This document shows positions 1-64,000 of a DNA stretch of 64,000 nucleotides, piece after piece (the stretch's first letter is position 1; each line of letters starts with the position of its first letter). Source of the stretch: Daejeonella sp. (GTDB lineage: Bacteria > Bacteroidota > Bacteroidia > Sphingobacteriales > Sphingobacteriaceae). The position numbers and the translations under genes were made by a program. The DNA lies in the NCBI RefSeq assembly GCF_030695525.1, contig NZ_JAUYSS010000065.1, positions 1 through 64,000 of the forward strand, written 5' to 3'. Under the pieces are notes generated by a model, which saw only the letters and a program-made list of their open reading frames with translations, did no database searches and was not told the DNA's origin.

Positions 1-49
1 CCGGTATTCTTACTGCATATTTTCTAATCCAATTATTAATTTATTCCGC

Positions 50-116
50 GCTAGCGCACCGCGTGTGCCCATATGGGAACACTCACCCCCTGCTAGCGCA
101 CGCGTGTCGCGTGTGC
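50..116. repeat. Two REP-like GC-rich units upstream of the RAYT gene
   Basis: GCTAGCGCAC at 50-59 and 92-101, each followed by CGCGTGTGC (60-68; 108-116). Self-complementary GCGCAC/GTGTGC arms in otherwise AT-rich DNA. Confidence 0.55.
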
Positions 117-270
117 TCCAACAATTCCCACTCCCCTCTTCCTTAAAAATGCAAGCCTAGTCACCAAGAACCTGCCGCTTATTTGTATTTCCATACCGTT
201 TACTAATTTCTTCATCTTTCCTAACCAAAACAGTTACTCTCCATTTATTTTCAAGTATAATTTTTTCAAA

Positions 271-819
271 ATGAGCAGAAAGTATAAATTTTTGAACCAG
301 TCAGGTCTTTATTTTGTGAGTTTTGCTACAATTAATTGGATTGATGTGTTTATCCGTCCTGTATATAATGACATTGTGGTTCAAAGTCTGAATTATTGTA
401 AAAGTAATTTAGGCCTTGAGATATATTGTTGGTGTATTATGCCTAGTCATTTACATCTTATTTTCAGAGCAAAGGAAGAGAATCCGTCAAAGGTATTGGG
501 GAGATTCAAAGAACACACATCTAAGCAGCTACTTAGGTCGATAAGTGAAAATCAGGAAGAATCCCGCAAGTCCTGGATGCTTCAAATGTTCAGAAATGCA
601 GGTGAAAATTGTAGTAATGTTAAATATAATCAGTTCTGGCAGCATGATAACAAACCTATAGAATTGTGGAGTCCATGGGTTGTAGAACAGAAGGCCGACT
701 ACACCCATCATAATCCTGTTGCCGCGGGTTTTGTTTTACAAGACTGGCATTGGAAGTATTCAAGTGCAATTGATTATGCAGGAGGCAAGGGTTTGGTTGA
801 TATTGATTTTATAAGGTAG
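271..819 (+). CDS. REP-associated tyrosine transposase (RAYT, Y1/IS200-like)
   Basis: 182 aa; HUH-type motif in 'CIMPSHLHLIFR'; C-terminal 'YTHHNPVAAGFV...WKYSSAIDY' typical of Y1 REP transposases; flanked by REP-like hairpins. Confidence 0.85.
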   Translation: MSRKYKFLNQSGLYFVSFATINWIDVFIRPVYNDIVVQSLNYCKSNLGLEIYCWCIMPSHLHLIFRAKEENPSKVLGRFKEHTSKQLLRSISENQEESRKSWMLQMFRNAGENCSNVKYNQFWQHDNKPIELWSPWVVEQKADYTHHNPVAAGFVLQDWHWKYSSAIDYAGGKGLVDIDFIR

Positions 820-891
820 GGTGCAATCTGGTAGGACTCGCCTCAGGACCAATGATAAGTTTGATAAATTTTGTTAGATATATTAGGCAGC

Positions 892-909
892 ACGCGCCAC
901 AGGCGCGCG
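892..909. repeat. REP-like hairpin ACGCGCCACAGGCGCGCG
   Basis: CGCGCC-ACA-GGCGCG stem-loop; exact 18-bp copy at 12778-12795. Confidence 0.6.
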
Positions 910-986
910 CCAGCATCAATTTCAACCATACTACTGGCGCGATTAGGTGCCAAAGTATCCATAAGTTGGCCTTGTATTCTTTTGCA

Positions 987-2540
987 TCATTTATCCGCTT
1001 TCGTCGTAATTACAATAACTCCATTCCGGCCTTTTTCTCCGAATTTGCTCAATGCTGTTTCGCCTTTGAAAACTTCTATGGTACCGATAGACATTACAGA
1101 AAGATCGTTTAATACTGATTTTTCTACCTCTTTTCCATTGAGAAGGATCAATTCATTATTATTTAAACCACTAAGTGATAATTTCTCGCTCTCTGCTTTT
1201 CTAAGACTGATTGAAGCAGACGGTGCAGGAGGTATTGTATTGCTTGATGACTTGCGTTCGGCTGTTTTGGTTGTGATTTCAATAACCCCATCACTGCCTG
1301 TGGTACCGTACTTAGCTGTAGCCGATGCTCCTTTAAGTACAGTTATCTTGTCGATGTTTTTAGGGTCAAAGTAACCTTTGTGGCCAAGATCTGAAACTAC
1401 CAATCCGTCGAGAACGTACAATGGCTTTTTTGAACCTGCCTTCATACTGTCACCCATTGCATTGAATTTGATGATTACCTTTTTAGTTGTATCTGCCGGA
1501 ATTGTTAATCCTGAATTGTTGCCAGGATTTTTTTTATTCTTGGCATGAGGTTTTTCTGATGACCCTATGCCTTCGGTTGTTAATTCGGTATTAATGCCGG
1601 CGATCTCAGGCATTTGAGGGAAATTGTCGATAACACTGCTCAGGGGACTGTTGTTAAATGCTGCCTTTGAATTTGTAACGATTAGAACCAGGCACATGAT
1701 GGACGGAAGGATTAGGATGTAAATTCCTTTTTTGAACCTGTTTGATTGTTGCTTATTCATCATGGCTATTCTTTTTTTAATGGTTAGTAAATGGAAATTA
1801 TTCACGGGTAATGCATTTTGTGGTAGAACATTAATCTTTAACAAGGCATATTGGTATTCTTTGCTGTCTATGCCTGAATTCAGTACCTGCTGGTCGGTTA
1901 TGAATTCAAGATTTGCTTTTATGGCCTTCTTTATTAGCCATACCCCCGGATTGAACCAGCATAAAACAGTGCAGAGCTCGGCTAAAAGGACGTCAAGGCT
2001 ATGTAATTGTCTGACATGTACCTGTTCATGTTCTAAAATGGATTGGAGTTCTTTCGGATCGTGGTATTCAGGATTCAGGTAAATGGTTTTCCAGAATGAA
2101 AATGGATTCAGCTTTTTACGGACTATTCTGAACCTGTAATCACCAGAAACTGCAATCTCAGATTTTTTATGCAGGATTAAGAGTGAGATTAGTTGAATGA
2201 TCAGCCGGGTCAACATCAGTATAAAACCTGTCCAGAATATCGCTACTGCTGCCTGCCAGTAAATGCTGTCATATACCGGATAGGAGTTATTTATGTAGCT
2301 GATTGAATACTGCCAGTCAGGACTTATACTGCTGATTTGCTGTTTGATTTCAGGATTGCTTTTAAACAGATCTGCCAGATTTATCAGCGGATAAAGGCAA
2401 GAATAAATCAAACCAAGCAACAAATAGATACGATTTAATGAATAGAAAGTAAATTGTTTCAAAAACAGCCGATAGCCGAAATAGAAAAGTAAAATTGAAA
2501 AATTCACTTTTAGCAGGTATATGATGAGTTCTGGCATCAT
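987..2540 (-). CDS. M56 family (BlaR1/MecR1-like) antirepressor metallopeptidase with C-terminal TonB-plug-like repeats
   Basis: Multi-TM N-terminus, HExxH in 'ILEHEQVHVRQL', C-terminal 'PLYVLDGLVV...ITVLKGASATAKYG..GSDGVIEITTK' plug-like motifs; adjacent BlaI. Confidence 0.88.
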   Translation of the reverse strand: MMPELIIYLLKVNFSILLFYFGYRLFLKQFTFYSLNRIYLLLGLIYSCLYPLINLADLFKSNPEIKQQISSISPDWQYSISYINNSYPVYDSIYWQAAVAIFWTGFILMLTRLIIQLISLLILHKKSEIAVSGDYRFRIVRKKLNPFSFWKTIYLNPEYHDPKELQSILEHEQVHVRQLHSLDVLLAELCTVLCWFNPGVWLIKKAIKANLEFITDQQVLNSGIDSKEYQYALLKINVLPQNALPVNNFHLLTIKKRIAMMNKQQSNRFKKGIYILILPSIMCLVLIVTNSKAAFNNSPLSSVIDNFPQMPEIAGINTELTTEGIGSSEKPHAKNKKNPGNNSGLTIPADTTKKVIIKFNAMGDSMKAGSKKPLYVLDGLVVSDLGHKGYFDPKNIDKITVLKGASATAKYGTTGSDGVIEITTKTAERKSSSNTIPPAPSASISLRKAESEKLSLSGLNNNELILLNGKEVEKSVLNDLSVMSIGTIEVFKGETALSKFGEKGRNGVIVITTKADK

Positions 2541-2902
2541 GGCTTCCTTCCTTTCTCAATCATTTCTATGATCTCTTTTAATTCCTCTGTACTGATCTTT
2601 TCCTGGGTCGCAAAAAAGCTGACCAGTTCCTTATAAGAATTGCTGAAATAATCGCTCACAAACTCACCCATAAATTTTTTCTTGTATTCTTCTTCCTTGA
2701 TTTCCGCAGCATATAAATAGGTATTTCCCAGCTTCTTTGCAGAGATGAATTTTTTCTTCTCCAGGTTCTTCACTGTAGAGGCAAGGGTGGTGTAAGGTGG
2801 TTTAGGCTCGGGAAGGTTGTTCAGGAAATCCTTAATGGTCCCAGTGCAAAGGTTCCAAATTACCTGCATTGCTTCCTCTTCATTTGAAGTTAACTTTTCC
2901 AT
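2537..2902 (-). CDS. BlaI/MecI/CopY family transcriptional repressor
   Basis: 121 aa 'LTSNEEEAMQVIWNLCTGTIKDFLNNLPEPKPPYTTLASTVKNLEKKKFI' winged-helix signature; overlaps the downstream M56 start. Confidence 0.92.
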   Translation of the reverse strand: MEKLTSNEEEAMQVIWNLCTGTIKDFLNNLPEPKPPYTTLASTVKNLEKKKFISAKKLGNTYLYAAEIKEEEYKKKFMGEFVSDYFSNSYKELVSFFATQEKISTEELKEIIEMIEKGRKP

Positions 2903-2905
2903 ATC

Positions 2906-2942
2906 TACGAACTTTTCGTAAACATACTACGAACTTTTCGTA
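2906..2942. promoter_or_regulatory. Tandem palindromic BlaI-type operator candidates
   Basis: TACGAACTTTTCGTA exactly at 2906-2920 and 2928-2942 (22-bp centre spacing), immediately upstream of the blaI start codon at 2902. Confidence 0.75.
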
Positions 2943-3113
2943 ATTGCAAATTAATTTTGCATATGCTTATTATGATGGTATTCGTATAGGGGCTAAAACC
3001 AACTGTCAATAAATACAAAACGGCAAAATTTAAGAAAACAGCAATTAAAGTACATTGAGCGGTATATTTATACTATAGAAGTTAATGTTCAAATAAAAAC
3101 GAAATGTACAAAT

Positions 3114-3140
3114 TACCATTTACTACCATTTAATTACCAT
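3114..3140. repeat. Helically phased TACCAT repeats in the left flank of the Mu-like element
   Basis: TACCATT at 3114 and 3124, TACCAT at 3135 (10- and 11-bp spacing); another TACCATT at 3395. Confidence 0.45.
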
Positions 3141-3309
3141 TATTAAGTTAAGCAGCCTTAAAAACCTCCTATAAACTACTATTTATGCCCTTAATAATAT
3201 AATTAGGGTGTATTATAAAGATAATTAATCCACTTTATTTAATGATTAAATGAGCTTAATACCATGCTTAAATAGTATGGTAAAACCGGAGTTTTAAACT
3301 AATTTAAAA

Positions 3310-3357
3310 GTTGGGGCTACAGTTGGGGTTACAGTTGGGGTTACAGTTGGGGGCCAA
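3310..3357 (+). repeat. 12-bp tandem repeat (GTTGGGGTTACA) with four G4 tracts
   Basis: GTTGGGGCTACA-GTTGGGGTTACA-GTTGGGGTTACA-GTTGGGGGCCAA; four runs of at least 4 G separated by 8-nt loops. Confidence 0.8.
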
Positions 3358-3583
3358 AAAAGTAGTGATTGGTAACCCTATAGGGTAAAAAAACTACCAT
3401 TTAATACCCCAAAAATGCGGATTGCCCCCCCCCCATAGGGATAATAAGTATGAATTCTATTTCTTATATAAATTATTGATTAACAGTAACTTATATAAGG
3501 TTTTAATAGAAATGATTTTAAAAAAGTTATGTGTGCGGTGATTTTATGTGTATTAATGGTGTTTTAAACGGTATACAAACATT

Positions 3584-4252
3584 TTAGTTGTTTAGATAAC
3601 CTGATATTATATTTTCGGTATCTGCTGGTTTAGCTTCAGAATAAAACTCCTTGATCGCATCCGATAATTTCTCTAATGATGGCGAGAATGGCATTACTTT
3701 ATCAATCTCCTTAAAGATATCTGACCTGTACTTTTCAAAATCAAATTTCTTACCATTATAATTACTTTGGATCTCGTAGAACTTCTTATCAATATTCTCA
3801 AAATAATAATGATCTAGGTTTGATATTATATACTGGAAGTTTAACAATGTATTAATGTCCTTGTAGAGCTTTGACCGCTTATCAGTTCCCTGAACTAGTT
3901 GTGTTTCTACTTTATTCATCATCCGGCGCTCTAAATATATTGGAGCGTCATTATCTACATAACTTTTATTAATAATGTCGCCTTCATTAGCTTTTGTAAT
4001 AATTCCAGACTTTTTAATACCTGGACTTCCATTCGCATTCCACATATCACCAACTCCTGTTAGTAACCAGTCCTGATTCAAGTTTGGATATCTACCAATA
4101 ATTTTCTTATATATATCGATACCAAAGTTGACATCTTTAGTTGTAATTTTTGATACCATAGCACTGGATGTGCCTATTTCACGCGCAAATTCGTTCTTTG
4201 ACAGCTTTAAGGTGCGTATTAGCTCATTAAGCCTCTCTTTGATAAGGTTCAT
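3584..4252 (-). CDS. Phage-type helix-turn-helix repressor
   Basis: N-terminal 'LIRTLKLSKNEFAREIGTSSAMVSKI' HTH; divergent from the transposition genes. Confidence 0.75.
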   Translation of the reverse strand: MNLIKERLNELIRTLKLSKNEFAREIGTSSAMVSKITTKDVNFGIDIYKKIIGRYPNLNQDWLLTGVGDMWNANGSPGIKKSGIITKANEGDIINKSYVDNDAPIYLERRMMNKVETQLVQGTDKRSKLYKDINTLLNFQYIISNLDHYYFENIDKKFYEIQSNYNGKKFDFEKYRSDIFKEIDKVMPFSPSLEKLSDAIKEFYSEAKPADTENIISGYLNN

Positions 4253-4281
4253 AAAATTTTACAAAATGTTAAATATTATCA

Positions 4282-4313
4282 ATTATTATTTGCAAATAAG
4301 ATTATTATTTGCA
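4282..4313. promoter_or_regulatory. Direct-repeat operator candidate between divergent regulators
   Basis: ATTATTATTTGCA at 4282-4294 and 4301-4313 in the repressor/Ner intergenic region. Confidence 0.5.
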
Positions 4314-4353
4314 TTTTTACTTATAATATTACTGGACATTATCTTATAAATGT

Positions 4354-4575
4354 ATGGAAACAACCTTTAACATTGATAAAATTCGCGAACAATTACCGTT
4401 CGGAGCTCAAACAGAAATTGCAAAAAAATGCAATGTAACTGTTTGTATGGTTAATCGGGTTTTGAATGGAAAATCCGAGAATACAAAAATTTTGGATGCT
4501 ATTGCTGATTACTTAACAGATTTTAAGCAGCAAAAAAATGATACTATTTCTCGTCTAGCATCTTTAATTGATTAA
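4354..4575 (+). CDS. Small Ner/Cro-like HTH protein
   Basis: 73 aa 'QTEIAKKCNVTVCMVNRVLNGKSENTKILDAIADYL' HTH; first gene of the rightward operon. Confidence 0.65.
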   Translation: METTFNIDKIREQLPFGAQTEIAKKCNVTVCMVNRVLNGKSENTKILDAIADYLTDFKQQKNDTISRLASLID

Positions 4576-4584
4576 GCACTCACA

Positions 4585-6609
4585 ATGCCGCACGAGTGGA
4601 ATAATATCATAGTGGTTACCAAAGAGGAACTTGTTCCGGCCTGGTATCATACATGGTCAAACCTTAAATTAACCCTTCACCGGTTTGCCGATAAGCCCTA
4701 TGGTATAAAGCGTGCTCAGCTTGGAGGTAATGGTAGACAGTTATTAATTGCATTTGACAGTTTACCAGAGCATATAAAAAACGGGCTTGGTGATCCTCGC
4801 AAAATAACTCACATTCTTGAGCGATATTATAAAATTGACAGCGAGGCTGTTACTTTCTTTTCTACATATTCCTTTCCAGATGGCAGTTACTTGGATGTAT
4901 TATATCAAGAACGATATATAATAAATGCAAGCGTTTTAAAGGCTGTGATTGCCTTGAGGTCAGCTAGAACTCAAGAAAGGCAAACAAAAGGTGGAAACTT
5001 AACAGGTATCCTTTCAACCCTATGTAATGACGTCAAAAGCTTTCAGACAATACTTAAATCAAAACATCGGGTACATCATAACCTGCCAGAGAATGAAAGG
5101 AGATTTAAAGACACTTTAAAAGCGTTTGAAAAGGAAGGATATGAAACTTTAATCTCCGGGAAGCATAAGAATCAAAATACTAGGAAAGTAACCGACAATA
5201 CTTTAGAGTTATTAAAAAGTATGTTTGCCGGTGCTAATAGTAAGCCTACTGCAACCGAAGTTTATAGGCAATATGGCTCCTTTATTGCCGGTTATTTACA
5301 AGTTATAAATAATGAAAGCGGTGAAATCTATAATCCCGTAGAATTTAAGAAGCTCAGTACTCAGACAGTTACTAATTATATGGCTCAGTGGTCTACCAAA
5401 ATAGGTACCCATTCCATCCGAAGTGGAGACCGTCAAAAGTTGATGCAATTATTTAAGCCTCACCATTCACTAGATAAACCAAAGTTTGCAGGATCAATTA
5501 TCTCAATCGACGATAGACAACCTCCTTTTAAGTCTACCGATGGTAAACGGGTTTGGTTTTACAATGGCATCGACCTGGGAAGCGAGGCCTTCACATGTTG
5601 GGTACATGGTCGCGAAAAAGAAGGGATCATATTAGATTTTTACCGGCAGCTTGTAAGGAATTACGCCGAATGGGGTTTTAACCTTCCTGCTGAACTTGAA
5701 GCCGAAATGAGCTTAAACAGCTCCTTTATTGAAACCTTTCTCAAATCGGGTGCTATGTTTCAAGAGGTCAGAATAGAGGCTAATAATGCACGAGGAAAGC
5801 GAATAGAAGCTTATTACAGACAACTAAGATACGCAATAGAGAAAGACCGTACCGGATGGCTTGCCAGGCCATTTGCAAACAGTGAAAGTAACCAGGCCGG
5901 TCCTGATAAAGTTAAAGAGCTTCCATACAACGAAATTATTGAAGGCTGTTTAAATGATATTGAGAAGTGGAATAACATGCCACATAGTTTGCATAAAGAT
6001 ATGAGCAGGTGGCAAGTATTCTGTGAAATGCAGAATCCTGACTTAAAGCCAACAAACTATGCTGCTATTATACCCCACATCGGATATCAAACAAAAACCT
6101 CTTGTAATGTTGGTATTATGCGTTTACAAGGAGGTGAATATCTAATAGGTTTAGATAATGAAATATGTACGGGTGAACGTCTTATAGGCTTAATGAGAAT
6201 TGTAGAAGGCCATAATGTTACTATTTATTGGCTTGATGATAATGATGGAAGAGTATTTAAGGCCCTTGTGTTCATTGGCAATCAGTTTATCTGTGAGGCA
6301 ATTAAAAAACCCTCATATAATCGAGCGAAAATCGAACAAACCGAAACCGATTTAATAAATCGTGAAATAATGAGCAAGTACGTTTCATCAATTGAAGCAT
6401 ACGGTCGCAGACAACGTCAATCTATTGACCGGATTACCATTATTGATAATACTCCCCCACTTAAGAAAACTTTCATCATGCCAGGATTAAAACAAGCTTT
6501 ACCTATAGAAAATTGGGAAGCTCCGGAATTACTTCCAATTCTGCCAGTAAGTGAAGAGTTTAACACCACTTCATATACTCATGGTCTTCCTTTAAAAGAT
6601 AGATGGTAA
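4585..6609 (+). CDS. Mu-like transposase A (rve/DDE integrase core)
   Basis: 674 aa; core 'SIDDRQPPFKSTDGKRVWFYNGIDLGSEAF...EMSLNSSF...RIEANNARGKRIEAYYRQLRY'; followed by an AAA ATPase overlapping by ATGGTAA. Confidence 0.85.
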   Translation: MPHEWNNIIVVTKEELVPAWYHTWSNLKLTLHRFADKPYGIKRAQLGGNGRQLLIAFDSLPEHIKNGLGDPRKITHILERYYKIDSEAVTFFSTYSFPDGSYLDVLYQERYIINASVLKAVIALRSARTQERQTKGGNLTGILSTLCNDVKSFQTILKSKHRVHHNLPENERRFKDTLKAFEKEGYETLISGKHKNQNTRKVTDNTLELLKSMFAGANSKPTATEVYRQYGSFIAGYLQVINNESGEIYNPVEFKKLSTQTVTNYMAQWSTKIGTHSIRSGDRQKLMQLFKPHHSLDKPKFAGSIISIDDRQPPFKSTDGKRVWFYNGIDLGSEAFTCWVHGREKEGIILDFYRQLVRNYAEWGFNLPAELEAEMSLNSSFIETFLKSGAMFQEVRIEANNARGKRIEAYYRQLRYAIEKDRTGWLARPFANSESNQAGPDKVKELPYNEIIEGCLNDIEKWNNMPHSLHKDMSRWQVFCEMQNPDLKPTNYAAIIPHIGYQTKTSCNVGIMRLQGGEYLIGLDNEICTGERLIGLMRIVEGHNVTIYWLDDNDGRVFKALVFIGNQFICEAIKKPSYNRAKIEQTETDLINREIMSKYVSSIEAYGRRQRQSIDRITIIDNTPPLKKTFIMPGLKQALPIENWEAPELLPILPVSEEFNTTSYTHGLPLKDRW

Positions 6610-7541
6610 ATAATAAAGCTATGCAAGCACTAAGTATTGAATTTAAGGTGAACGTATCTAAAAAGCTAAAAGAGGCATATGATAGCCCTAATTACGTAAA
6701 TGTTGGTTTTTTGAGACATTATGAGCTAACATCCAGAGCCTGTGTCGATATAATTAGAGGTAAAATTGAAGGAGTACTGACAGATCAACAATGGTTAAGG
6801 CTTGGAAGTAAGTTAAATGTTAAAACCGAGAAGTTGTGGAATTTAGCACGTACGGATGTATTCACAGTATTAGAAGAAGATATCCTTTTTTGTAAAGATA
6901 ATGCTAAGGCTAAAATCTGTGTTGATGAATGTGGTATAGGTAAAACATTTACTGCTAAATATTTATCAAAAACATTAGAGAACTGTTTTTATGTTGATGC
7001 AAGCCAGGGTAAAACCATATTACAGTTTACAAAAGCACTCGCTTCTTCCATCGGATTGAATATAATTAGTAAGCATGCCGACCTCAAACAAGATATTAAA
7101 TGCTATCTCAAAATAATTAATAATCCCATAGTTATAATTGATGAGGCAGGCGATTTAGGTCAAGTTACTCTGCAAGAAATTAAGGAGTATTGGAATGCTA
7201 CTGAGGGTTTTTGTGGGTGGTACCTTATGGGGGCAGATGGATTAAGGTATACTATTGAAAAAGGAATCAAACTTAGAAAACCCGGATTTAAAGAAATTTT
7301 TAGCCGGTTTTCAGAACGATATACTACGGTGGTTCCGATTGATAAAAAAAGTAAAATCCTCTTTTATAAAAAGCTTATCAAGGATGTATTGAGTGTCAAT
7401 ATGTCAAACACAAAAGCCATTGACGATATCGTAACCAGGTGTCTAACAAATGATCTACAGGGAACCGTTTCAGGACTTCGAAGGGCTGAAAGTCTTTTAA
7501 TCTTAACTAAAACTGAAAACATTATACTGACCGAATCATAA
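6603..7541 (+). CDS. MuB-like AAA+ ATPase (transposition target activator)
   Basis: 312 aa; Walker A-like 'DECGIGKTFTAKYL', Walker B 'NPIVIIDEAGDLG'; start overlaps the MuA stop. Confidence 0.82.
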   Translation: MVNNKAMQALSIEFKVNVSKKLKEAYDSPNYVNVGFLRHYELTSRACVDIIRGKIEGVLTDQQWLRLGSKLNVKTEKLWNLARTDVFTVLEEDILFCKDNAKAKICVDECGIGKTFTAKYLSKTLENCFYVDASQGKTILQFTKALASSIGLNIISKHADLKQDIKCYLKIINNPIVIIDEAGDLGQVTLQEIKEYWNATEGFCGWYLMGADGLRYTIEKGIKLRKPGFKEIFSRFSERYTTVVPIDKKSKILFYKKLIKDVLSVNMSNTKAIDDIVTRCLTNDLQGTVSGLRRAESLLILTKTENIILTES

Positions 7542-7559
7542 AATAAAAAACCCAAAATC

Positions 7560-8015
7560 ATGATGAATAGAAATGAACATTCAAAAACAGAACGGGAATT
7601 AAGTATGGCTATAGCTGTAAATAAATTTTCGGAGTTTCTAAAGCAATTTAGCTCATTAGATGAGATTAAACAGAAATACTCAGAATTGTATTTCGATTGT
7701 TCTCAATATGTAATGAGATCACAGGATTCTTATAGATACGATTGCCCAACAAACCTCCATTACCTAATTGAACTAATTGAGCTGCTTAATATGGCAGATC
7801 TGGAAAAAGAGGGTATCACAGAAGACCAAATAAATCAGCTAAACAATGTTTTTTACCCGGTTGAAATTGACGACCCAGCATCGACAATTTTAGAGATATC
7901 TAACAATAGAACCTCTCAACTGGAAGAACTGACATTTATTGAAGCAAAAGCCCTTATAGATCGCCTGAATAAAGTTAATCAAACCCATTATTTAACTATT
8001 AAACAAAATGTATAA
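7560..8015 (+). CDS. Hypothetical protein of the Mu-like element
   Basis: 151 aa ORF in compact co-directional operon; no family recognised. Confidence 0.55.
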   Translation: MMNRNEHSKTERELSMAIAVNKFSEFLKQFSSLDEIKQKYSELYFDCSQYVMRSQDSYRYDCPTNLHYLIELIELLNMADLEKEGITEDQINQLNNVFYPVEIDDPASTILEISNNRTSQLEELTFIEAKALIDRLNKVNQTHYLTIKQNV

Positions 8016-8024
8016 CTAAATTTT

Positions 8025-8291
8025 ATGCTACAACTAAACAAAACCGACTTGGACGGCCTAGTCAAGGACCTGACCGTAATTAAAGAATTATCAAATCAAA
8101 TCGACAGCAAGCTTTCACTTGAAATAAACCAAATGGCTCCCCAATTAGAGGCTGATAATTTTGGAACTGAAGAGTATTCAAAAAAAGAAAAGTTAAAAAA
8201 ATTAATAGGTATGATGGATATGCTCGATCGATTGAAGGAAGTCTCCGAAGCGTTGATCGACAGTATAAAAATGTTAACTAACAAAAATTAA
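8025..8291 (+). CDS. Hypothetical small helical protein
   Basis: 88 aa ORF co-directional with short gaps. Confidence 0.5.
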   Translation: MLQLNKTDLDGLVKDLTVIKELSNQIDSKLSLEINQMAPQLEADNFGTEEYSKKEKLKKLIGMMDMLDRLKEVSEALIDSIKMLTNKN

Positions 8292-8292
8292 G

Positions 8293-8601
8293 ATGGAAAA
8301 GATAAAACCAACGTCAAAAGCTGACATATCAAAAAAAACCAAAGCTCTCAACGGCTTAATAGAATCTTTAGATGTGCTTGCAACTCTGAAAGATATCGTA
8401 GCTACTAAATTGGATGTTGTATTCTCTGAAGAGTGTACAGAATGTGGGAATCAAGCAAAGTTTATTCAAACAGCAAGAAAAATGTTTCAGGAAATGGCTC
8501 CGAATTACATTGCAATACATCTTGTAGAATTTAATAAAAGCTTAGAGATAAATGAGCGTTTTCCGCATTATGATGACATTGAAACTGAAACTAAATTTTA
8601 A
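8293..8601 (+). CDS. Hypothetical small helical protein
   Basis: 102 aa ORF immediately after the preceding stop. Confidence 0.5.
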   Translation: MEKIKPTSKADISKKTKALNGLIESLDVLATLKDIVATKLDVVFSEECTECGNQAKFIQTARKMFQEMAPNYIAIHLVEFNKSLEINERFPHYDDIETETKF

Positions 8602-8618
8602 ACTAATCAAATAAAAAA

Positions 8619-9260
8619 ATGGAAAGAATACTTTTATCCCACGACAAAAGAGGCTTTGACAAGGCTCTAAAATCAATTAATGCCGATCTTGCTATCTACA
8701 ATAACTTAGTCGAGGTCATTAATGAAAACACTGACAAATTTGCAGTTAGCAAAGAAAACATTCAAACGTTGCTGGCTGATCCTAAAGGATTCTTGTTTGA
8801 TTTGATAGTAGATAAATCTCACATGAGTTTTAACGGTCTTCCAATAAATAAGAAAAAGGCAATTGAGTTAATTGATTTCCCCAAAGAATTGAACATTATA
8901 ATATCTGAATTCCAATCCGCAAAAACAGAACTTTCAAAAGCTGGGCATGAAATAACCTCAGATATTACAATTGACAGGCTGTCTCTCGCAAATATAGAGT
9001 TGGTTGGCGATCGTTTTGTATTTACACCTAAATATGTAAGTGAAATTGAAGAAGAGTTTAGCTCCTATACTAGAAACGAAAATCAAAACGAAGCTTTTAA
9101 GCTCATGCAGCAATTTGATACCATAATCGATCGGCTTCTAAAGATTGGTATAATTAAACCGGGGCAAGATCTTGAGGAATTAAAATTGAGGGATTTAGGT
9201 TTTAATTTTTACGATAGAAAGAGAATTATTGACCTGAGCCGGATAAGGAGGGTACGATAA
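8619..9260 (+). CDS. Hypothetical phage protein
   Basis: 213 aa ORF; stop overlaps the next start (TAATG). Confidence 0.55.
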   Translation: MERILLSHDKRGFDKALKSINADLAIYNNLVEVINENTDKFAVSKENIQTLLADPKGFLFDLIVDKSHMSFNGLPINKKKAIELIDFPKELNIIISEFQSAKTELSKAGHEITSDITIDRLSLANIELVGDRFVFTPKYVSEIEEEFSSYTRNENQNEAFKLMQQFDTIIDRLLKIGIIKPGQDLEELKLRDLGFNFYDRKRIIDLSRIRRVR

Positions 9261-10219
9261 TGTTGACACTTAGTTCTTTGATAATATTTGATGATTTTGA
9301 CACCACTGGAAGTTTAAAATTGCCTTTCTGTAATAATATTGAGATTGAAAAAAGCAGAAAAACCCTGACTAATACCTGTAAAATAACTTTACCTCGTAAC
9401 ATGCTTGGATTACAGAACTATGATATAAACAAGCGATTTTTAAGACCTGGTTTAAAAGTTACCGTTTCTTTAGGTTATGATGGAGTGCTGGTTAAAGAGT
9501 TCACCGGATATATAGCAAAAGTAAGTTTCAAAATACCTGTAGAAATCATTTGTGAGGATGAAATGTGGCCCCTTAAACAGAATAGCTTCACAAGGGCTTT
9601 TCCCTCTGTCAGCCTTAAAGAACTTATTAAATATGTTTACACAGGTACAGCTAGGGTTAGTGATCTTACATTAGGCGGTTTTGTCATTAAGCAGCAAAGT
9701 ACAGCCCAAGTATTGGAAGCATTAAAGAAATTTGGTGTGCAGTGTTATTTTGATACTGATGGAGTGCTGGTGGCCGAATTTGCAGGATCAATATCAGGCA
9801 AACGTAAAGAAATACTTTACGACTTTAATACCAATGTCATAGATAACGATTTGGAATACAAGCGTAAGGAAGATATCAGAATTAAAGTTAAAGGTATCAG
9901 TAAACTTCCCGATGGTAAAAAGATTGAGGTATTTTTTGGAGAACAGGATGGAGATGAAAGGACACTTAACTTTGTAAACTTAGATAAAGCAGCTCTCTTT
10001 AAAATTGTTCAAAATGAGTTTGACAAACTTAAGCAGGATGGTTTAACAAATTCATTTACAACCTTTGGTATGCCTTATGCCGAGCCTGGTGATATAGCCA
10101 TTATAAATGATGATGTATATCCCGAAAGAAATGGATCGTATTTAATTGAGTCGGTCAAAACCCTCCATGGTGTAAATGGATTCCGGAGAGTAATCACTCC
10201 AGAAAGGAAGCTTGCTTAA
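9260..10219 (+). CDS. Phage tail hub / baseplate (late control D-like) protein
   Basis: 319 aa; 'LRPGLKVTVSLGYDGVLVKEFTGYIAKV...' and 'YAEPGDIAIINDDVYPERNGSYLIESVKTLHGVNGFRRVI' resemble tail-hub folds of contractile-tail phages. Confidence 0.55.
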   Translation: MLTLSSLIIFDDFDTTGSLKLPFCNNIEIEKSRKTLTNTCKITLPRNMLGLQNYDINKRFLRPGLKVTVSLGYDGVLVKEFTGYIAKVSFKIPVEIICEDEMWPLKQNSFTRAFPSVSLKELIKYVYTGTARVSDLTLGGFVIKQQSTAQVLEALKKFGVQCYFDTDGVLVAEFAGSISGKRKEILYDFNTNVIDNDLEYKRKEDIRIKVKGISKLPDGKKIEVFFGEQDGDERTLNFVNLDKAALFKIVQNEFDKLKQDGLTNSFTTFGMPYAEPGDIAIINDDVYPERNGSYLIESVKTLHGVNGFRRVITPERKLA

Positions 10220-10259
10220 ATCAGCTTTAAATGATTTTTAATCCTGTATTAAGTTAAAA

Positions 10260-10312
10260 CAAAAAAGGCCTTACGGGGCCCTTTTTGTTTGCTGTAAGTA
10301 CCAAGTTACAGC
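10260..10312 (+). terminator. Hairpin/T-run followed by a second hairpin between tail-hub and tape-measure genes
   Basis: AAAAAGGCC-TTACGG-GGCCCTTTTTG near 10261-10288, then GCTGTAA...TTACAGC (10291-10312). Confidence 0.55.
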
Positions 10313-10521
10313 CTCAATTAAAACAACAAACATGAATAATAATAGTTATTCTGGATAATGGATAATTAAACCCTAATAACATAAATGCAATATTGCAAAT
10401 TAGTAAGCTATAACACATCATTGCAGTTGCTTACTAAGTCCATATTTCGTTGTTGTATGAAATTTGTAGGATAGATTAAATACCAGCTATACTATTTTTG
10501 CTTAAACACCAACATTATTAT

Positions 10522-10725
10522 ATGCGAAATTCTGTATCAGGGTTAATAAAAGAACGAAATCAGAGAATCTATTCTAGATACTGCGATATGTATTTCACCA
10601 ATATGATGCGTGAAGAGGCTATATGGCCTGAATTAAAAAAGGAGTTTTGGCTTGAGGAAAACACAATTTATAGAATTGTATTGTCAATATCAAAAACCGC
10701 TACTAATGAACCGTCTCAAAATTAA
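10522..10725 (+). CDS. Hypothetical small protein
   Basis: Part of ORF 10498-10725, which starts TTG; first ATG near 10522; just upstream of the tape measure. Confidence 0.4.
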   Translation: MRNSVSGLIKERNQRIYSRYCDMYFTNMMREEAIWPELKKEFWLEENTIYRIVLSISKTATNEPSQN

Positions 10726-10730
10726 CTATT

Positions 10731-12311
10731 ATGGCTAAAGGACTTGATTATTTAATTAACCTGAAGGATGGTAACTTTTCAGGAGCAAAGAACGCAAAGA
10801 GTGAACTTCAGGGGCTTGACAATGCTGTTGACCGATCCGGTAAAGGAATGTCTGGGTTAGGAAGTATTGTGCGAAGTGTTGGGGGCTTAATAGCAGCTTC
10901 TTTTGCGGTATCAGAGGTGTTTGCTTTTGGCAACGCATCTGTAGCTGCTTACAAAGAAGTTGAAATGGCATCGGCGCAGGCGCAGGCTGGTATTGTAAGT
11001 ACCAATGGCGCAGCTGGAAGATCAATGGATCAATTAATTACAAAAGCAAATGATCTTGAAAATACTACGCTGTTTGGCGATGACCAGGTAATCAATGCTC
11101 AATCGCTCCTGCTTACGTTTACTAAAGTTAAAGGAGCTGTATTTGATCAGGCTATACCGGCTATTGCAGACATGGCGCAACGTTTAGCCGGTGATGGTCC
11201 CGCTGATTTAAAGGGAGCATCTATTCAAGTAGGTAAAGCACTGAATGATCCAATAAGGGGCATTACTGCATTAAGCAAGGCTGGTGTAAGCTTTTCTGAA
11301 AGCCAGAAGAAAACCATTGAAAGCATGGTTGCACACAACAATTTAGCAGGCGCACAGGCTTTAATCTTGGGAGAACTCAATACTGAATTTGGCGGATCTG
11401 CAAAAGCTGCAAGAGATGCAGCCGGTGGGAAAGCTGACTTAACAGTAGCTATTGGTAATCTTCAGGAGGGTTTCGGGGAATTGCTTACAGGAGGTCTCAA
11501 TCCTTTTTATTCAGGTATGACATCTCTTGTTGAATTGGCACAAAAAGGTGTGAACTGGATCGGAGCAAATAAGGATTTAGTTAAAACTTTGGGAATTGAG
11601 CTAGGTATAGCAGCTGGATCTTATATGGTTATATCAACAAGTTTAGGCATTTATACTGCATATCAAACCGCAGCAGCCGCAGCTACAGGAGGGTTAACAA
11701 TGGCTCAATGGGCATGGAATGCAGCTATGACGGCCAATCCATTGGGATTAGTTATTACAGGAGTTGGAGTTCTAATTGGTGGCTTAACTATCGCTTACAA
11801 GAGATCTGAAAATTTCAGAGCTGGCCTGAATGGTTTGATTGAAGTTGGGGGTGTGCTTGGTTCAGTGTTTATGGGAGTTGGTAAAACTATTCTTGGTGCA
11901 TTATCCTTTAATAAAGACCTATTTCTAGAAGGGGTACGAGACAGTGTCAAAGTAGCCCAGGAAATTGCTGGAGGAGGAATTGGTAAGGCATTTAATAAAG
12001 GCTTTGATGCCAGTATAGCAGAAACCAGGCTGAATGAAAAACAGTCGGCAATGGATAAACTGGCTTCTAATAAAAATACCGGATTACCTAAATCAGCAAC
12101 ATCATTAAGTGGAGGATCTGGTGAGAGTACAACCTTATCAACAAACCGGCAGGTGCGTAATGTAAATGTAACCATTGGTAAGCTGGTAGAAAGTTTAACA
12201 GTTTCAACTACAAACCTTCAGGGAACATCTGCAGGAGATATGAAACGGATGATCACTGAGATTTTAACTGGAGCCGTTCATGATAGTGAACTAGCCTTAA
12301 GTAGCAATTAG
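10731..12311 (+). CDS. Short phage tail tape-measure-like protein
   Basis: 526 aa Ala/Gly-rich, 'GGLIAASFAVSEVFAFGNASVAAYKEVEMASAQAQAGI...LENTTLFGDDQVINAQSLLLTF' typical of tape measures. Confidence 0.72.
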   Translation: MAKGLDYLINLKDGNFSGAKNAKSELQGLDNAVDRSGKGMSGLGSIVRSVGGLIAASFAVSEVFAFGNASVAAYKEVEMASAQAQAGIVSTNGAAGRSMDQLITKANDLENTTLFGDDQVINAQSLLLTFTKVKGAVFDQAIPAIADMAQRLAGDGPADLKGASIQVGKALNDPIRGITALSKAGVSFSESQKKTIESMVAHNNLAGAQALILGELNTEFGGSAKAARDAAGGKADLTVAIGNLQEGFGELLTGGLNPFYSGMTSLVELAQKGVNWIGANKDLVKTLGIELGIAAGSYMVISTSLGIYTAYQTAAAAATGGLTMAQWAWNAAMTANPLGLVITGVGVLIGGLTIAYKRSENFRAGLNGLIEVGGVLGSVFMGVGKTILGALSFNKDLFLEGVRDSVKVAQEIAGGGIGKAFNKGFDASIAETRLNEKQSAMDKLASNKNTGLPKSATSLSGGSGESTTLSTNRQVRNVNVTIGKLVESLTVSTTNLQGTSAGDMKRMITEILTGAVHDSELALSSN

Positions 12312-12316
12312 TTGAA

Positions 12317-12610
12317 ATGAATAATTTACTGATTGACCAAACAAATGTTGATGAATGGAAAGATAAGTATAGTTATGTGGTAAAAGTAAGAATAGAGTTA
12401 CTAGATCACAGTCAATCCATTGGTTATTATAAGGCTCCAGAAGATGAGATAATTAATAAATGTATAAATCTTGTAAAACAGCAAGACATAGGTGAAGCAA
12501 GGGTATTTTTAGCTCAAAATACTTGGCTTGGAGGTGATATTAATCAGCAAATAAAGGAAAATCATGCTATACCTGCTCAAGCTATACTTTGGACTTTTAC
12601 AGGTATTTAA
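12317..12610 (+). CDS. Hypothetical protein, last ORF of the Mu-like element
   Basis: 97 aa ORF co-directional, directly after the tape measure. Confidence 0.5.
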   Translation: MNNLLIDQTNVDEWKDKYSYVVKVRIELLDHSQSIGYYKAPEDEIINKCINLVKQQDIGEARVFLAQNTWLGGDINQQIKENHAIPAQAILWTFTGI

Positions 12611-12777
12611 ATACAAATTATAGGGCTTTTAACTTTATATAAAACAGTCATTCAGTATGTTCTTTTTGGTTAAAAAGTGAACTTTTCGTTTTAGCTCCTT
12701 CGCACTTTTCGTTTTTTCGTTTATATTCGGGTATGGCGTTTACCATTGCACTTTCAGGGGTGTATAAAAATATAAAC

Positions 12778-13070
12778 ACGCGCCACAGGCGCGCGTTCAA
12801 TGTCATTATTTAAGAAGAAAAGGGGGTCGTGGCCTCCGCCACGATGACAGTTCAATATTTAATAGTAGGGGAGATCCTGAATTCGTCAGGATCGGAGTGA
12901 GTACCGAAAAAAGGCCTTTTCGATGTATAAATCAGCTATTGATAAGACTCCAATTCCGGCCTTGAGCTGTATTCTCTCGACACACAAGGAGTTGTCATTC
13001 TCGCGAAAGCGAGAACCTCCTTTGTAATTAACGCGTAATTTATCCTTAAATAATGACATTGGGCGCGCGT
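12778..13070. repeat. Nested-hairpin REP/MITE-like intergenic element
   Basis: Outer inverted repeat GCGCGCGTTCAATGTCATTATTTAAG (12789-12814) / CTTAAATAATGACATTGGGCGCGCGT (13045-13070), with internal hairpins at 12827-12844, 12873-12893 and 12998-13015. Confidence 0.7.
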
Positions 13071-13199
13071 TAGCACCAATATCAGAACAGCACCGCTTAC
13101 ACCTGTAAGCAAACAGGAATATTAAAACAAATAAATCCTCCTTTGTACTTTAGATTGAAAACAATAGTTTTGAGACCTGTCAGATATTAAAGTTCTTCT

Positions 13200-14696
13200 G
13201 TGAATAATCTCCTTATCTCATTCCGTAACGTAAGCATACGCCAATACAATTCTCTTGTTTTTGAAGGATTGGATTTTGAACTTGAAAAAGGTCAAAACTG
13301 GGCGCTGGTCGGTAAAAGCGGATCAGGGAAGAGTACTCTTTTAGATTTCATAATGGGTAAGGCCGCTATGGCCTGGGGGGAAGCCAGCTATCCGTATTTT
13401 GACTGCTATATTGATAAGCATCACCAGGATGATCCCTTTTTTAACCGGTATAAACTGATGGCTCAGGTTTCTGCCCGGCATGAGTTCCGGAATCTTTCGA
13501 ATACCAGCGATTTCTATTATCAGCAGCGCTTTAATTCATGTGATTCTGAAGATGCGGATACAGTAGCAAATTATCTTTCAGCGATAAAAAATGTTCGACC
13601 AGGAGGTTTCTGGACTTTCAAAAGGGTTACCGAACGACTAAACCTCCTGCCCCTGCTGGATAAGCAGCTAATTAAACTATCCAATGGTGAGACCAAACGT
13701 CTGCTGATTGCTTCGGCATTGATCAGAAATCCTATTTTATTATTGCTCGATAATCCTTTAAATGGGCTTGATGTAGCAGCCCGTCAGGATTTCAATGAGC
13801 TTATCCGGGAAATTTCTGACTTGGGTATCAGCATTATCATGGCTACCACTCCTGCAGAAATACCTGAAGCGATAAGTCATATTGCAGTCCTTGATGATGG
13901 TAAAATGATCAGTAAAGGTTCTTCAGATCAGGTTAGTATTGAGAATTTATCATTAAGTACAACCGAAAAAATCAATCAGGATGAATTGAGGAAATTGCTT
14001 TCTTCTACACAATGGCCTTCATATCAAAGCATTATCGGGATGGAAAATGTTAGTATTAAGTATGGCGCTAAGCTGATTCTGGATCGGGTAAACTGGCAGA
14101 TGAAGCAGGGGGAGCGCTGGATGCTTATCGGACATAATGGTGCGGGGAAATCAACTTTATTAAGTCTGATCAATGGCGATAATCCGCAGGCCTTTGCCAA
14201 TAAAATTACGCTCTTTGATCAGCGGAAAGGGACTGGCGAAAGTATCTGGGAAATAAAAAAAAAGATTGGATATGTTTCGCCCGAATTGTTTCAATATTTC
14301 CCGACTGGAAATACCTGCCTTCAGGTCATTGAGTCGGGTTTTGATGATACACTGGGTCTGTTTCGTATTTCAAGTAAATCGAAAGCCGAAGCATCTTTAC
14401 GCTGGATGAAACTGCTCCGGATTGAAGAGTATGCCAATAGGATGTTTCGAAATGTTCCTGTTAGTGTTCAGCGTATCTGCATGCTGGCCAGGGCAATGGT
14501 CAAGAACCCTGTGCTGTTGATTCTCGATGAACCCTGCCTCGGACTCGATTTTGCGCAGCAGGAACAGTTTAAAAATCTTATTGACGAGATCTGCTCAATA
14601 AGTAATCTGAGTCTGATTTATGTTAGTCATTATGAACAGGAAATGCCTGAAAGCATTACCCATACGCTAAAACTAGAGCAAGGGAGAGTGGTTTAA
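13200..14696 (+). CDS. Tandem-domain ABC ATPase (ModF/PhrA-like)
   Basis: 498 aa, two ABC domains: 'GKSGSGKSTLL...KLSNGETKRLLIASAL' and 'GHNGAGKSTLLSLI...ILDEPCLGLD'. GTG start. Confidence 0.85.
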   Translation: MNNLLISFRNVSIRQYNSLVFEGLDFELEKGQNWALVGKSGSGKSTLLDFIMGKAAMAWGEASYPYFDCYIDKHHQDDPFFNRYKLMAQVSARHEFRNLSNTSDFYYQQRFNSCDSEDADTVANYLSAIKNVRPGGFWTFKRVTERLNLLPLLDKQLIKLSNGETKRLLIASALIRNPILLLLDNPLNGLDVAARQDFNELIREISDLGISIIMATTPAEIPEAISHIAVLDDGKMISKGSSDQVSIENLSLSTTEKINQDELRKLLSSTQWPSYQSIIGMENVSIKYGAKLILDRVNWQMKQGERWMLIGHNGAGKSTLLSLINGDNPQAFANKITLFDQRKGTGESIWEIKKKIGYVSPELFQYFPTGNTCLQVIESGFDDTLGLFRISSKSKAEASLRWMKLLRIEEYANRMFRNVPVSVQRICMLARAMVKNPVLLILDEPCLGLDFAQQEQFKNLIDEICSISNLSLIYVSHYEQEMPESITHTLKLEQGRVV

Positions 14697-14898
14697 TTTA
14701 AGAATACGAATTTACCTGGGCTTCAAGCAAGAAAATTCGTCAGTCACTTTAGTTTGTCTGCGAAGACGAAATCTACTTTCTAAACGCCTATGTGATTTTG
14801 CAAGTCGGGTAGCAGATAAATTATTGATTGCTTCTTTATTCTATCTAAAAAATTTCTAATTTGAATCCGATTTCACTCACCTGTATTTATAATTATAA

Positions 14899-16290
14899 AT
14901 GACCCCTGTTTCTACCTCACCTGTATTAGCAAGTGATGCTAATGCCGGCCCTGAAAAAAAGAATAACCTGTTCCTGGTAATTGTTGCCTCTTCTGTTGGT
15001 ACACTTATTGAATGGTATGACCTTTTGCTGGCCGTAATTATGGCCAATATTTTATCCATGCAGTTATTTCCGGCCGGTGGGAATAATTTCATTGAAACAT
15101 TGGGTATTGTTGCAACAACCTATCTCATCAGGCCATTTGGATCATTATTGTTCGGAAATTTTGGAGATAAGGTTGGACGTAAATACACTTTTCTGGTATC
15201 ATTGTTATTAATGGGAGGGGCTACTTTTTTAATTGGCTGTATTCCCACATTCGAACAGGCAGGCTGGGTTTCACCGATTTTATTTTTAATACTCAGGTTG
15301 CTGCAGGGTTTAGCAATCAGCGGTGAGTATTCCGGGGCTATAATTTATGTTGCAGAACATTCGCCTGACCATAAAAGAGGCTTCTATACCGGATTTATTC
15401 AAACAACATCCTCATTTGCATTGATTTTAGGTTTGGTGGTGGTCTTAACTACTAAAGGTTTGATGACAGAAGAGAGTTTCAACTCATTTGGATGGAGAAT
15501 TCCATTCCTTTTCAGTGCGATTTTGGTTATTGCGAGTTACTATATCCGCCGCCGCCTTCATGAAAGTCCGGTTTTTGCCCAGTTAAAAAGTGAAGGAAAA
15601 ACCAGTAAATCCCCTGTAAAAGAAACCTTCAAAACCAAAAAGAATATTGGCCTGATTCTGAGTGCAGTTTTTGGTGGTAATGCAGCCCAAAGTGCAATTA
15701 TGCAGGTCAATCAGATTATTACTCTGTTCTTTTTGCAGAGAACGGTGAAACTTCCTGATACAACAGCACTGTTAATCATGGCGGTAGGAATACTTCTGGC
15801 AAGTCCATTCTTCCAGATTTTCGGGGCACTTAGCGACCGTATTGGACGTAAGAAAGTGATGCTACCGGGAATGATTCTGGGACTTATTGTAATCCCGGTC
15901 ATGTTTTACTTTTTTCTGGAACTTGGGAATCCTCAGCGTTTAGATACCATCCAGTATATTGATACTCAAACTACTGTTATTTTTATTGGCTTAGTTTTTA
16001 TGTTAACTATTTCTGCTACACTGGTTTATGGGCCAATGGGTGCTTTCCTTATGGAAATGTTCCCTACCAGAATTCGATATACCAGTATGGGATTTGTTTA
16101 TAATGTTGGAAATGGCGCAATCGGTGGATCTACCCCTGTAATTACTGAACTGATCAAATCTTCTGTTGTGATTGGATTTGCTCTTTCCCCTTTTGTGGGG
16201 CTTGTATACCCCTTGGCATTGATTTTAATCGGAATTATTGTCAATATTTTCTATGTCCCAGAAACATATAAGAATAAACTGACAGATTAA
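14899..16290 (+). CDS. MFS transporter, metabolite:H+ symporter (MHS/ProP-like)
   Basis: 'LIEWYDLLLAVIMANILS...IRPFGSLLFGNFGDKVGRKYTFLVSLLLMGGATFLIGCIPTF' signature. Confidence 0.88.
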   Translation: MTPVSTSPVLASDANAGPEKKNNLFLVIVASSVGTLIEWYDLLLAVIMANILSMQLFPAGGNNFIETLGIVATTYLIRPFGSLLFGNFGDKVGRKYTFLVSLLLMGGATFLIGCIPTFEQAGWVSPILFLILRLLQGLAISGEYSGAIIYVAEHSPDHKRGFYTGFIQTTSSFALILGLVVVLTTKGLMTEESFNSFGWRIPFLFSAILVIASYYIRRRLHESPVFAQLKSEGKTSKSPVKETFKTKKNIGLILSAVFGGNAAQSAIMQVNQIITLFFLQRTVKLPDTTALLIMAVGILLASPFFQIFGALSDRIGRKKVMLPGMILGLIVIPVMFYFFLELGNPQRLDTIQYIDTQTTVIFIGLVFMLTISATLVYGPMGAFLMEMFPTRIRYTSMGFVYNVGNGAIGGSTPVITELIKSSVVIGFALSPFVGLVYPLALILIGIIVNIFYVPETYKNKLTD

Positions 16291-16312
16291 AATAATCACT
16301 TAATAGTATTTT

Positions 16313-18682
16313 ATGACAAATAAATTAAGCAGGCGAAAAGTATTAAGCAGTTTTGGCCTGACAGGTCTTGGATTGCTTGCATCCAATGTTCAGGCAGATA
16401 CGGGAATTCCCTTATCCCTGATTAAGGAAGGTGAGAGCATTCTGTTTTATTCAAGTTTAGCAGAGTTGAGGGAAAGCACTACTTTGAAGGAAGGCAGTAT
16501 TGTGCAAACAGGAGGTTATTATCAGATTGGTGATGGTGGTCAGGGAACCTATATGATCAGAGCATCTGCTTCAGAATTTGTTCCTGATGGTGGAGGAATT
16601 ATAAGTTTAAAAAAGAATCTGATCGCAGGCTTAATCAATGTCAGGGATGTAAACTATAAATTATTTGGGGCTGTTGGCGACCAGAAGAATGATGATGGAG
16701 TACAGATTAAGGCAGCGCATGAGTATGCAAATAAGCACCGTATTCCTGTTGTAAATCTGAGTGGAGAGTACTGGTTCAGAGAGACAACCGCAATTGTGAT
16801 TAAAACAAATGTGGATTGGGGACAAAGTATTTTTCATTTCGATGAAAAATTTAATGGTAAAGAACCCCGTTTTAAGGTCTTGAGCGAGGTTGCGCCTTAT
16901 CCAATCGAACTGTCTCAGGAAGCTAAAAATTCATTGATCAGCCAATTAAAGCCGGGAGCTCAGGTTATTCCTGAACTGGCTCCCTACAAAAATTGTTTGG
17001 TAATTGTGGCCGATTCGGGCGATATGATCGGACTGAGGAATCAAAGTACCGGTATCAGCAGAGGCTGGGCCAGAGAAGAACTTTTATATATTGAGGAGCA
17101 TGGGCGTATAGTAGGGGAGATGGCCTGGACATTTAAGAATTATACCAGCTTGATGGCATATCCTGCAAGTGATAATTACCTGACTATAAATGGGGGTACC
17201 TTTTATCTTTCGGGTGATAATGAAGGGAATTATGTAGAAAACGGAATCCGCATTGAACGTAGCAGAACCCTGGTATCGAATCAATGGGTTGGCCTGGAAC
17301 CGGGTAAGCAGGACATCGCTAAAATTCAGCGCAGTGGTTTCTATTCCCTCAGAATGGTTTATGATGTTGTGGTCGAAAATATCAGGCTTATCCCATGGGA
17401 AAAAGACAGGCCGGGTGTTCCGATGGTACCTCAAGGAACCTATGGAATATCAGGGAACCGCTGGATGAATGTAACTTTCCGGAATATTACCGCGGAGGGT
17501 AGTCCGATACATTGGGGTGTGTTTGGTACTAACCTGACTAAGAATTTCAGGATCGAGAACTGCATGCTTAACCGCGTAGATGTACATTTCCACTGTTGGA
17601 ACCTTTATATCAAAGGCAGTAAGGTGGGGCAGAGGGGTTTGACTTTAACAGGCGGAGGTGATCTGTTTGTAGAGAATACACTTGTGAATACCAATGCATT
17701 CATCTCATTCAGAGCCGATTATGGGGCTAAATGGGATGGAGATATTCGTATAAAAAATTGCAGACTCGTTCCCCGTACGGGTGCAACACAGGTTTCGGTT
17801 TTGCAGTTTGTTACTGCTGATTTTGATTTTAAATACCCGATTGGCTATGGACGTACTCTTAGTGTGCAGGATATGGTTGTTGATTTTACCGGACAGGAAC
17901 AAAGCAAGGCTGCATGCTGGCTGATGAAAACTTCAGAGTGGGTAAACAATGCCGATAAGGTAAAATTATTCTTTCCGCAGCAAATGGACATCAATAATGT
18001 CAGTATTCGTGGCAGGAAGCAGGGGCTCCGCTTATTCCAGTTGTATGATTGCTCAAAATATTATATGAATAAGGAGGGCTCTTATGACGGTGTCAGGATG
18101 GAAAGTAATTGTCGTATCCTGATCCGTAATGTGGATCTTGAGAAGTTAAATCCTGCCCCAATTAATGCTGTAAAGGATAATGTTCATTTCTATTTGAACG
18201 ATACCTCGGCGAATAAACGTCCGGATGCTTTATATCCTGATATCAGGTTTGAAGGCTGCAGGAATATGGAACTTTACGCCGGAGAAGGAACAGCAAATCT
18301 GAGATTTGAGAATTGCTCCATCAGCCGGTTCGCCAAAGATACTGCTCCTTTCAAAGGCCGTTTATCGTTTACAAATTCTGAATTCATCCCTGAGGTAGAG
18401 GGGGGGACAGAACGAATTTATGATCTTGATGCTGAGCTGGGTGTTAGTTTTAGTGACTGTACTGTTTATATGCCTGAAAAGTCCGGAATGAAAATGGCAG
18501 ACTCGTTAACTAAAATTGGCTTTCTTCAAATAAATAAGCAGGTACGTTTCAATCATTCCAATACCCGTTTAGGAAATGACATTATTCAGTATTGTAAATC
18601 AAATTCAATTAAACTTAATCCAAATTTCATTAGCATGCTGAAAAGTCATCATGAACTGGAATCAGATACTATCAAAAGCTAA
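16313..18682 (+). CDS. Tat-exported right-handed beta-helix (pectate-lyase-like fold) protein
   Basis: 'LSRRKVLSSFGLTGLGLL' Tat signal; repetitive beta-helix-like sequence with 'YKLFGAVGDQKNDDGVQIKAA'. Confidence 0.7.
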   Translation: MTNKLSRRKVLSSFGLTGLGLLASNVQADTGIPLSLIKEGESILFYSSLAELRESTTLKEGSIVQTGGYYQIGDGGQGTYMIRASASEFVPDGGGIISLKKNLIAGLINVRDVNYKLFGAVGDQKNDDGVQIKAAHEYANKHRIPVVNLSGEYWFRETTAIVIKTNVDWGQSIFHFDEKFNGKEPRFKVLSEVAPYPIELSQEAKNSLISQLKPGAQVIPELAPYKNCLVIVADSGDMIGLRNQSTGISRGWAREELLYIEEHGRIVGEMAWTFKNYTSLMAYPASDNYLTINGGTFYLSGDNEGNYVENGIRIERSRTLVSNQWVGLEPGKQDIAKIQRSGFYSLRMVYDVVVENIRLIPWEKDRPGVPMVPQGTYGISGNRWMNVTFRNITAEGSPIHWGVFGTNLTKNFRIENCMLNRVDVHFHCWNLYIKGSKVGQRGLTLTGGGDLFVENTLVNTNAFISFRADYGAKWDGDIRIKNCRLVPRTGATQVSVLQFVTADFDFKYPIGYGRTLSVQDMVVDFTGQEQSKAACWLMKTSEWVNNADKVKLFFPQQMDINNVSIRGRKQGLRLFQLYDCSKYYMNKEGSYDGVRMESNCRILIRNVDLEKLNPAPINAVKDNVHFYLNDTSANKRPDALYPDIRFEGCRNMELYAGEGTANLRFENCSISRFAKDTAPFKGRLSFTNSEFIPEVEGGTERIYDLDAELGVSFSDCTVYMPEKSGMKMADSLTKIGFLQINKQVRFNHSNTRLGNDIIQYCKSNSIKLNPNFISMLKSHHELESDTIKS

Positions 18683-20033
18683 GATGGGAGGAAAGAGCTT
18701 TTCCAGACGGAATTTTTTACGAAGCAATGCAATTGCGGGAATTGGTCTCAGTGGCATAATTGGTTTATCCGGTTTTACAGAAGACAGTTCTGAAACCGAA
18801 AATTCTATTAAAAGTAAATCATCAATAAAAACTCTTGCAGGCTTAGATTTGCAAAAACTCTATGATCGTTATCATGATGAACTTTTTAAGCGCTTTTTAC
18901 CGGCAATGGAAAGTTTATGCATTGATCATGAATATGGTGGCTTTATGTGTGATGTGGATATTGCAGAAAGGAAATTGATTAATACAATTAAAAGGGTTTG
19001 GAATCAGGGTAGAGGTATTTGGGTTTATTCTTTTTTGTACAATAATTTCGAAAAGAACGCCCATTATCTGGATGTTGCAAAGAAGGCGATTGATTTTATT
19101 CTGAAGCTTAAGCCTAAGAATGATAATTTCTTTGATAGCAGTTATAGCAGGGAAGGAAATAGAATTTCAGGCCCGGGGGATATTTATGGAAATCTTTTCG
19201 TTGCCGAAGGGCTGGCAGAGTATGCGAAAGCCAGTGGTGATAAATCTTATCTGAAGATTTCGAAAGAGATGATCTTATCTTGTCTTGAGCGCTACGATCG
19301 CCCTGATTATGTTTATGACATTTCTTATGTGCCGGGTAAACCTAAAATGCAGGGTCCGCGTAATTTGGGTCACTGGATGATATTTTTAAGCCTTTCTTCT
19401 CAAATATTAACTCAGGGGCCTGATCCTGAATTGGAAAAGCTCGCAGACCGTTGTATTGATGCAATCATGAAGCAGCATGTGAATGAAGAGTTTAATATTC
19501 TGAATGAGGTGCGGAATCATGATTTCAGTCTCCCCAAAAATGAATATGCCGATTTCGCTGTGATTGGGCATGGTATTGAAACGCTTGCTTTTGTAATGGC
19601 AGAGGCCGTCCGGCGGAAAGATGCTGCTTTATTTAAGGATTCGGAAGCTGCTTTCAAAAGACATGTGGAGGTGGCAGCCGACAAGTTGTACGGTGGTCAC
19701 TTTGAAGTACTTTTCAATGCAAACACTTATTCCTGGTCGCCCAGTAAGTCGGCATGGTGCCAGCAGGAAGTTTCTATTGGTGCCTTGCTAAGCATAGAAC
19801 ATACCGGAAATGCATGGGCTCTTGAATGTTTCTCAGAAGGCGATGCATATATGCTTGAGAAAATGAGCTGTCCTGATTACGCGTTCTGGACTTTTGGAGG
19901 AAACAGGAAAGTTGTAAATCCCAGTACTAAAACCATTGAGCATTATCATATGCCACGTTACCTGATGCGGAATATGCTTGCCCTGCAGCGTATCATGAAG
20001 CGTAAAGGGAAGGTGTCAGCTTTGATTTCCTGA
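18651..20033 (+). CDS. Tat-exported AGE (N-acylglucosamine 2-epimerase) family protein
   Basis: 'FSRRNFLRSNAIAG' Tat motif; 'ALCIDHEYGGFMCDVD...WNQGRGIWVYSFLYNNF...HGIETLAFV' (alpha/alpha)6 AGE features. Start may be 18684. Confidence 0.82.
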   Translation: MNWNQILSKAKMGGKSFSRRNFLRSNAIAGIGLSGIIGLSGFTEDSSETENSIKSKSSIKTLAGLDLQKLYDRYHDELFKRFLPAMESLCIDHEYGGFMCDVDIAERKLINTIKRVWNQGRGIWVYSFLYNNFEKNAHYLDVAKKAIDFILKLKPKNDNFFDSSYSREGNRISGPGDIYGNLFVAEGLAEYAKASGDKSYLKISKEMILSCLERYDRPDYVYDISYVPGKPKMQGPRNLGHWMIFLSLSSQILTQGPDPELEKLADRCIDAIMKQHVNEEFNILNEVRNHDFSLPKNEYADFAVIGHGIETLAFVMAEAVRRKDAALFKDSEAAFKRHVEVAADKLYGGHFEVLFNANTYSWSPSKSAWCQQEVSIGALLSIEHTGNAWALECFSEGDAYMLEKMSCPDYAFWTFGGNRKVVNPSTKTIEHYHMPRYLMRNMLALQRIMKRKGKVSALIS

Positions 20034-20121
20034 AATATTACTCGATTCATCTGATCCGATTTATTCAATGCAATGCAATTAAAAATAAGAGCTGGGAAAT
20101 AGATATGGGTAACCGGTAGGT

Positions 20122-21237
20122 TTAATCAGGAAATTGTGCTTTGTCTATCCCCGGAATTAAGCGGATCGCATTCTTATAATAAACTTTCTTTAATACCTCA
20201 TCACTGAGTCCGAGGCCATACATTTTCCAGTAAGCATGGTATTTTTTATGGTATGGAAAATATTCATCTTCAGTTTCAAGCACTCTGAAATAGGTGGTAT
20301 ATTCAGAAGGAACCCAACTGTCTTTTCCAAACAGAATCCGATCCTGGTATTTATCAAAGAATTGCTTTGCCCGGCGTGGTTGACGTCCCAGTTCGGCAAT
20401 GATAGCTCCAAATTCAACGTTCATATTTGGATACTTATCGAGCAGGGTACCCAAAAAATCCAGATTATTCGCATACCAGCCAAAATGAGCAATAATAAAA
20501 TTGGTTCTGGGATTATTTTTAATCAGATTATGTTGTTGTTTAATTAATTCTTCCCATGAAAAACCATCTGAAGCACTTCTGTTCCGTCCTGGCTGGGTTA
20601 AGAGTTCCAGCCAGCGTTCATTTTGTTCATTAGGTTCATCCCAAAATTGTTTCGGATCTGCAGTATGGATCAAAACAGGTATTCCCAGTTGTGCACATTT
20701 TTGCCAGATCGGATTCAGTCTTGGGTCATCAACCGCAACAAGGACGCCCTTATTGTCTTTGACAGAAAATCCAAGGCTCTTAAATATTTTTAGGCCCTGA
20801 GCACCTGCTTTTACATCATCTTCTATTTGTTTTGCAGCTTTATTCCCATAGTCACTGTCACCGATTCCGGAAAAATTTGGATTGGAAAAAACAATTAAAC
20901 GGCCCGGATCTGTAGCTTTTGCATTTTTTACCGCAAGTGCAAGGGCATCACCGCTGCGGCCACTTAAATTCACCATAGTTCTCATATTCAGCTTATCCAT
21001 TTCTGAAAGCAGGGCTTTGAGATTTTGAGTTGGCATATTCCCCTGATGGTTATGGACATCGATGAATGGAAATTTAGCTCTTGTAAGAACATGCTCAGGT
21101 ACGACCAGTGAGGATGGGGGATTATAGGTTTCGAAATCAATTCTTCCCTTATTGTTTTGTGCGAGGCTGCACTGACTAAACAATAAAAAAGCGGCAAGAT
21201 AAGTGGATCTCAATCTGAGTATTTGCATCACGTTCAT
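20122..21237 (-). CDS. Exported amidohydrolase family protein (Amidohydro_2-like TIM barrel)
   Basis: Signal peptide; 'FPFIDVHNHQGN', 'IPVLIHTADP', 'NFIIAHFGWYANNL', 'RILFGKDSW'. Confidence 0.82.
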   Translation of the reverse strand: MNVMQILRLRSTYLAAFLLFSQCSLAQNNKGRIDFETYNPPSSLVVPEHVLTRAKFPFIDVHNHQGNMPTQNLKALLSEMDKLNMRTMVNLSGRSGDALALAVKNAKATDPGRLIVFSNPNFSGIGDSDYGNKAAKQIEDDVKAGAQGLKIFKSLGFSVKDNKGVLVAVDDPRLNPIWQKCAQLGIPVLIHTADPKQFWDEPNEQNERWLELLTQPGRNRSASDGFSWEELIKQQHNLIKNNPRTNFIIAHFGWYANNLDFLGTLLDKYPNMNVEFGAIIAELGRQPRRAKQFFDKYQDRILFGKDSWVPSEYTTYFRVLETEDEYFPYHKKYHAYWKMYGLGLSDEVLKKVYYKNAIRLIPGIDKAQFPD

Positions 21238-21384
21238 TTATTTAAACCATGAAAATACTATAAAGTGCTTGCATTTCGAAAAATCCTTTTACATGTTTAG
21301 ACAAAGCTCTCAATTTTGACTGCAACCAGCGTAAATATCCTGATTTGGAATGGAGTAGTCTGAAGACTCCTCATCATTTGAGAA

Positions 21385-21513
21385 TCCGGAGAGGCGCTTC
21401 GCTAAACTCTCCGGACAGTGTGGCGGGTCGAGCCCGACATGACAGTATATTCCCCTCTGGTCGGTGTTATCACCGCACCAGTATCCTTCTGATCAGTGTT
21501 CTCACCGTACCAG
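21385..21513. repeat. Dispersed repeat cluster with GGTCGGTGTTNTCACCGNACCA hairpin units
   Basis: TCCGGAGAG/CTCTCCGGA stem (21385-21415); units at 21458-21481 and 21490-21513; related copies at 37983-38039. Confidence 0.65.
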
Positions 21514-22317
21514 TTCCTTCCCGCAGTTTGCACAGAAATTTGCATTTTTTGGATAAATCGGAGCGTTACAATCCGGGCATTTAGATCTGGCTTCTTCATT
21601 GGCCCTTGCCATTTCTATAGTAACTATCCCTGTTGGTACAGCTATAATTCCATATCCTATAATCATCAGGAAACTTGCCAAAAATTGCCCAAGCGGACTT
21701 TGTGGCGAGATATCTCCATAGCCTACTGTAGTAATGGTTACGATAGCCCAATAAATGCTGAGTGGGATGCTCGTAAATCCACTTTCATCACCTTCAATGA
21801 TATACATCAATGTACCCACAATGGTTACCACTGTTATAACTGTTGCAATAAAAACAACAATCTTGTGAGCACTCGCTTTCAATGCATTTTTAAGAATATT
21901 CCCCTGATCCAGAAAACGGCTCAGCTTTAATATTCTAAATATCCTTAATAAACGGAAGGCACGGACGACCATCAGATATTGCAGGCCGGCAAAGAAGAAA
22001 GTAAGGTAGTTTGGAATAAACGAAATTAGATCCACCAGTCCGTAAAAGCTGAATATATATTTTAGGGGTTTATGGCTGCTGTATACTCTGAGGAAGTATT
22101 CAATTGTAAACAGGATTGTAAAAATCCATTCAGCAACATGAATTTCATAAAGGTATTTTGCACGGAAGCTTGCAACACTTTCCATGAATACAGAAAGAAT
22201 ACTAAATACAATAAGCCAGAGCAGGATAAGGTCGAAAAGCCTTCCTGCGCGAGTATCTGATTCGAATACGATCTCATATACTTTACTTCTGAATTCGTGG
22301 TTTCTTCTCTGTATCAT
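21502..22317 (-). CDS. Voltage-gated-type potassium channel / ion transporter
   Basis: Kv-like S4 'VVRAFRLLRIFRILKLSRFL', selectivity filter 'TVGYGD'; C-terminal CxxC zinc-ribbon-like 'CPDCNAPIYPKNANFCANCGKEL'. Confidence 0.92.
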   Translation of the reverse strand: MIQRRNHEFRSKVYEIVFESDTRAGRLFDLILLWLIVFSILSVFMESVASFRAKYLYEIHVAEWIFTILFTIEYFLRVYSSHKPLKYIFSFYGLVDLISFIPNYLTFFFAGLQYLMVVRAFRLLRIFRILKLSRFLDQGNILKNALKASAHKIVVFIATVITVVTIVGTLMYIIEGDESGFTSIPLSIYWAIVTITTVGYGDISPQSPLGQFLASFLMIIGYGIIAVPTGIVTIEMARANEEARSKCPDCNAPIYPKNANFCANCGKELVR

Positions 22318-22391
22318 TTATCCAAGATACTAACAAATTAATAATCCCAGGTTCACCCAGGAAGAAAGAGTCTTCTAAATAATATCAAAAC

Positions 22392-22424
22392 AAAAACGGC
22401 ATCCTGTTCGGAATGCCGTTTTTG
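22392..22424. terminator. Intrinsic terminator (bidirectional)
   Basis: AAAAACGGCAT-CCTGTTCGGA-ATGCCGTTTTT between SusD (-) and K+ channel (-). Confidence 0.8.
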
Positions 22425-22444
22425 CATTAAAAATTGTGTAATAA

Positions 22445-23767
22445 TTAGTAACCCGGATTTTGGGGTTCTAATTTTGGATTTCTGGCAATTTCAACTGATG
22501 GAACAGGCCAGATGGCTTTATTCATATCTGTGATTCCAAGAACAGCCTGAAGCCTTCCTGTTCTTACGATATCATGCCACTCATGACCTTCGAAGCATAG
22601 TTCAAGCCTTCTTTCTTTATAAAGTGCAGTTCTGAATGCAGCCAGTGTTGCAGGATTAATGGCAGCAAGACCTGCTCTTCTTCGAACCTCATTTAATAGT
22701 TTAAGTGCATCAACATTTGGATAGGAAGTTTCTGCCAGTGCTTCAGCCTTAGCTAACATAATTTCTGCAAGACGGAAAACAATGATATTATCATCCTTTG
22801 TGCCACCTCTTGAATACTTTTTCATGTAGTTTGCAGCATTTGCAAAGCCATAGGTTGCATCTTTTCTAAGATCTCCGGATTCATAAGCATTGAAGATATC
22901 ATTATTTACTTCAATTGTTCGGGTACCTCCAAGTGATCCCGGAAGGAAGGTTGTTGCCAGATTATTTTGCAATTGAGTATCATAATTAATCTCGAATATT
23001 GACTCAGTAGAATTTTTGGTCAGGAATAAGTTAGCATAGGGCACACTTAAAGTTTCTCCCCTTCTGGTAGCCACCTGATTTGCATCAGCAATTGCCAAAG
23101 CATAGTTCTTTCTGGTTAAATGGATTCTGGCACCCAATGCATAGGCGGCAGCTTTGGTTGCTCTTGCTGTTTTGCCTAATCCCGCATGTGTTTCAGGCAA
23201 ATTTAACTTTGCAAAATCAAGATCCGAAAGAATTTGGGTATAAACATCTGCAACCGGAGTTCTTGAAATCTGCAATTTAGGCACATCAGGGCTTTCTGTT
23301 GGCTCGGTAACCAGCGGTACTGCTCCGAAGTATCTTACCAGATTAAAATAGGTAAATGCTCTCAGGAATCGTGCTTCTGCTATTACTGAATTTTTGGCTG
23401 CATCAGCCATGCCCGGAATTTTCGGAACATTTTTGATTACCACGTTAGCAGAATTAATCAATACGAATTGCTGATCCCAAAGTCCGGTGAACTGTGAGTT
23501 ATCTGCTACAATGATCAGATTGTTTAATTGCTCAAACTGTCTGTTCAGTGCATTCCCTTTGCTGTTTTTTGTGGGTAACTCAGCAAAAAAGATATAGTTG
23601 GATCCTGAGTTAGCGAGATGACGGTAGGTGCCAATAATCGCAGCATTTGCATCAGATTCCCTGGTGAATAAAACCTGGGTGCTTACTGAATCTATAGGTT
23701 CCTGATCAATTACATCACAAGATGTAACCGTTAGGTATAAGAAGATTATTAAATATATTTTTTTCAT
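22445..23767 (-). CDS. RagB/SusD family outer-membrane lipoprotein
   Basis: 'YLTVTSCDVIDQEP' lipobox; 'AEARFLRAFTYFNLVRYFGAVPLV'; 'ERRLELCFEGHEWHDIVRTGR'; paired with SusC. Confidence 0.95.
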   Translation of the reverse strand: MKKIYLIIFLYLTVTSCDVIDQEPIDSVSTQVLFTRESDANAAIIGTYRHLANSGSNYIFFAELPTKNSKGNALNRQFEQLNNLIIVADNSQFTGLWDQQFVLINSANVVIKNVPKIPGMADAAKNSVIAEARFLRAFTYFNLVRYFGAVPLVTEPTESPDVPKLQISRTPVADVYTQILSDLDFAKLNLPETHAGLGKTARATKAAAYALGARIHLTRKNYALAIADANQVATRRGETLSVPYANLFLTKNSTESIFEINYDTQLQNNLATTFLPGSLGGTRTIEVNNDIFNAYESGDLRKDATYGFANAANYMKKYSRGGTKDDNIIVFRLAEIMLAKAEALAETSYPNVDALKLLNEVRRRAGLAAINPATLAAFRTALYKERRLELCFEGHEWHDIVRTGRLQAVLGITDMNKAIWPVPSVEIARNPKLEPQNPGY

Positions 23768-23784
23768 CTTTTTAATTTTTTATA

Positions 23785-26700
23785 TTAAAATGTAGCATTT
23801 AAACCTAAAGAGAATGATCTTGCCTGAGGATATGAACTCATGTCAAAACCAAGCGTTGTATCATTACCATTAGCGTTAACTTCAGGATCATATCCACGGT
23901 AATCAGTCCAGGTGAAAATGTTCTGACCGGCGGCATAAACCCGTACGTTTTGGATTCCGGCTTTCTTTAGTCCTGCATTTTGGAAGTTATATCCTAATGC
24001 AATATTTTTTACCCTTAAGAATGAACCATCCTGTAATACACGGTTAGAAACTGAACCGTTTCTTGTTGGATCACCCCATGCTGCACGGTGTAAGGTTGCA
24101 ATATCACCAGGTTTTCTCCAGCGGTTTCTTGCTAAAGTTGAAGAGTTGAACCAGGTATGGAGTCTTCCGTAAGAATATTCAGCTTGATTGAATATCTGGT
24201 TTCCATAGACGAAGTGCATGAAAACGGAAGCATCGAAATTTTTATAGGAAACAGAGTTAGTAAAACCACCGGTAAATTTCGGTTGCGCACTTCCCAAAAC
24301 CACATTGTCGAGTGTGGTAGAAGCCAGTGGAATATTTCCATCACCATTAACATCCTGTACATCATAGTTACCTGTAGCAGGATTAACACGAAGTATATTC
24401 CAGCCATAGAATGTACCTAATGGATACCCTTCTTTAATTACGCTGGCATATCCATTAAAACCAAGGGGAATATCACCACCAGGCAGGTTAGTTACTTTGT
24501 TCCTGTTGAATGAAATATTGAAATCAGTTGACCACTTAAAGTCTCTACCATCAATATTCACAGTGTTCAGGGAAAGCTCTATACCTTTGTTCTCCACATT
24601 ACCAACGTTTTGTATTGAGCTCGTGAATCCTGAGGATCTTGGTAATGCAACGGCAAGTAATAAACCGGATGTATTTTTCTTATAAATATCTGTACTGAAG
24701 TTGATTCTCCCTTTGAAGAAACTCAGGTCCAAACCAATATTGGTTTGCTCAGTGCTTTCCCATGAAAGGTTTGGATTTGCTAATTGTGTCTGCGAAAGAC
24801 CACTTGCTCCGATGTAGTTGAAACCACCTGAAAATAATCCTCTTGATGTAAAGTTACCAATCTCCTGATTACCAGTTTGGCCCCAGCTCGCTCTGACTTT
24901 TACATCTTCAACCCAGTTCAGGTCTTTTAAGAAATTTTCCTGACCAAGGCGATATGCTGCAGAAACAGATGGGAAACTGCCGTACTTATTGTTTTCTGCA
25001 AATCTTGAAGATCCGTCAATACGGTAGCTTGCAGCCAAATTGAATTTGTCTTTGAATGAATAGTTTAACCTGCTGAAATAGGAGGTAAGGCCCCAGCTGC
25101 CACCTGTAGAACTTGAGTTCTTTATTGATGCAGATCCAAGAGTTTGAATAGCTTCAAGTGCGAAGTTTGTCGCAGATGCTACAGTTCTGTTAAATTTAGA
25201 TTCCTGATTGGAGTAACCTAAAAGCACATTGAATCGGTGGTTTTCATTTAAGGTTTTACTGTAGTTCAGAGTATTTTCATTGATCCATCCCAAATCCTGA
25301 GTCATACTGTTTGTACCAGATCCATTGGTTGTTCTACCAAGTACAGTTAAGTTGTTAGGTGGTACAAAGTACACTTCATCAAGGCTCAGGTAATCCAGAC
25401 CAATACTGCTTCTGAAATTCAGACCTTCAAGAATCTTGAATTCAACGAATGCATTACCTAAAGCTCTGTTATTGAATGCATCATTTCTAACCTGATCAGC
25501 AATGATTAATGGGTTATCAATATTACTGATATACGGATCATTAGGATTTAATGAACCATCGGCGTTTCTTGCCGGAACTGCTGGTGATTTTACGATTGCT
25601 ACCGCCACGATTCCATCACGGTCACCGGCACTTACCCTGTCAGTTTTTGAGCGGTTCATACTCATATTAATACCCGCTTTCAATCGTTCATTGATTTTCT
25701 GGTCGAAGTTAAACCTGAAATTTCCTCTGCTGAACCCGCTTCCGATAACAACACCGGTTTGGTTCAGGTAACTTCCAGATAAGAAGTATTGTGTTTTTTG
25801 AGTCCCTCCTGATAATGAAATTTCATTATTGGAAATTGGGGCTCTTCTGAATATTTCATCCTGCCAATCAGTGGTAGTTAAAGCACCCGGATTAGCAATT
25901 GGAGGCGCATTACCCACATTTACGTTCGCTTCGTTTATCAGTTCACCCCACTCCGGGCCTCCTAAAAGAGGGATTCTTTTAGCCACTTCCTGGAATCCAA
26001 AGTAGCTATTATAGCTGATTTTTGTCTGATCTTGTTTACCTCTTTTAGTAGTAATTACGATTACACCATTTGAAGCTCTTGAACCGTAGATCGCTGCGGC
26101 AGATGCATCTTTTAAGATGTCTATTGATTCTATATCATTCGGACTGATATTCGAAAGTGGGTTTTGAGGTACAGAACCACCCGCTGCGCCATTGTAATTT
26201 CCAGCATTAATAGGTACTCCATCTACTACATACAAGGGGTCGTTTCCACCTGTAATTGAACTTGCACCCCTGATCCTTACTGTAGAACGACCGCCCGGAG
26301 TACCTGTATCCTGTGTGATGTTTACACCACCTACTCTACCCTGTAACAATTGCTCGGGACTTGTAATTGGAAGATCTGCAAGCTTCTTGTTTCCAACTGA
26401 AAGTGAACCGATTGCACTGGAAACATCCTGTCTGCTCTGAGTTCCGTAACCAATAACAACCACCTCACTCAATGCCTGCTGATCTTCAAGAAGTACTACA
26501 TTGATTGTAGTTCTGCCTATGGTAGAAATTTCCTGAGTTACAAAACCGATATAGGTAAATTGCAATATTCCTGCGTCAGGGATATTAAGCGTGAAATTAC
26601 CATTGATATCGGTGCTTGCACCAATGTTTGTAGCCTTAAGTTTGATACTAACACCTGGAAGTGGTACCCCTTTTGAATCAGTAACCTTACCTTTTATTTC

Positions 26701-27108
26701 CTGTGGTGGGGCAACTTCTTCAACTTCAATTACACTTGCCTTAACTATTGCTTGTTTTTTTGAAACAATGATTGTTTCATCTACAATTGAATAGGTTAGT
26801 GGCTGATCAGCGAAACATTGTTTTAATACCTCTTCCAATGAAGTATTATTAACATTTATGGTCACCGGTTTTGCCGTACGTAACATCTGTGTATTATAAA
26901 GAAAGCTATAGTTAACTTGCTTCTGAATCTCTCTCAAAGCCTTCTCCATTGGAGCATTTTTGACAGTAAGACTTATTTTCTGTGCATAGCCATTAGCATT
27001 AACCTGCAGCAGAGAAGTCAGACATAGAATAATTACGAGTTTCATAACCCTGATTAGTTTTAATGAAATGCAAGGTTCCTTGCATTTAAACAATGTGTAA
27101 AGTTTCAT
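23785..27108 (-). CDS. SusC/RagA family TonB-linked outer-membrane transporter (with STN domain)
   Basis: 1107 aa; STN 'APMEKALREIQKQVNYSFLYN', CarboxypepD-like 'GKVTDSKGVPLPGVSIKLKATNIGASTDINGNF', plug 'PLYVVDGVPINAG'. Confidence 0.95.
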   Translation of the reverse strand: MKLYTLFKCKEPCISLKLIRVMKLVIILCLTSLLQVNANGYAQKISLTVKNAPMEKALREIQKQVNYSFLYNTQMLRTAKPVTINVNNTSLEEVLKQCFADQPLTYSIVDETIIVSKKQAIVKASVIEVEEVAPPQEIKGKVTDSKGVPLPGVSIKLKATNIGASTDINGNFTLNIPDAGILQFTYIGFVTQEISTIGRTTINVVLLEDQQALSEVVVIGYGTQSRQDVSSAIGSLSVGNKKLADLPITSPEQLLQGRVGGVNITQDTGTPGGRSTVRIRGASSITGGNDPLYVVDGVPINAGNYNGAAGGSVPQNPLSNISPNDIESIDILKDASAAAIYGSRASNGVIVITTKRGKQDQTKISYNSYFGFQEVAKRIPLLGGPEWGELINEANVNVGNAPPIANPGALTTTDWQDEIFRRAPISNNEISLSGGTQKTQYFLSGSYLNQTGVVIGSGFSRGNFRFNFDQKINERLKAGINMSMNRSKTDRVSAGDRDGIVAVAIVKSPAVPARNADGSLNPNDPYISNIDNPLIIADQVRNDAFNNRALGNAFVEFKILEGLNFRSSIGLDYLSLDEVYFVPPNNLTVLGRTTNGSGTNSMTQDLGWINENTLNYSKTLNENHRFNVLLGYSNQESKFNRTVASATNFALEAIQTLGSASIKNSSSTGGSWGLTSYFSRLNYSFKDKFNLAASYRIDGSSRFAENNKYGSFPSVSAAYRLGQENFLKDLNWVEDVKVRASWGQTGNQEIGNFTSRGLFSGGFNYIGASGLSQTQLANPNLSWESTEQTNIGLDLSFFKGRINFSTDIYKKNTSGLLLAVALPRSSGFTSSIQNVGNVENKGIELSLNTVNIDGRDFKWSTDFNISFNRNKVTNLPGGDIPLGFNGYASVIKEGYPLGTFYGWNILRVNPATGNYDVQDVNGDGNIPLASTTLDNVVLGSAQPKFTGGFTNSVSYKNFDASVFMHFVYGNQIFNQAEYSYGRLHTWFNSSTLARNRWRKPGDIATLHRAAWGDPTRNGSVSNRVLQDGSFLRVKNIALGYNFQNAGLKKAGIQNVRVYAAGQNIFTWTDYRGYDPEVNANGNDTTLGFDMSSYPQARSFSLGLNATF

Positions 27109-27176
27109 ACATTTGTGAGTTTGGTTTGATTTAAATTATTGGTTTTACGATCCACTATTTTTAGCGCCAAATTATG

Positions 27177-27207
27177 CCGGAGGCGTTCGCAGCGCTTCCG
27201 GTTTTTT
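27177..27207 (+). terminator. + strand hairpin/T6 upstream of and opposite to susC 1
   Basis: CCGGAGGCG-TTCGCAG-CGCTTCCGG followed by TTTTTT; 69 bp upstream of the susC start on the opposite strand. Confidence 0.7.
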
Positions 27208-27230
27208 ATTGCCGCTATTAAAGGTATTGG

Positions 27231-28382
27231 TTAGGGCATAACAGTTATCCTCCTTCCTTCTATTCTAAATTGGATTGCACCTGTTAATTCCAGCATTTTT
27301 AATATTTCAGAAATGTTTTTATCGCGTGAAATCGTTCCTACGAAATCTTTATTGCTCAAATTACCCTGATAGACTACTTCTACATTATACCATCGTGAGA
27401 CTTTACGCATAATACTTTCTATGTTTTCATTTGCAAAAATGAAGTATCCGTTTTTCCATGCCACAGCCTCGTCAATATCGGCAGCCGCGACTTTGATCTT
27501 TCCCGTACCTTTATTTAGTATTGCCGCCTGGCCTGGCTTCAGAAATGCAGTTCCTGATTCCTTCAATATTTGTACAGAACCTTCAAGCAAAGTAGTATTG
27601 ATACTCTTTTCATCATCATAAGCCATTACGTTGAACTGAGTCCCCAGAACCCTGATATCCATGGAGTTGTTCGTACGAACAATGAATGGCATTTTCCTAT
27701 TCTCTTTGATATCAAAATAGGCTTCGCCTTTAAGTTCGATAACCCGTTCTTTTCCTATAAAAGCAGTTGGGAATCGGATGCTTGATCCGGAGTTAAGCCA
27801 TACCCTGCTTCCATCGGGTAATGCAAGCTGATACTGCCCTCCCATTGGCGTACTCAAGGTGTTGTATTTTACAGCTTCGACGAGTTTATCCCCTGCAGAA
27901 TATTCTAAAGATCCGGATCCGGTCTTCCTGATGTCTGTATTATTTTCACTAGCCAAAATGCCATTTTTAGCATCATCCAGATTGATCTGTGAACCATCAT
28001 CAAGGGTTAGGATAGCTCTGTTATCACCAGGTAATACATCATTCTTAAAGCGGGGCGATTCTGTTTTTGCTATGATGATGGTCTCTTTTCTAAGACTGTT
28101 GAAATACAGTCCTGATGACAGAATGAGAATTATTGCAGCGGCTACAGCATACCAGGTTCTGATCTTAATTAGCTGCCTGCGTTTCTGTCGGGCAATACTA
28201 GCTAAAAGCTCAGCATGAATGGTTTCTTTAACAACTTCCTGATTACCCATTTGGTCTTTAATCCAGTGATAATTTTCCAGATCAATACTATCCTGATAGT
28301 TTTCAATTGCCTCCCTTTCCTCGATGCTGCATTTGCCGGAGAGGTATTTTTCGTAAAGCGCGTTATATTCTTCTCTGGTCAT
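27231..28382 (-). CDS. FecR family anti-sigma factor
   Basis: 'TPMGGQYQLALPDGSRVWLNSGSSIRFPTAF...GEAYFDI...FIVRTNNSMDIRVLGTQFNVMAY'. Confidence 0.95.
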   Translation of the reverse strand: MTREEYNALYEKYLSGKCSIEEREAIENYQDSIDLENYHWIKDQMGNQEVVKETIHAELLASIARQKRRQLIKIRTWYAVAAAIILILSSGLYFNSLRKETIIIAKTESPRFKNDVLPGDNRAILTLDDGSQINLDDAKNGILASENNTDIRKTGSGSLEYSAGDKLVEAVKYNTLSTPMGGQYQLALPDGSRVWLNSGSSIRFPTAFIGKERVIELKGEAYFDIKENRKMPFIVRTNNSMDIRVLGTQFNVMAYDDEKSINTTLLEGSVQILKESGTAFLKPGQAAILNKGTGKIKVAAADIDEAVAWKNGYFIFANENIESIMRKVSRWYNVEVVYQGNLSNKDFVGTISRDKNISEILKMLELTGAIQFRIEGRRITVMP

Positions 28383-28594
28383 TCTGATGCTTTGTTATAT
28401 AGAGTCTTTTCTGATGCTCAACACACATAGATTTGGTAAATAATTCAATATTTTTCATTTGATGATTCCCAAGCTGATGATTGGGACACTATTATTTCCT
28501 TGTTAATTTTACGGAAACCTGTATTCCTGGGATGTGAATTCCATGCTTAACAGTAATAATTTAGAGGTTCTGAAATTTTTATTTCTATTTATTA

Positions 28595-29245
28595 ATGGTA
28601 ATTTTATGCTCTATTAATGTATTGAAAGTAAATTTGAATTCAATAACAGGAATAATCTACACTCATCAAATGCCAGCAAATCATCCCTCTGATGCGATAT
28701 TATTGAATTTGATCAAGACTGGGGATCTTGATTCATTTAATATTTTATTTGAAAGGTACTGGGATAAATTATTCACCACTGTGTATTCAGTCTGTCCGGA
28801 TACTGAGGTCTGTTCTGAAATTGTTCATGATATCTTCCTGAATCTATGGTTAAAGAGGGAAAAGCTACAGATTGAATATTTCAAAGGATACATAACGGCT
28901 TCTGCCCGGTATCATGTTTATCGTTATGTTAAAAATATCAAAAGGAAAACGATTGAATACAGGGAAGATCTTGACTATGGCAATGTTGTTGCTTTAAATG
29001 ACGGTGAAACCAATATTCGATATCGTGAACTGGAGAGAAAAGTAGAAGAGGAGCTTGAAGAGCTGCCTAGCCGTTGCAGGGAAATATTCACACTCAGCCG
29101 TATGGAGCAGTTGACTAATGATGAAATTGCCGCGAGACTGGATATATCAAAGCGCACTGTGGAGAATCAGTTGACCCATGCTTTGCGCCATTTAAGGTTA
29201 TCTATCAGGCATTTTTTGGTCTTCTTTATTTTTTTTCAGATATAA
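28595..29245 (+). CDS. ECF sigma-70 family RNA polymerase sigma factor
   Basis: 'FNILFERYWDKLFTTVYSV...EIVHDIFLNLW...LPSRCREIFTLSRMEQLTNDEIAARLDISKRTVENQL'. Start probably at an internal ATG (MPANHPSD). Confidence 0.93.
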   Translation: MVILCSINVLKVNLNSITGIIYTHQMPANHPSDAILLNLIKTGDLDSFNILFERYWDKLFTTVYSVCPDTEVCSEIVHDIFLNLWLKREKLQIEYFKGYITASARYHVYRYVKNIKRKTIEYREDLDYGNVVALNDGETNIRYRELERKVEEELEELPSRCREIFTLSRMEQLTNDEIAARLDISKRTVENQLTHALRHLRLSIRHFLVFFIFFQI

Positions 29246-29275
29246 TTCAGGGCCAATACGGTTCTAATCAATGAA

Positions 29276-30511
29276 TTACCTGCCTCTGTTTATTACTACC
29301 GGATCGGAAATTCCATTAAGATTATATACGATCTTTCCGGCTCTGATAGTCATCTCGCATTCCAGCTTTCTGTTCGCATTCATTTTATACCCGGTATAAT
29401 CGAAGAAGCCAAATTTCCCTTCTCTCATATTAAAAACAGACAGGTCAGCAATTGAACCTACAGATAGTGTACCAAGGTCCTCCCGCTTAATTTCTTTGGC
29501 GGGATTAAGTGTGGTGGCTTTTATTACATCAGGCAAGTCCATACCCATTGCAAGAAATCTCGACATTACTGTTAATAAATCTTTCATGGCGCCATTGATA
29601 GCCCCCTTATTCATATCTGTGCTGATTGAGTTTGGAAAGAATCCCTGCTCTAAAGCTGGAATAGCCTGGGAATAGGCAAAGCTGATGCCTCCAAATCCCA
29701 CATCGAATACAATTCCTCTTTTTTGAGCTTCGAATACAAAAGGTTTTACCTTTTTAGTTTTTGGATCCACAATGGATTCTCTGGAGTTTCCTAGCTCCGC
29801 AAAACAATGTGTAAAAATGTCACCTGGGCGCAGATGCTTGAAAAATAGTTCTTCAATAGAATGTGCGGGAGTAGTTCCTCCAAAATCAACCATGACAGGA
29901 ATATCGCCGGCTAGTTTGCCAGCTTCAACAGCTCGGTCAACCGGAATCCATTCCGGACCGTTGTAATGCGAAGTTTTAATTCCTATGATATGATCTTTAT
30001 ATTTGCGGGCAACAATTGATGTCAATTTCGCATCCATATCAGTAAGGTTTTGCTCATATGCACCACCTTTATAGCCTTCCCCGACAATGTTTAGCCATGC
30101 AAGAACTCGGGTTTCTGATTGATCAATAACCTCTTCTTTAAACCTCTCGAATGACCTCCATCCCGAACTTCCAGCATCAACCGTAGTTGTAATTCCGCTT
30201 CGGAATGTGAAACCATCTGCAACCGGATCACCCGGTCTCATGTTGTGGAAATTATGGGAATGGATATCAACGAGTCCTGGTGTTACATACAAACCGGATG
30301 CATTTACTACTTGTCTTGCTGTTTTTGGATCGATATTCTTTGCAACCAGGACTATCTTATTTCCGTTAATGGCTACATCCATTAACTCATTGATATTGTT
30401 TTTAGGATCAATTACATGACCACCTTTTACAACAATGCTGTAAATCTGTGCCTGGCTTGTGAAAGCAAGCAGGTTTAAAAAGAGAAATATAATACGGGAA
30501 ATCCTGTTCAT
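29276..30511 (-). CDS. Exported amidohydrolase/deacetylase family metallohydrolase
   Basis: Signal peptide; 'VVKGGHVIDPKNNI...GLYVTPGLVDIHSHNF...TVDAGSSGWRSF...STDMNKGAING'. Confidence 0.85.
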   Translation of the reverse strand: MNRISRIIFLFLNLLAFTSQAQIYSIVVKGGHVIDPKNNINELMDVAINGNKIVLVAKNIDPKTARQVVNASGLYVTPGLVDIHSHNFHNMRPGDPVADGFTFRSGITTTVDAGSSGWRSFERFKEEVIDQSETRVLAWLNIVGEGYKGGAYEQNLTDMDAKLTSIVARKYKDHIIGIKTSHYNGPEWIPVDRAVEAGKLAGDIPVMVDFGGTTPAHSIEELFFKHLRPGDIFTHCFAELGNSRESIVDPKTKKVKPFVFEAQKRGIVFDVGFGGISFAYSQAIPALEQGFFPNSISTDMNKGAINGAMKDLLTVMSRFLAMGMDLPDVIKATTLNPAKEIKREDLGTLSVGSIADLSVFNMREGKFGFFDYTGYKMNANRKLECEMTIRAGKIVYNLNGISDPVVINRGR

Positions 30512-30581
30512 TTTTTTTTTTCATTATAATCAGATACTCTTTAAAATCAGAGGCTAAAACTAAACACTCGAACCATCAGAT

Positions 30582-31991
30582 TTATTTGGGAAGGCTTAGT
30601 TTCCAAATATTACCACCAGATGCTCCATATTCTATTACATATACCATGTTTTTTATCATTACGGCATCTGTTGCTCCATTAAACCCTTCAACAATCCGGG
30701 TAGTTTTTACAAAATAATTATCCGTTGCTTTATCATATGAAAGATCCAGATGCAAGAGATCTGCCCCCTGATCAGTAAATGGTTTCATCAATGCTGAGCG
30801 GGCTCCCAGTGAATAGCGAATCGTAAAACCATCACCCCTTAAATCTTTTGAAAGCCTTTTTTTCGTGTCAAAAAATAATGCCAGGGGAGAGCTGTGTGGG
30901 GTAAAGGTGCTTACTGTAACACCTGTAAGATCTCCATCAAGTACTTTGCCTGAATGTCCCCGGTATTCATTAGCATCAGGGCCTAAATTTTGTATACCCG
31001 GAGAAAATCTAACTCCGGAAGGGATTTTTGGAAAATCAGGATCATTCCTAAAGTATCTTACTGCCCATGCATGAGCACTTCTTGGAATAAAGGGATCGGT
31101 ATCCGGATCCGGCTGCCAGTCAGGATATTGTTGTGGATTATCAATTCCGCCAATTACCCAGGGAAATCCATAGTGGTGGCCCTGTCTGATCCAGAACATA
31201 TCTTCATTATGATCATAGTCAGAAGAATTTGATACACCGAATAGATTGCCTGAACCATCAAAAGCAAGGTCATAGGCATTACGTATCCCATCTGCAAAAA
31301 TATAACCGTCTGCTTTTAGCTTTACTTCATCATCTGGCAGTAGAAGGTCTTTTGAATCAATAGGAAATCTGAAAATCTTTGAAGTTAATGCGCCATTTCT
31401 AGCATTGGGCCATGCGCCATTGTTATCCTGTACTTCACCATGGTCGGTGCGTGAACCACTGTTCACAAAAATGTATTTCCCATCCGGACTTATTTCAAGG
31501 GCATTCCAGCCATGATCAAACACCGTGCGGTTGGTGCCATACTCAACCGTATTAAATACTACAGACATTACTGGTTTTTCACCTGGTTTAAGATCATAGC
31601 GAACCATCCGGCCTTTATTCCCCAAACCATTATTAACCTTGGTGTTGCCAGTGAGGAACAAGGTGTTTTTATAAATTGCTGCACCCTGAAGGCGCGGAAT
31701 ACCATGGTCATCTACAGAGAGAATTTTTTCAGCAACAGGGCTCTTGCCCTGAATATTTTTTATCCTGTACACTTCCCCATCATAACAGGTAAAGAACATT
31801 GACTTTGTAGATTCGTCATATAAAATGCGTACACTTTTAGGCGCTACCGCCATGAAATGTTCAACTTTAATATCAGGTCTTAAGGCTATCGGGGCTTTGG
31901 ATACTCTTGTATTCTGAGCATTTAACATTGAACCTGAAAACAGGAGAGTAATTAAAAGGAGCTTACTGGATATTGTGTATTTACTAATCAT
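30582..31991 (-). CDS. Exported PQQ-dependent sugar (sorbosone-type) dehydrogenase-like beta-propeller
   Basis: 'FADGIRNAYDLAFDGSGNLFGVSNSSDYDHNEDMFWIRQGHHYGFPWVIGG' sugar dehydrogenase propeller signature. Confidence 0.75.
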   Translation of the reverse strand: MISKYTISSKLLLITLLFSGSMLNAQNTRVSKAPIALRPDIKVEHFMAVAPKSVRILYDESTKSMFFTCYDGEVYRIKNIQGKSPVAEKILSVDDHGIPRLQGAAIYKNTLFLTGNTKVNNGLGNKGRMVRYDLKPGEKPVMSVVFNTVEYGTNRTVFDHGWNALEISPDGKYIFVNSGSRTDHGEVQDNNGAWPNARNGALTSKIFRFPIDSKDLLLPDDEVKLKADGYIFADGIRNAYDLAFDGSGNLFGVSNSSDYDHNEDMFWIRQGHHYGFPWVIGGIDNPQQYPDWQPDPDTDPFIPRSAHAWAVRYFRNDPDFPKIPSGVRFSPGIQNLGPDANEYRGHSGKVLDGDLTGVTVSTFTPHSSPLALFFDTKKRLSKDLRGDGFTIRYSLGARSALMKPFTDQGADLLHLDLSYDKATDNYFVKTTRIVEGFNGATDAVMIKNMVYVIEYGASGGNIWKLSLPK

Positions 31992-32060
31992 TTATTTTAA
32001 TTTATTTTCTCTGGATTTTAATTCAGTGAATATGCGGGTTTGTTAATATAATTTTTAATT

Positions 32061-34280
32061 TTATTTGGATGGCAATGCGAATGTTACCATATAACCGGCA
32101 GGGTTTTCAGAATCTCCACCTACAGAAATCGCTACATATTGTTTTCCCTTAGTCCAATAAGTTGAAGGGTTGGCATTTGCGATTCCAGGTAAGGTAGTTT
32201 CCCAAATTTTTTCACCTGTTTTTTGATTAAAGGCCCTGAATTTTCTATCGCGCGTGCTGCCAATAAAAAGTAATCCGCTCTTGGTTAACAAAGGGCCCGC
32301 TGATCCGCTTGCCCCCGTTTCAGGAGCACCGGGTAACTGCCCTTCAGGCTGATTTCCCAGGGTGACCGACCATTCAAATTCACCGGTATTCAAATTAATG
32401 GCATGCAATTGACCCCATGGAGGTTTGATCCCCGGCCGGCGTTGGTTGTCAAGAAATTGGCCATATGCTGTTAAATTCAGGTATTTATCATCATTTTGAT
32501 TAGTAATCCCTGATTTATTGGCCAGTTCATTCTCCTGAATTTCTTTCAGGAAGCTTTGTTCTCTGGAAGGACGTGCAGTTGAAGACTCTTTATCAAAGAG
32601 ATAGGAAATAATTGCTTCCTCCTTTCCGGCAATTACACTGGCAAAGGATGGCATTTTGCCTCCTCCGCGTTTGATTTTATTCAAGGCATCTTCACGGCTT
32701 AATCTGGTTTCAAGTGCTAAAAGAGAAGGGTTTCCGGATTCATCTCCATTCTTATCTGCCATATGGCAACTTACACAGTAGGTCGAATAAAGTGCTTTAC
32801 CTTGGTTATAGACAGAAAGGTTGGACGTTTCATTCTCCACAACTTTTTTCATGGTAGCGATTTCCGGTGAATCATTCGACTTGACATAAATTATTCCTCT
32901 GACAGGATCAACAGTACCACCTCCCCAACTCGAGCCTCCCCGGCTACCGGGCAACATGAAGGTTCCCTGAATTGATGGAGGAGTAAAAGGGCCTTCATAT
33001 CTAAAGGCATTGAAGCGCATCAATAAGCTGTCGTGTGAACCCTTAGAGTAATTGCTGATATCGTCTTTGGTAACAAACTGTCGGGCATAGGGTGCCGGTT
33101 TTGTAGGGATGGGTTGGGTTGGCCATGCCTGCTCACCCGGAATGTCGGATGCGGGAACCGGTCTTTCCTCAATTGGGAATAAGGGTTCTCCGGTATCCCG
33201 GTTAAAGGTGTATATATAACCCAGTTTTGAAGTCTGAGCAACCGCATCAATCTTTTTGCCATTATGAACTACCGTAATCAGGTTTGGTGGTGCCGGTAAA
33301 TCATAGTCCCAGAGATCATGGTGGACAGTTTGAAAATGCCATCTGTATTTACCTGTGGCTGCATCCAAAGCGACCACAGAATTTCCGAAAAGATTCATTC
33401 CAGGCCGGTCTTTGCCATAATAGTCATAAGTAGGTGATCCGGTAGCAAAAAATACCATTCCCCGTTTCGCATCCAGACTCATTCCCCCCCAGTTATTGGC
33501 CCCTCCAACATATTTCCAGGCATCTTTGGGCCAGGTATCATAACCAAATTCTCCGGGTTGCGGTATGGTATGGAAGGTCCATTCCAATTTACCCGATTTA
33601 ATATCATAGGCACGAACATGACCCGGCTCGGCACCGTATAGTTCTGAAACCTCATTGCCAATTATCAAAAGGTTTCGGAATACAATTCCGGGGCTGGTTG
33701 GTATTACCGATATTTTATCGGGATCTCCCCGCATGCCAACATTCATGCTAACCCAGCCATTATTACCGAATGATGGGATAGGAATACCGGTTTGAGCGTT
33801 TAATGCATAGAGTTTATCACCTGCGGTAAGGAGAATTCTTTTATCGGCACCCTCTTCCCAATACGTAACTCCTCTTCCTATTCCACCTCCGGCTTCTCCA
33901 TTGAAAGGATCAAATGCCCAGATTTGTTCACCCGTACTTGCATCCAGTGCATAAGCTCTATGACGGGCAGATAAAGTGTACATCACACCATCAATAATTA
34001 TTGGGTTACTTTCGCTGTTGCCACCCCGGGATCCGGGAGGGGCATCACTGAATTTATGAGTCCAGGCAAGTTCCAGAGTTTTAACATTATTGGTATTGAT
34101 TTCACTAAGTACTGAATAGCTTGTACCTTCAGCATCCGCCTTATAAACAGACCAGGTGCGCTCAAGATTAACTTTTTTTTCACTTCCCGGATAAACTTTG
34201 CATCCGGTGTAAACCAGAATACCAAAAAATAGGAGTAGCAGAATTGATTTTATGTTAATGAATTTGTAAAGTTTTACCAT
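32061..34280 (-). CDS. PQQ quinoprotein dehydrogenase with inserted cytochrome c domain
   Basis: PQQ propeller motifs ('DASTGEQIWAFDPFNGEAGGG', 'AWKYVGGANNWGGMSLDAKRGMVFFATGSP'); heme motif 'CVSCH' between propeller segments. Confidence 0.88.
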   Translation of the reverse strand: MVKLYKFINIKSILLLLFFGILVYTGCKVYPGSEKKVNLERTWSVYKADAEGTSYSVLSEINTNNVKTLELAWTHKFSDAPPGSRGGNSESNPIIIDGVMYTLSARHRAYALDASTGEQIWAFDPFNGEAGGGIGRGVTYWEEGADKRILLTAGDKLYALNAQTGIPIPSFGNNGWVSMNVGMRGDPDKISVIPTSPGIVFRNLLIIGNEVSELYGAEPGHVRAYDIKSGKLEWTFHTIPQPGEFGYDTWPKDAWKYVGGANNWGGMSLDAKRGMVFFATGSPTYDYYGKDRPGMNLFGNSVVALDAATGKYRWHFQTVHHDLWDYDLPAPPNLITVVHNGKKIDAVAQTSKLGYIYTFNRDTGEPLFPIEERPVPASDIPGEQAWPTQPIPTKPAPYARQFVTKDDISNYSKGSHDSLLMRFNAFRYEGPFTPPSIQGTFMLPGSRGGSSWGGGTVDPVRGIIYVKSNDSPEIATMKKVVENETSNLSVYNQGKALYSTYCVSCHMADKNGDESGNPSLLALETRLSREDALNKIKRGGGKMPSFASVIAGKEEAIISYLFDKESSTARPSREQSFLKEIQENELANKSGITNQNDDKYLNLTAYGQFLDNQRRPGIKPPWGQLHAINLNTGEFEWSVTLGNQPEGQLPGAPETGASGSAGPLLTKSGLLFIGSTRDRKFRAFNQKTGEKIWETTLPGIANANPSTYWTKGKQYVAISVGGDSENPAGYMVTFALPSK

Positions 34281-34425
34281 AGAAAAATTGAGATTGAGGA
34301 ATCAAATTAAAAACAATTTAATAATATGTTATATGCTTATTGAAAATAATACATGAATGTTTAGTTCTCCATGATAAAGCATCTTATTTCAGGCAGATCT
34401 TCATGATTAAATGAGTTCAGTTAAA

Positions 34426-36627
34426 TTATTTATCTGGCAGAGAAAAAGCGACGTAAGAATCTGCTGATTTGGTTCTCATTTTCCCACCCCCGCAGGCGAT
34501 CACTACATACTGTTTTCCATTGATGCTATAAATTGAGGGGCTTGCATATCCTCCGGCAGGTAGTTTCGTTTCAAACAAAAGCTTTCCGTTTTTTTTATTA
34601 AAGGCTCTGAACATCTCATCGCTTGTTGCCGCAATAAATACCAGACCCCCGGAAGTAACAACCGATCCCCCCCAGTTCTCAGTACCTGAATGGATGCCCT
34701 TAGCTTTCATGTCCGGATGATCACCCAGTGTTTCTTTCCAAACAACTTTTCCATTATTCAGATCAATGGCCTGAAGGGTGCCCCATGGCGGACTTACTGC
34801 CGGGTATCCTTCGATGGTTAAAAATTGCTTGATTCCTCCTAAACGGTATGGTACTTCATAGAATGGATGTTTCTTTTTCTTTTCAGGGATGTACTCCTCT
34901 TTTTGCAGGGGCTCATTTTTAAGCAGGTACGATGCAATGGCAGTTTTATCTGCCTCATTAAGGTTTTTGAAAGCAGGCATCATTCTTCTGCCAGAAGTGA
35001 TGAGATTCTTAAAATCTAATGTTTTGTATTTATTGTTCAGATCTACTAATGCAGGGAAATTGCCTGAACCTTTAAGATCGGCACCATGGCAACCACTGCA
35101 ATTTTTGGTGTAAAGGGAAGTGCCTGCTTCCAGATTGGTTTGTCTTGTTTTTGCAGGTTTTTCAATGCGATTATCTGCTATGGTAACAATCCAGGGTAAT
35201 TCATTCGCATTGATATACATAATTCCACTTTCTGGGTCAACTGAAGGGCCGCCCCATTCACCACCGCCTGTTAGTCCGGGGAATACCAATGTGCCTTCCA
35301 GGCTTGGAGGTGTAAACATAGGTCCGCCTTTAAATGTGCGGAAGCGCTTAACAAGTTCCTGATAGGAAGAATCCGGAATATTTTTATTGAGATCTGCCTC
35401 TGAAATCCCTTGTCTTGCAAATGCGGGTATGACCGTAGGAATAGGCTGTGTGGGCGAAGGATGCTCGCCCTCCAGATCTGAATGTGCAGGTACAGGGGTT
35501 TCTACAATAGGGTACACCGGCTTGCCGGTAACCCGGTCCAGAAGATATATATAACCTTGTTTGCTAGTTTGTACAAGCGCATCTATCGATCTGCCATCTT
35601 TTTTAACTGTTAGCAGGGTAGGAGCATTTGGGAAATCCCAGTCCCATAAATCATGGTGAATGGCCTGAAAATGCCAGATGTATTTTCCTGTTTCAGCATT
35701 CAATGCCAAAATGCTATTCCCGAAAAGATTATCGCCTTTTCGTTTTCCGCCATAATAATCTGCATTTGCAGTACCTGTAGATGCGTATACAATCCCTCTT
35801 TTTTCATCCAGGCTAAATCCGCCCCAGGCATTAGCGCTGCCAACATATTTATAGGCTTCCGGATCGTCCCAGGTTTCATAGCCTTTATCGCCGGGTGCCG
35901 GGATGGTTCTAAACAGCCATTTCAACTCGCCGGTATACACATCATATGCCCTGATATGCCCCGGAGCTGATTCTTCTTCTTCAGAAAGGCTGCTTCCCAT
36001 GATAATCAAATCCTTATAAATCATGCCTGCAGAAGTAGAAGTAACTCTCAAATCACTGATATCCCTGTTCATTTCCAGATTATCATGTAAAGAAATCCTT
36101 CCATCGTTTCCAAAACTGCTTACAGGTTTTCCTGTAGCACTGTTAATACAATAAAGAGAAGATCCGGCAGTGTAAAAGATCCGGTGCTCATTGTTTTTTC
36201 CTTTATGAATAGCAATTCCCCGACAAACATTCAAACCATAACTTTGTTTTCCTGCATTGTCGACGAGCATAGTTGGTGCCGGATCAAAGACCCATTTTTC
36301 AGTACCATTGGTGGCGTCTACTGCAAATAGTTTCAACTGAGGAGATGTGCCATACAGAACACCATCAATGATCAATGGGTTTGTTTGTATTTGACTTGAT
36401 TTATCTGCGTCTTTGGTATGGTAAACCCATGTAACTTTAAGCTCCCCGACATTATTTGTGTCAATTTGATTTAGTGGGGAATAGGCCTGCCGTTCATTAC
36501 CTCCCGCATAAACATCCCATTCCTTATTGCTCAGATTATTCTGACAGGAATGAAGTGTAAAAGATGCCATTAAGCAACAAAAAGTAAATAATAAGGGGTT
36601 TTTTCTTTGGGATATTGGAAATATCAT
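34426..36627 (-). CDS. PQQ quinoprotein dehydrogenase with inserted cytochrome c domain (paralogue)
   Basis: Same architecture as the neighbour; 'KNCSGCHGADLKGSG' heme motif; lipobox-like 'FTLHSC'. Confidence 0.88.
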   Translation of the reverse strand: MIFPISQRKNPLLFTFCCLMASFTLHSCQNNLSNKEWDVYAGGNERQAYSPLNQIDTNNVGELKVTWVYHTKDADKSSQIQTNPLIIDGVLYGTSPQLKLFAVDATNGTEKWVFDPAPTMLVDNAGKQSYGLNVCRGIAIHKGKNNEHRIFYTAGSSLYCINSATGKPVSSFGNDGRISLHDNLEMNRDISDLRVTSTSAGMIYKDLIIMGSSLSEEEESAPGHIRAYDVYTGELKWLFRTIPAPGDKGYETWDDPEAYKYVGSANAWGGFSLDEKRGIVYASTGTANADYYGGKRKGDNLFGNSILALNAETGKYIWHFQAIHHDLWDWDFPNAPTLLTVKKDGRSIDALVQTSKQGYIYLLDRVTGKPVYPIVETPVPAHSDLEGEHPSPTQPIPTVIPAFARQGISEADLNKNIPDSSYQELVKRFRTFKGGPMFTPPSLEGTLVFPGLTGGGEWGGPSVDPESGIMYINANELPWIVTIADNRIEKPAKTRQTNLEAGTSLYTKNCSGCHGADLKGSGNFPALVDLNNKYKTLDFKNLITSGRRMMPAFKNLNEADKTAIASYLLKNEPLQKEEYIPEKKKKHPFYEVPYRLGGIKQFLTIEGYPAVSPPWGTLQAIDLNNGKVVWKETLGDHPDMKAKGIHSGTENWGGSVVTSGGLVFIAATSDEMFRAFNKKNGKLLFETKLPAGGYASPSIYSINGKQYVVIACGGGKMRTKSADSYVAFSLPDK

Positions 36628-36652
36628 CTATAGATAGGCTTATTTGAGTTTC

Positions 36653-37618
36653 TTAAATATTGTAGAATTTAACAGCATTATCGTGGAACAATTTCTTTTG
36701 TTCATTATATGGTCTGTTTTTGACGATCTCTTTCAGAATATTAACCCAGTTTTCAATTTCGCTGGCTTTTAAGCACCATGGCCAGTCGCTGGCAAACATC
36801 ACCCGGTTTGGCCCAAAAATATCTAGGCAATGGTTTATGCCCGGGGCAAGAGTTTCCGCCGATTTAGGATATCCTGAGCTTATAGAGATGATACCGGAAA
36901 TTTTACAAACAACATTTTTGTTTTGAGCGACAGTTTTCATTGCAGCGATCCATTCATTGGCATCATGATTAGCTTTGCCACTTGTTATGGCTGGATCCAG
37001 AAAAGCTCTTGGATCAACATTCCCGCAATGGTTTACAAGGAATCTGCTACCCGGGCAGGTTTTGATAAGCTCAGCAACTGCAGGCAACCAGGCAGGTGAA
37101 ATCGTGAAATCCAAACTCATATTTAGTCTCCCCAGAACTTCAACGTTTCTGATCAATTGGGGGTCTTTCATACTTGCGGTGGATCTAAATCCATACCTTA
37201 TGCCTTTAATGTATTCTGAGCCTTTGAACTGGGTAATATAGGTTTCAAAATCAGGACTCAGGAGGTCGGCACAGATCACAGCAGCAACTGTGGGATTGGA
37301 TTTGTCTTTACACATCTCTATCGCATACAAAGCTTCTTCATGTCGTCTGGCAACAGGTACTGCAACTTCCATATAAACCGCTTTCACCATGTTGACATTG
37401 CTAACGGCTTCCATATAGGCCTTCATGTCATAATTGCCCGGAACCGGTGGGGATGTCCAAGCTTTTCCAAAACGAACCAGATCGGCAAGGTGTTGATGAG
37501 TGTCAATGATTGGCAGTAGTGCGGATGGATTTCTAAGATTCGAAGAAAGCAAAGAGCATGCGGGAAAGGAAGCTAATGCCAGGACTGAAGCGGATGTTAA
37601 AAATTTTTTTCTATTCAT
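36653..37618 (-). CDS. Exported Amidohydro_2 family hydrolase (lactonase-like)
   Basis: 'IIDTHQHLADLVRFG', 'FLVNHCGNVD', 'RVMFASDWPWCL' typical of the COG3618-type lactonase/amidohydrolase family; signal with RKKFL. Confidence 0.8.
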   Translation of the reverse strand: MNRKKFLTSASVLALASFPACSLLSSNLRNPSALLPIIDTHQHLADLVRFGKAWTSPPVPGNYDMKAYMEAVSNVNMVKAVYMEVAVPVARRHEEALYAIEMCKDKSNPTVAAVICADLLSPDFETYITQFKGSEYIKGIRYGFRSTASMKDPQLIRNVEVLGRLNMSLDFTISPAWLPAVAELIKTCPGSRFLVNHCGNVDPRAFLDPAITSGKANHDANEWIAAMKTVAQNKNVVCKISGIISISSGYPKSAETLAPGINHCLDIFGPNRVMFASDWPWCLKASEIENWVNILKEIVKNRPYNEQKKLFHDNAVKFYNI

Positions 37619-37982
37619 TGCAATATCAGATCATGTAAACTCATTCATTCCCAAATAAAATGCAGGATTAATATTATTTATCCAGGATAAATATGAATTT
37701 TCAAGTTAAGAAATATTCCATTAAATTTTTCTGGCTGTCTGATTTTTACCTATTTTTCAAGAATATGAAGGTTGAGTTGAATTACTGGTCACAAAAATTA
37801 TGGTGGGATTTAAATAACCTGATTTCGATATAAGAAAGATTTTAAGATAGGCTTATAATTATTCAGATATTCTCTGGAGCCAAAATTCGTTGATTTTGAA
37901 AAGCAATACCTGTGTGTTATAGGCTAGTTCAGCCCTTTCCTCTGGAGTATTTCCGGCAAGAAATCGCGTTCTGGTTCCCCTC

Positions 37983-38039
37983 TGGTCGGTGTTCTCACCG
38001 TACCATACACAATCATTGGTCGGTGATAACACCAACCAC
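37983..38039. repeat. Dispersed hairpin repeat pair (same family as 21458-21513)
   Basis: TGGTCGGTGTTCTCACCGTACCAT at 37983-38006; TGGTCGGTGATAACACCAACCAC at 38017-38039. Confidence 0.6.
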
Positions 38040-38183
38040 AGGCGAATAGCCGGAAGATAATCCTCCGGCAAGGTTTATTTTACCCGGAGCTGATTTTCAT
38101 TGGGATGGGTAGCCCGGCAAAAGGCTCATTTGTTCGGGTTCAGTTTTTTATTCTGTAGCACATAATTCATTTAACCCCCGACC

Positions 38184-39524
38184 TTATCCAAAGATTCCCG
38201 AAGCCTTTTTTCCGTTTTTGATTATCCTGTCAAAAGCCAGCAAACCATGCATCAATTGGCGTGGATAATGATAATGTTCAGCCAGTGCAACCTGTGAATG
38301 TTTTTCAACTTTACGATCACCGCTGCGTATAACAAAAGTATATCCCGGCCGCGAAAATTTATCAGTGATATAGGTTTCAGTTTCAGCAAAGCAATTCAAT
38401 GCCCATGGGTCATTTCCATGTTCAACCATGGTAAGGGCGCCTGCCAGGATCTCTTCCTGTACCCAGCGTGCCTTATTCAAAGAGAAGGTGTTTGTTTCTA
38501 TATTGTCCAGTGAACCAAAATAACCGCCAAAGACATCGTCTTTAGCAATTGTAACATGCCTCTTGAACTGTTTGGAAGCATTTTTAAACAGGGTCGCATC
38601 CTTTCGGAGAACAGCATAATTCATTACAAAGGCAAGCGTTTCGCAGCCATGTCCGATATCGCCAAACCTGGATGCCACCGGGTCTGAAAGAGGCTGAAGA
38701 TCATGTGAAAGAGCCTCATTCAAAACCTTACATTCCGGGTTAATATGATGGTTCATGATCGCATTCACACACCTGTCAGCAATAGTTTCAAGTTCTGCAT
38801 CCTGCCTTTGCCTGAGCATTTGGGTGGCTACGCTTAGCAGAAGCATCCAATGGCCTAAGATTCTTGGACCTTTAATCCGGTTTTCTGCCTTGTATGGATA
38901 TGTAAAATCAGGCCTGTCATAACGAGCAACAGCTTTTAAGACAATATTCTTCGCCAGGTCAAAATATTGTTTTTCGCCGGAAGCTTTTGAATATTCGGCC
39001 AGGCCTTCGGCTACAAAAAGATTACCATAAATATCACCTTCCTTATCCGAAAGTGGCTTTCCCTCTTTGGTGTAATTCGAAATGAAAAAACTGTCATCAG
39101 CTGGTAGATTTTTCAAAATAAAATCCTTCGACTTCCTGGCGATTTCCAGATGCCGGGGATCTTTACCAAAATTGTTATAGAGAAAAGAATAGGTCCATAT
39201 GCCCCGGCCTTCGTACCATGCATTTTTGTTTGTTGATACCCGCTCACCACTTACTAAATTGACTGTACACATGAAACCACCTAAGTCGTGATCTACAATA
39301 ACACGGTCAAGTTTCGGGAGTAAATCGCCGAATAATGCATCCTTATACTTTTCCTTTAATTTTTCAATGTTAAGATCTTCAATTGTTTTAAGACCACCCT
39401 GCCTGAAAATTGAATTACCAGGTTCCGGTTTTGATTCTGCATAAGTGGCAATAGTGCCCATGCTAATTAATCCCAAACTGGCAAGGGTGTTTTGTTTTAT
39501 AAAATGGCGTCTTGAGTGCTTCAT
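38184..39524 (-). CDS. Tat-exported AGE epimerase family protein (paralogue of 18651-20033)
   Basis: 'HSRRHFIKQNTLASLGL' Tat-like; 'VIVDHDLGGFMCTVN...WYEGRGIWTYSFLYNNFG...GHGCETLAFV' aligned with the first copy. Confidence 0.85.
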   Translation of the reverse strand: MKHSRRHFIKQNTLASLGLISMGTIATYAESKPEPGNSIFRQGGLKTIEDLNIEKLKEKYKDALFGDLLPKLDRVIVDHDLGGFMCTVNLVSGERVSTNKNAWYEGRGIWTYSFLYNNFGKDPRHLEIARKSKDFILKNLPADDSFFISNYTKEGKPLSDKEGDIYGNLFVAEGLAEYSKASGEKQYFDLAKNIVLKAVARYDRPDFTYPYKAENRIKGPRILGHWMLLLSVATQMLRQRQDAELETIADRCVNAIMNHHINPECKVLNEALSHDLQPLSDPVASRFGDIGHGCETLAFVMNYAVLRKDATLFKNASKQFKRHVTIAKDDVFGGYFGSLDNIETNTFSLNKARWVQEEILAGALTMVEHGNDPWALNCFAETETYITDKFSRPGYTFVIRSGDRKVEKHSQVALAEHYHYPRQLMHGLLAFDRIIKNGKKASGIFG

Positions 39525-39557
39525 GTTGAAAAACTTTCTGTTGTTTTATACTACATT

Positions 39558-40826
39558 TTATAATTTCTGCAAACGGTTAATGTATTCGCGAAACACCAGG
39601 AAGCCGATTTCAGCACAGTCAGCACCCACAATTGCTGGGATGTCTTCCGGCCGGTGGTATGCAGGAAGGGTTATCCCATCATAACCACGGCTATTGACAT
39701 ACATGGCTTTACCTCCAGATCCCCTGAAGGGAGCTGAATCCATGTTATAACCTTCACCGTCGAAGAGTTTGGGTTCAGCTTTGATATTGAGATCCCGATG
39801 AATAGATGCGATCATATCTTTAATATCATTTTCTCTGGAATAAATTTGAAGATTGGGTCCCCATGTTAGTGAGTCGAAGTTGACGACGAACTTTATATTT
39901 TTCATTGTTCCCTCGCGGTTTCTTTTTTCTGCATAGTGAATGGCTCCAACCTTACCATCTTCTTCGCCACCTGTTGCCATGAAAGTAATTGTGCGATTCG
40001 GGACTGTACCTGAAAAAGAATGAGCCAGCATAAGCATGACAATGACTGAAGCGGTGTTATCATTTGCTCCGGGACTCATGTACGGACTGTCTGCATGTGC
40101 CAGGAAAAGGATTTCTTCAGTGCTTTTTCCGGGAATAGTCGCAATGATGCTTGAGCCTGGCTTTGGCGGCAAAAAACGGGTCTGTACATTCACCATGACA
40201 GGGCTACGGTTCTGAACAGCAGCCTCCAAAGCAGGAACATCCTGCCTGCCGATATTAAAGATGGGATCTGAAGGCTGTGCCGGATCGACATAGCCAATCT
40301 CACGGTCATTCCGGTAAGCTGATGAGGAGATCGCCCTGCCATAAGAATTAACTGTAACTGTTGCTAAAACCTTATCATTGGAATCCACAAGTTTATAAGA
40401 GTTTCCTCTTTCTGCCTTTTTAAGTATTCCAGTGGACCCGCCCTTCGGGGTTCCCGCAATTCCTTTATATGGCATAGTTTCCAGTTCCGTGTTTCCAATA
40501 CGGAACACCGGCCGGCTCGTTGGTTCCCACATAGAAAAAGGAACCCAGTCCTGTACAACCTGTGCAGAAGCCAACCCAAATTCTTTTTTATAGATCAGTG
40601 CCACTTTCTCATATTCCGCGGTCCCAAACCGATGCGGACCTATATCAGTACAAATCGTTTCAAGCAATCTCTTTAGGTAGGCCTCTCTTTTTAGCGGGGT
40701 ATCCACCAGGTGCTGTGAATTAGGCAGGGATTGTCCCAAAAGCTTATAATTACCTGCAAGGGAAAGTAAAATAGCACTGCCCCCCAGCTTTAAAAATTCG
40801 TTTCTTGACAGATATTGTTTCTTCAT
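39558..40826 (-). CDS. Exported M28 family metallopeptidase
   Basis: 'ILFLAHADSPYMSPGANDNTASVIVMLMLAHSF...TFMATGGEEDGKVGAIHYAEK'. Confidence 0.88.
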   Translation of the reverse strand: MKKQYLSRNEFLKLGGSAILLSLAGNYKLLGQSLPNSQHLVDTPLKREAYLKRLLETICTDIGPHRFGTAEYEKVALIYKKEFGLASAQVVQDWVPFSMWEPTSRPVFRIGNTELETMPYKGIAGTPKGGSTGILKKAERGNSYKLVDSNDKVLATVTVNSYGRAISSSAYRNDREIGYVDPAQPSDPIFNIGRQDVPALEAAVQNRSPVMVNVQTRFLPPKPGSSIIATIPGKSTEEILFLAHADSPYMSPGANDNTASVIVMLMLAHSFSGTVPNRTITFMATGGEEDGKVGAIHYAEKRNREGTMKNIKFVVNFDSLTWGPNLQIYSRENDIKDMIASIHRDLNIKAEPKLFDGEGYNMDSAPFRGSGGKAMYVNSRGYDGITLPAYHRPEDIPAIVGADCAEIGFLVFREYINRLQKL

Positions 40827-41096
40827 ATTAAAAGGAGTTTAATAATATGCTTGCATAAGTTCAGGATTGTGGATTAAGCCAATGACTTTGCATTGCACTA
40901 AAGAATAGTACAATCTACAGCCGGATGTCCCATTAAAGTTAATGCTTTTTTTTGTGCTGAAATAAGGCTGGAAAATTCAAGCCTAATGTTTAAGCCTGAA
41001 CCGACTAGTTCGGGCAAATAAAAGCATGAGGCCTTCCTTGAGCTCAGGGTTAATCTGTGCCTCTCTTTCAACAGAGGCTAGTATGCTATATGGGAG

Positions 41097-42218
41097 TCAA
41101 TCTATGGCCACAAATTTCAGGCAAACCGGCTTGTCGACCATAATTTTTTGGCCGCCGGGACTTAATAAGCCTGATTTTTTATCTCTCTTAAAAATTATTA
41201 TTTCATTACTTGCACTGTTAGCAACCAAAAGAAAATTCCCGCTGGGGTCTATTACAAAATTTCGGGGAGTATTTATATTGGTCGTTTGGCGACCTGCATA
41301 TTTCAAAATGCCATTTTTGGCGATGGAATAAATGACTATTTCATTGGCTTCAGCCCGATTTGATCCATATAAAAATTTACCATCAGGTGAGACATGGATA
41401 TCAGCAGCTTCAACTGTACCTTTAAATTCCGGGGAAAGCATTGTAATGGTCTGCTTGGTTTCCAGTATGCCGTCTTTATAATCAAATCCAACAATCGAAG
41501 CTCCCATCTCTAAAATCAGATAGGCATATTTTCCGTTTGGATGGAAAGTTAAGTGTCTTGGACCTCCTCCTTTACTGACACTTACAGAAGAAACTTTTGC
41601 CGGGTATAGGGCCTGAGGTGAAGCTGGATTTATTTCATAAATTTTAACCTGATCTATTCCTAAATCTGCAGCAAGTAAATAGTGTCCATCAGGGGATAAA
41701 ACTACAGCATGAGCATGTGGTTTCGCATTTGAATCTGAACTTTCCTCATGTTGTATCTTTTGTATGTCCGTATCAAGAGAGCCATCTTTTTCAACACGAA
41801 TCGCAGCGATGCTGCCTGAATCGTAATTTGCTGCGAAGACCAATTCCTTATTATCATCTACAGAAACATAGCAAGGTCCATCACCGCCTGAACTGACACT
41901 ATTTAAAAAGTTAAGCTCACCAGTATGGGCATTAAAGGCAAATGACTGAATTGTGCCATTTTCAACTTCACTAACGGAATATAAATTCTTTCTATCCTTA
42001 CTAACAGCCAGATAGGATGGATTTCTTATCCCAAGTGTTTTTGAACGAAAACTTGATTGCCCTGTTTTGGTATTAAAACTATATACATGAATTCCATTTG
42101 TTTTTTCTTTATTTGTATAGGTTCCTACAACAAGATTATAGGTTTCCCCATTATTTGGTTGTGCAATTGCACAGGAGCAAAGTAAGAAAAGGAGTGTGTA
42201 TAAAACTGTAGTTCTCAT
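41097..42218 (-). CDS. Exported lactonase family protein (7-bladed beta-propeller, 6-phosphogluconolactonase-like)
   Basis: 'VGTYTNKEKTNGIHVYSF...NPSYLAVSKDRKNLYSVSE...GGGPRHLTFHPNGKYAYLILE'. Confidence 0.9.
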   Translation of the reverse strand: MRTTVLYTLLFLLCSCAIAQPNNGETYNLVVGTYTNKEKTNGIHVYSFNTKTGQSSFRSKTLGIRNPSYLAVSKDRKNLYSVSEVENGTIQSFAFNAHTGELNFLNSVSSGGDGPCYVSVDDNKELVFAANYDSGSIAAIRVEKDGSLDTDIQKIQHEESSDSNAKPHAHAVVLSPDGHYLLAADLGIDQVKIYEINPASPQALYPAKVSSVSVSKGGGPRHLTFHPNGKYAYLILEMGASIVGFDYKDGILETKQTITMLSPEFKGTVEAADIHVSPDGKFLYGSNRAEANEIVIYSIAKNGILKYAGRQTTNINTPRNFVIDPSGNFLLVANSASNEIIIFKRDKKSGLLSPGGQKIMVDKPVCLKFVAID

Positions 42219-42258
42219 GTATATAGAATTTTTGTTTCAGATTATTTATTTAAAAATC

Positions 42259-43014
42259 TTACCGAAATTTAAGTGTGCCAAAATATTGGGGCAAATGAAA
42301 TTGTGGTTTTGGATGATTGATAGGCGACCATGTAGCATAATGAGGATTGGAGGTGATTTCAGCTATTTTGTAAAAATTCGCTTTCCAGATTACACCTTTT
42401 TTGGGCCGGCTGATTTTTGAATAATTTTCCAGCATATTAAGCGGAATTCTATATTCTACGGTCCATGTTAGTGGTCCCGAAATTTCGGGATCCACTATTT
42501 TTGGTAAGGAATGTCCGATCTCAATCTTTTTTATGTCCTCTGCATTAGGTTTAGGTCCAATACGTGGATTTGGATTGTATTCAAGCAGTGCTGTGCCCCC
42601 GCAATTAACTTCGAGATTAAAAAAAATCAGGGGAAACTCAGTGTTAGGAGAAAAGAAGAATTCTACAGCAGAATCTTTCCATACCGGTCCATTGATTTCT
42701 GTTGTTATACTTCTGACAAAACGATCCTGAACATGAAAAATAACATAAACATTTTCTGAATCATACATCATTTTAGCATGTACAATTGGGCGGAATTCAG
42801 GATTCTTTCGAATGAAATTATTGATCTCAATTGATTTAATTTTCTTCCATTCCCGTTTATCCCAATCCCCATCTATTTTAATAGCATGCTTCAACCTGAC
42901 TATATTGTAGACAGGCTGGAATCCTTCTGAATCCAGCCTGCTTACCTGAGCAATTGCATTATGGCCCAATAATAAGACAATAAATAAGGTTGTAATAGCT
43001 TTTTTGGCTGTCAT
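42259..43014 (-). CDS. Carbohydrate-binding family 9-like exported protein
   Basis: 'HAIKIDGDWDKREWKKIKSIEI...MYDSENVYVIFHVQD...VWKDSAVEFFFSP'. Start chosen at MTAKKAITTLFIVLLLG (signal peptide) rather than the longer ORF. Confidence 0.78.
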   Translation of the reverse strand: MTAKKAITTLFIVLLLGHNAIAQVSRLDSEGFQPVYNIVRLKHAIKIDGDWDKREWKKIKSIEINNFIRKNPEFRPIVHAKMMYDSENVYVIFHVQDRFVRSITTEINGPVWKDSAVEFFFSPNTEFPLIFFNLEVNCGGTALLEYNPNPRIGPKPNAEDIKKIEIGHSLPKIVDPEISGPLTWTVEYRIPLNMLENYSKISRPKKGVIWKANFYKIAEITSNPHYATWSPINHPKPQFHLPQYFGTLKFR

Positions 43015-43081
43015 ACTTGTGTGATAGGGCCAGAGTTTGAAATTTATTATCTGCAAATGCAGGGTCTTTACTTCCTGTATA

Positions 43082-44878
43082 TCACTTTTTTTTACTCCCG
43101 GCATTTCTGACCATATCTACATCGGAGCTCGACACGACACTGGCATTATTCCCAAATTTCTTACGGATATAAGTTGCAATCGAAGCGACGGCATGATCAT
43201 CTAAAAATCCCTTATGGGCAGGCATTAATCCATCCCATTTTTGTCCGTTAACTTTGATTTCGCCCTGCAACCCATTTAAAATTGCATCAAGAAGTCTTGT
43301 CTTATCACCGCTTACCCAATCTGAGCCATCAAGTGGTGGAAAACGGTTATTATCTCCCTTCCCGTCTTTTTGATGACAACTTGCACAATAGGTATTATAT
43401 AGGATACTACCTGCAAGCATATCACCACTCTGGAGTTTGTCTTTAATAGCATCTGGCTCTTTAATATATGATCTTGTTTTACGGGCTTCCATTTTGGCTA
43501 ACTGGGCTTGTCCAAATTTCTCTTTATCACCTTTATACATAATCCGCCAAATCTTTCCTTTATTGGACTCCGATATATACAGCGAACCATCAGGACCTGT
43601 TGATAATCCCATAGGTCTGTAAACAGCATCGCTGGTATTCACTACAGTATCTACTCCAGTAAAGCCATCAGCAAATATTTCTATTTCACCGGTAGCTTTT
43701 CCATTCTCAAAAGGAACAAAACACACGATATAGCCAGCCTGAGGATAAGGTGAGCGGTCTGTTGAACCGTGGAGTGCCACAAAGGCACCTTGTTTGTACC
43801 TTTCAGGGAATTGATTCCCCTGATAGAACATGATATCCATAGGCGCCCAATGACCAGGGAAGCCAATCACAGGAAGATCAAATTCAGCAGCTCTGCCAAT
43901 TATTTTGCCATCCCCACCATAACCCGGTTGCAATACATTCTTTTGGAGAATATGATCATAATATGCATAGGGCCAGCCAAAATCGGAGCCTTCGGTTACT
44001 TTTAACAGAGGTTCAGAAGGGAGTACAGCCCCTTGCCATGCCGAATACAGATCTGGGTAAATGGTATGAAAATTATCAATACCGTTCATCACAGCATATA
44101 AATTGTCATCCAAAGGGCTCCATTGCATTCCAACTACACTTCTGATACCAGTTGCAAATTTATAGCCATCTTTTTGAGTCTGATTATTCTTGTTTGCGTC
44201 AAATCTCCAGATACCGGCGTGATTTATCAGTTCAGGTGAAGGATCTAAACCTTTACCCCCGGGTATGCCAATTGGTCCATATTTAGTAATATCCTGTCCT
44301 GCATCAGAAGGGGATCCAAATGGAACATACATATAGCCTTTACTATCAAAGGCTAGTGGCTTTGTAGTATGCCAGTTCTTGGCCACATTGGTATCAAGAT
44401 CAGTAAGTATTACTTCTGTCCTGCTTGTCGGAACCAGTTCTCCGGGTTTTAACTTATTTCTCAGAACCTGATTAACAGTACTGGTATATAAATAACCATT
44501 GTGAATAGTTACACCCACCGCAGAGCTGCCAACATCTTTATAGTCGCCAAAATAGACGATAGAATCAGCTTTACCATCATTATCCAAATCACGTAATCCA
44601 ACAGTACCCCCAGACCGGTCCATCGCACGGTTAAAAGTTAACTTAACATAAATGTCGCCATTATCGTTAACAGCTAAATGTCTGGCCTTACCAATGCTAT
44701 CCACAACCACTAAAGCCTCAAAATTATCAGGCAAAAAGAGGCCACCATTATCTGCATCAGCTTTAGGCGATTTTTTGGTACCGCTGCATGAAGTGAACAA
44801 AATTAGTAATAGCAGAATGCCCGTTATAAGATTCCGGGAATTTACAATCGGTAAAAAAAATTGTTTTAGTAATTTCAT
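43082..44878 (-). CDS. PQQ-dependent sugar dehydrogenase-like lipoprotein with C-terminal cytochrome c
   Basis: Lipobox 'LFTSC'; propeller 'ATGIRSVVGMQWSPLDDNLYAVMNGIDNFHTIYPDLYS'; heme motif 'YCASCHQKDGKGDN' near C-terminus. Confidence 0.85.
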   Translation of the reverse strand: MKLLKQFFLPIVNSRNLITGILLLLILFTSCSGTKKSPKADADNGGLFLPDNFEALVVVDSIGKARHLAVNDNGDIYVKLTFNRAMDRSGGTVGLRDLDNDGKADSIVYFGDYKDVGSSAVGVTIHNGYLYTSTVNQVLRNKLKPGELVPTSRTEVILTDLDTNVAKNWHTTKPLAFDSKGYMYVPFGSPSDAGQDITKYGPIGIPGGKGLDPSPELINHAGIWRFDANKNNQTQKDGYKFATGIRSVVGMQWSPLDDNLYAVMNGIDNFHTIYPDLYSAWQGAVLPSEPLLKVTEGSDFGWPYAYYDHILQKNVLQPGYGGDGKIIGRAAEFDLPVIGFPGHWAPMDIMFYQGNQFPERYKQGAFVALHGSTDRSPYPQAGYIVCFVPFENGKATGEIEIFADGFTGVDTVVNTSDAVYRPMGLSTGPDGSLYISESNKGKIWRIMYKGDKEKFGQAQLAKMEARKTRSYIKEPDAIKDKLQSGDMLAGSILYNTYCASCHQKDGKGDNNRFPPLDGSDWVSGDKTRLLDAILNGLQGEIKVNGQKWDGLMPAHKGFLDDHAVASIATYIRKKFGNNASVVSSSDVDMVRNAGSKKK

Positions 44879-44909
44879 TGTGACTTCTGATTAAATGTAA
44901 TTTAAATCT

Positions 44910-44938
44910 ATCCCGGAGAATGTAAAAATCTCCGGGAT
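44910..44938. terminator. Intercistronic perfect 10-bp stem-loop downstream of susD 2
   Basis: ATCCCGGAGA-ATGTAAAAA-TCTCCGGGAT. Confidence 0.6.
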
Positions 44939-44965
44939 GAATTTAAAGGTTTTAACTACAATAAT

Positions 44966-46528
44966 TTAATGTTTTACATCCCACCATAATCTAGTGGCAG
45001 CGTTATCCGGGCCACCTAATAATGCTTCTGCTGCTTTTACAGCTGCACCATTTCTGTCCCTGTCATAATTCAGGAATGGGATCCGTCTGATAATCTTATT
45101 TGCAGGAACATCCGGGTTATCTGAATGTATCAGGGGATATAATTTAGGGTACCCTGAGCGTCTGATAGATGCCCATGCTTCATGTCCTTCAGGGAATAAG
45201 GCTATCCATTTTTGGGTAAGTATTTGCTCTCGCTGTTTTTCAGGGACGGAAGCGAATTTTACCGGAATATCCGTCAGCGCCGGGGTATTGAAGTACCCAC
45301 CAGGTGCTTTGGGTAGGTTTGTGCTGTTTAAATAACTAGTTATCGTTGCATTATCAGTTATTCCCCATGTTCTGAGGGACATTTCTATACCTTTTTCATA
45401 CATTGCTTCGGCAGTACCACCCATATTCCATCCATTCAAGGCTCCTTCGGCACGAAGAAAATATGCTTCTGCAGTGTACATCACGGTAGAAGGTGTTTTG
45501 AACATACTACCCGGAAGAAGTGCCTCACTCGGGCCTGAAGTATTATCAGGGTCATTAGCAGGTGCAACAATTTCTGCCACATTCATTCCGTTTCTAACCC
45601 CTGCATATTTGCCGGTATTTACAGCCGGAGCCCAATATTTGCTCATTCTTGGATCGTCATAACCGCCTAATACACTTTCCATTGTAGAACTCATCCTGAA
45701 TTCATTCCAACCGGATTGTCTGTTATATCCGTTATAGTTTACGCCCCCAACTTTAAGATAAGCATCGTCACTTAATTCAGCCATTGTTCCTCCGGCAACA
45801 GCAGCTTCCGCTTCTGTTTTTGCCATTGCAGGTTCTACGTCAGAAATTCTTAAAGCTAAGCGTAAACGCAGTGTATTCGCAAATCTGACCCATTTTCTGT
45901 TATCGCCATTGTAAATTACATCTTTATCTCCATAAGAAGGTTGAGTAATATTAGCATTAAGTACATCAGTTGCTTCTTTTAATTCTTTAAAAAGATCCAT
46001 ATAGATACTTTTTTGGGAATCATAGGATACTACAGTGCTGTCTGAACCAATTTTTGAGTAAGGTATAGGGCCGTAATAATCTGTAGCCCGATGCATTACA
46101 AATACCTTCCAAATTCGTGCGATGGAATTCAAAGCTTTTGTTTCAGGCGTCTTTGTTTCCTTTAAAATTGACATAAGTGGTGGCAAAGACTTAGTATAAG
46201 TTGCGATCCATTGCTCCTGGATCCACTCTTGAGCGATATTGTATCGGTCTGTAGGGTCGAATGTTGCAGTGATTGCTGAATATTGAGCAAACAAATCGGC
46301 AAAAAAGCCTTGTGCGTACTGATATTCTGAAGATGATCTGCCGGAATACATAGCCATGTATTGTGCATTCGTGAATAATCCCTTAACATCACCTGAGTTT
46401 AGCGAAGTTAATCTGGTTGGGTCTGTATTTAATTCCGAATAATTTTTAGTACATCCCGAGCTAATGGCCAGAATTACTAAGCTAAAGCAGAGATATACTC
46501 TGAATTGTGTTAATATTTGATGTTTCAT
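44966..46528 (-). CDS. SusD/RagB-like outer-membrane lipoprotein (SusD_2-like)
   Basis: 'AISSGCTKNYSELNTDPTRLTSLNSGDV...MAMYSGRSSSEYQYAQGFFADLF...QKWIALFPEGHEAWASIRRSGYPKLYP'. Confidence 0.93.
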   Translation of the reverse strand: MKHQILTQFRVYLCFSLVILAISSGCTKNYSELNTDPTRLTSLNSGDVKGLFTNAQYMAMYSGRSSSEYQYAQGFFADLFAQYSAITATFDPTDRYNIAQEWIQEQWIATYTKSLPPLMSILKETKTPETKALNSIARIWKVFVMHRATDYYGPIPYSKIGSDSTVVSYDSQKSIYMDLFKELKEATDVLNANITQPSYGDKDVIYNGDNRKWVRFANTLRLRLALRISDVEPAMAKTEAEAAVAGGTMAELSDDAYLKVGGVNYNGYNRQSGWNEFRMSSTMESVLGGYDDPRMSKYWAPAVNTGKYAGVRNGMNVAEIVAPANDPDNTSGPSEALLPGSMFKTPSTVMYTAEAYFLRAEGALNGWNMGGTAEAMYEKGIEMSLRTWGITDNATITSYLNSTNLPKAPGGYFNTPALTDIPVKFASVPEKQREQILTQKWIALFPEGHEAWASIRRSGYPKLYPLIHSDNPDVPANKIIRRIPFLNYDRDRNGAAVKAAEALLGGPDNAATRLWWDVKH

Positions 46529-46574
46529 TTCGTACGTTTTTAATAATTAATTTATCAAAAGTGGAATTAGATTG

Positions 46575-49500
46575 TCAAAATGACACCTTCAGATTAAGAC
46601 CAAAATTACGGGATGTAGGTAAAGCTGCATATTCTAAACCGCTACCATTTATACCTCTGGTTACTTCCGGATCTATTGGTGCAGCTTTTTTGAAGAAAAA
46701 CAAATTCCTTCCAACTAATGACAATTTTGCACTTTTAATAAACCGATATTTGCTTATTAATTTATCACTAAGCTGATATCCTAAAATAAATTCACGCAAT
46801 CTTGTATTTGTTGACGAATAGCTGTAAAAACCTGCAGAGGGGTATCTGCCTCCTATTAATCCAAAATATTTTTGTGAAGCAACAGCAGTTGTGTTTTTTG
46901 TGCCATCTTCCCTGTATCCATCCAATACAATACCACCTTCACGACCTAATAATGAATTTTTTGAATGGCCATAAGCATCAATAAGTGCCTGTGTGCCACC
47001 AATAACTGTACCTCCCTGCCTGTGATCAATTAAAAAGCTCATGGAAAGATTCTTAAATGAAAACTCATTTGAAAAACCGAGCATATAATCAGGGTTAAAG
47101 TTCCCAACGAACTGATCCAGACCATCTGTCAAAATTGGTGTTCCATCATTTTCAACCAGTTTCCGTCCTTGAGCATCCTCTTTCCAACCTCTGACATACA
47201 TATCACCATAACTGCTGCCTTCGTCAACCTTGATCAGATATACGTTATCTCCCTCTCCAATAACAATTGACTTTATCGTTTCAGTAAGTTCCTTTACCTT
47301 ATTGATATTTTTGGAATAATTTACTCCCATATCCCACCTGAAATTTTTACCCGCAATTGGAGACAAATTAGCAACAAGTTCAACTCCCTGATTTTGAATT
47401 AATCCGGCATTAATATATTTTCTGTCAAATAATGAAGCTGCAGGTAATCCAATTAATAAAAGTTGATTTTTGGTTTGAGTGTTATAGTAGGTAAAATTCA
47501 TTCCTACCCGGTTGTTGAAAAATTTCCAGTCTAATCCGGCTTCGTATGAAGTAGTCAGTTCAGGCTTGTAGGTTCCCAATGACTGAATATTAGGTGTAAT
47601 AATTGCCCCGCCAATACCAACAGAGTAATAGTTCCGATCGAGATATTGAGTTCCACCATAACCTGAATTAGCCATGGTCAGGCTTGCCTTTCCATAGGAT
47701 ACCCATGAAGGTAGTTTAACCATATCTGATACGATTGCAGATAAACCAACAGAAGGATAAAAGTAAGATTGACTTTCGGCAGGCAAAGCTGATGACCAGT
47801 CATTCCTTGCAGTGACATCCAGATACAGATAATTGTTATATGCAAAAGTTGCAGTACCGTAAAGCGATTGAACGCGTGGAGTCCTTCCATCAAGTGTAGT
47901 AAAGAAAGGTGACTTCGCATTTTGCATGTAGAAAAAATTTGGCTTATTTAAACCATTCGCGCTACCGGTAATACTTTCATATTTACTCTCTTGTAATGAA
48001 GCTCCAAAATTTCCTAAAACATCAAATTTATTTCCAAGGTTACGTTTAAAGGACAATAGGGCATCAACATTGATTCCCTGACTTCTGTTTGTACCATAAT
48101 CAAAGTTTGATCCAACCTGACTAAAATAGGAATCGGCATATACTTTTCGGTTGTTGTTTTGAATGGTCTTGTCAATACTACCACGAACCTGAAGATTAAG
48201 CCAATCATTAAATTCATATTTTGCCGAAACCAGACCGAGAACACGATCCCTTTTTTGGTAGTAATTTATTCTGTTTAATGCCCAATATGGATTTACCAGA
48301 ACCGAAGAACCAGGTAACCAGTAGCTTTGCCTTTCAGTACCTGTATTGTCTGTATAGGCAAAGTTTTTCATTTCGTCTAAAGGAATAGAAGTAGGAGCAC
48401 TAAAAATTGAAGGTAATACATAGTTTCCGCTTCCTCCCGGCACTGGGCGGTTGTTTACATCTTCAAAAATATAGCTCATTTTTGTTGAGATAGAAAGTTT
48501 GGATGAGATAGTATTATCTGTTTTAAGATCAACATTGTGTCGTGTAAGATCATTGTTCGTTAGAATACCCTCTGCCATTGTATTCCCGTAGGAGAAATAG
48601 GTTTGCATTTTTTCACCGCCTCCACTAACACTAAGGGTATTATTATATGTTTGGGCAGTTCTGAAAAAATTCTTTAAATTATCTGGCTGTCCCGTTAATG
48701 GAACGCTTTTCCCATTCCAAAGAGTAACCATTTGTCCTGTTGCCTTCGGCCCCCAGCTACGTTCAGAGTTTGAGCTATAAATGCCGGCATCTCCCTGGCC
48801 ATATTCATATTGCAATTCTGGTAGTACCGCCGCTTGATCCAAACCCAGTCCGCTAATGAAGTTAACTACTGTTTGATTAGCTTTTCCTCTTTTAGTGGTA
48901 ATAATGATGGCACCATTTTGGCCCTGACTACCATATAAAGCTGCAGCAGAGGCACCTTTCAGGATGGTCATACTTTCAACTTCATCGGAATTAAGCATTC
49001 CAACGTTTCCGCTTAAAGGGACTCCATCAATTACATATAAAGGTTGATTGCTGTTAGTAATAGAGCGATTCCCCCGAATTAGTACCTTAGAATCACCACC
49101 TGGTCCGGTTGCATCTTTTGTTATGGTAACACCGGCAACTTTTCCTTGTAGTGAATTGATTAAGTTGGTCTCTTTTGCTTCATTCATCTTGTCGCCTTTG
49201 ATGTTTTGAACGGCATAAGTCAGTGATTTGGCTTCCCTCTCAATACCAAGAGCGGTTACAACAATTTCTCCTAGAATCTGAAGATCTTCACGTAAGGTTA
49301 CATTTAATGTAGTTCTGCCATTAACAGCAATTTCCTGGGCTACATATCCTATATAACTGAAAACCAAAATATCAGTATCAGAGGCATTCAGTGAATAATT
49401 CCCCTGCATATCAGTCGCCGTTCCCAGTGCGGAACCCTTGACACGTACACTCACCCCGGGAAGTGACTCACCTTTTGAGTCGACCACCTGCCCCCTGATG

Positions 49501-49925
49501 ATAATTGGCGGAGCATCCTCAATAAGTGGAGTTATATCTGTAATCTTTGGCTGTTGAAAGAGTAGAGGTTTTCTTTTTACAATCACAATGTTGCCTCTGA
49601 TTGTATAATTCAAAGGTTGATCGGTGAAACAGCGGTTAAGTACACTTTCAATCGATGAGTTTTTGAACTTTACATCCACAGGTTTTGCTTCTTTCAGCAT
49701 CGTGGCGTCATACACAAATTCATATTTACTTTGGCTGCTAATTGACCAGAATACCTGTTCAAGAGTAGCATCTTTCTGAGATAAAGTGATCTTTTGAGCA
49801 TACCCTGCGGCGCTTGCCTGAAGTATGGTAAAGATCATTAAAACAATAGAAAGTTTCATAATCAGAAGTAGTTTATAGGCGGTGGAATATTGCACACTGC
49901 ATATCCTATGAGAAGGAATTTTCAT
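46575..49925 (-). CDS. SusC/RagA family TonB-linked outer-membrane transporter
   Basis: 1116 aa; STN, CarboxypepD-like, plug 'PLYVIDGVPLSGNVGMLNSDEVESMTILKGASAAALYG'. Confidence 0.95.
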   Translation of the reverse strand: MKIPSHRICSVQYSTAYKLLLIMKLSIVLMIFTILQASAAGYAQKITLSQKDATLEQVFWSISSQSKYEFVYDATMLKEAKPVDVKFKNSSIESVLNRCFTDQPLNYTIRGNIVIVKRKPLLFQQPKITDITPLIEDAPPIIIRGQVVDSKGESLPGVSVRVKGSALGTATDMQGNYSLNASDTDILVFSYIGYVAQEIAVNGRTTLNVTLREDLQILGEIVVTALGIEREAKSLTYAVQNIKGDKMNEAKETNLINSLQGKVAGVTITKDATGPGGDSKVLIRGNRSITNSNQPLYVIDGVPLSGNVGMLNSDEVESMTILKGASAAALYGSQGQNGAIIITTKRGKANQTVVNFISGLGLDQAAVLPELQYEYGQGDAGIYSSNSERSWGPKATGQMVTLWNGKSVPLTGQPDNLKNFFRTAQTYNNTLSVSGGGEKMQTYFSYGNTMAEGILTNNDLTRHNVDLKTDNTISSKLSISTKMSYIFEDVNNRPVPGGSGNYVLPSIFSAPTSIPLDEMKNFAYTDNTGTERQSYWLPGSSVLVNPYWALNRINYYQKRDRVLGLVSAKYEFNDWLNLQVRGSIDKTIQNNNRKVYADSYFSQVGSNFDYGTNRSQGINVDALLSFKRNLGNKFDVLGNFGASLQESKYESITGSANGLNKPNFFYMQNAKSPFFTTLDGRTPRVQSLYGTATFAYNNYLYLDVTARNDWSSALPAESQSYFYPSVGLSAIVSDMVKLPSWVSYGKASLTMANSGYGGTQYLDRNYYSVGIGGAIITPNIQSLGTYKPELTTSYEAGLDWKFFNNRVGMNFTYYNTQTKNQLLLIGLPAASLFDRKYINAGLIQNQGVELVANLSPIAGKNFRWDMGVNYSKNINKVKELTETIKSIVIGEGDNVYLIKVDEGSSYGDMYVRGWKEDAQGRKLVENDGTPILTDGLDQFVGNFNPDYMLGFSNEFSFKNLSMSFLIDHRQGGTVIGGTQALIDAYGHSKNSLLGREGGIVLDGYREDGTKNTTAVASQKYFGLIGGRYPSAGFYSYSSTNTRLREFILGYQLSDKLISKYRFIKSAKLSLVGRNLFFFKKAAPIDPEVTRGINGSGLEYAALPTSRNFGLNLKVSF

Positions 49926-50008
49926 ACATTTGTATTGTTTAGGTTTATAAGTTTGTCGATATCACGTTGTAAGCGGGTAAGCCTGAAACTGTCTTAATGA
50001 CAGATTTG

Positions 50009-50040
50009 AACCGGTGCGTTCGTAGCGCTCCGGTTTTTTT
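50009..50040 (+). terminator. + strand hairpin/T-run upstream of and opposite to susC 2
   Basis: AACCGGTGCG-TTCGTAG-CGCTCCGGTT followed by T-run; about 86 bp from the susC start. Confidence 0.7.
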
Positions 50041-50062
50041 ATTTACCCTTTTTAAGTAGGGA

Positions 50063-51208
50063 TTAAGGCATAACTATTATCCTCCTTTCTTTCCCCTGTG
50101 CATCTCCGGGAATAATTTTAAAATGTATTGAACCTGTTGATTCCAAAATCTCAAGTACCTCGGATACATTTCTGGTTCGGGATATTTTTGCGCCGAAAAC
50201 CTTTTCAGAAAAAGATCCCTGGTACTCCACTTTTAGGTTGTACCATCGGGATATCTGTCTCATAATACTTTGAATATCTTCGTTTTTGAACATAAAATAT
50301 CCGTCTTTCCAGGCTGTAACCTGACTGACATCAACAGTCGCTACATCTATGTCTCCATTCTTAATTCTTGTTTGTTGACCAGGTGTTATTATTTTGCTTT
50401 TATTTTCTTTAATAATTCTTACGGAACCCTCGATTAAAGTAGTATTCGTGCTTCCTTCATCGGGATATGCCATTATATTGAAATGAGTTCCCAAAACTTC
50501 AACTGTTTGGTTGCTATTTATGACTCTAAATGGCATTTTTCTGTTATGAGCAACTTCAAAATAGGCTTCTCCGCTTATTTCTACCCTTCGTTCATTGCCT
50601 GTAAATCTAACCGGGTAGCGTAAGGATGAAGCCGAGTTTAACCATACTTTACTTCCGTCAGGTAAGATTACCTGATATTGCCCGCCTGGAGGTGTTTCAA
50701 TCGTATTATACGAAAGTGATTGAGAAGAGTTTTCTGAATTCGAGATATTATAAACCAGTTGACCATCAGCTGTCTTGCTAATTTTTATACCGGATTGCTC
50801 AGCAAGCTGCCCATTTTTTGCATCTGTTAAACTGATTTTTCGACCGTCGGCTAAGGTTAAAGTAGCAATGTTGCCACCGGGGGAGATATCATTTTGTACC
50901 TCTGAAATAGCGTGTTTTGCATCAGAATTTTTTATATAGTCCTGATAAAACAATGTGCCTACTGAAATAATGAAGATAATGATTGCTGCAGATATGATTC
51001 GTGGCCAAAGGGTAGGTAGTTTGGATTTGCTGATATCAGCAATCATTTTCTGCCTGAATTCTTTTTTTGCAATTCTCAGGTCGGTTTCAGTAAGCTCAGT
51101 TAATTCGTCTTCATGCAAGTGATGAAACCATTTTTGCAGAAGTAGTTTTTCTTTCGGGTTACATTTTCCCGACCTGTATTTGTCAAGCAATTCCTTCGCT
51201 TCCTTCAT
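50063..51208 (-). CDS. FecR family anti-sigma factor
   Basis: 'TPPGGQYQVILPDGSKVWLNSASSLRYPVRFTGNERRVEISGEAYFEV'. Confidence 0.95.
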   Translation of the reverse strand: MKEAKELLDKYRSGKCNPKEKLLLQKWFHHLHEDELTELTETDLRIAKKEFRQKMIADISKSKLPTLWPRIISAAIIIFIISVGTLFYQDYIKNSDAKHAISEVQNDISPGGNIATLTLADGRKISLTDAKNGQLAEQSGIKISKTADGQLVYNISNSENSSQSLSYNTIETPPGGQYQVILPDGSKVWLNSASSLRYPVRFTGNERRVEISGEAYFEVAHNRKMPFRVINSNQTVEVLGTHFNIMAYPDEGSTNTTLIEGSVRIIKENKSKIITPGQQTRIKNGDIDVATVDVSQVTAWKDGYFMFKNEDIQSIMRQISRWYNLKVEYQGSFSEKVFGAKISRTRNVSEVLEILESTGSIHFKIIPGDAQGKERRIIVMP

Positions 51209-51333
51209 GAGCTTCCAAGACTTTATTCTCTTTATACTCCTAAGACGGCAAAGCCACTATCTGATAGGTATTGGGAATTGAAAAAAATATTAATATTGGT
51301 TGGACTCAGTAATATAGAAGAGTCAAACTAATT

Positions 51334-51918
51334 TTATAATTTATATAAAAGCAACATAATTAGGTATGTGATTAGCCCTAATCGCACACGAAGAATACGT
51401 AATGCTTTTTTAATCTGAGTTGATACGGTTTGCTCAGATATTTCCATGAGATGGGCTATTTCTTTATGTGTAAGTTTATCTTTCCTGCTTAGCTGAAACA
51501 CTTCTTTCATTCTAGGAGGAAGTGCCTTTATTTCTTTTTCGATCAGATTTTTTAAATCATTTTCCCGAATCAGAAAATCTGTTTGAATTCCTGCGTCATC
51601 TATGAAATTTTGTAATGATGCCAGGTACCTTGCTTCAACTTTTTTATGTGAAAATAGATCCAGGGCTTTGTTACGGACTGCCGTGAAAAGATAAGATGGA
51701 AGAGAAGTTTGCATTAAAAAATCAAAGCGCCTGATCCATAATGTGGTTAAAACCTCATGAATAATATCCTGTGCTTCCTGTTTATTACTCAGCTTTTTAT
51801 GAGCATAGATATAGAGCAGGCTATGGTAACGCTCGTAAATTTCGGTAAAAGCCCTTTCATCCCCTTCATGCAAAAGAGCTGTCAATTCCTTATCGGACAG
51901 TGTTTGATAATAAGACAT
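51334..51918 (-). CDS. ECF sigma-70 family RNA polymerase sigma factor
   Basis: 'FTEIYERYHSLLYIYAHKKLSNKQEAQDIIHEVLTTLW...LPPRMKEVFQLSRKDKLTHKEIAHLMEISEQTVSTQIKKALRILR'. Confidence 0.95.
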   Translation of the reverse strand: MSYYQTLSDKELTALLHEGDERAFTEIYERYHSLLYIYAHKKLSNKQEAQDIIHEVLTTLWIRRFDFLMQTSLPSYLFTAVRNKALDLFSHKKVEARYLASLQNFIDDAGIQTDFLIRENDLKNLIEKEIKALPPRMKEVFQLSRKDKLTHKEIAHLMEISEQTVSTQIKKALRILRVRLGLITYLIMLLLYKL

Positions 51919-52039
51919 TAGTACTATAGGTAGACGAGTATAGCGAAAGTCTAATATAGCAATTATGCAAAAATATTTACACAGTCGAACTAAGGAAAAT
52001 GAATATTTATGTTTTGGTCCTGAAAAACAGATTTCTAAT

Positions 52040-52969
52040 CTACCAAGTCCTCTCCTTCAACAACTCCTGCATTTCGGCCTGAGAATAGGGCAGTTTGCCG
52101 GGGTTTGCACTTATCCATTTCGCGAAATCAGCTTCTATTTCTGCTGTCCAGCGGTTATCGATCTGTCCGGAAGTATATTTTCCTTCTTTTAATCTGATCT
52201 GCCCGAATTCGTCCCTTACCAGAACCAGTTCTCCCACTTTCACTACTTTTTCGGCATGGTGGGGCGGAATAAAGGCTACACCATCAAGATATCCCAAAAC
52301 GATATCTCCCGGCAAAACAGTTACCGGTCCGATCCTGATGGCTACATTCACTCCTTTGAGCATCATTTCTGTCTGATGGGAAGGATGATCTCCCCTGATA
52401 AAAGAGGTGAAGCCCGGCATTGCCTCCAGATCCCTCAGGTCTCTCACCGTACCATTAAAAACGACCCCATTGCCTGATTTAGTCAGAATTGCTGTTGCAA
52501 GGTTACTTCCGATAATCGGGCCATCTACTACTTTCCCATAAGAATCAGCTACATAAACATCGCCTTTGCTAAGCATATCAATTGGCCAGGAAACCATATC
52601 GCCCACCCGTCCATCTGCTTTACCTTCTTTTTCAAGATGTTCTCTCACCTCAGGCCTGATGGGCATGTATTGTGCCGTTAATGCCCTTCCAACCAAAACC
52701 TCTCCGGCATGAATATTTTTCCAGTTCCCCTCATATTGGTGTAAATAACCTGCCGCTTTAAGTACTCCCCATGCCTGCTCCAGCGGGACTCTTTTCATTC
52801 GTTTAAGCAGGTCATCAGAAACTTTTGGCCTTCCGTCAGGAAAGCGTTCCCCTGTCCATTTCGGGGTTAATTCTATCATTTCCTGCCGGCTGATGGTTAG
52901 GTTTTGTGCATGAACTGATGTAGAAAGCAGTACTAATGCTGCAATGAGCTGTATTTTAAAAAATTTCAT
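52040..52969 (-). CDS. Exported RraA-like / HMG-aldolase-like family protein
   Basis: N-terminal signal 'MKFFKIQLIAALVLLSTSVHAQ'; 'GPIIGSNLATAILTKSGNGVVFNGTVRDLRDLEAM...VTVLPGDIVLGYLDGVAFIPP' RraA signature. Confidence 0.88.
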   Translation of the reverse strand: MKFFKIQLIAALVLLSTSVHAQNLTISRQEMIELTPKWTGERFPDGRPKVSDDLLKRMKRVPLEQAWGVLKAAGYLHQYEGNWKNIHAGEVLVGRALTAQYMPIRPEVREHLEKEGKADGRVGDMVSWPIDMLSKGDVYVADSYGKVVDGPIIGSNLATAILTKSGNGVVFNGTVRDLRDLEAMPGFTSFIRGDHPSHQTEMMLKGVNVAIRIGPVTVLPGDIVLGYLDGVAFIPPHHAEKVVKVGELVLVRDEFGQIRLKEGKYTSGQIDNRWTAEIEADFAKWISANPGKLPYSQAEMQELLKERTW

Positions 52970-52995
52970 AAATCAATATTTTAATCAATAATCAA

Positions 52996-55989
52996 TTATT
53001 TCAGTAATGTTTCAATCGTGTGGAGTTTGCCATTTTTGATTGTAGTTCTGATCTTCATTGCATCCTGAATTCTTTTTAAAGGATCACCATCTACAATGAT
53101 TAAATCGGCCAGTTTTCCTGTTTCGATACTGCCCAAATCCTTGTCAACCCCAACAACTTTTGCGGCCTGAATGGTTGCTGATTGCAAAGCCTTGAAAGGA
53201 GAGAGACCTGCATCAACATAAACCCATAGTTCTGAGTGCAAACTGCTTCCGAAAGGGGCAAAAGGTGCATCAGTACCTGCGGTAATGCTTCCGCCGGCAT
53301 CAGAGATCGCTTTGATTGTTTTCAGAAGTGCTTTATAGTTGGCATCGGCTTTTGGTGTTCTAAGGGAGTCAAACTTGTTGGTTTGTACATAAAGGCCTTG
53401 CAAAAATTCCGGAGTGAGGAATTTCCTGTTCCGTTCATCATTTAATAATTCATCGTACTGTTTAGCCAGCCTGAAATATCCTGTTCTTAAGCAGGCCGTT
53501 GGGGTGATATTGATCCCGGATTTAGCAACCAGTTGCACCACATCCTGATAGCTTCTGAAATTCGCATCAAGCAGCATTGAATAGCCTCTGCGGCTGGTAC
53601 CTGAGAGATGCTCAATAGCATCAACATTGTATTTTGTGGCGGGATAAAGTTCATGAGAAGAGAGAGGAATGCCTATTTCATGGGCACCTTCAGTAAGAAC
53701 CTTTTGAATAGAATCAGGCATCCTTACATAAGTCTTGATCAGGCTATAGCCCAATTTTTTGGCCCTTTCCAATTCCATTCTAATATGTTTGGCATCGGTT
53801 ACACTATTCTCCAGTCCGTAAGCTATACGGGAACCATCAGTTAATCCACCGGTAAAGAATAGTCTAGGTCCCGGACGAACACCGCTTTCCCAGGCTTCTT
53901 TGCGTTCCAGCGCATCATATGGATCTGCTCCCGGTTCCCTAACAGAAGTAATACCATAGGATAACCAGACATTGCCGAGTTTTATGCCTGTATTTGAACT
54001 TTGGTGCGTATGCATTTCGAAAAGTCCTGGCATTACCACCTTGTCTGATGCATCAATAATTTTAATCCCTGGCTTGGGATTCTGATGAGGTTTGATATCG
54101 CTGATTCGGTGCCCCTTAATATAGATATCCATATTTTCCTGGTACGTGCTATCCTTTCCATTAAATACTTTTCCAGCATGAATGATATATTCCTCTGTGG
54201 GGATTTCAGTCTTCCATTTAAGGTCAATTGCTATTTCCTTTACTTTACCACTAGCTACATCTATCTGTTTTAACCTATCAGTTGCGATATATACTATAGT
54301 TTTTGAATCTCCTGTCCAGCTCAGGTTATCAGCAAGCTCATCGGTTAGTTTTTTCTCTTTACCTGAAATTTCACCGTTTAAGTTTACCGCAATAGTCCAC
54401 AGTGTACCATCTTTGGTATAGGCAATGGTTTTTCCATCCGGCGACCAGGCAGGGCCATTCTGCACACGCATTCCAAGTGGTTTGGCAGAATCAGGTGAAA
54501 CCATTACTGCCGTATCTTTTTCAAGTGATACAAGCATGAAGTTATTGACACCTTCACGGAAACGGGTGGAATAAGCTTTTAAGGCCATCATGGCTACCGT
54601 CTTACCATCCGGTGACCAGGAAGGTTTGCTTGGTACCCAAAGTGATTTATTTGCCACTTTGATTTCACCGCTGGCCACATCGGCAATATGCAGAACGCCA
54701 TAGCCCCATTTCTTCATGTAGTTCTGGGTATAATAGGCAATTTTTTTACCATCAGGCGACCAGCTTGGGTAGGATACATCGTCCTTAATCTGTCCGGTAA
54801 GCAAGCGACTTTGATTGGTTTTAAGATCATGTAACCAAATGTTCATGATACCTCCCCGGTCAGAAATATAGGCGAGAGTATTGCCATCAGGCGACCAGTC
54901 AGGTTCCAGGTCTACAAATGAATCGTTGGTTAACTGGATGAGTTTACCGTCTATCTCCTGGATAAAAATATCTCCTTTGGCTGCAAAAGCTATTTTCTTT
55001 CCATCATCAGATACAACCGGACTTGCAATGCCTAAAGCTTTCTGATCTTCAGTATTGTCAAAATCATACTTTTTCTTTTTGTAAGGCTTTCGGTTAAGCG
55101 TAAAAGTGGCTTCAAAAGGAATAGTTTCAACCGATGATTGCCCGATTATCCTTTTCCTGATAAGCCCATCGGCTGTGTATATTAACTTATTGTCAGCAGT
55201 CCAGTTGATGCGGAAAGGGAACAGATCTTCCTCACCGGCAGATATTTGTTCAGTACTGCCATCACTCAGGTTAGCCAGCTGGATATAACTCGTATTTTTA
55301 TCATCAAAAAGCATTGATTTGCCGGTAAATGCTACATAGCTTATCTTGCTATCGTCATTATTCCAGGAAGGTGCAGCAATACGCATAGCTTCAGAAATCG
55401 CCAGTTTTTCTGCTCCGTTTTCAAGAATATAAATTCCGGATTCTGTTCTATTTGAAACAAATGCGATTTTGGTCCCGCTGGTTGAAAATGCAGGATTTGA
55501 ATCATTTGCCTGATCGGATGTGAGCTGCTTAAGTGTTTTGCTCGCAAGATCAATTTGCCAGATATCATAATTTCCGCTTCTGTCGGAAGAGAAGACGATC
55601 GATTTACCATCTGGTGACCAATCAGGTTCCCTGTTATCCGATGTTCCCGAAGTTAATTGTGTTAAGCCTGAGCCATCCTTGTTGATTGTCCAGATATGAT
55701 AAGTTCCATCCCGGTAGGAGTGAAAGACAATTTTTTCGCCGTCAGGCGACCATGCAGGTTCCTGGGAATCTCCCATTTCATCGGTTACGCTTATTGCTTT
55801 TCCGCCTTCAACCGGGATTGTCCAGATTGTGCCTTGTAAAGCCATTGCCAATGTTGAATTGTCGGGTGACAGGGCAACAGCCATATTGGTGCCTTCTGAA
55901 ACCGTTACATCAATTGCATTATTTTTGCAGGATGTAATGACAAAATTGAATAAAATAGCACAGCTCAGGAATAAGATTTTTTGTTTCAT
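52996..55989 (-). CDS. TolB-like propeller plus amidohydrolase fusion lipoprotein
   Basis: Repeated 'DWSPDGKSIVFSSDRSGNYDIW' blades; C-terminal 'KVVMPGLFEMHTHQSSN...TAGTDAPFAPFG...DLGSIETGKLADLIIVDGDPL'. Start chosen at MKQKILFLSC. Confidence 0.9.
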   Translation of the reverse strand: MKQKILFLSCAILFNFVITSCKNNAIDVTVSEGTNMAVALSPDNSTLAMALQGTIWTIPVEGGKAISVTDEMGDSQEPAWSPDGEKIVFHSYRDGTYHIWTINKDGSGLTQLTSGTSDNREPDWSPDGKSIVFSSDRSGNYDIWQIDLASKTLKQLTSDQANDSNPAFSTSGTKIAFVSNRTESGIYILENGAEKLAISEAMRIAAPSWNNDDSKISYVAFTGKSMLFDDKNTSYIQLANLSDGSTEQISAGEEDLFPFRINWTADNKLIYTADGLIRKRIIGQSSVETIPFEATFTLNRKPYKKKKYDFDNTEDQKALGIASPVVSDDGKKIAFAAKGDIFIQEIDGKLIQLTNDSFVDLEPDWSPDGNTLAYISDRGGIMNIWLHDLKTNQSRLLTGQIKDDVSYPSWSPDGKKIAYYTQNYMKKWGYGVLHIADVASGEIKVANKSLWVPSKPSWSPDGKTVAMMALKAYSTRFREGVNNFMLVSLEKDTAVMVSPDSAKPLGMRVQNGPAWSPDGKTIAYTKDGTLWTIAVNLNGEISGKEKKLTDELADNLSWTGDSKTIVYIATDRLKQIDVASGKVKEIAIDLKWKTEIPTEEYIIHAGKVFNGKDSTYQENMDIYIKGHRISDIKPHQNPKPGIKIIDASDKVVMPGLFEMHTHQSSNTGIKLGNVWLSYGITSVREPGADPYDALERKEAWESGVRPGPRLFFTGGLTDGSRIAYGLENSVTDAKHIRMELERAKKLGYSLIKTYVRMPDSIQKVLTEGAHEIGIPLSSHELYPATKYNVDAIEHLSGTSRRGYSMLLDANFRSYQDVVQLVAKSGINITPTACLRTGYFRLAKQYDELLNDERNRKFLTPEFLQGLYVQTNKFDSLRTPKADANYKALLKTIKAISDAGGSITAGTDAPFAPFGSSLHSELWVYVDAGLSPFKALQSATIQAAKVVGVDKDLGSIETGKLADLIIVDGDPLKRIQDAMKIRTTIKNGKLHTIETLLK

Positions 55990-56062
55990 CGGATTATTCG
56001 GGTTAATTTCAGAAAAAAATATATTGATCAATCATATTATTAAATAGCTATAAATCAATTAA

Positions 56063-57115
56063 TTAGGATTTGGCTTTAGCGAGCACAGACTGCATACTTA
56101 CAGACCTGCCTCCCTGCCTTTTACTTTCATCAGCAGCTTCCATAAATACATGGATTGCGAGGGTTTCTTCCATACTTACCGGACTAATACCGTTTTTGAA
56201 GAATTTTAGCATGTCAATAACCAGCGGACGGTGTCCAACATCATTGAAAGAACCTGCGGGCAGGATCTCATTTAAGCCGTAGGCTACTCCACTGTGGGTA
56301 ACTTTCCCTTTTCGGATTCCCCTGTAGGTACCGATTCGGTCATTGTCCCAGATTCCAACTACGTGATCCGTATTTAGAGTATGTTTGCGTTGTACGGTAT
56401 GACATTCTTTGCCCATAATCGTGAATAGAATTTCAATTCCGTGAATTCCATACCAGTAAAAATCAGGGTGAGTAGGCTCAAGGGGACATCCACTATAAGA
56501 ATCTCCACCCATAATAGCACCTATTTCTCCATTCCGGGCAGCCTGCGCACCTTTTAAATATCGTGTTGGTGATGAGGAAAAAATCGGACTATTGTATTTT
56601 TTTGCAGCGTCCATAATGGTAATTACATCCTTTAAAGAGGCTGCAAAAGGTTTGTTGATAAAAAGAGGTTTACCTGCTTTAATCACCTCCATTGCTTGTT
56701 CAACGCGCGGATGGCCATCAAAAGTCATCAGCATAACTGCATCTACCCCGGATAGCAAAGCCTGAATTGAGTCTACCAGTTCGACGCCATTTTCCTTCAT
56801 TTTCCCAACATAAGTTGGGATTTGTTTTATACTCGATTCTATTTTTTTGCTTCCATAAGGATAGGCGGCGACAACCTTGAATCCTTCAAATGAGCTATCC
56901 CACACTGGTTGTACCACATCATATCCCGGGCCAGGGATATTGTTAATATGACTGATAATCATGGTTACCTGAGATGTGTCGAGTCCGATTATTCCAATTC
57001 TGGTAATTTTTTGTGATTGATTATTACCCAAAACCTGAATCGGATTTATTGAGGCTAAGCCTGCTCCTGCAATTGCAAGACCAGAAAGGAATTTCCGCCT
57101 GTCTATATTTTTCAT
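56063..57115 (-). CDS. Tat-exported Gfo/Idh/MocA family oxidoreductase
   Basis: 'DRRKFLSGLAIAGAGLA' Tat signal; 'ITRIGIIGLDTSQ' N-terminal Rossmann; 'GKPLFINKPFAASLKD' motif. Confidence 0.87.
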   Translation of the reverse strand: MKNIDRRKFLSGLAIAGAGLASINPIQVLGNNQSQKITRIGIIGLDTSQVTMIISHINNIPGPGYDVVQPVWDSSFEGFKVVAAYPYGSKKIESSIKQIPTYVGKMKENGVELVDSIQALLSGVDAVMLMTFDGHPRVEQAMEVIKAGKPLFINKPFAASLKDVITIMDAAKKYNSPIFSSSPTRYLKGAQAARNGEIGAIMGGDSYSGCPLEPTHPDFYWYGIHGIEILFTIMGKECHTVQRKHTLNTDHVVGIWDNDRIGTYRGIRKGKVTHSGVAYGLNEILPAGSFNDVGHRPLVIDMLKFFKNGISPVSMEETLAIHVFMEAADESKRQGGRSVSMQSVLAKAKS

Positions 57116-57184
57116 GTTTTATTAATTGAACTTATCGCGACCTGAGTTTATAATGATGCTGGAAGCCGGAGGAATCTTGCCAAA

Positions 57185-57223
57185 ATTTCGGGGAGGGGGA
57201 TTTCAAACTCCCCTCCCCGAAAT
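57185..57223 (-). terminator. Perfect 14-bp stem-loop downstream of the aminotransferase
   Basis: ATTTCGGGGAGGGG-GATTTCAAACT-CCCCTCCCCGAAAT followed by TTTT on the minus strand. Confidence 0.75.
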
Positions 57224-57230
57224 GGTTTTA

Positions 57231-58514
57231 TTATGAAAGTATACTGAGCAGTTTGTCAATATCTTCCTGGTTATTATAAATTGATGGGGAAATTCTTAGT
57301 TTATTTCCGAACCGCATAGCCACATGAATCTTAGCCGCACGCAATTTCTTCATCGTTTCATCCGGGTCTTTTGCCAGAAATACAATAATCGGGCTCTCAT
57401 TTCCCTCCGGAGTGATCGAAGTATAACCAATTTTAGGCATTTCTGTCGCCAGACGGTCGGTTAAGGTTCTGACATAATTGCGAATGTTGTCTACTCCCAA
57501 TGCGTGGATATATTTCAGTGAGGTAATTGCACATGTAACCCCTTCGTAGGATGGATAACTAACTTCATATATGCGCGGACCGGTACCCGGAGTAAAACTA
57601 ATCTCAGGCAAGGCAGGGTCCGGAGTATCAGTCCATGGTGCATAATTATATTTTATACCTCCATTATGGTGAGTGGTACGAACCACGGTATCCTGCAGGT
57701 CTTTACGAACATACATAAACCCAAACCCTTTACTACCCATGAGCCATTTGAAGGTTGAACAGGCAGCAAGGTCGATTCCCATTGCTTTAACATCAACCGG
57801 CACAGCACCAACACCCTGAATGAAATCGACATAGAGCACCGCCCCATTGGCATGGGCCAGGTCACTGATGGCCTTGACATCTTTTACCAAAAATCCATTC
57901 ACATTGGAAACCAGAGTGATGGCTACCAGTTTTGTGTTTTTGTCAATAACCCCTTCAAAGTCTTTCACATCAAAACGCCAGTCATTATGTTTAATGATTT
58001 TCACTTTTAAACCATCACGCTGTTCACGCATTTTGTAACTGTAGAGACTGGCAGAATAGTGAAGGTCTGTGGTTACTACATTGCCCCCTTTGAAATCCAT
58101 TCCATTCAGGATATTGTTTTCAGCTTCAACAGTAGTTCGGGCAAAGGAGATCTCGTCATTATCTGCATTGATCAATTTTGCAAAACTATCTTTACATTCC
58201 TGTCTGGTTTCTGAATAAAGGGGCCACCAGGGTTCTCCAACTTCGTTCTTCGCCCATTCTGCATAACGATGTAAAGCCGCTGCAGTGTAAATATTGATTG
58301 GGTGGGTGGAGGCATTATCCATGTATATCTCCTCTTTCACCCTCGGAAAATCCGCTCTGATTTTTGTAAAATCCGGCGAACTGCCGGTAATATGAGAGGG
58401 CATTACATCCGGATCGACGGAACTGTTTTCCGGTTTGCATGAACTCAGGGAACCCAGTCCGATGGTGCTAACACCCACTCCAGCCAGGGATTTTAAAAAG
58501 GTTGATCTTTCCAT
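57231..58514 (-). CDS. Exported class-V aminotransferase family PLP enzyme (cysteine desulfurase/isopenicillin N epimerase-like)
   Basis: 'IYMDNASTHPI', 'VLYVDFIQGVGAVPVDVKAMGIDLAACSTFKWLMGSKGFGFMYV' (PLP lysine); N-terminal 'GVSTIGLGSLSSCKPEN' lipobox. Confidence 0.88.
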   Translation of the reverse strand: MERSTFLKSLAGVGVSTIGLGSLSSCKPENSSVDPDVMPSHITGSSPDFTKIRADFPRVKEEIYMDNASTHPINIYTAAALHRYAEWAKNEVGEPWWPLYSETRQECKDSFAKLINADNDEISFARTTVEAENNILNGMDFKGGNVVTTDLHYSASLYSYKMREQRDGLKVKIIKHNDWRFDVKDFEGVIDKNTKLVAITLVSNVNGFLVKDVKAISDLAHANGAVLYVDFIQGVGAVPVDVKAMGIDLAACSTFKWLMGSKGFGFMYVRKDLQDTVVRTTHHNGGIKYNYAPWTDTPDPALPEISFTPGTGPRIYEVSYPSYEGVTCAITSLKYIHALGVDNIRNYVRTLTDRLATEMPKIGYTSITPEGNESPIIVFLAKDPDETMKKLRAAKIHVAMRFGNKLRISPSIYNNQEDIDKLLSILS

Positions 58515-58614
58515 TTTTGTTTTATGTTTAATTAATTCTGTAGACAGTTTATCAAATCTATTGTGTCAGAGCTTATTATCCTGCTACTTTCATTTGGATT
58601 TACAATACTATCTT

Positions 58615-58644
58615 CTATCAGGCGTATCATAATACACCTGATAG
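58615..58644. terminator. 13-bp stem-loop downstream of susD 3
   Basis: CTATCAGGCGTAT-CATA-ATACACCTGATAG. Confidence 0.55.
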
Positions 58645-58673
58645 AAAACAATCTGGCTTAATACTTAATTGTA

Positions 58674-60251
58674 TCAATAACCCGGATTTTGTGTCATGTT
58701 CTTGTTCACATCAATTTCTGATTGAGGTATTGGTAACAGATAATTTCTTGAGGGATAAAATGTTCTGTTTTCGACCAGAATATATCCTGTTCCCCAGGTA
58801 ACTTCACCTGTAGTTTGATTTACTGTACCCATACGGCTTCCATGAAATGCTCCGTTCATTACCGTTGGACCAATATTCCAGCGTTTGATGTCAAAATATC
58901 TTAACCCTTCAAATGCCAGTTCAACCCGTCTTTCACGGCGAACCAGTTCGCGGTTCAATACAGTGGCATTGATTTGTCCGGCTCGGGTCCTGACTCTATT
59001 TAAATACTCAAGTCCCAGAACCAGATTCTGACCGCTTTCCACCGCTGCTTCAGCATAGGTGAGGTACATTTCGGCTAATCTGATTACCATAATAGGTGCA
59101 TCGAAATTCTGACGTTCAGCATTCTGAATTCCTGCATCAAGGTACTTTTTAGACATTTGAGCCGCTTTTGAGCCATCATTCAGGTAATAATCAGGATTTG
59201 AACTTCCACCAAACTGAGGATCCAAAGCTGTATATATTCTGCCAAACCAGTTGGAACCCGGATAAGCAATAGACATGGCCAACCTTGGGTCGCGGTTTGC
59301 AAACGGCTTATTTGAGTCATAAGCCGGATCCTGAGAAATTTTCAATCCGTTTATAGTTTCATATTCTTCTACAATACTTCTGGATACCGCATTTTCAGAA
59401 TAACCGCCCTTCCATGCCGGAAGTCTTTGCCATGGGATTGAAGTCGCATAATCATTTTGAATATGCTGAATCTCAGCGATGGCTTCCTTATTATTTGCTT
59501 TATTCTGACGATAAAATAGTTGCTCATAATTTGGATATAGCTCATAAACGCCCATGTCGATCACAGCTTTAGATGAAGCCATGGCTTCGGCGTATTTACC
59601 CATATACAGCTCTAATCTGGCCTTTAATGCCAATGCGGAGCCTCTGGTTATATGCCCCTTTGCTGTGATGTTATTCTGTACTGGAAGGATCTTGCTGATC
59701 TTGTCAAGTTCATCCAGGATGAAAGCATAGATTTGCGCAACCGGAGTACGGGATGGTAATTCTGTTGAGGGAGTAGTTTTTGTGATTAGAGGCATGTCCC
59801 CGAAGAACATGGCTTTCAGAAAGTAATTATAAGCCCTTAAAAAACGTACTTCAGACTTTAGCCTTTCCTTCAATGCTGCATCTATGGTCATTCCCTCAAT
59901 ATTCTCGAGGAAGGAATTGTATTTTCTGATTTGGGCATAGCTGAAAACCCTTCCGCCATTACCAATGGAGACGGTTTGTGGGTTTACTGATCCATTTCCA
60001 ACTTGCTGGTAACCCGTTACAGCCATCCAGCTATAATCATTGTCGGTCATCGCATCCCGCATAACCACATCCATCCCATTTTCCCAACCCCGATATGCAC
60101 CCGCGAGTGCCATATTAATATCACTTTCTGTTTTCCAGAAAGTGGCCCCACTTAATTGATCATTAGGTACGGCATCCAGAAATTTTTCAGTACAGGAACT
60201 CATTCCTAAACTGATAAAGATCATTGAAAATATATATTTAAATTTTTTCAT
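58674..60251 (-). CDS. RagB/SusD family outer-membrane lipoprotein
   Basis: 'GMSSCTEKFLDAVPNDQLSGATFWKTESDINMALAGAYRGW...ERRVELAFEGLRYFDIKRW'. Confidence 0.95.
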   Translation of the reverse strand: MKKFKYIFSMIFISLGMSSCTEKFLDAVPNDQLSGATFWKTESDINMALAGAYRGWENGMDVVMRDAMTDNDYSWMAVTGYQQVGNGSVNPQTVSIGNGGRVFSYAQIRKYNSFLENIEGMTIDAALKERLKSEVRFLRAYNYFLKAMFFGDMPLITKTTPSTELPSRTPVAQIYAFILDELDKISKILPVQNNITAKGHITRGSALALKARLELYMGKYAEAMASSKAVIDMGVYELYPNYEQLFYRQNKANNKEAIAEIQHIQNDYATSIPWQRLPAWKGGYSENAVSRSIVEEYETINGLKISQDPAYDSNKPFANRDPRLAMSIAYPGSNWFGRIYTALDPQFGGSSNPDYYLNDGSKAAQMSKKYLDAGIQNAERQNFDAPIMVIRLAEMYLTYAEAAVESGQNLVLGLEYLNRVRTRAGQINATVLNRELVRRERRVELAFEGLRYFDIKRWNIGPTVMNGAFHGSRMGTVNQTTGEVTWGTGYILVENRTFYPSRNYLLPIPQSEIDVNKNMTQNPGY

Positions 60252-60384
60252 CTGTTTATTTGTTAGTTTTTCAATGGCGATGAATCGATCATGATTTGAA
60301 TTTACCCTGCGGATTTTAGATAAATCATGATGGTTTCATAACCTTAAATTTCTATTAAAACAATTAATACTGTGTCTCCAATGA

Positions 60385-63300
60385 TTAGAAGTTTACATTC
60401 AGACCAACTGTGTAGAATTTCACCTGAGGATAACTCCAGCCTGCAGCACCTCCAAAAACATGCCCATGGAATGCCGTATTATTTGCTTCCGGATCATATC
60501 CATCAGGGAACTTAGTGAAAGTAAGCAGGTTTTCACCACTCAGATATAGTCTTGCCCGCGAAATAAATGCCTTTTTTGTTAAGGAAGCTGGTATAGTATA
60601 CCCAAGCTGGATATTTTTCATCCTCAGATAAGATGCATCATGTATTGAAAATCCACTGGCAACCACATTTTTTCCTCCAGCACCACCTTCCAGTTGTGTT
60701 TTAGGGAAATAACCTTCTTTTACAACTACTCCGTTTTGTACTATCATTCGATCAAGGTGCATGCTCAAAGCTTTACCGTTTCGCATAAATGGCATATAAC
60801 CACGAACTCTCAAGTACCTTGATACACCTTCTGTGCCATGAAAAAAGGTTGAGAAGTCAAATCCTTTGTATCTGAAACCAAGGTTCATACCATAAGTGAA
60901 TTTTGGAACTGTATTTCCAAGGACAACCCGGTCATTTCCATCAATTTTACCATCTCCATTCTGATCCTTGAACTTTAAATCTCCGGCACCAACACTTGGA
61001 TGGTGAACAGCTCCTGCCTTTGCCTCTGCGTCGCTCATGAAATAGCCATCCCACTCATAACCTATGTAGGAGTTCCAGGGTGTTCCTTTCTCTCTTACAA
61101 TTGCACCACCTTCGCCGGCAACATCGAAAATATCCCTGCTGAAATATTCTTCTACGTTGTTTTTGTTATATGAACCATTCAGGGAAACATCAAACTGGAA
61201 TTCACCCTTCATTTTGGAATACCTCATCTCAGTTTCGATGCCCTTATTGCTCATTGCTCCGTAATTAACTGTAGGAGCAGGCAAGCCGAAAGCTCCTGAT
61301 ACAGGGACAACAGTCAGGATATCATCGGTATACCTATCGTAAGCATCAATGCTTAATGAGATTCTGTTCTTTAACATTTTAAGGTCTACACCAATGTTCT
61401 TCTCAGTGGTTGTTTCCCAGGTAATATCTGGATTGTTTGCAGTGGTCTGTGCTGCACCTGTGGCACTTGCACCACCGAAAGCGTAATTCTGACCTAATGT
61501 GATTAGAGGTAAATACATGAAATCAGCTATTCTGTGATTCCCCAACTGACCCCATGATGCCCTTAATTTTAAGAAATTAAGCCAGTTTATATCTTTCATG
61601 AAACTCTCATCGCTCATCACCCATCCTGCAGAAAATGAAGGGAACCATCCCCAGCGATTTCCTCTCGCAAATTTTGAGGAACCGTCTCTCCTTATATTAG
61701 CCTCGAACATATACTTGCCATCATAATCATAGTTTACTCTTGCAAAATAAGAGCCCAGCGTTGCTCTTCTGTTCGTGCCTGAATTTAAAAGACCGGCAGT
61801 GCTACCTGCACTGATTGCCGTGAGGTCATTTGACGGAAAGCCCAGGCGAAAGGCCATGGTAGAATACATGTCCTCGGTTCTGGTTGATGCACCCGCGAGG
61901 CCTTTTACACCATGTTTGCCAAACCTGTTATCATAGTTCAATAAAGATTCCATATCAAGTATTCCGAACCTGTCCAAAATCTCCTGATTTGAGGAAGGGC
62001 CTGAAACTTGTCCGCCACCATAAGTAAACTGAGAAATATGGTTGGTAGTTTCCCGGAACGTATAATCCAAACTCGCTCTGTTTCTCCAGGAAAGGCCTTT
62101 TATGATTTTTGCATCTGAGAATATAGTACCTACTAATTGATTGCCCTTGATTGCCCTTAGGTTCCCCTGATCAATCCATGCTGCAAAATTTCCAAGCGGA
62201 TATTCCCCTGACCATGAGCCGTCAGCTAATTTAAGTTTTTGAGTAGGAGGAATATGAGTGACAGAATTGTAGAACTGCTGCAGGTCACCTCCACGGGTAA
62301 GTTCCGGACCGGTTAAGGGAAGGGTATTTACTGCACGGTTTAGTGCGGTATTAATACCCACATTTAGCCATTTATTGATCTTATTGTCAACGTTGAAGCG
62401 GAAGTTTAATTGTTCTGCATCAACTGACTTTATCACACCTTTTTGCTCGTTATATGCCATGGAGATGTTATATCTGGTAGCCTCAGTTCCACCCGAAAAA
62501 TCCAGTCCGTGATATTGTGAGCCACCTGATCCTGAATACAATACACTCATCCAGTCGGTGCTTGGGAAGTTGGGGTCATTCCCAGCTCTATATCTGGCAA
62601 TGGCATCAGCGGTAAAGGTTGGGGATAATCCGGCATTTGCCCTGGCCTCATTGTGAAGCTCTGCATAATCTGCAGAACCAAGAAAGTCGGGAACAGCAGT
62701 CGGGTCTTGCTTTCCAAAATAGGTATTGTATCTTATCTGGATTGGTCCTTCTTTTCCTCGTTTTGTTGAAACAAGAATTACCCCATTGGCAGCTCTTGTT
62801 CCATAGATAGATGCAGAAGCTGCATCTTTCAGCACGCTAATGCTTTCGATATCAAATGGGTTGATATTATCCATAGAAGATTCCAGGCCATCCACAATTA
62901 CAAGTGGTTGTGAATCTCCCATACTTCCCTGACCTCTGATCAGTACATTCATCCCTTCAGCCCCCGGCTGTCCCGAATTTGTATGAATAAATACCCCTGA
63001 AACCTGACCTTCAAGCATTGAAGCAACGTTGGTCGCAGGTCGCGAGGACATTGCTTTTTCTACATCCACCGTAGAAACTGAACCGGTTAAATTAGCTAAA
63101 TTAGAAGTACCATAACCAATCACAACAACTTCAGTCAATGCGGTATTGGCTGCTTCAAGAGTTACATCAATCGAAGAACGGTTGCTAACCACCACTTCTT
63201 TGGTTACATAACCGATATAAGTAAATACCAACACAGAATTATCCTCAGGTACCGTAATAGTATAATTACCATTTAGATCAGTAGTAGTACCTGTATTTGT

Positions 63301-63876
63301 GCCTTTTATTCGAACACTCACACCCGGGAGGGTTTCACCGGTAGCATCTGTGATTTTTCCTTTTACTTCTTTTGGAGGGGCTTCTTTAATGATTTGAAGT
63401 TCAGAATTTGGTGTAAACAGCTCCTTTTTTGATAGAATAATTGTTTTATCAACAATTGAATAATTCACAGGCTGGTTATAAAAGCAAATTTTAAGAACTT
63501 CATCAATTGAGGCTTGTTTCACATCAATATCAACTGACTTTACCTGTTTAATCCATTCCTGATTGTAAAAAAATAAATAACCCGTTTGTTTTTTTATCTC
63601 TTTCAAGACTTGCTCAACCGGAGCGTTCTGCCTTGATATCGTAATCTTTTGGGCAAATCCTGATGCACTTACCTGTAAACAGGCTATCAATAATACAACA
63701 GCGGTTAATTTCATCTTCAGGATAATTTGCCTTGTTAATTTGGCCTGATTAAGTTCTGTAACTAAAACCGGAAAAAAATCCGGACTAATGAATTTTATTG
63801 CTCGTATAAAATGAGAATTAGAGAACCTGCCCAGCTTACTGAAAGGTTCTTTTTTGCAAAAAGCATTAATTTGCAT
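60385..63876 (-). CDS. SusC/RagA family TonB-linked outer-membrane transporter
   Basis: 1163 aa; STN, 'GKITDATGETLPGVSVRIKGTNTGTTTDLNGNY', plug 'PLVIVDGLESSMDNINPFDIESISVLKDAASASIYG'. True start may be further in. Confidence 0.95.
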   Translation of the reverse strand: MQINAFCKKEPFSKLGRFSNSHFIRAIKFISPDFFPVLVTELNQAKLTRQIILKMKLTAVVLLIACLQVSASGFAQKITISRQNAPVEQVLKEIKKQTGYLFFYNQEWIKQVKSVDIDVKQASIDEVLKICFYNQPVNYSIVDKTIILSKKELFTPNSELQIIKEAPPKEVKGKITDATGETLPGVSVRIKGTNTGTTTDLNGNYTITVPEDNSVLVFTYIGYVTKEVVVSNRSSIDVTLEAANTALTEVVVIGYGTSNLANLTGSVSTVDVEKAMSSRPATNVASMLEGQVSGVFIHTNSGQPGAEGMNVLIRGQGSMGDSQPLVIVDGLESSMDNINPFDIESISVLKDAASASIYGTRAANGVILVSTKRGKEGPIQIRYNTYFGKQDPTAVPDFLGSADYAELHNEARANAGLSPTFTADAIARYRAGNDPNFPSTDWMSVLYSGSGGSQYHGLDFSGGTEATRYNISMAYNEQKGVIKSVDAEQLNFRFNVDNKINKWLNVGINTALNRAVNTLPLTGPELTRGGDLQQFYNSVTHIPPTQKLKLADGSWSGEYPLGNFAAWIDQGNLRAIKGNQLVGTIFSDAKIIKGLSWRNRASLDYTFRETTNHISQFTYGGGQVSGPSSNQEILDRFGILDMESLLNYDNRFGKHGVKGLAGASTRTEDMYSTMAFRLGFPSNDLTAISAGSTAGLLNSGTNRRATLGSYFARVNYDYDGKYMFEANIRRDGSSKFARGNRWGWFPSFSAGWVMSDESFMKDINWLNFLKLRASWGQLGNHRIADFMYLPLITLGQNYAFGGASATGAAQTTANNPDITWETTTEKNIGVDLKMLKNRISLSIDAYDRYTDDILTVVPVSGAFGLPAPTVNYGAMSNKGIETEMRYSKMKGEFQFDVSLNGSYNKNNVEEYFSRDIFDVAGEGGAIVREKGTPWNSYIGYEWDGYFMSDAEAKAGAVHHPSVGAGDLKFKDQNGDGKIDGNDRVVLGNTVPKFTYGMNLGFRYKGFDFSTFFHGTEGVSRYLRVRGYMPFMRNGKALSMHLDRMIVQNGVVVKEGYFPKTQLEGGAGGKNVVASGFSIHDASYLRMKNIQLGYTIPASLTKKAFISRARLYLSGENLLTFTKFPDGYDPEANNTAFHGHVFGGAAGWSYPQVKFYTVGLNVNF

Positions 63877-63943
63877 AACTTTACATGATTTAGGGTGAAT
63901 AGAATATTACTTAACAGTGTGTTTTTAGCCCCTTTATTTTATT

Positions 63944-63977
63944 TCCGGGAACGCTGCAACGTTTCCGGATTTTTTTT
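63944..63977 (+). terminator. + strand hairpin/T8 upstream of and opposite to susC 3
   Basis: TCCGGGAACG-CTGCAA-CGTTTCCGGA followed by TTTTTTTT; 68 bp from the annotated susC start. Confidence 0.7.
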
Positions 63978-64000
63978 GGGCCTTTTTTTGGAGTAGATTT

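Follow-up and report, generated by a model that had tools for sequence, protein, structure and literature searches.

A 9.7-kb Mu-type element of Daejeonella as a probable transposing phage satellite with its own tail genes

Laboratory mini-Mu consists of Mu ends and transposition genes and is mobilised by helper Mu, and Mu itself makes a target duplication of 5 bp. Among phage satellites, the cfPICIs come with capsid and packaging functions of their own, and the PLEs of V. cholerae integrate by means of a recombinase and have the lytic phage ICP1 as their helper. The PLEs also encode a tape measure protein (TMP), a tail assembly (tape-measure) chaperone (TAC) and a baseplate hub (BhuB) that are used for chimeric tails; in PLE11 virions TMP and BhuB take the place of those of the phage, and deletion of tmp lowers transduction by 96-99.9% (PMC12987554). 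Putative tmp genes are also present in some cfPICIs (PMC12987554, Extended Data Fig. 10). PICIs use a unique and specific attachment site that they enter by site-specific recombination, and their known helpers include a Mu-like phage (PMC6092414). The satellites in this literature integrate site-specifically, tail piracy was first reported in 2026 and for one Vibrio family, and no paper on transposing satellites was found in the literature consulted.

The window analysed here is a 64,000-nucleotide stretch of a Daejeonella sp. contig, in which positions 2985-12725 form a discrete element of 9,741 bp with Mu-type ends (Table 1). Bounds of 3000-12750 had been proposed in the initial annotation and these were close, the refined ends at 2985 and 12725 being flanked on both sides by TTCG. 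A 4-bp duplication, conserved tips and discrete ends were found in all seven elements checked (six mini-elements and one full phage); the duplications and insertion sites differ from element to element, and insertion is transposase-based. The direct repeats in the right end are possible MuA sites, and no pac site was identified. For one relative (G087), removal of the element in silico restores a continuous M20 peptidase frame. The two genes flanking the window element adjoin each other, element-free, in related genomes, an observation of gene adjacency, as the intergenic sequence is too diverged for an empty-site comparison.

Table 1. Features of the element and its target site, with window positions
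Feature	Position	Strand	Evidence
Left target-site duplication copy, TTCG	2981-2984		4-bp rule also true of 6 other elements
Left end: tip TATAGGGGCTAAAACCAACTGTC and non-coding terminal region	2985-3583		tip alignment with G061, G278:C1, G363 and full phage G081:C27
C-like repressor (HTH), 222 aa	3584-4252	-	phrog_8 5e-8
Ner/Cro-like HTH, 73 aa	4354-4575	+	
MuA-like DDE transposase, 674 aa	4585-6609	+	phrog_310 transposase 9e-33
MuB-like AAA+ transposition activator, 312 aa	6603-7541	+	phrog_296 1e-21; Pfam AAA_22
o151, distant o154-family member (GemA/gp16-like position)	7560-8015	+	HMM 1.3e-16, window copy among the rows used to build the model
o88	8025-8291	+	weak similarity to o102
o102	8293-8601	+	
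o213, 213 aa, mini-element signature gene	8619-9260	+	profile of 7 other members, window excluded from build, 3.7e-6; hhalign 4e-6
Baseplate hub (gpD/gp27-like), 319 aa	9260-10219	+	phrog_4930 1.4e-70
Terminator-like hairpin GGCCTTACGGGGCC and T-run, 3' of hub	10267-10290	+	1 found vs 0.2 expected
Small Mor/HTH-like regulator, 67 aa	10522-10725	+	family A6
Tape measure protein (TMP), 526 aa	10731-12311	+	phrog_27166 9e-29; HMM 7.5e-113
Tail assembly chaperone (TAC), 97 aa	12317-12610	+	HMM of full-phage TACs 1.1e-17
Right end: two direct ACTTTTCGTTTT repeats and tip, reverse complement TATAAACGAAAAAACG	12681-12725		
Right target-site duplication copy, TTCG	12726-12729		

With a MuA-family DDE transposase and a MuB partner, paired ends and a short duplication, this is a Mu-like transposable element. 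The DDE-region motifs of MuA are intact (residues 307, 327 and 403), MuB has a Walker A motif, GxGKT, at residue 111, and the repressor shares 55% identity with that of the mini-element G278:C1 across the aligned region. All of the genes listed in the initial annotation were recovered with open frames, and the coupled overlaps that it described are real (MuA/MuB at 6603-6609 and o213/hub, TAATG, at 9258-9262); what it overlooked is the Mor/HTH-like gene, whose family A6 relatives lie in mini-elements and in the full phage G081:C27, a weak Pfam Mor match being seen in one relative. Functions are assigned throughout by homology, which yields none for o213, o88 and o102.

Profiles for TerL, MCP, portal, head morphogenesis, sheath, tube, gp25, wedge and tail completion proteins found no match in the window element or in any of eleven mini-elements, and no lysis gene was recognised in the window element, in agreement with the earlier reading that head, portal, terminase, sheath, tube and lysis genes are missing. 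It is therefore not a complete Mu-like phage, for which genes of the head, packaging, tail and lysis functions would all lie within the element. Nor was a Mu-like terminase found in the host genome (a 98% complete draft), indicating that there is no resident helper. The virion genes that are present encode a baseplate hub (previously described as tail-hub-like, and identified by phrog_4930 and by an HMM of full-phage hubs at 4.6e-111), a TMP and, in what had been listed simply as a final open reading frame, a TAC. Their counterparts in the full prophage G081:C27 are 59%, 52% and 37% identical, respectively. In length the TMP nearly equals that of the nearest full phage (526 versus 532 aa), which gives no reason to predict a shorter tail, and the hub too is a full-length homologue (319 versus 317 aa). 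The hairpin 3' of the hub gene is terminator-like and would set the hub unit apart from the TMP unit.

In having its own TMP, TAC and baseplate hub within an incomplete virion set, the element resembles the PLEs in gene content, the capsid, tube, sheath and fibres of the PLEs coming from a contractile-tailed helper; it differs from the PLEs as described in having MuA and MuB, in its predicted transposition, and in sharing ends with Mu-like phages. The Mu-like myophages of Bacteroidota (Winoviridae such as Peternella, and G081:C27) share with it MuA/MuB, a repressor, the ends (G081:C27) and homologues of hub, TMP and TAC, but they are 34.7-39.6 kb long, have complete sets of genes for head, packaging, tail and lysis, lack o213 and keep the scaffold segment of the protease. 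PICIs (SaPIs and Gram-negative PICIs, PMC6092414) are likewise about one third of helper size with a repressor switch, and several relatives of the window element carry a TerS-like HTH; however, the present family is inserted by a transposase at varying sites, which is not the PICI mode, and none of its genes was recognised as specific to PICIs. The cfPICIs and P4-like satellites also have some functions in the virion or in capsid remodelling, but the capsid and packaging genes of the former are absent here, and P4 remodels by Sid and not by a protease variant. Laboratory mini-Mu is a product of engineered deletions, whereas the present family is natural and has virion parts and private genes of its own.

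Relatives of the element are present in the genomes of at least eight further bacteria belonging to the same family, and two distinct virome contigs carry one as well. Comparison of related elements for length and ends had been suggested as a check, and those with both ends known measure 10.2-12.6 kb and have conserved tips and 4-bp duplications, with mini-elements overall spanning 9.7-12.6 kb against 34.7 kb for a full phage. Most members carry a gene resembling GemA, regulators of the Mor-like type and a prohead protease, and the o151/o154 family is common to the mini-elements, with weak similarity in full phages. Virion genes are distributed unevenly among the eleven mini-elements (hub in four, TMP in five, TAC and gpG neck in two each, spike and gp48-like in one each), a fibre with an SGNH esterase is present in one, and the protease is in nine, the window element not being among these. 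In G189, the TMP of the mini-element is 526 aa long and that of a Mu-like prophage in the same genome 1,242 aa (41% identity). A locus in G209 keeps a repressor, o213, hub and spike and is missing MuA and recognisable ends; a search for ends found none, and we class it as a reduced relative.

Four orphan open reading frames had been described, and all four are present (7560-9260), but the 213-aa one has a family, private to related mini-elements. Members of this o213 family are in all eleven mini-elements and in none of nine full-length Mu-like phages, and o213 is the sole non-regulatory gene retained in every family member. It provides an easy marker for finding further ones. It has no match in known phages, nor in viral contigs when queried as a single sequence; a profile query of the viral contigs gave three loci, including that of the G189 element, and in a wider search of the phylum (228 genomes) the window's own genome alone matched. 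The predicted o213 model (pLDDT 82) has no structural match: two models (pLDDT 82 and 86) found nothing in BFVD and the first found nothing in the PDB. A capsid, neck or baseplate role was rejected, as hhalign comparisons with nine phage families gave no match. As the non-regulatory gene common to all members, o213 is the likeliest candidate for a hijack or interference factor.

On the sequence evidence the window element is probably a phage satellite that transposes and is still intact, and it can be seen as a mini-Mu of natural origin. This reading draws on its own repressor/Ner, MuA and MuB, the Mu-type ends shared with full phages, the duplication, the missing virion genes and the o213 family. 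The element has the general attributes of a satellite (a discrete mobile element with a partial virion set and virion-acting genes), and of the features of the o213-bearing family it has the o213 gene and lacks the scaffold-less protease, which is common, not universal. The family is best read as one that would pirate helper particles, with hub, TMP and TAC probably carried for hybrid tails on the helper phage. Upon derepression or helper infection the element would replicate by transposition, and a Mu-like contractile-tailed helper would give capsid, portal, terminase, tube, sheath and lysis; in tail assembly the helper's own hub, tape measure and TAC would be displaced by those of the satellite, and the resulting chimeric tails with satellite DNA would probably favour the satellite over the helper or change injection. 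If this is true, the same hub, TMP and TAC set is found in Mu-type elements of a distant phylum, chimeric tails have arisen in evolution more than a single time, and phage satellites gain a random, multi-copy transposition route.

A more extensive proposal, which we consider unlikely, is an undescribed family with Mu-type replicative transposition that mixes between one and a few virion parts (hub, TMP, TAC, spike, neck, fibre or scaffold-less protease) into a Mu-like helper, and that in some hosts, G209 being the example, has the sole hub and spike copy, phage and satellite then making up a two-part virus. It is rather improbable that the element is a decayed or rearranged Mu-like prophage, in which a phage of the G081:C27 type shed most of its late genes and the rest are passive leftovers. 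That the three tail proteins are closest to those of a full-length Mu-like prophage, that the protease is missing and that the genome has no helper would fit with decay. Against it, all frames are intact, as are the two ends with their target duplication, and in G081:C27, the sole full-length phage with close versions of hub, TMP and TAC, these genes have another order and strand. One deletion cannot yield the window order, which rules out a single-deletion origin from a full-length phage, and several rearrangements would be required. Furthermore, three mini-elements whose ends are defined and which have the same private core (G278:C1, G061:C2 and G363:C120) are among the nearest MuA relatives, at 61-63% identity, the opposite of a pattern of full-length relatives and a deletion junction that the initial annotation named as refuting its proposal. 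MuA proteins of mini-elements fall into two clades of their own (none of 500 shuffles gave a value as low) rather than as scattered losses, and the core is conserved across both lineages. Selection was gauged on two sister elements, close relatives of the window copy itself being few; between the two, dN/dS is 0.06-0.16, and these elements are under purifying selection. The initial lean against decay is thus borne out by the intact frames and ends, the private core and the MuA clades, and the satellite option raised at the same time is favoured by the conserved core and low sister dN/dS, as far as these sequence comparisons indicate.

We regard as quite improbable an anti-phage or immunity island, in which hub, TMP and TAC would be decoys or dominant negatives against the tails of incoming or resident phages, the host benefiting and mobility being secondary. 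Tail assembly is a known defence target, including for satellite-borne systems (Tai, PMC11364771; Rta, PMC12987554), o213 is universal and unexplained, and the G209 locus persists without MuA or ends; against this, the hub and TMP are full-length homologues rather than truncated decoys, MuA and MuB are maintained, and there is no convincing defence-family match, PADLOC having given weak matches only. Highly improbable is a split genome in which the mini-element holds essential tail genes lost by its partner phage, making the two mutually dependent: a full-length Mu-like prophage in G209 (C4, about 3.7-34.5 kb) lacks hub and spike where G081:C27 has them, the only hub found in that genome belongs to a mini-locus, o213-hub-spike-o68, at a distance of about 57 kb, and the divergence of this hub and spike (44% and 36%) roughly matches that of other baseplate genes, but this is one case, with a mini-locus devoid of MuA and ends and a damaged prophage beside a relic equally possible, and G081:C27 and other contractile relatives retain their own hub while most mini-carrying genomes have no partner phage.

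For this probable satellite family, the protease suggests a possible further contribution to the particle. A scaffold segment of 53-67 aa is missing from the protease in all nine mini-elements that encode one and is present in 10 of 10 full phages, with the His and Ser retained in the mini-elements. In sister elements the scaffold-less protease may alter assembly of the helper capsid, and the consistent loss of the segment suggests a concrete and testable mechanism by which Mu-like capsids could be made smaller by such elements.

The gene set named for this region in the initial annotation is present with every frame open. In PHROGs, the transposase matches phrog_310 (9e-33), its AAA+ partner MuB phrog_296 (1e-21), the baseplate hub phrog_4930 (1e-70) and the tape measure protein (TMP) phrog_27166 (9e-29). 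Profiles built from full-length relatives match the hub at 4.6e-111 and the TMP at 7.5e-113, and identify what had been described only as a final ORF as a tail assembly chaperone (TAC; 1.1e-17). A terminator-like hairpin lies between the hub unit and a second one, made up of a small Mor/HTH-like gene followed by TMP and TAC. Hub, TMP and TAC, at 59%, 52% and 37% to those of G081C27, a full-length prophage of a contractile-tailed Mu-like lineage, are the whole virion contribution, prohead protease being absent. The reported lack of head, portal, terminase, sheath and tube genes is borne out, as the relatives' TerL, MCP, portal, head-morphogenesis, sheath, tube, gp25, wedge and tail-completion profiles have no match in the element.

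The closest MuA-type transposases (61-63%) are in G278:C1, G061:C2, G363:C120 and G215:C18. Only the last is in a full phage; the other three carriers are mini-elements, short relatives that share the gene for the 213-aa signature protein o213, and the relatives are thus not all full-length Mu-like phages. An o213 profile finds further mini-elements in G087, G189, G090 and one G350 contig and a reduced locus in G209, with matches in 9/400 other genomes of the order in total, the weakest of which (G315, E 0.007) is probably due to chance. Its three loci among viral contigs are L146 (11.9 kb), L147 (5.1 kb) and the G189 element again, listed as L148; across 228 phylum-wide genomes the window's own is the sole match. 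A profile from seven members, the window left out, recovers the window o213 at 3.7e-6 and matches nothing among the ORFs of nine full-length phages. No fold match was obtained for o213. Relatives such as the phages of Winogradskyella and Flavobacterium suggest a placement in Bacteroidota.

Element tips were defined by comparing terminal regions across related elements, an alignment that leaves about one base of freedom in end positions. The conserved left tip in the window is TATAGGGGCTAAAACCAACTGTC, and the right tip is given, in reverse complement, by TATAAACGAAAA... TTCG lies on either flank, and 4-bp duplications border G278C1 (GGAA), G061 (GATT), G363 (CTTG), G087 (CGTC), G189 (AATT) and the full-length G081C27 (ACTT). 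The G087 element interrupts an M20 peptidase gene whose frame is restored when the flanks are joined, and therefore checks the ends independently. The window element's flanks, mecI and the gene at 13200, are adjacent without it in two related genomes. The suggested comparison of lengths gives 9.7-12.6 kb for six mini-elements versus 34.7 kb for the full phage.

The family core consists of repressor, Ner, MuA, MuB, the GemA-like o154, small Mor/HTH-like genes, prohead protease and o213, usually with a TerS-like HTH gene after MuB. The variable part of every mini-element is a small selection of virion genes: hub (window, G209, G350, L147), TMP (window, G061, G087, G189, L146), TAC (window, G061), neck gpG (G363, L146), spike (G209), gp48-like (G090) or a fibre with SGNH esterase (G278C1), the last possibly altering host attachment. 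No mini-element of the family has a capsid, portal, TerL, sheath or tube gene.

Coordinates of the element and of features in the window and in related genomes
Location	Coordinates	Feature
Window	2985-12725	Element
Window	10267-10290	Terminator-like hairpin
Window	12788-13071	284-bp MITE-like repeat adjoining the element; 31-bp inverted ends; about eight near-full copies at >=89% in the genome, many partial
Window	271-819	REP-type (Y1-like) transposase gene, by appearance
Window	91-126	36-bp sequence upstream of the REP-type gene; found again around that gene's homologue in G004 (L103)
L084 (G278:C1)	14288-16829	Sister element: collagen-like fibre with LamG domain and SGNH/SASA esterase
L142 (G189:C15)	59517-72087	Sister element: half-length tape measure, then an HslV-like peptidase and more cargo genes; also in IMG/VR as viral contig (L148)
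L090 (G278:C12)	590-2948	Second MuA/Ner/repressor set at contig edge; mini-element and full phage both possible
L154-L156 (G209:C4)	~3700-34500	Full-length Mu-like prophage
L023/L024, L128 (G209:C4)	91345-94776	o213-hub-spike-HTH locus with mini-type repressor

The initial finding is real, and of the three interpretations then offered a phage satellite is the best one, given the discrete ends, mini-element relatives and private core. Decay of a Mu-like prophage fits less well. A 53-67-residue protease segment, at the scaffold position, is missing in 9/9 protease-bearing mini-elements, all of which keep the catalytic His and Ser, and is kept in 10/10 full-length phages compared; mini-element MuA proteins are confined to two clades (0/500 label shuffles as low), although the accessory core is common to both types, and shared descent means that neither count represents independent events. 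These sequence patterns argue for function rather than decay. Between G087 and L146, the genes for MuA, MuB, o154, protease and o213 and one adjacent gene show dN/dS of 0.06-0.16, at a dS that is close to saturated.

By homology, the satellite would transpose by its own MuA/MuB and ends, and a helper phage would have to supply all particle components except hub, TMP and TAC. Phage satellites are a known kind, and the PLEs of Vibrio cholerae provide an experimental precedent. PLE11 codes for a TMP, a TAC and a baseplate hub; the virions it forms contain the PLE TMP and hub with the phage versions missing, and in three PLEs transduction falls by 96-99.9% when tmp is deleted (PMC12987554). Since the window has exactly this trio, from a contractile-tailed Mu-like phage lineage, we think chimeric tail assembly on the helper its likeliest role. 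To our knowledge, and in the literature searched, Mu-type mobility, the private core and the scaffold-less protease have no earlier description. No helper-type terminase was found in the window's own genome. The window TMP is not shortened relative to that of G081C27; in G189 the 526-aa mini-element TMP, which has a 1,242-aa homologue in a Mu-like prophage of that genome, would give shorter tails.

In G209, the prophage has no hub or spike at the usual place, and the genome's sole hub found is in the o213 locus ~57 kb away, which has no MuA and no ends. This single case is suggestive of mutual dependence between prophage and mini-locus.

Follow-up and report, generated by a model that had tools for sequence, protein, structure and literature searches.

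The window, as we call the whole stretch of 64,000 nt analysed here, carries on its minus strand an ECF sigma factor gene, a FecR anti-sigma factor gene, the receptor gene susC2 and a gene for a SusD-like lipoprotein, in this order:

51334..51918, minus strand: ECF sigma factor gene (by domain assignment)
50063..51208, minus strand: FecR anti-sigma factor gene (FecR and FecR_C; by domain assignment)
46575..49925, minus strand: susC2, a SusC/RagA receptor with N-terminal STN, CarbopepD_reg and Plug domains, the presumed target
44966..46528, minus strand: SusD-like lipoprotein gene of the susC2 locus

The gap between fecR and susC2 measures 137 nt, and its plus strand holds TACATTTG and a terminator, which delimit the following features:

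49925..49932, plus strand: -7 promoter box TACATTTG (TAnnTTTG) over the susC2 ATG (exact match to the published consensus; enrichment and register tests)
49937..50040, plus strand: predicted antisense small RNA gene asSusC2, about 104 nt, with 5' stem-loops and terminator
50008..50040, plus strand: intrinsic terminator hairpin GAACCGGTGCG-UUCGUAG-CGCUCCGGUUU with T-run

Also encoded in the susC2 locus (window 41097-46528, minus strand) are a CBM9 protein, a propeller of the lactonase type and a protein that resembles glucose/sorbosone dehydrogenases and has a cytochrome c domain, a content that suggests sugar oxidation and not classic glycan hydrolysis. The susC3 locus (window 52040-60251, minus strand) includes an amidohydrolase with beta-propeller repeats, a class-V aminotransferase and an RraA-like protein, which suggests a substrate other than plain polysaccharide. 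At the N-termini of FecR-linked SusC proteins (for example, window 49860-49925, minus strand), the signal peptide is preceded by a common extension that closes with a motif like K(L/F)xx(I/V)M(K/R)L; SusC proteins without FecR have the signal peptide at the very start and lack this extension.

A first-pass annotation of the window had described a hairpin with a T-run on the plus strand opposite the susC2 leader, and the structure is present at that place: AACCGGTGCG (50009-50018), the loop TTCGTAG (50019-50025) and CGCTCCGGTT (50026-50035), with a run of seven T on the 3' side (50034-50040). It does lie upstream of the susC2 start, at a distance of about 84 nt where about 86 bp had been given. 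The terminator hairpin folds at -16.1 kcal/mol (z -4.1) and ends just before the fecR stop codon. The whole predicted RNA, folded from 49939, forms three stem-loops at -38.6 kcal/mol (z -5.6; none of 200 shuffles reached so low a value) and contains no ORF longer than 14 aa.

The position of TACATTTG over the susC2 ATG had been given exactly (49925-49932). The housekeeping sigma factor of Bacteroidota has TAnnTTTG as its -7 consensus (PMC7366714), and in Flavobacterium psychrophilum the -7 box occupies -12 to -5 from the transcription start (PMC9723704). By this spacing the 5' end of asSusC2 would fall near 49937, which is 12 nt before the susC start codon, so that the ATG itself would be left uncovered by the RNA. 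Judged by its sequence, TACATTTG is thus a Bacteroidota sigma-A -7 box, which the first pass had not recognised, and together with the terminator it outlines a complete predicted sRNA gene. We searched for a conserved -33 box in the antisense units and found none.

The same arrangement was detected opposite the two other susC genes with FecR in the window:

27108..27115, plus strand: -7 box TACATTTG of the susC1 antisense RNA
27120..27206, plus strand: predicted antisense RNA opposite susC1, terminator at 27174-27206
63876..63883, plus strand: -7-like box TAACTTTA of the susC3 antisense RNA, one mismatch
63888..63977, plus strand: predicted antisense RNA opposite susC3, terminator at 63944-63977

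The repetition reported earlier is real, the longer string CATACATTTG being common to susC1 (27106-27115) and susC2, although two occurrences in 64 kb carry little weight alone (7 of 100 shuffles had two or more). In the Daejeonella genome to which the window belongs (4.2 Mb), 22 susC genes score above the family cut-off. A box at the ATG (exact or with one mismatch) combined with an antisense terminator was found at all 12 of the STN/FecR-type genes and at none of the 10 others, with the terminators 56-99 nt upstream of the ATG. The longest closed ORF in the 12 antisense RNAs, searched for a small protein, is 16 aa. The sole FecR gene examined that has no SusC receptor downstream (C7) is followed by a 10-nt gap without an antisense unit.

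To follow the hairpin into other genomes, we used a covariance model (R1) of the nine closest copies from the own genome. In their alignment, which was not fitted to the model, 98.9% of cells are paired, and five of the pairs have changes on both of their sides. R1 gave ten strong matches in the own genome, namely the nine training copies and one terminator, with the next match at E 0.016. This tenth match (L070, G000:C21:14334-14368) is an ordinary terminator unlinked to susC that has a nearly identical CCGGAAGTG stem and adjoins a peptidyl-prolyl isomerase-like gene. In 17 relatives, 18 of the 19 fetched matches (E <= 5.2e-4) map antisense within gaps between fecR and susC, and the hairpin is therefore linked to susC, as the conserved module proposed in the first pass requires. 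R1 also recovers hairpins from other orders; the cross-order alignment, which was fitted to the model, is 98.7% paired with 10 of 10 pairs changed on both sides. With a further model (R2), 26 of 28 matches (E <= 1e-3) in four genomes, some of them in the R2 training set, adjoin FecR_C genes. The apical sequences GTTGGTAGC and TGTTGCCGCA recur in antisense terminators and are absent among control terminators, a pattern too weak for a claim; the loop pattern TTNGNAG, examined for conservation beyond pairing, matched neither group.

Independently of the models, we sampled the starts of 130 FecR-linked susC genes whose gap measures 80 nt or more, favouring the best-scoring gene per genome. The sample spans the family of the window, Bacteroidales, the phylum more widely and named genomes, among them Pedobacter jeongneungensis and Longitalea luteola. 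Terminators were present on the antisense strand in 102 of these gaps and on the sense strand in 21 (6.7% and 1.6%, respectively, in shuffles of the gaps), and about 22% of the gaps had no antisense terminator at the thresholds used. Non-FecR susC genes had an antisense terminator in 9 of 62 cases (Fisher 2e-17 against 102/130) and the exact box, at register -1, -5 or 0, in 2 of 62 compared with 57 of 130 (5e-10), p-values that overstate the number of events because the sequences are related and not independent. The terminator accompanies the exact box in 54 of the 57 genes. In one Bacteroidales genus the terminator was found in 28 of 28 cases and box plus terminator in 27 of 28, and loci from Bacteroidales, the order containing Bacteroides, show the same anatomy of the antisense unit. 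The unit thus accompanies FecR-type susC genes across much of Bacteroidota. Box and terminator together were absent from all 33 FecR-susC pairs with gaps shorter than 80 nt (family-level group f22, of the same phylum and another class, plus L226, L230, L245 and L276), which indicates that sigma/FecR control is possible without the unit.

Taken together, promoter and terminator at the susC2 site very probably belong to a cis-encoded antisense sRNA of the DonS kind, about 104 nt long (49937-50040, plus strand). By analogy, its role is likely the locus-specific repression of susC; DonS of B. fragilis lowers the expression of its susC (PMC7366714). From a start some 12 nt before the ATG, RNA polymerase would transcribe back over the susC leader, to which the predicted RNA is fully complementary from about -12 upward. 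A leader transcribed under the ECF sigma factor would pair with the antisense RNA over its full complementarity, starting from the 5' stem-loops of the RNA. The duplex, lying over the leader beside the ribosome landing site, would block susCD translation and/or invite RNase III cleavage, possibly with polymerase collision as an added effect, and the RNA would thereby restrain its own receptor until sigma/FecR induction is strong. Cognate duplexes have energies of -48 to -85 kcal/mol and the best non-cognate ones -21 to -34, roughly what shuffles give. Action on the own locus only is predicted from this difference, and trans action on other susC leaders was rejected on the same grounds.

Both elements could in principle have a more trivial origin, with CATACATTTG a signature of translation start and the hairpin either a terminator of independent function or a leader structure of the sense strand. 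A-rich sequence upstream of the ATG is common in Bacteroidota, and CATACATTTG alone is not rare, as such an origin would predict. The box, however, follows the antisense unit and not the type of gene: at FecR-linked susC genes with a short gap the exact box occurs once in 33, against 57 of 130 at gaps of at least 80 nt, and its near-absence where the gap leaves no room for an RNA points to a promoter and not to a translation signal. The TACATTTG sequence is moreover kept at three registers relative to the ATG (-1, -5 and 0), and the shift in register together with the short-gap control led us to reject it as a translation context. The first-pass annotation had named this possibility and a hairpin unlinked to susC as the two outcomes that would refute its module; both were tested and neither holds. 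The hairpin itself is placed on the antisense strand by its T-runs and by the 13 G-U pairs found when the nine hairpins are read antisense, which are A-C mismatches on the sense strand. A translation signature with an unrelated or sense-strand hairpin is therefore extremely improbable.

What matters might instead be the antisense promoter and not the RNA. Polymerases firing from the susC start codon might simply collide with sense polymerases or be occluded by them, the terminator merely keeping antisense transcription out of fecR and the sigma gene, and the placement of the promoter on the susC start in fixed registers and of the terminator next to the fecR stop codon would suit such interference. 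Plain interference needs neither a structured body nor a preserved hairpin, and both were found. The body 5' of the terminator has a mean fold z of -2.2, compared with -0.1 for the same stretch at non-FecR genes, and it folds better antisense than sense in 81 cases against 7 (32 against 28 in controls); this strand preference, with the G-U pairs, also eliminated a sense-strand leader structure. The whole susC2 unit is kept in three relatives, including a Daejeonella MAG whose susC2 is 93% identical; the terminator loop is identical in all four sequences compared, and the middle stem is preserved by one compensatory change from C-G to U-A. A body structured beyond its composition, specifically on the antisense strand, and the compensatory change favour a working RNA over a mere promoter, and we consider interference by the promoter alone unlikely. 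The RNA could also raise susC output, for instance through altered cleavage or stability of the mRNA. In B. thetaiotaomicron, 32 PUL antisense RNAs show negative and positive correlations with their susC (PMC10994844), and the individual pairs that rise together agree with such an effect and indicate that repression is not universal. Since DonS of B. fragilis, the single case put to the test, is a repressor (PMC7366714), activation at susC2 seems improbable, and a repressive antisense sRNA remains our preferred reading.

In a search of the fecR-susC gaps for a sense ECF promoter, only GCCTATG stood out. The motif is present on the sense strand in 19 of the 130 gaps compared with 0.3 expected, usually 6-38 nt past the fecR stop, and lies between this stop and the antisense terminator (e.g., L311, L308, L310, L312 and L297, and L001 and L006 of the own genome). 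It is a candidate ECF-sigma promoter or susC mRNA start.

We lean towards the broader view that a private antisense RNA is a standard part of sigma/FecR SusC loci throughout Bacteroidota wherever the gap exceeds about 80 nt, and that its promoter, embedded in the susC start codon, couples antisense firing to translation initiation. Several elements may be new: the spread over several orders with its link to sigma/FecR loci, the rule that an antisense RNA is to be expected at a FecR-type susC whose gap measures 80 nt or more, the embedding of the promoter in the susC start codon at fixed registers, and a terminator model with covariation. PUL antisense RNAs have been described as a feature of gut Bacteroides with a function called unclear, and here the same anatomy appears in lineages from soil, water and gut. 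With a simple predictor, a fixed register and a reusable hairpin model, sequence should suffice to annotate many such RNAs, and Pedobacter-like strains, which are easy to grow, offer a way to test their contribution to sigma/anti-sigma control.

Among known RNAs, Flavo-1 and other Rfam motifs of Bacteroidota are likewise structured noncoding RNAs, and no Rfam family reached threshold in the window or in ten loci with an antisense unit. GibS/FopS sRNAs (RF04182) are also driven by sigma-A, and FopS sRNAs repress susC near the start codon; they act in trans through conserved seeds, whereas the non-cognate duplexes here are no better than shuffles, and asSusC2 scores 18.1 bits against the RF04182 covariance model (gathering score 115) and is not a member. 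A literature search covering few subscription papers returned no such antisense RNA outside Bacteroides. The closest known RNAs are the DonS family, PUL-associated cis-antisense RNAs of 78-128 nt (PMC7366714), a length that brackets the 104 nt predicted here and the median of 94 nt (5-95% range 72-123) estimated from box and terminator over 89 units. Like them, the susC2 RNA is predicted to be encoded in cis, antisense to and divergent from the 5' region of a PUL susC homolog, with its own housekeeping promoter carrying a TAnnTTTG -7 box (exact here), an intrinsic terminator and one RNA per locus. The hosts differ, being gut Bacteroides for DonS and Sphingobacteriales (Daejeonella) here, and repression is known for DonS whereas the susC2 RNA is predicted from sequence. 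By its predicted anatomy, that is, by architecture and length, the susC2 RNA belongs with the DonS-type RNAs.
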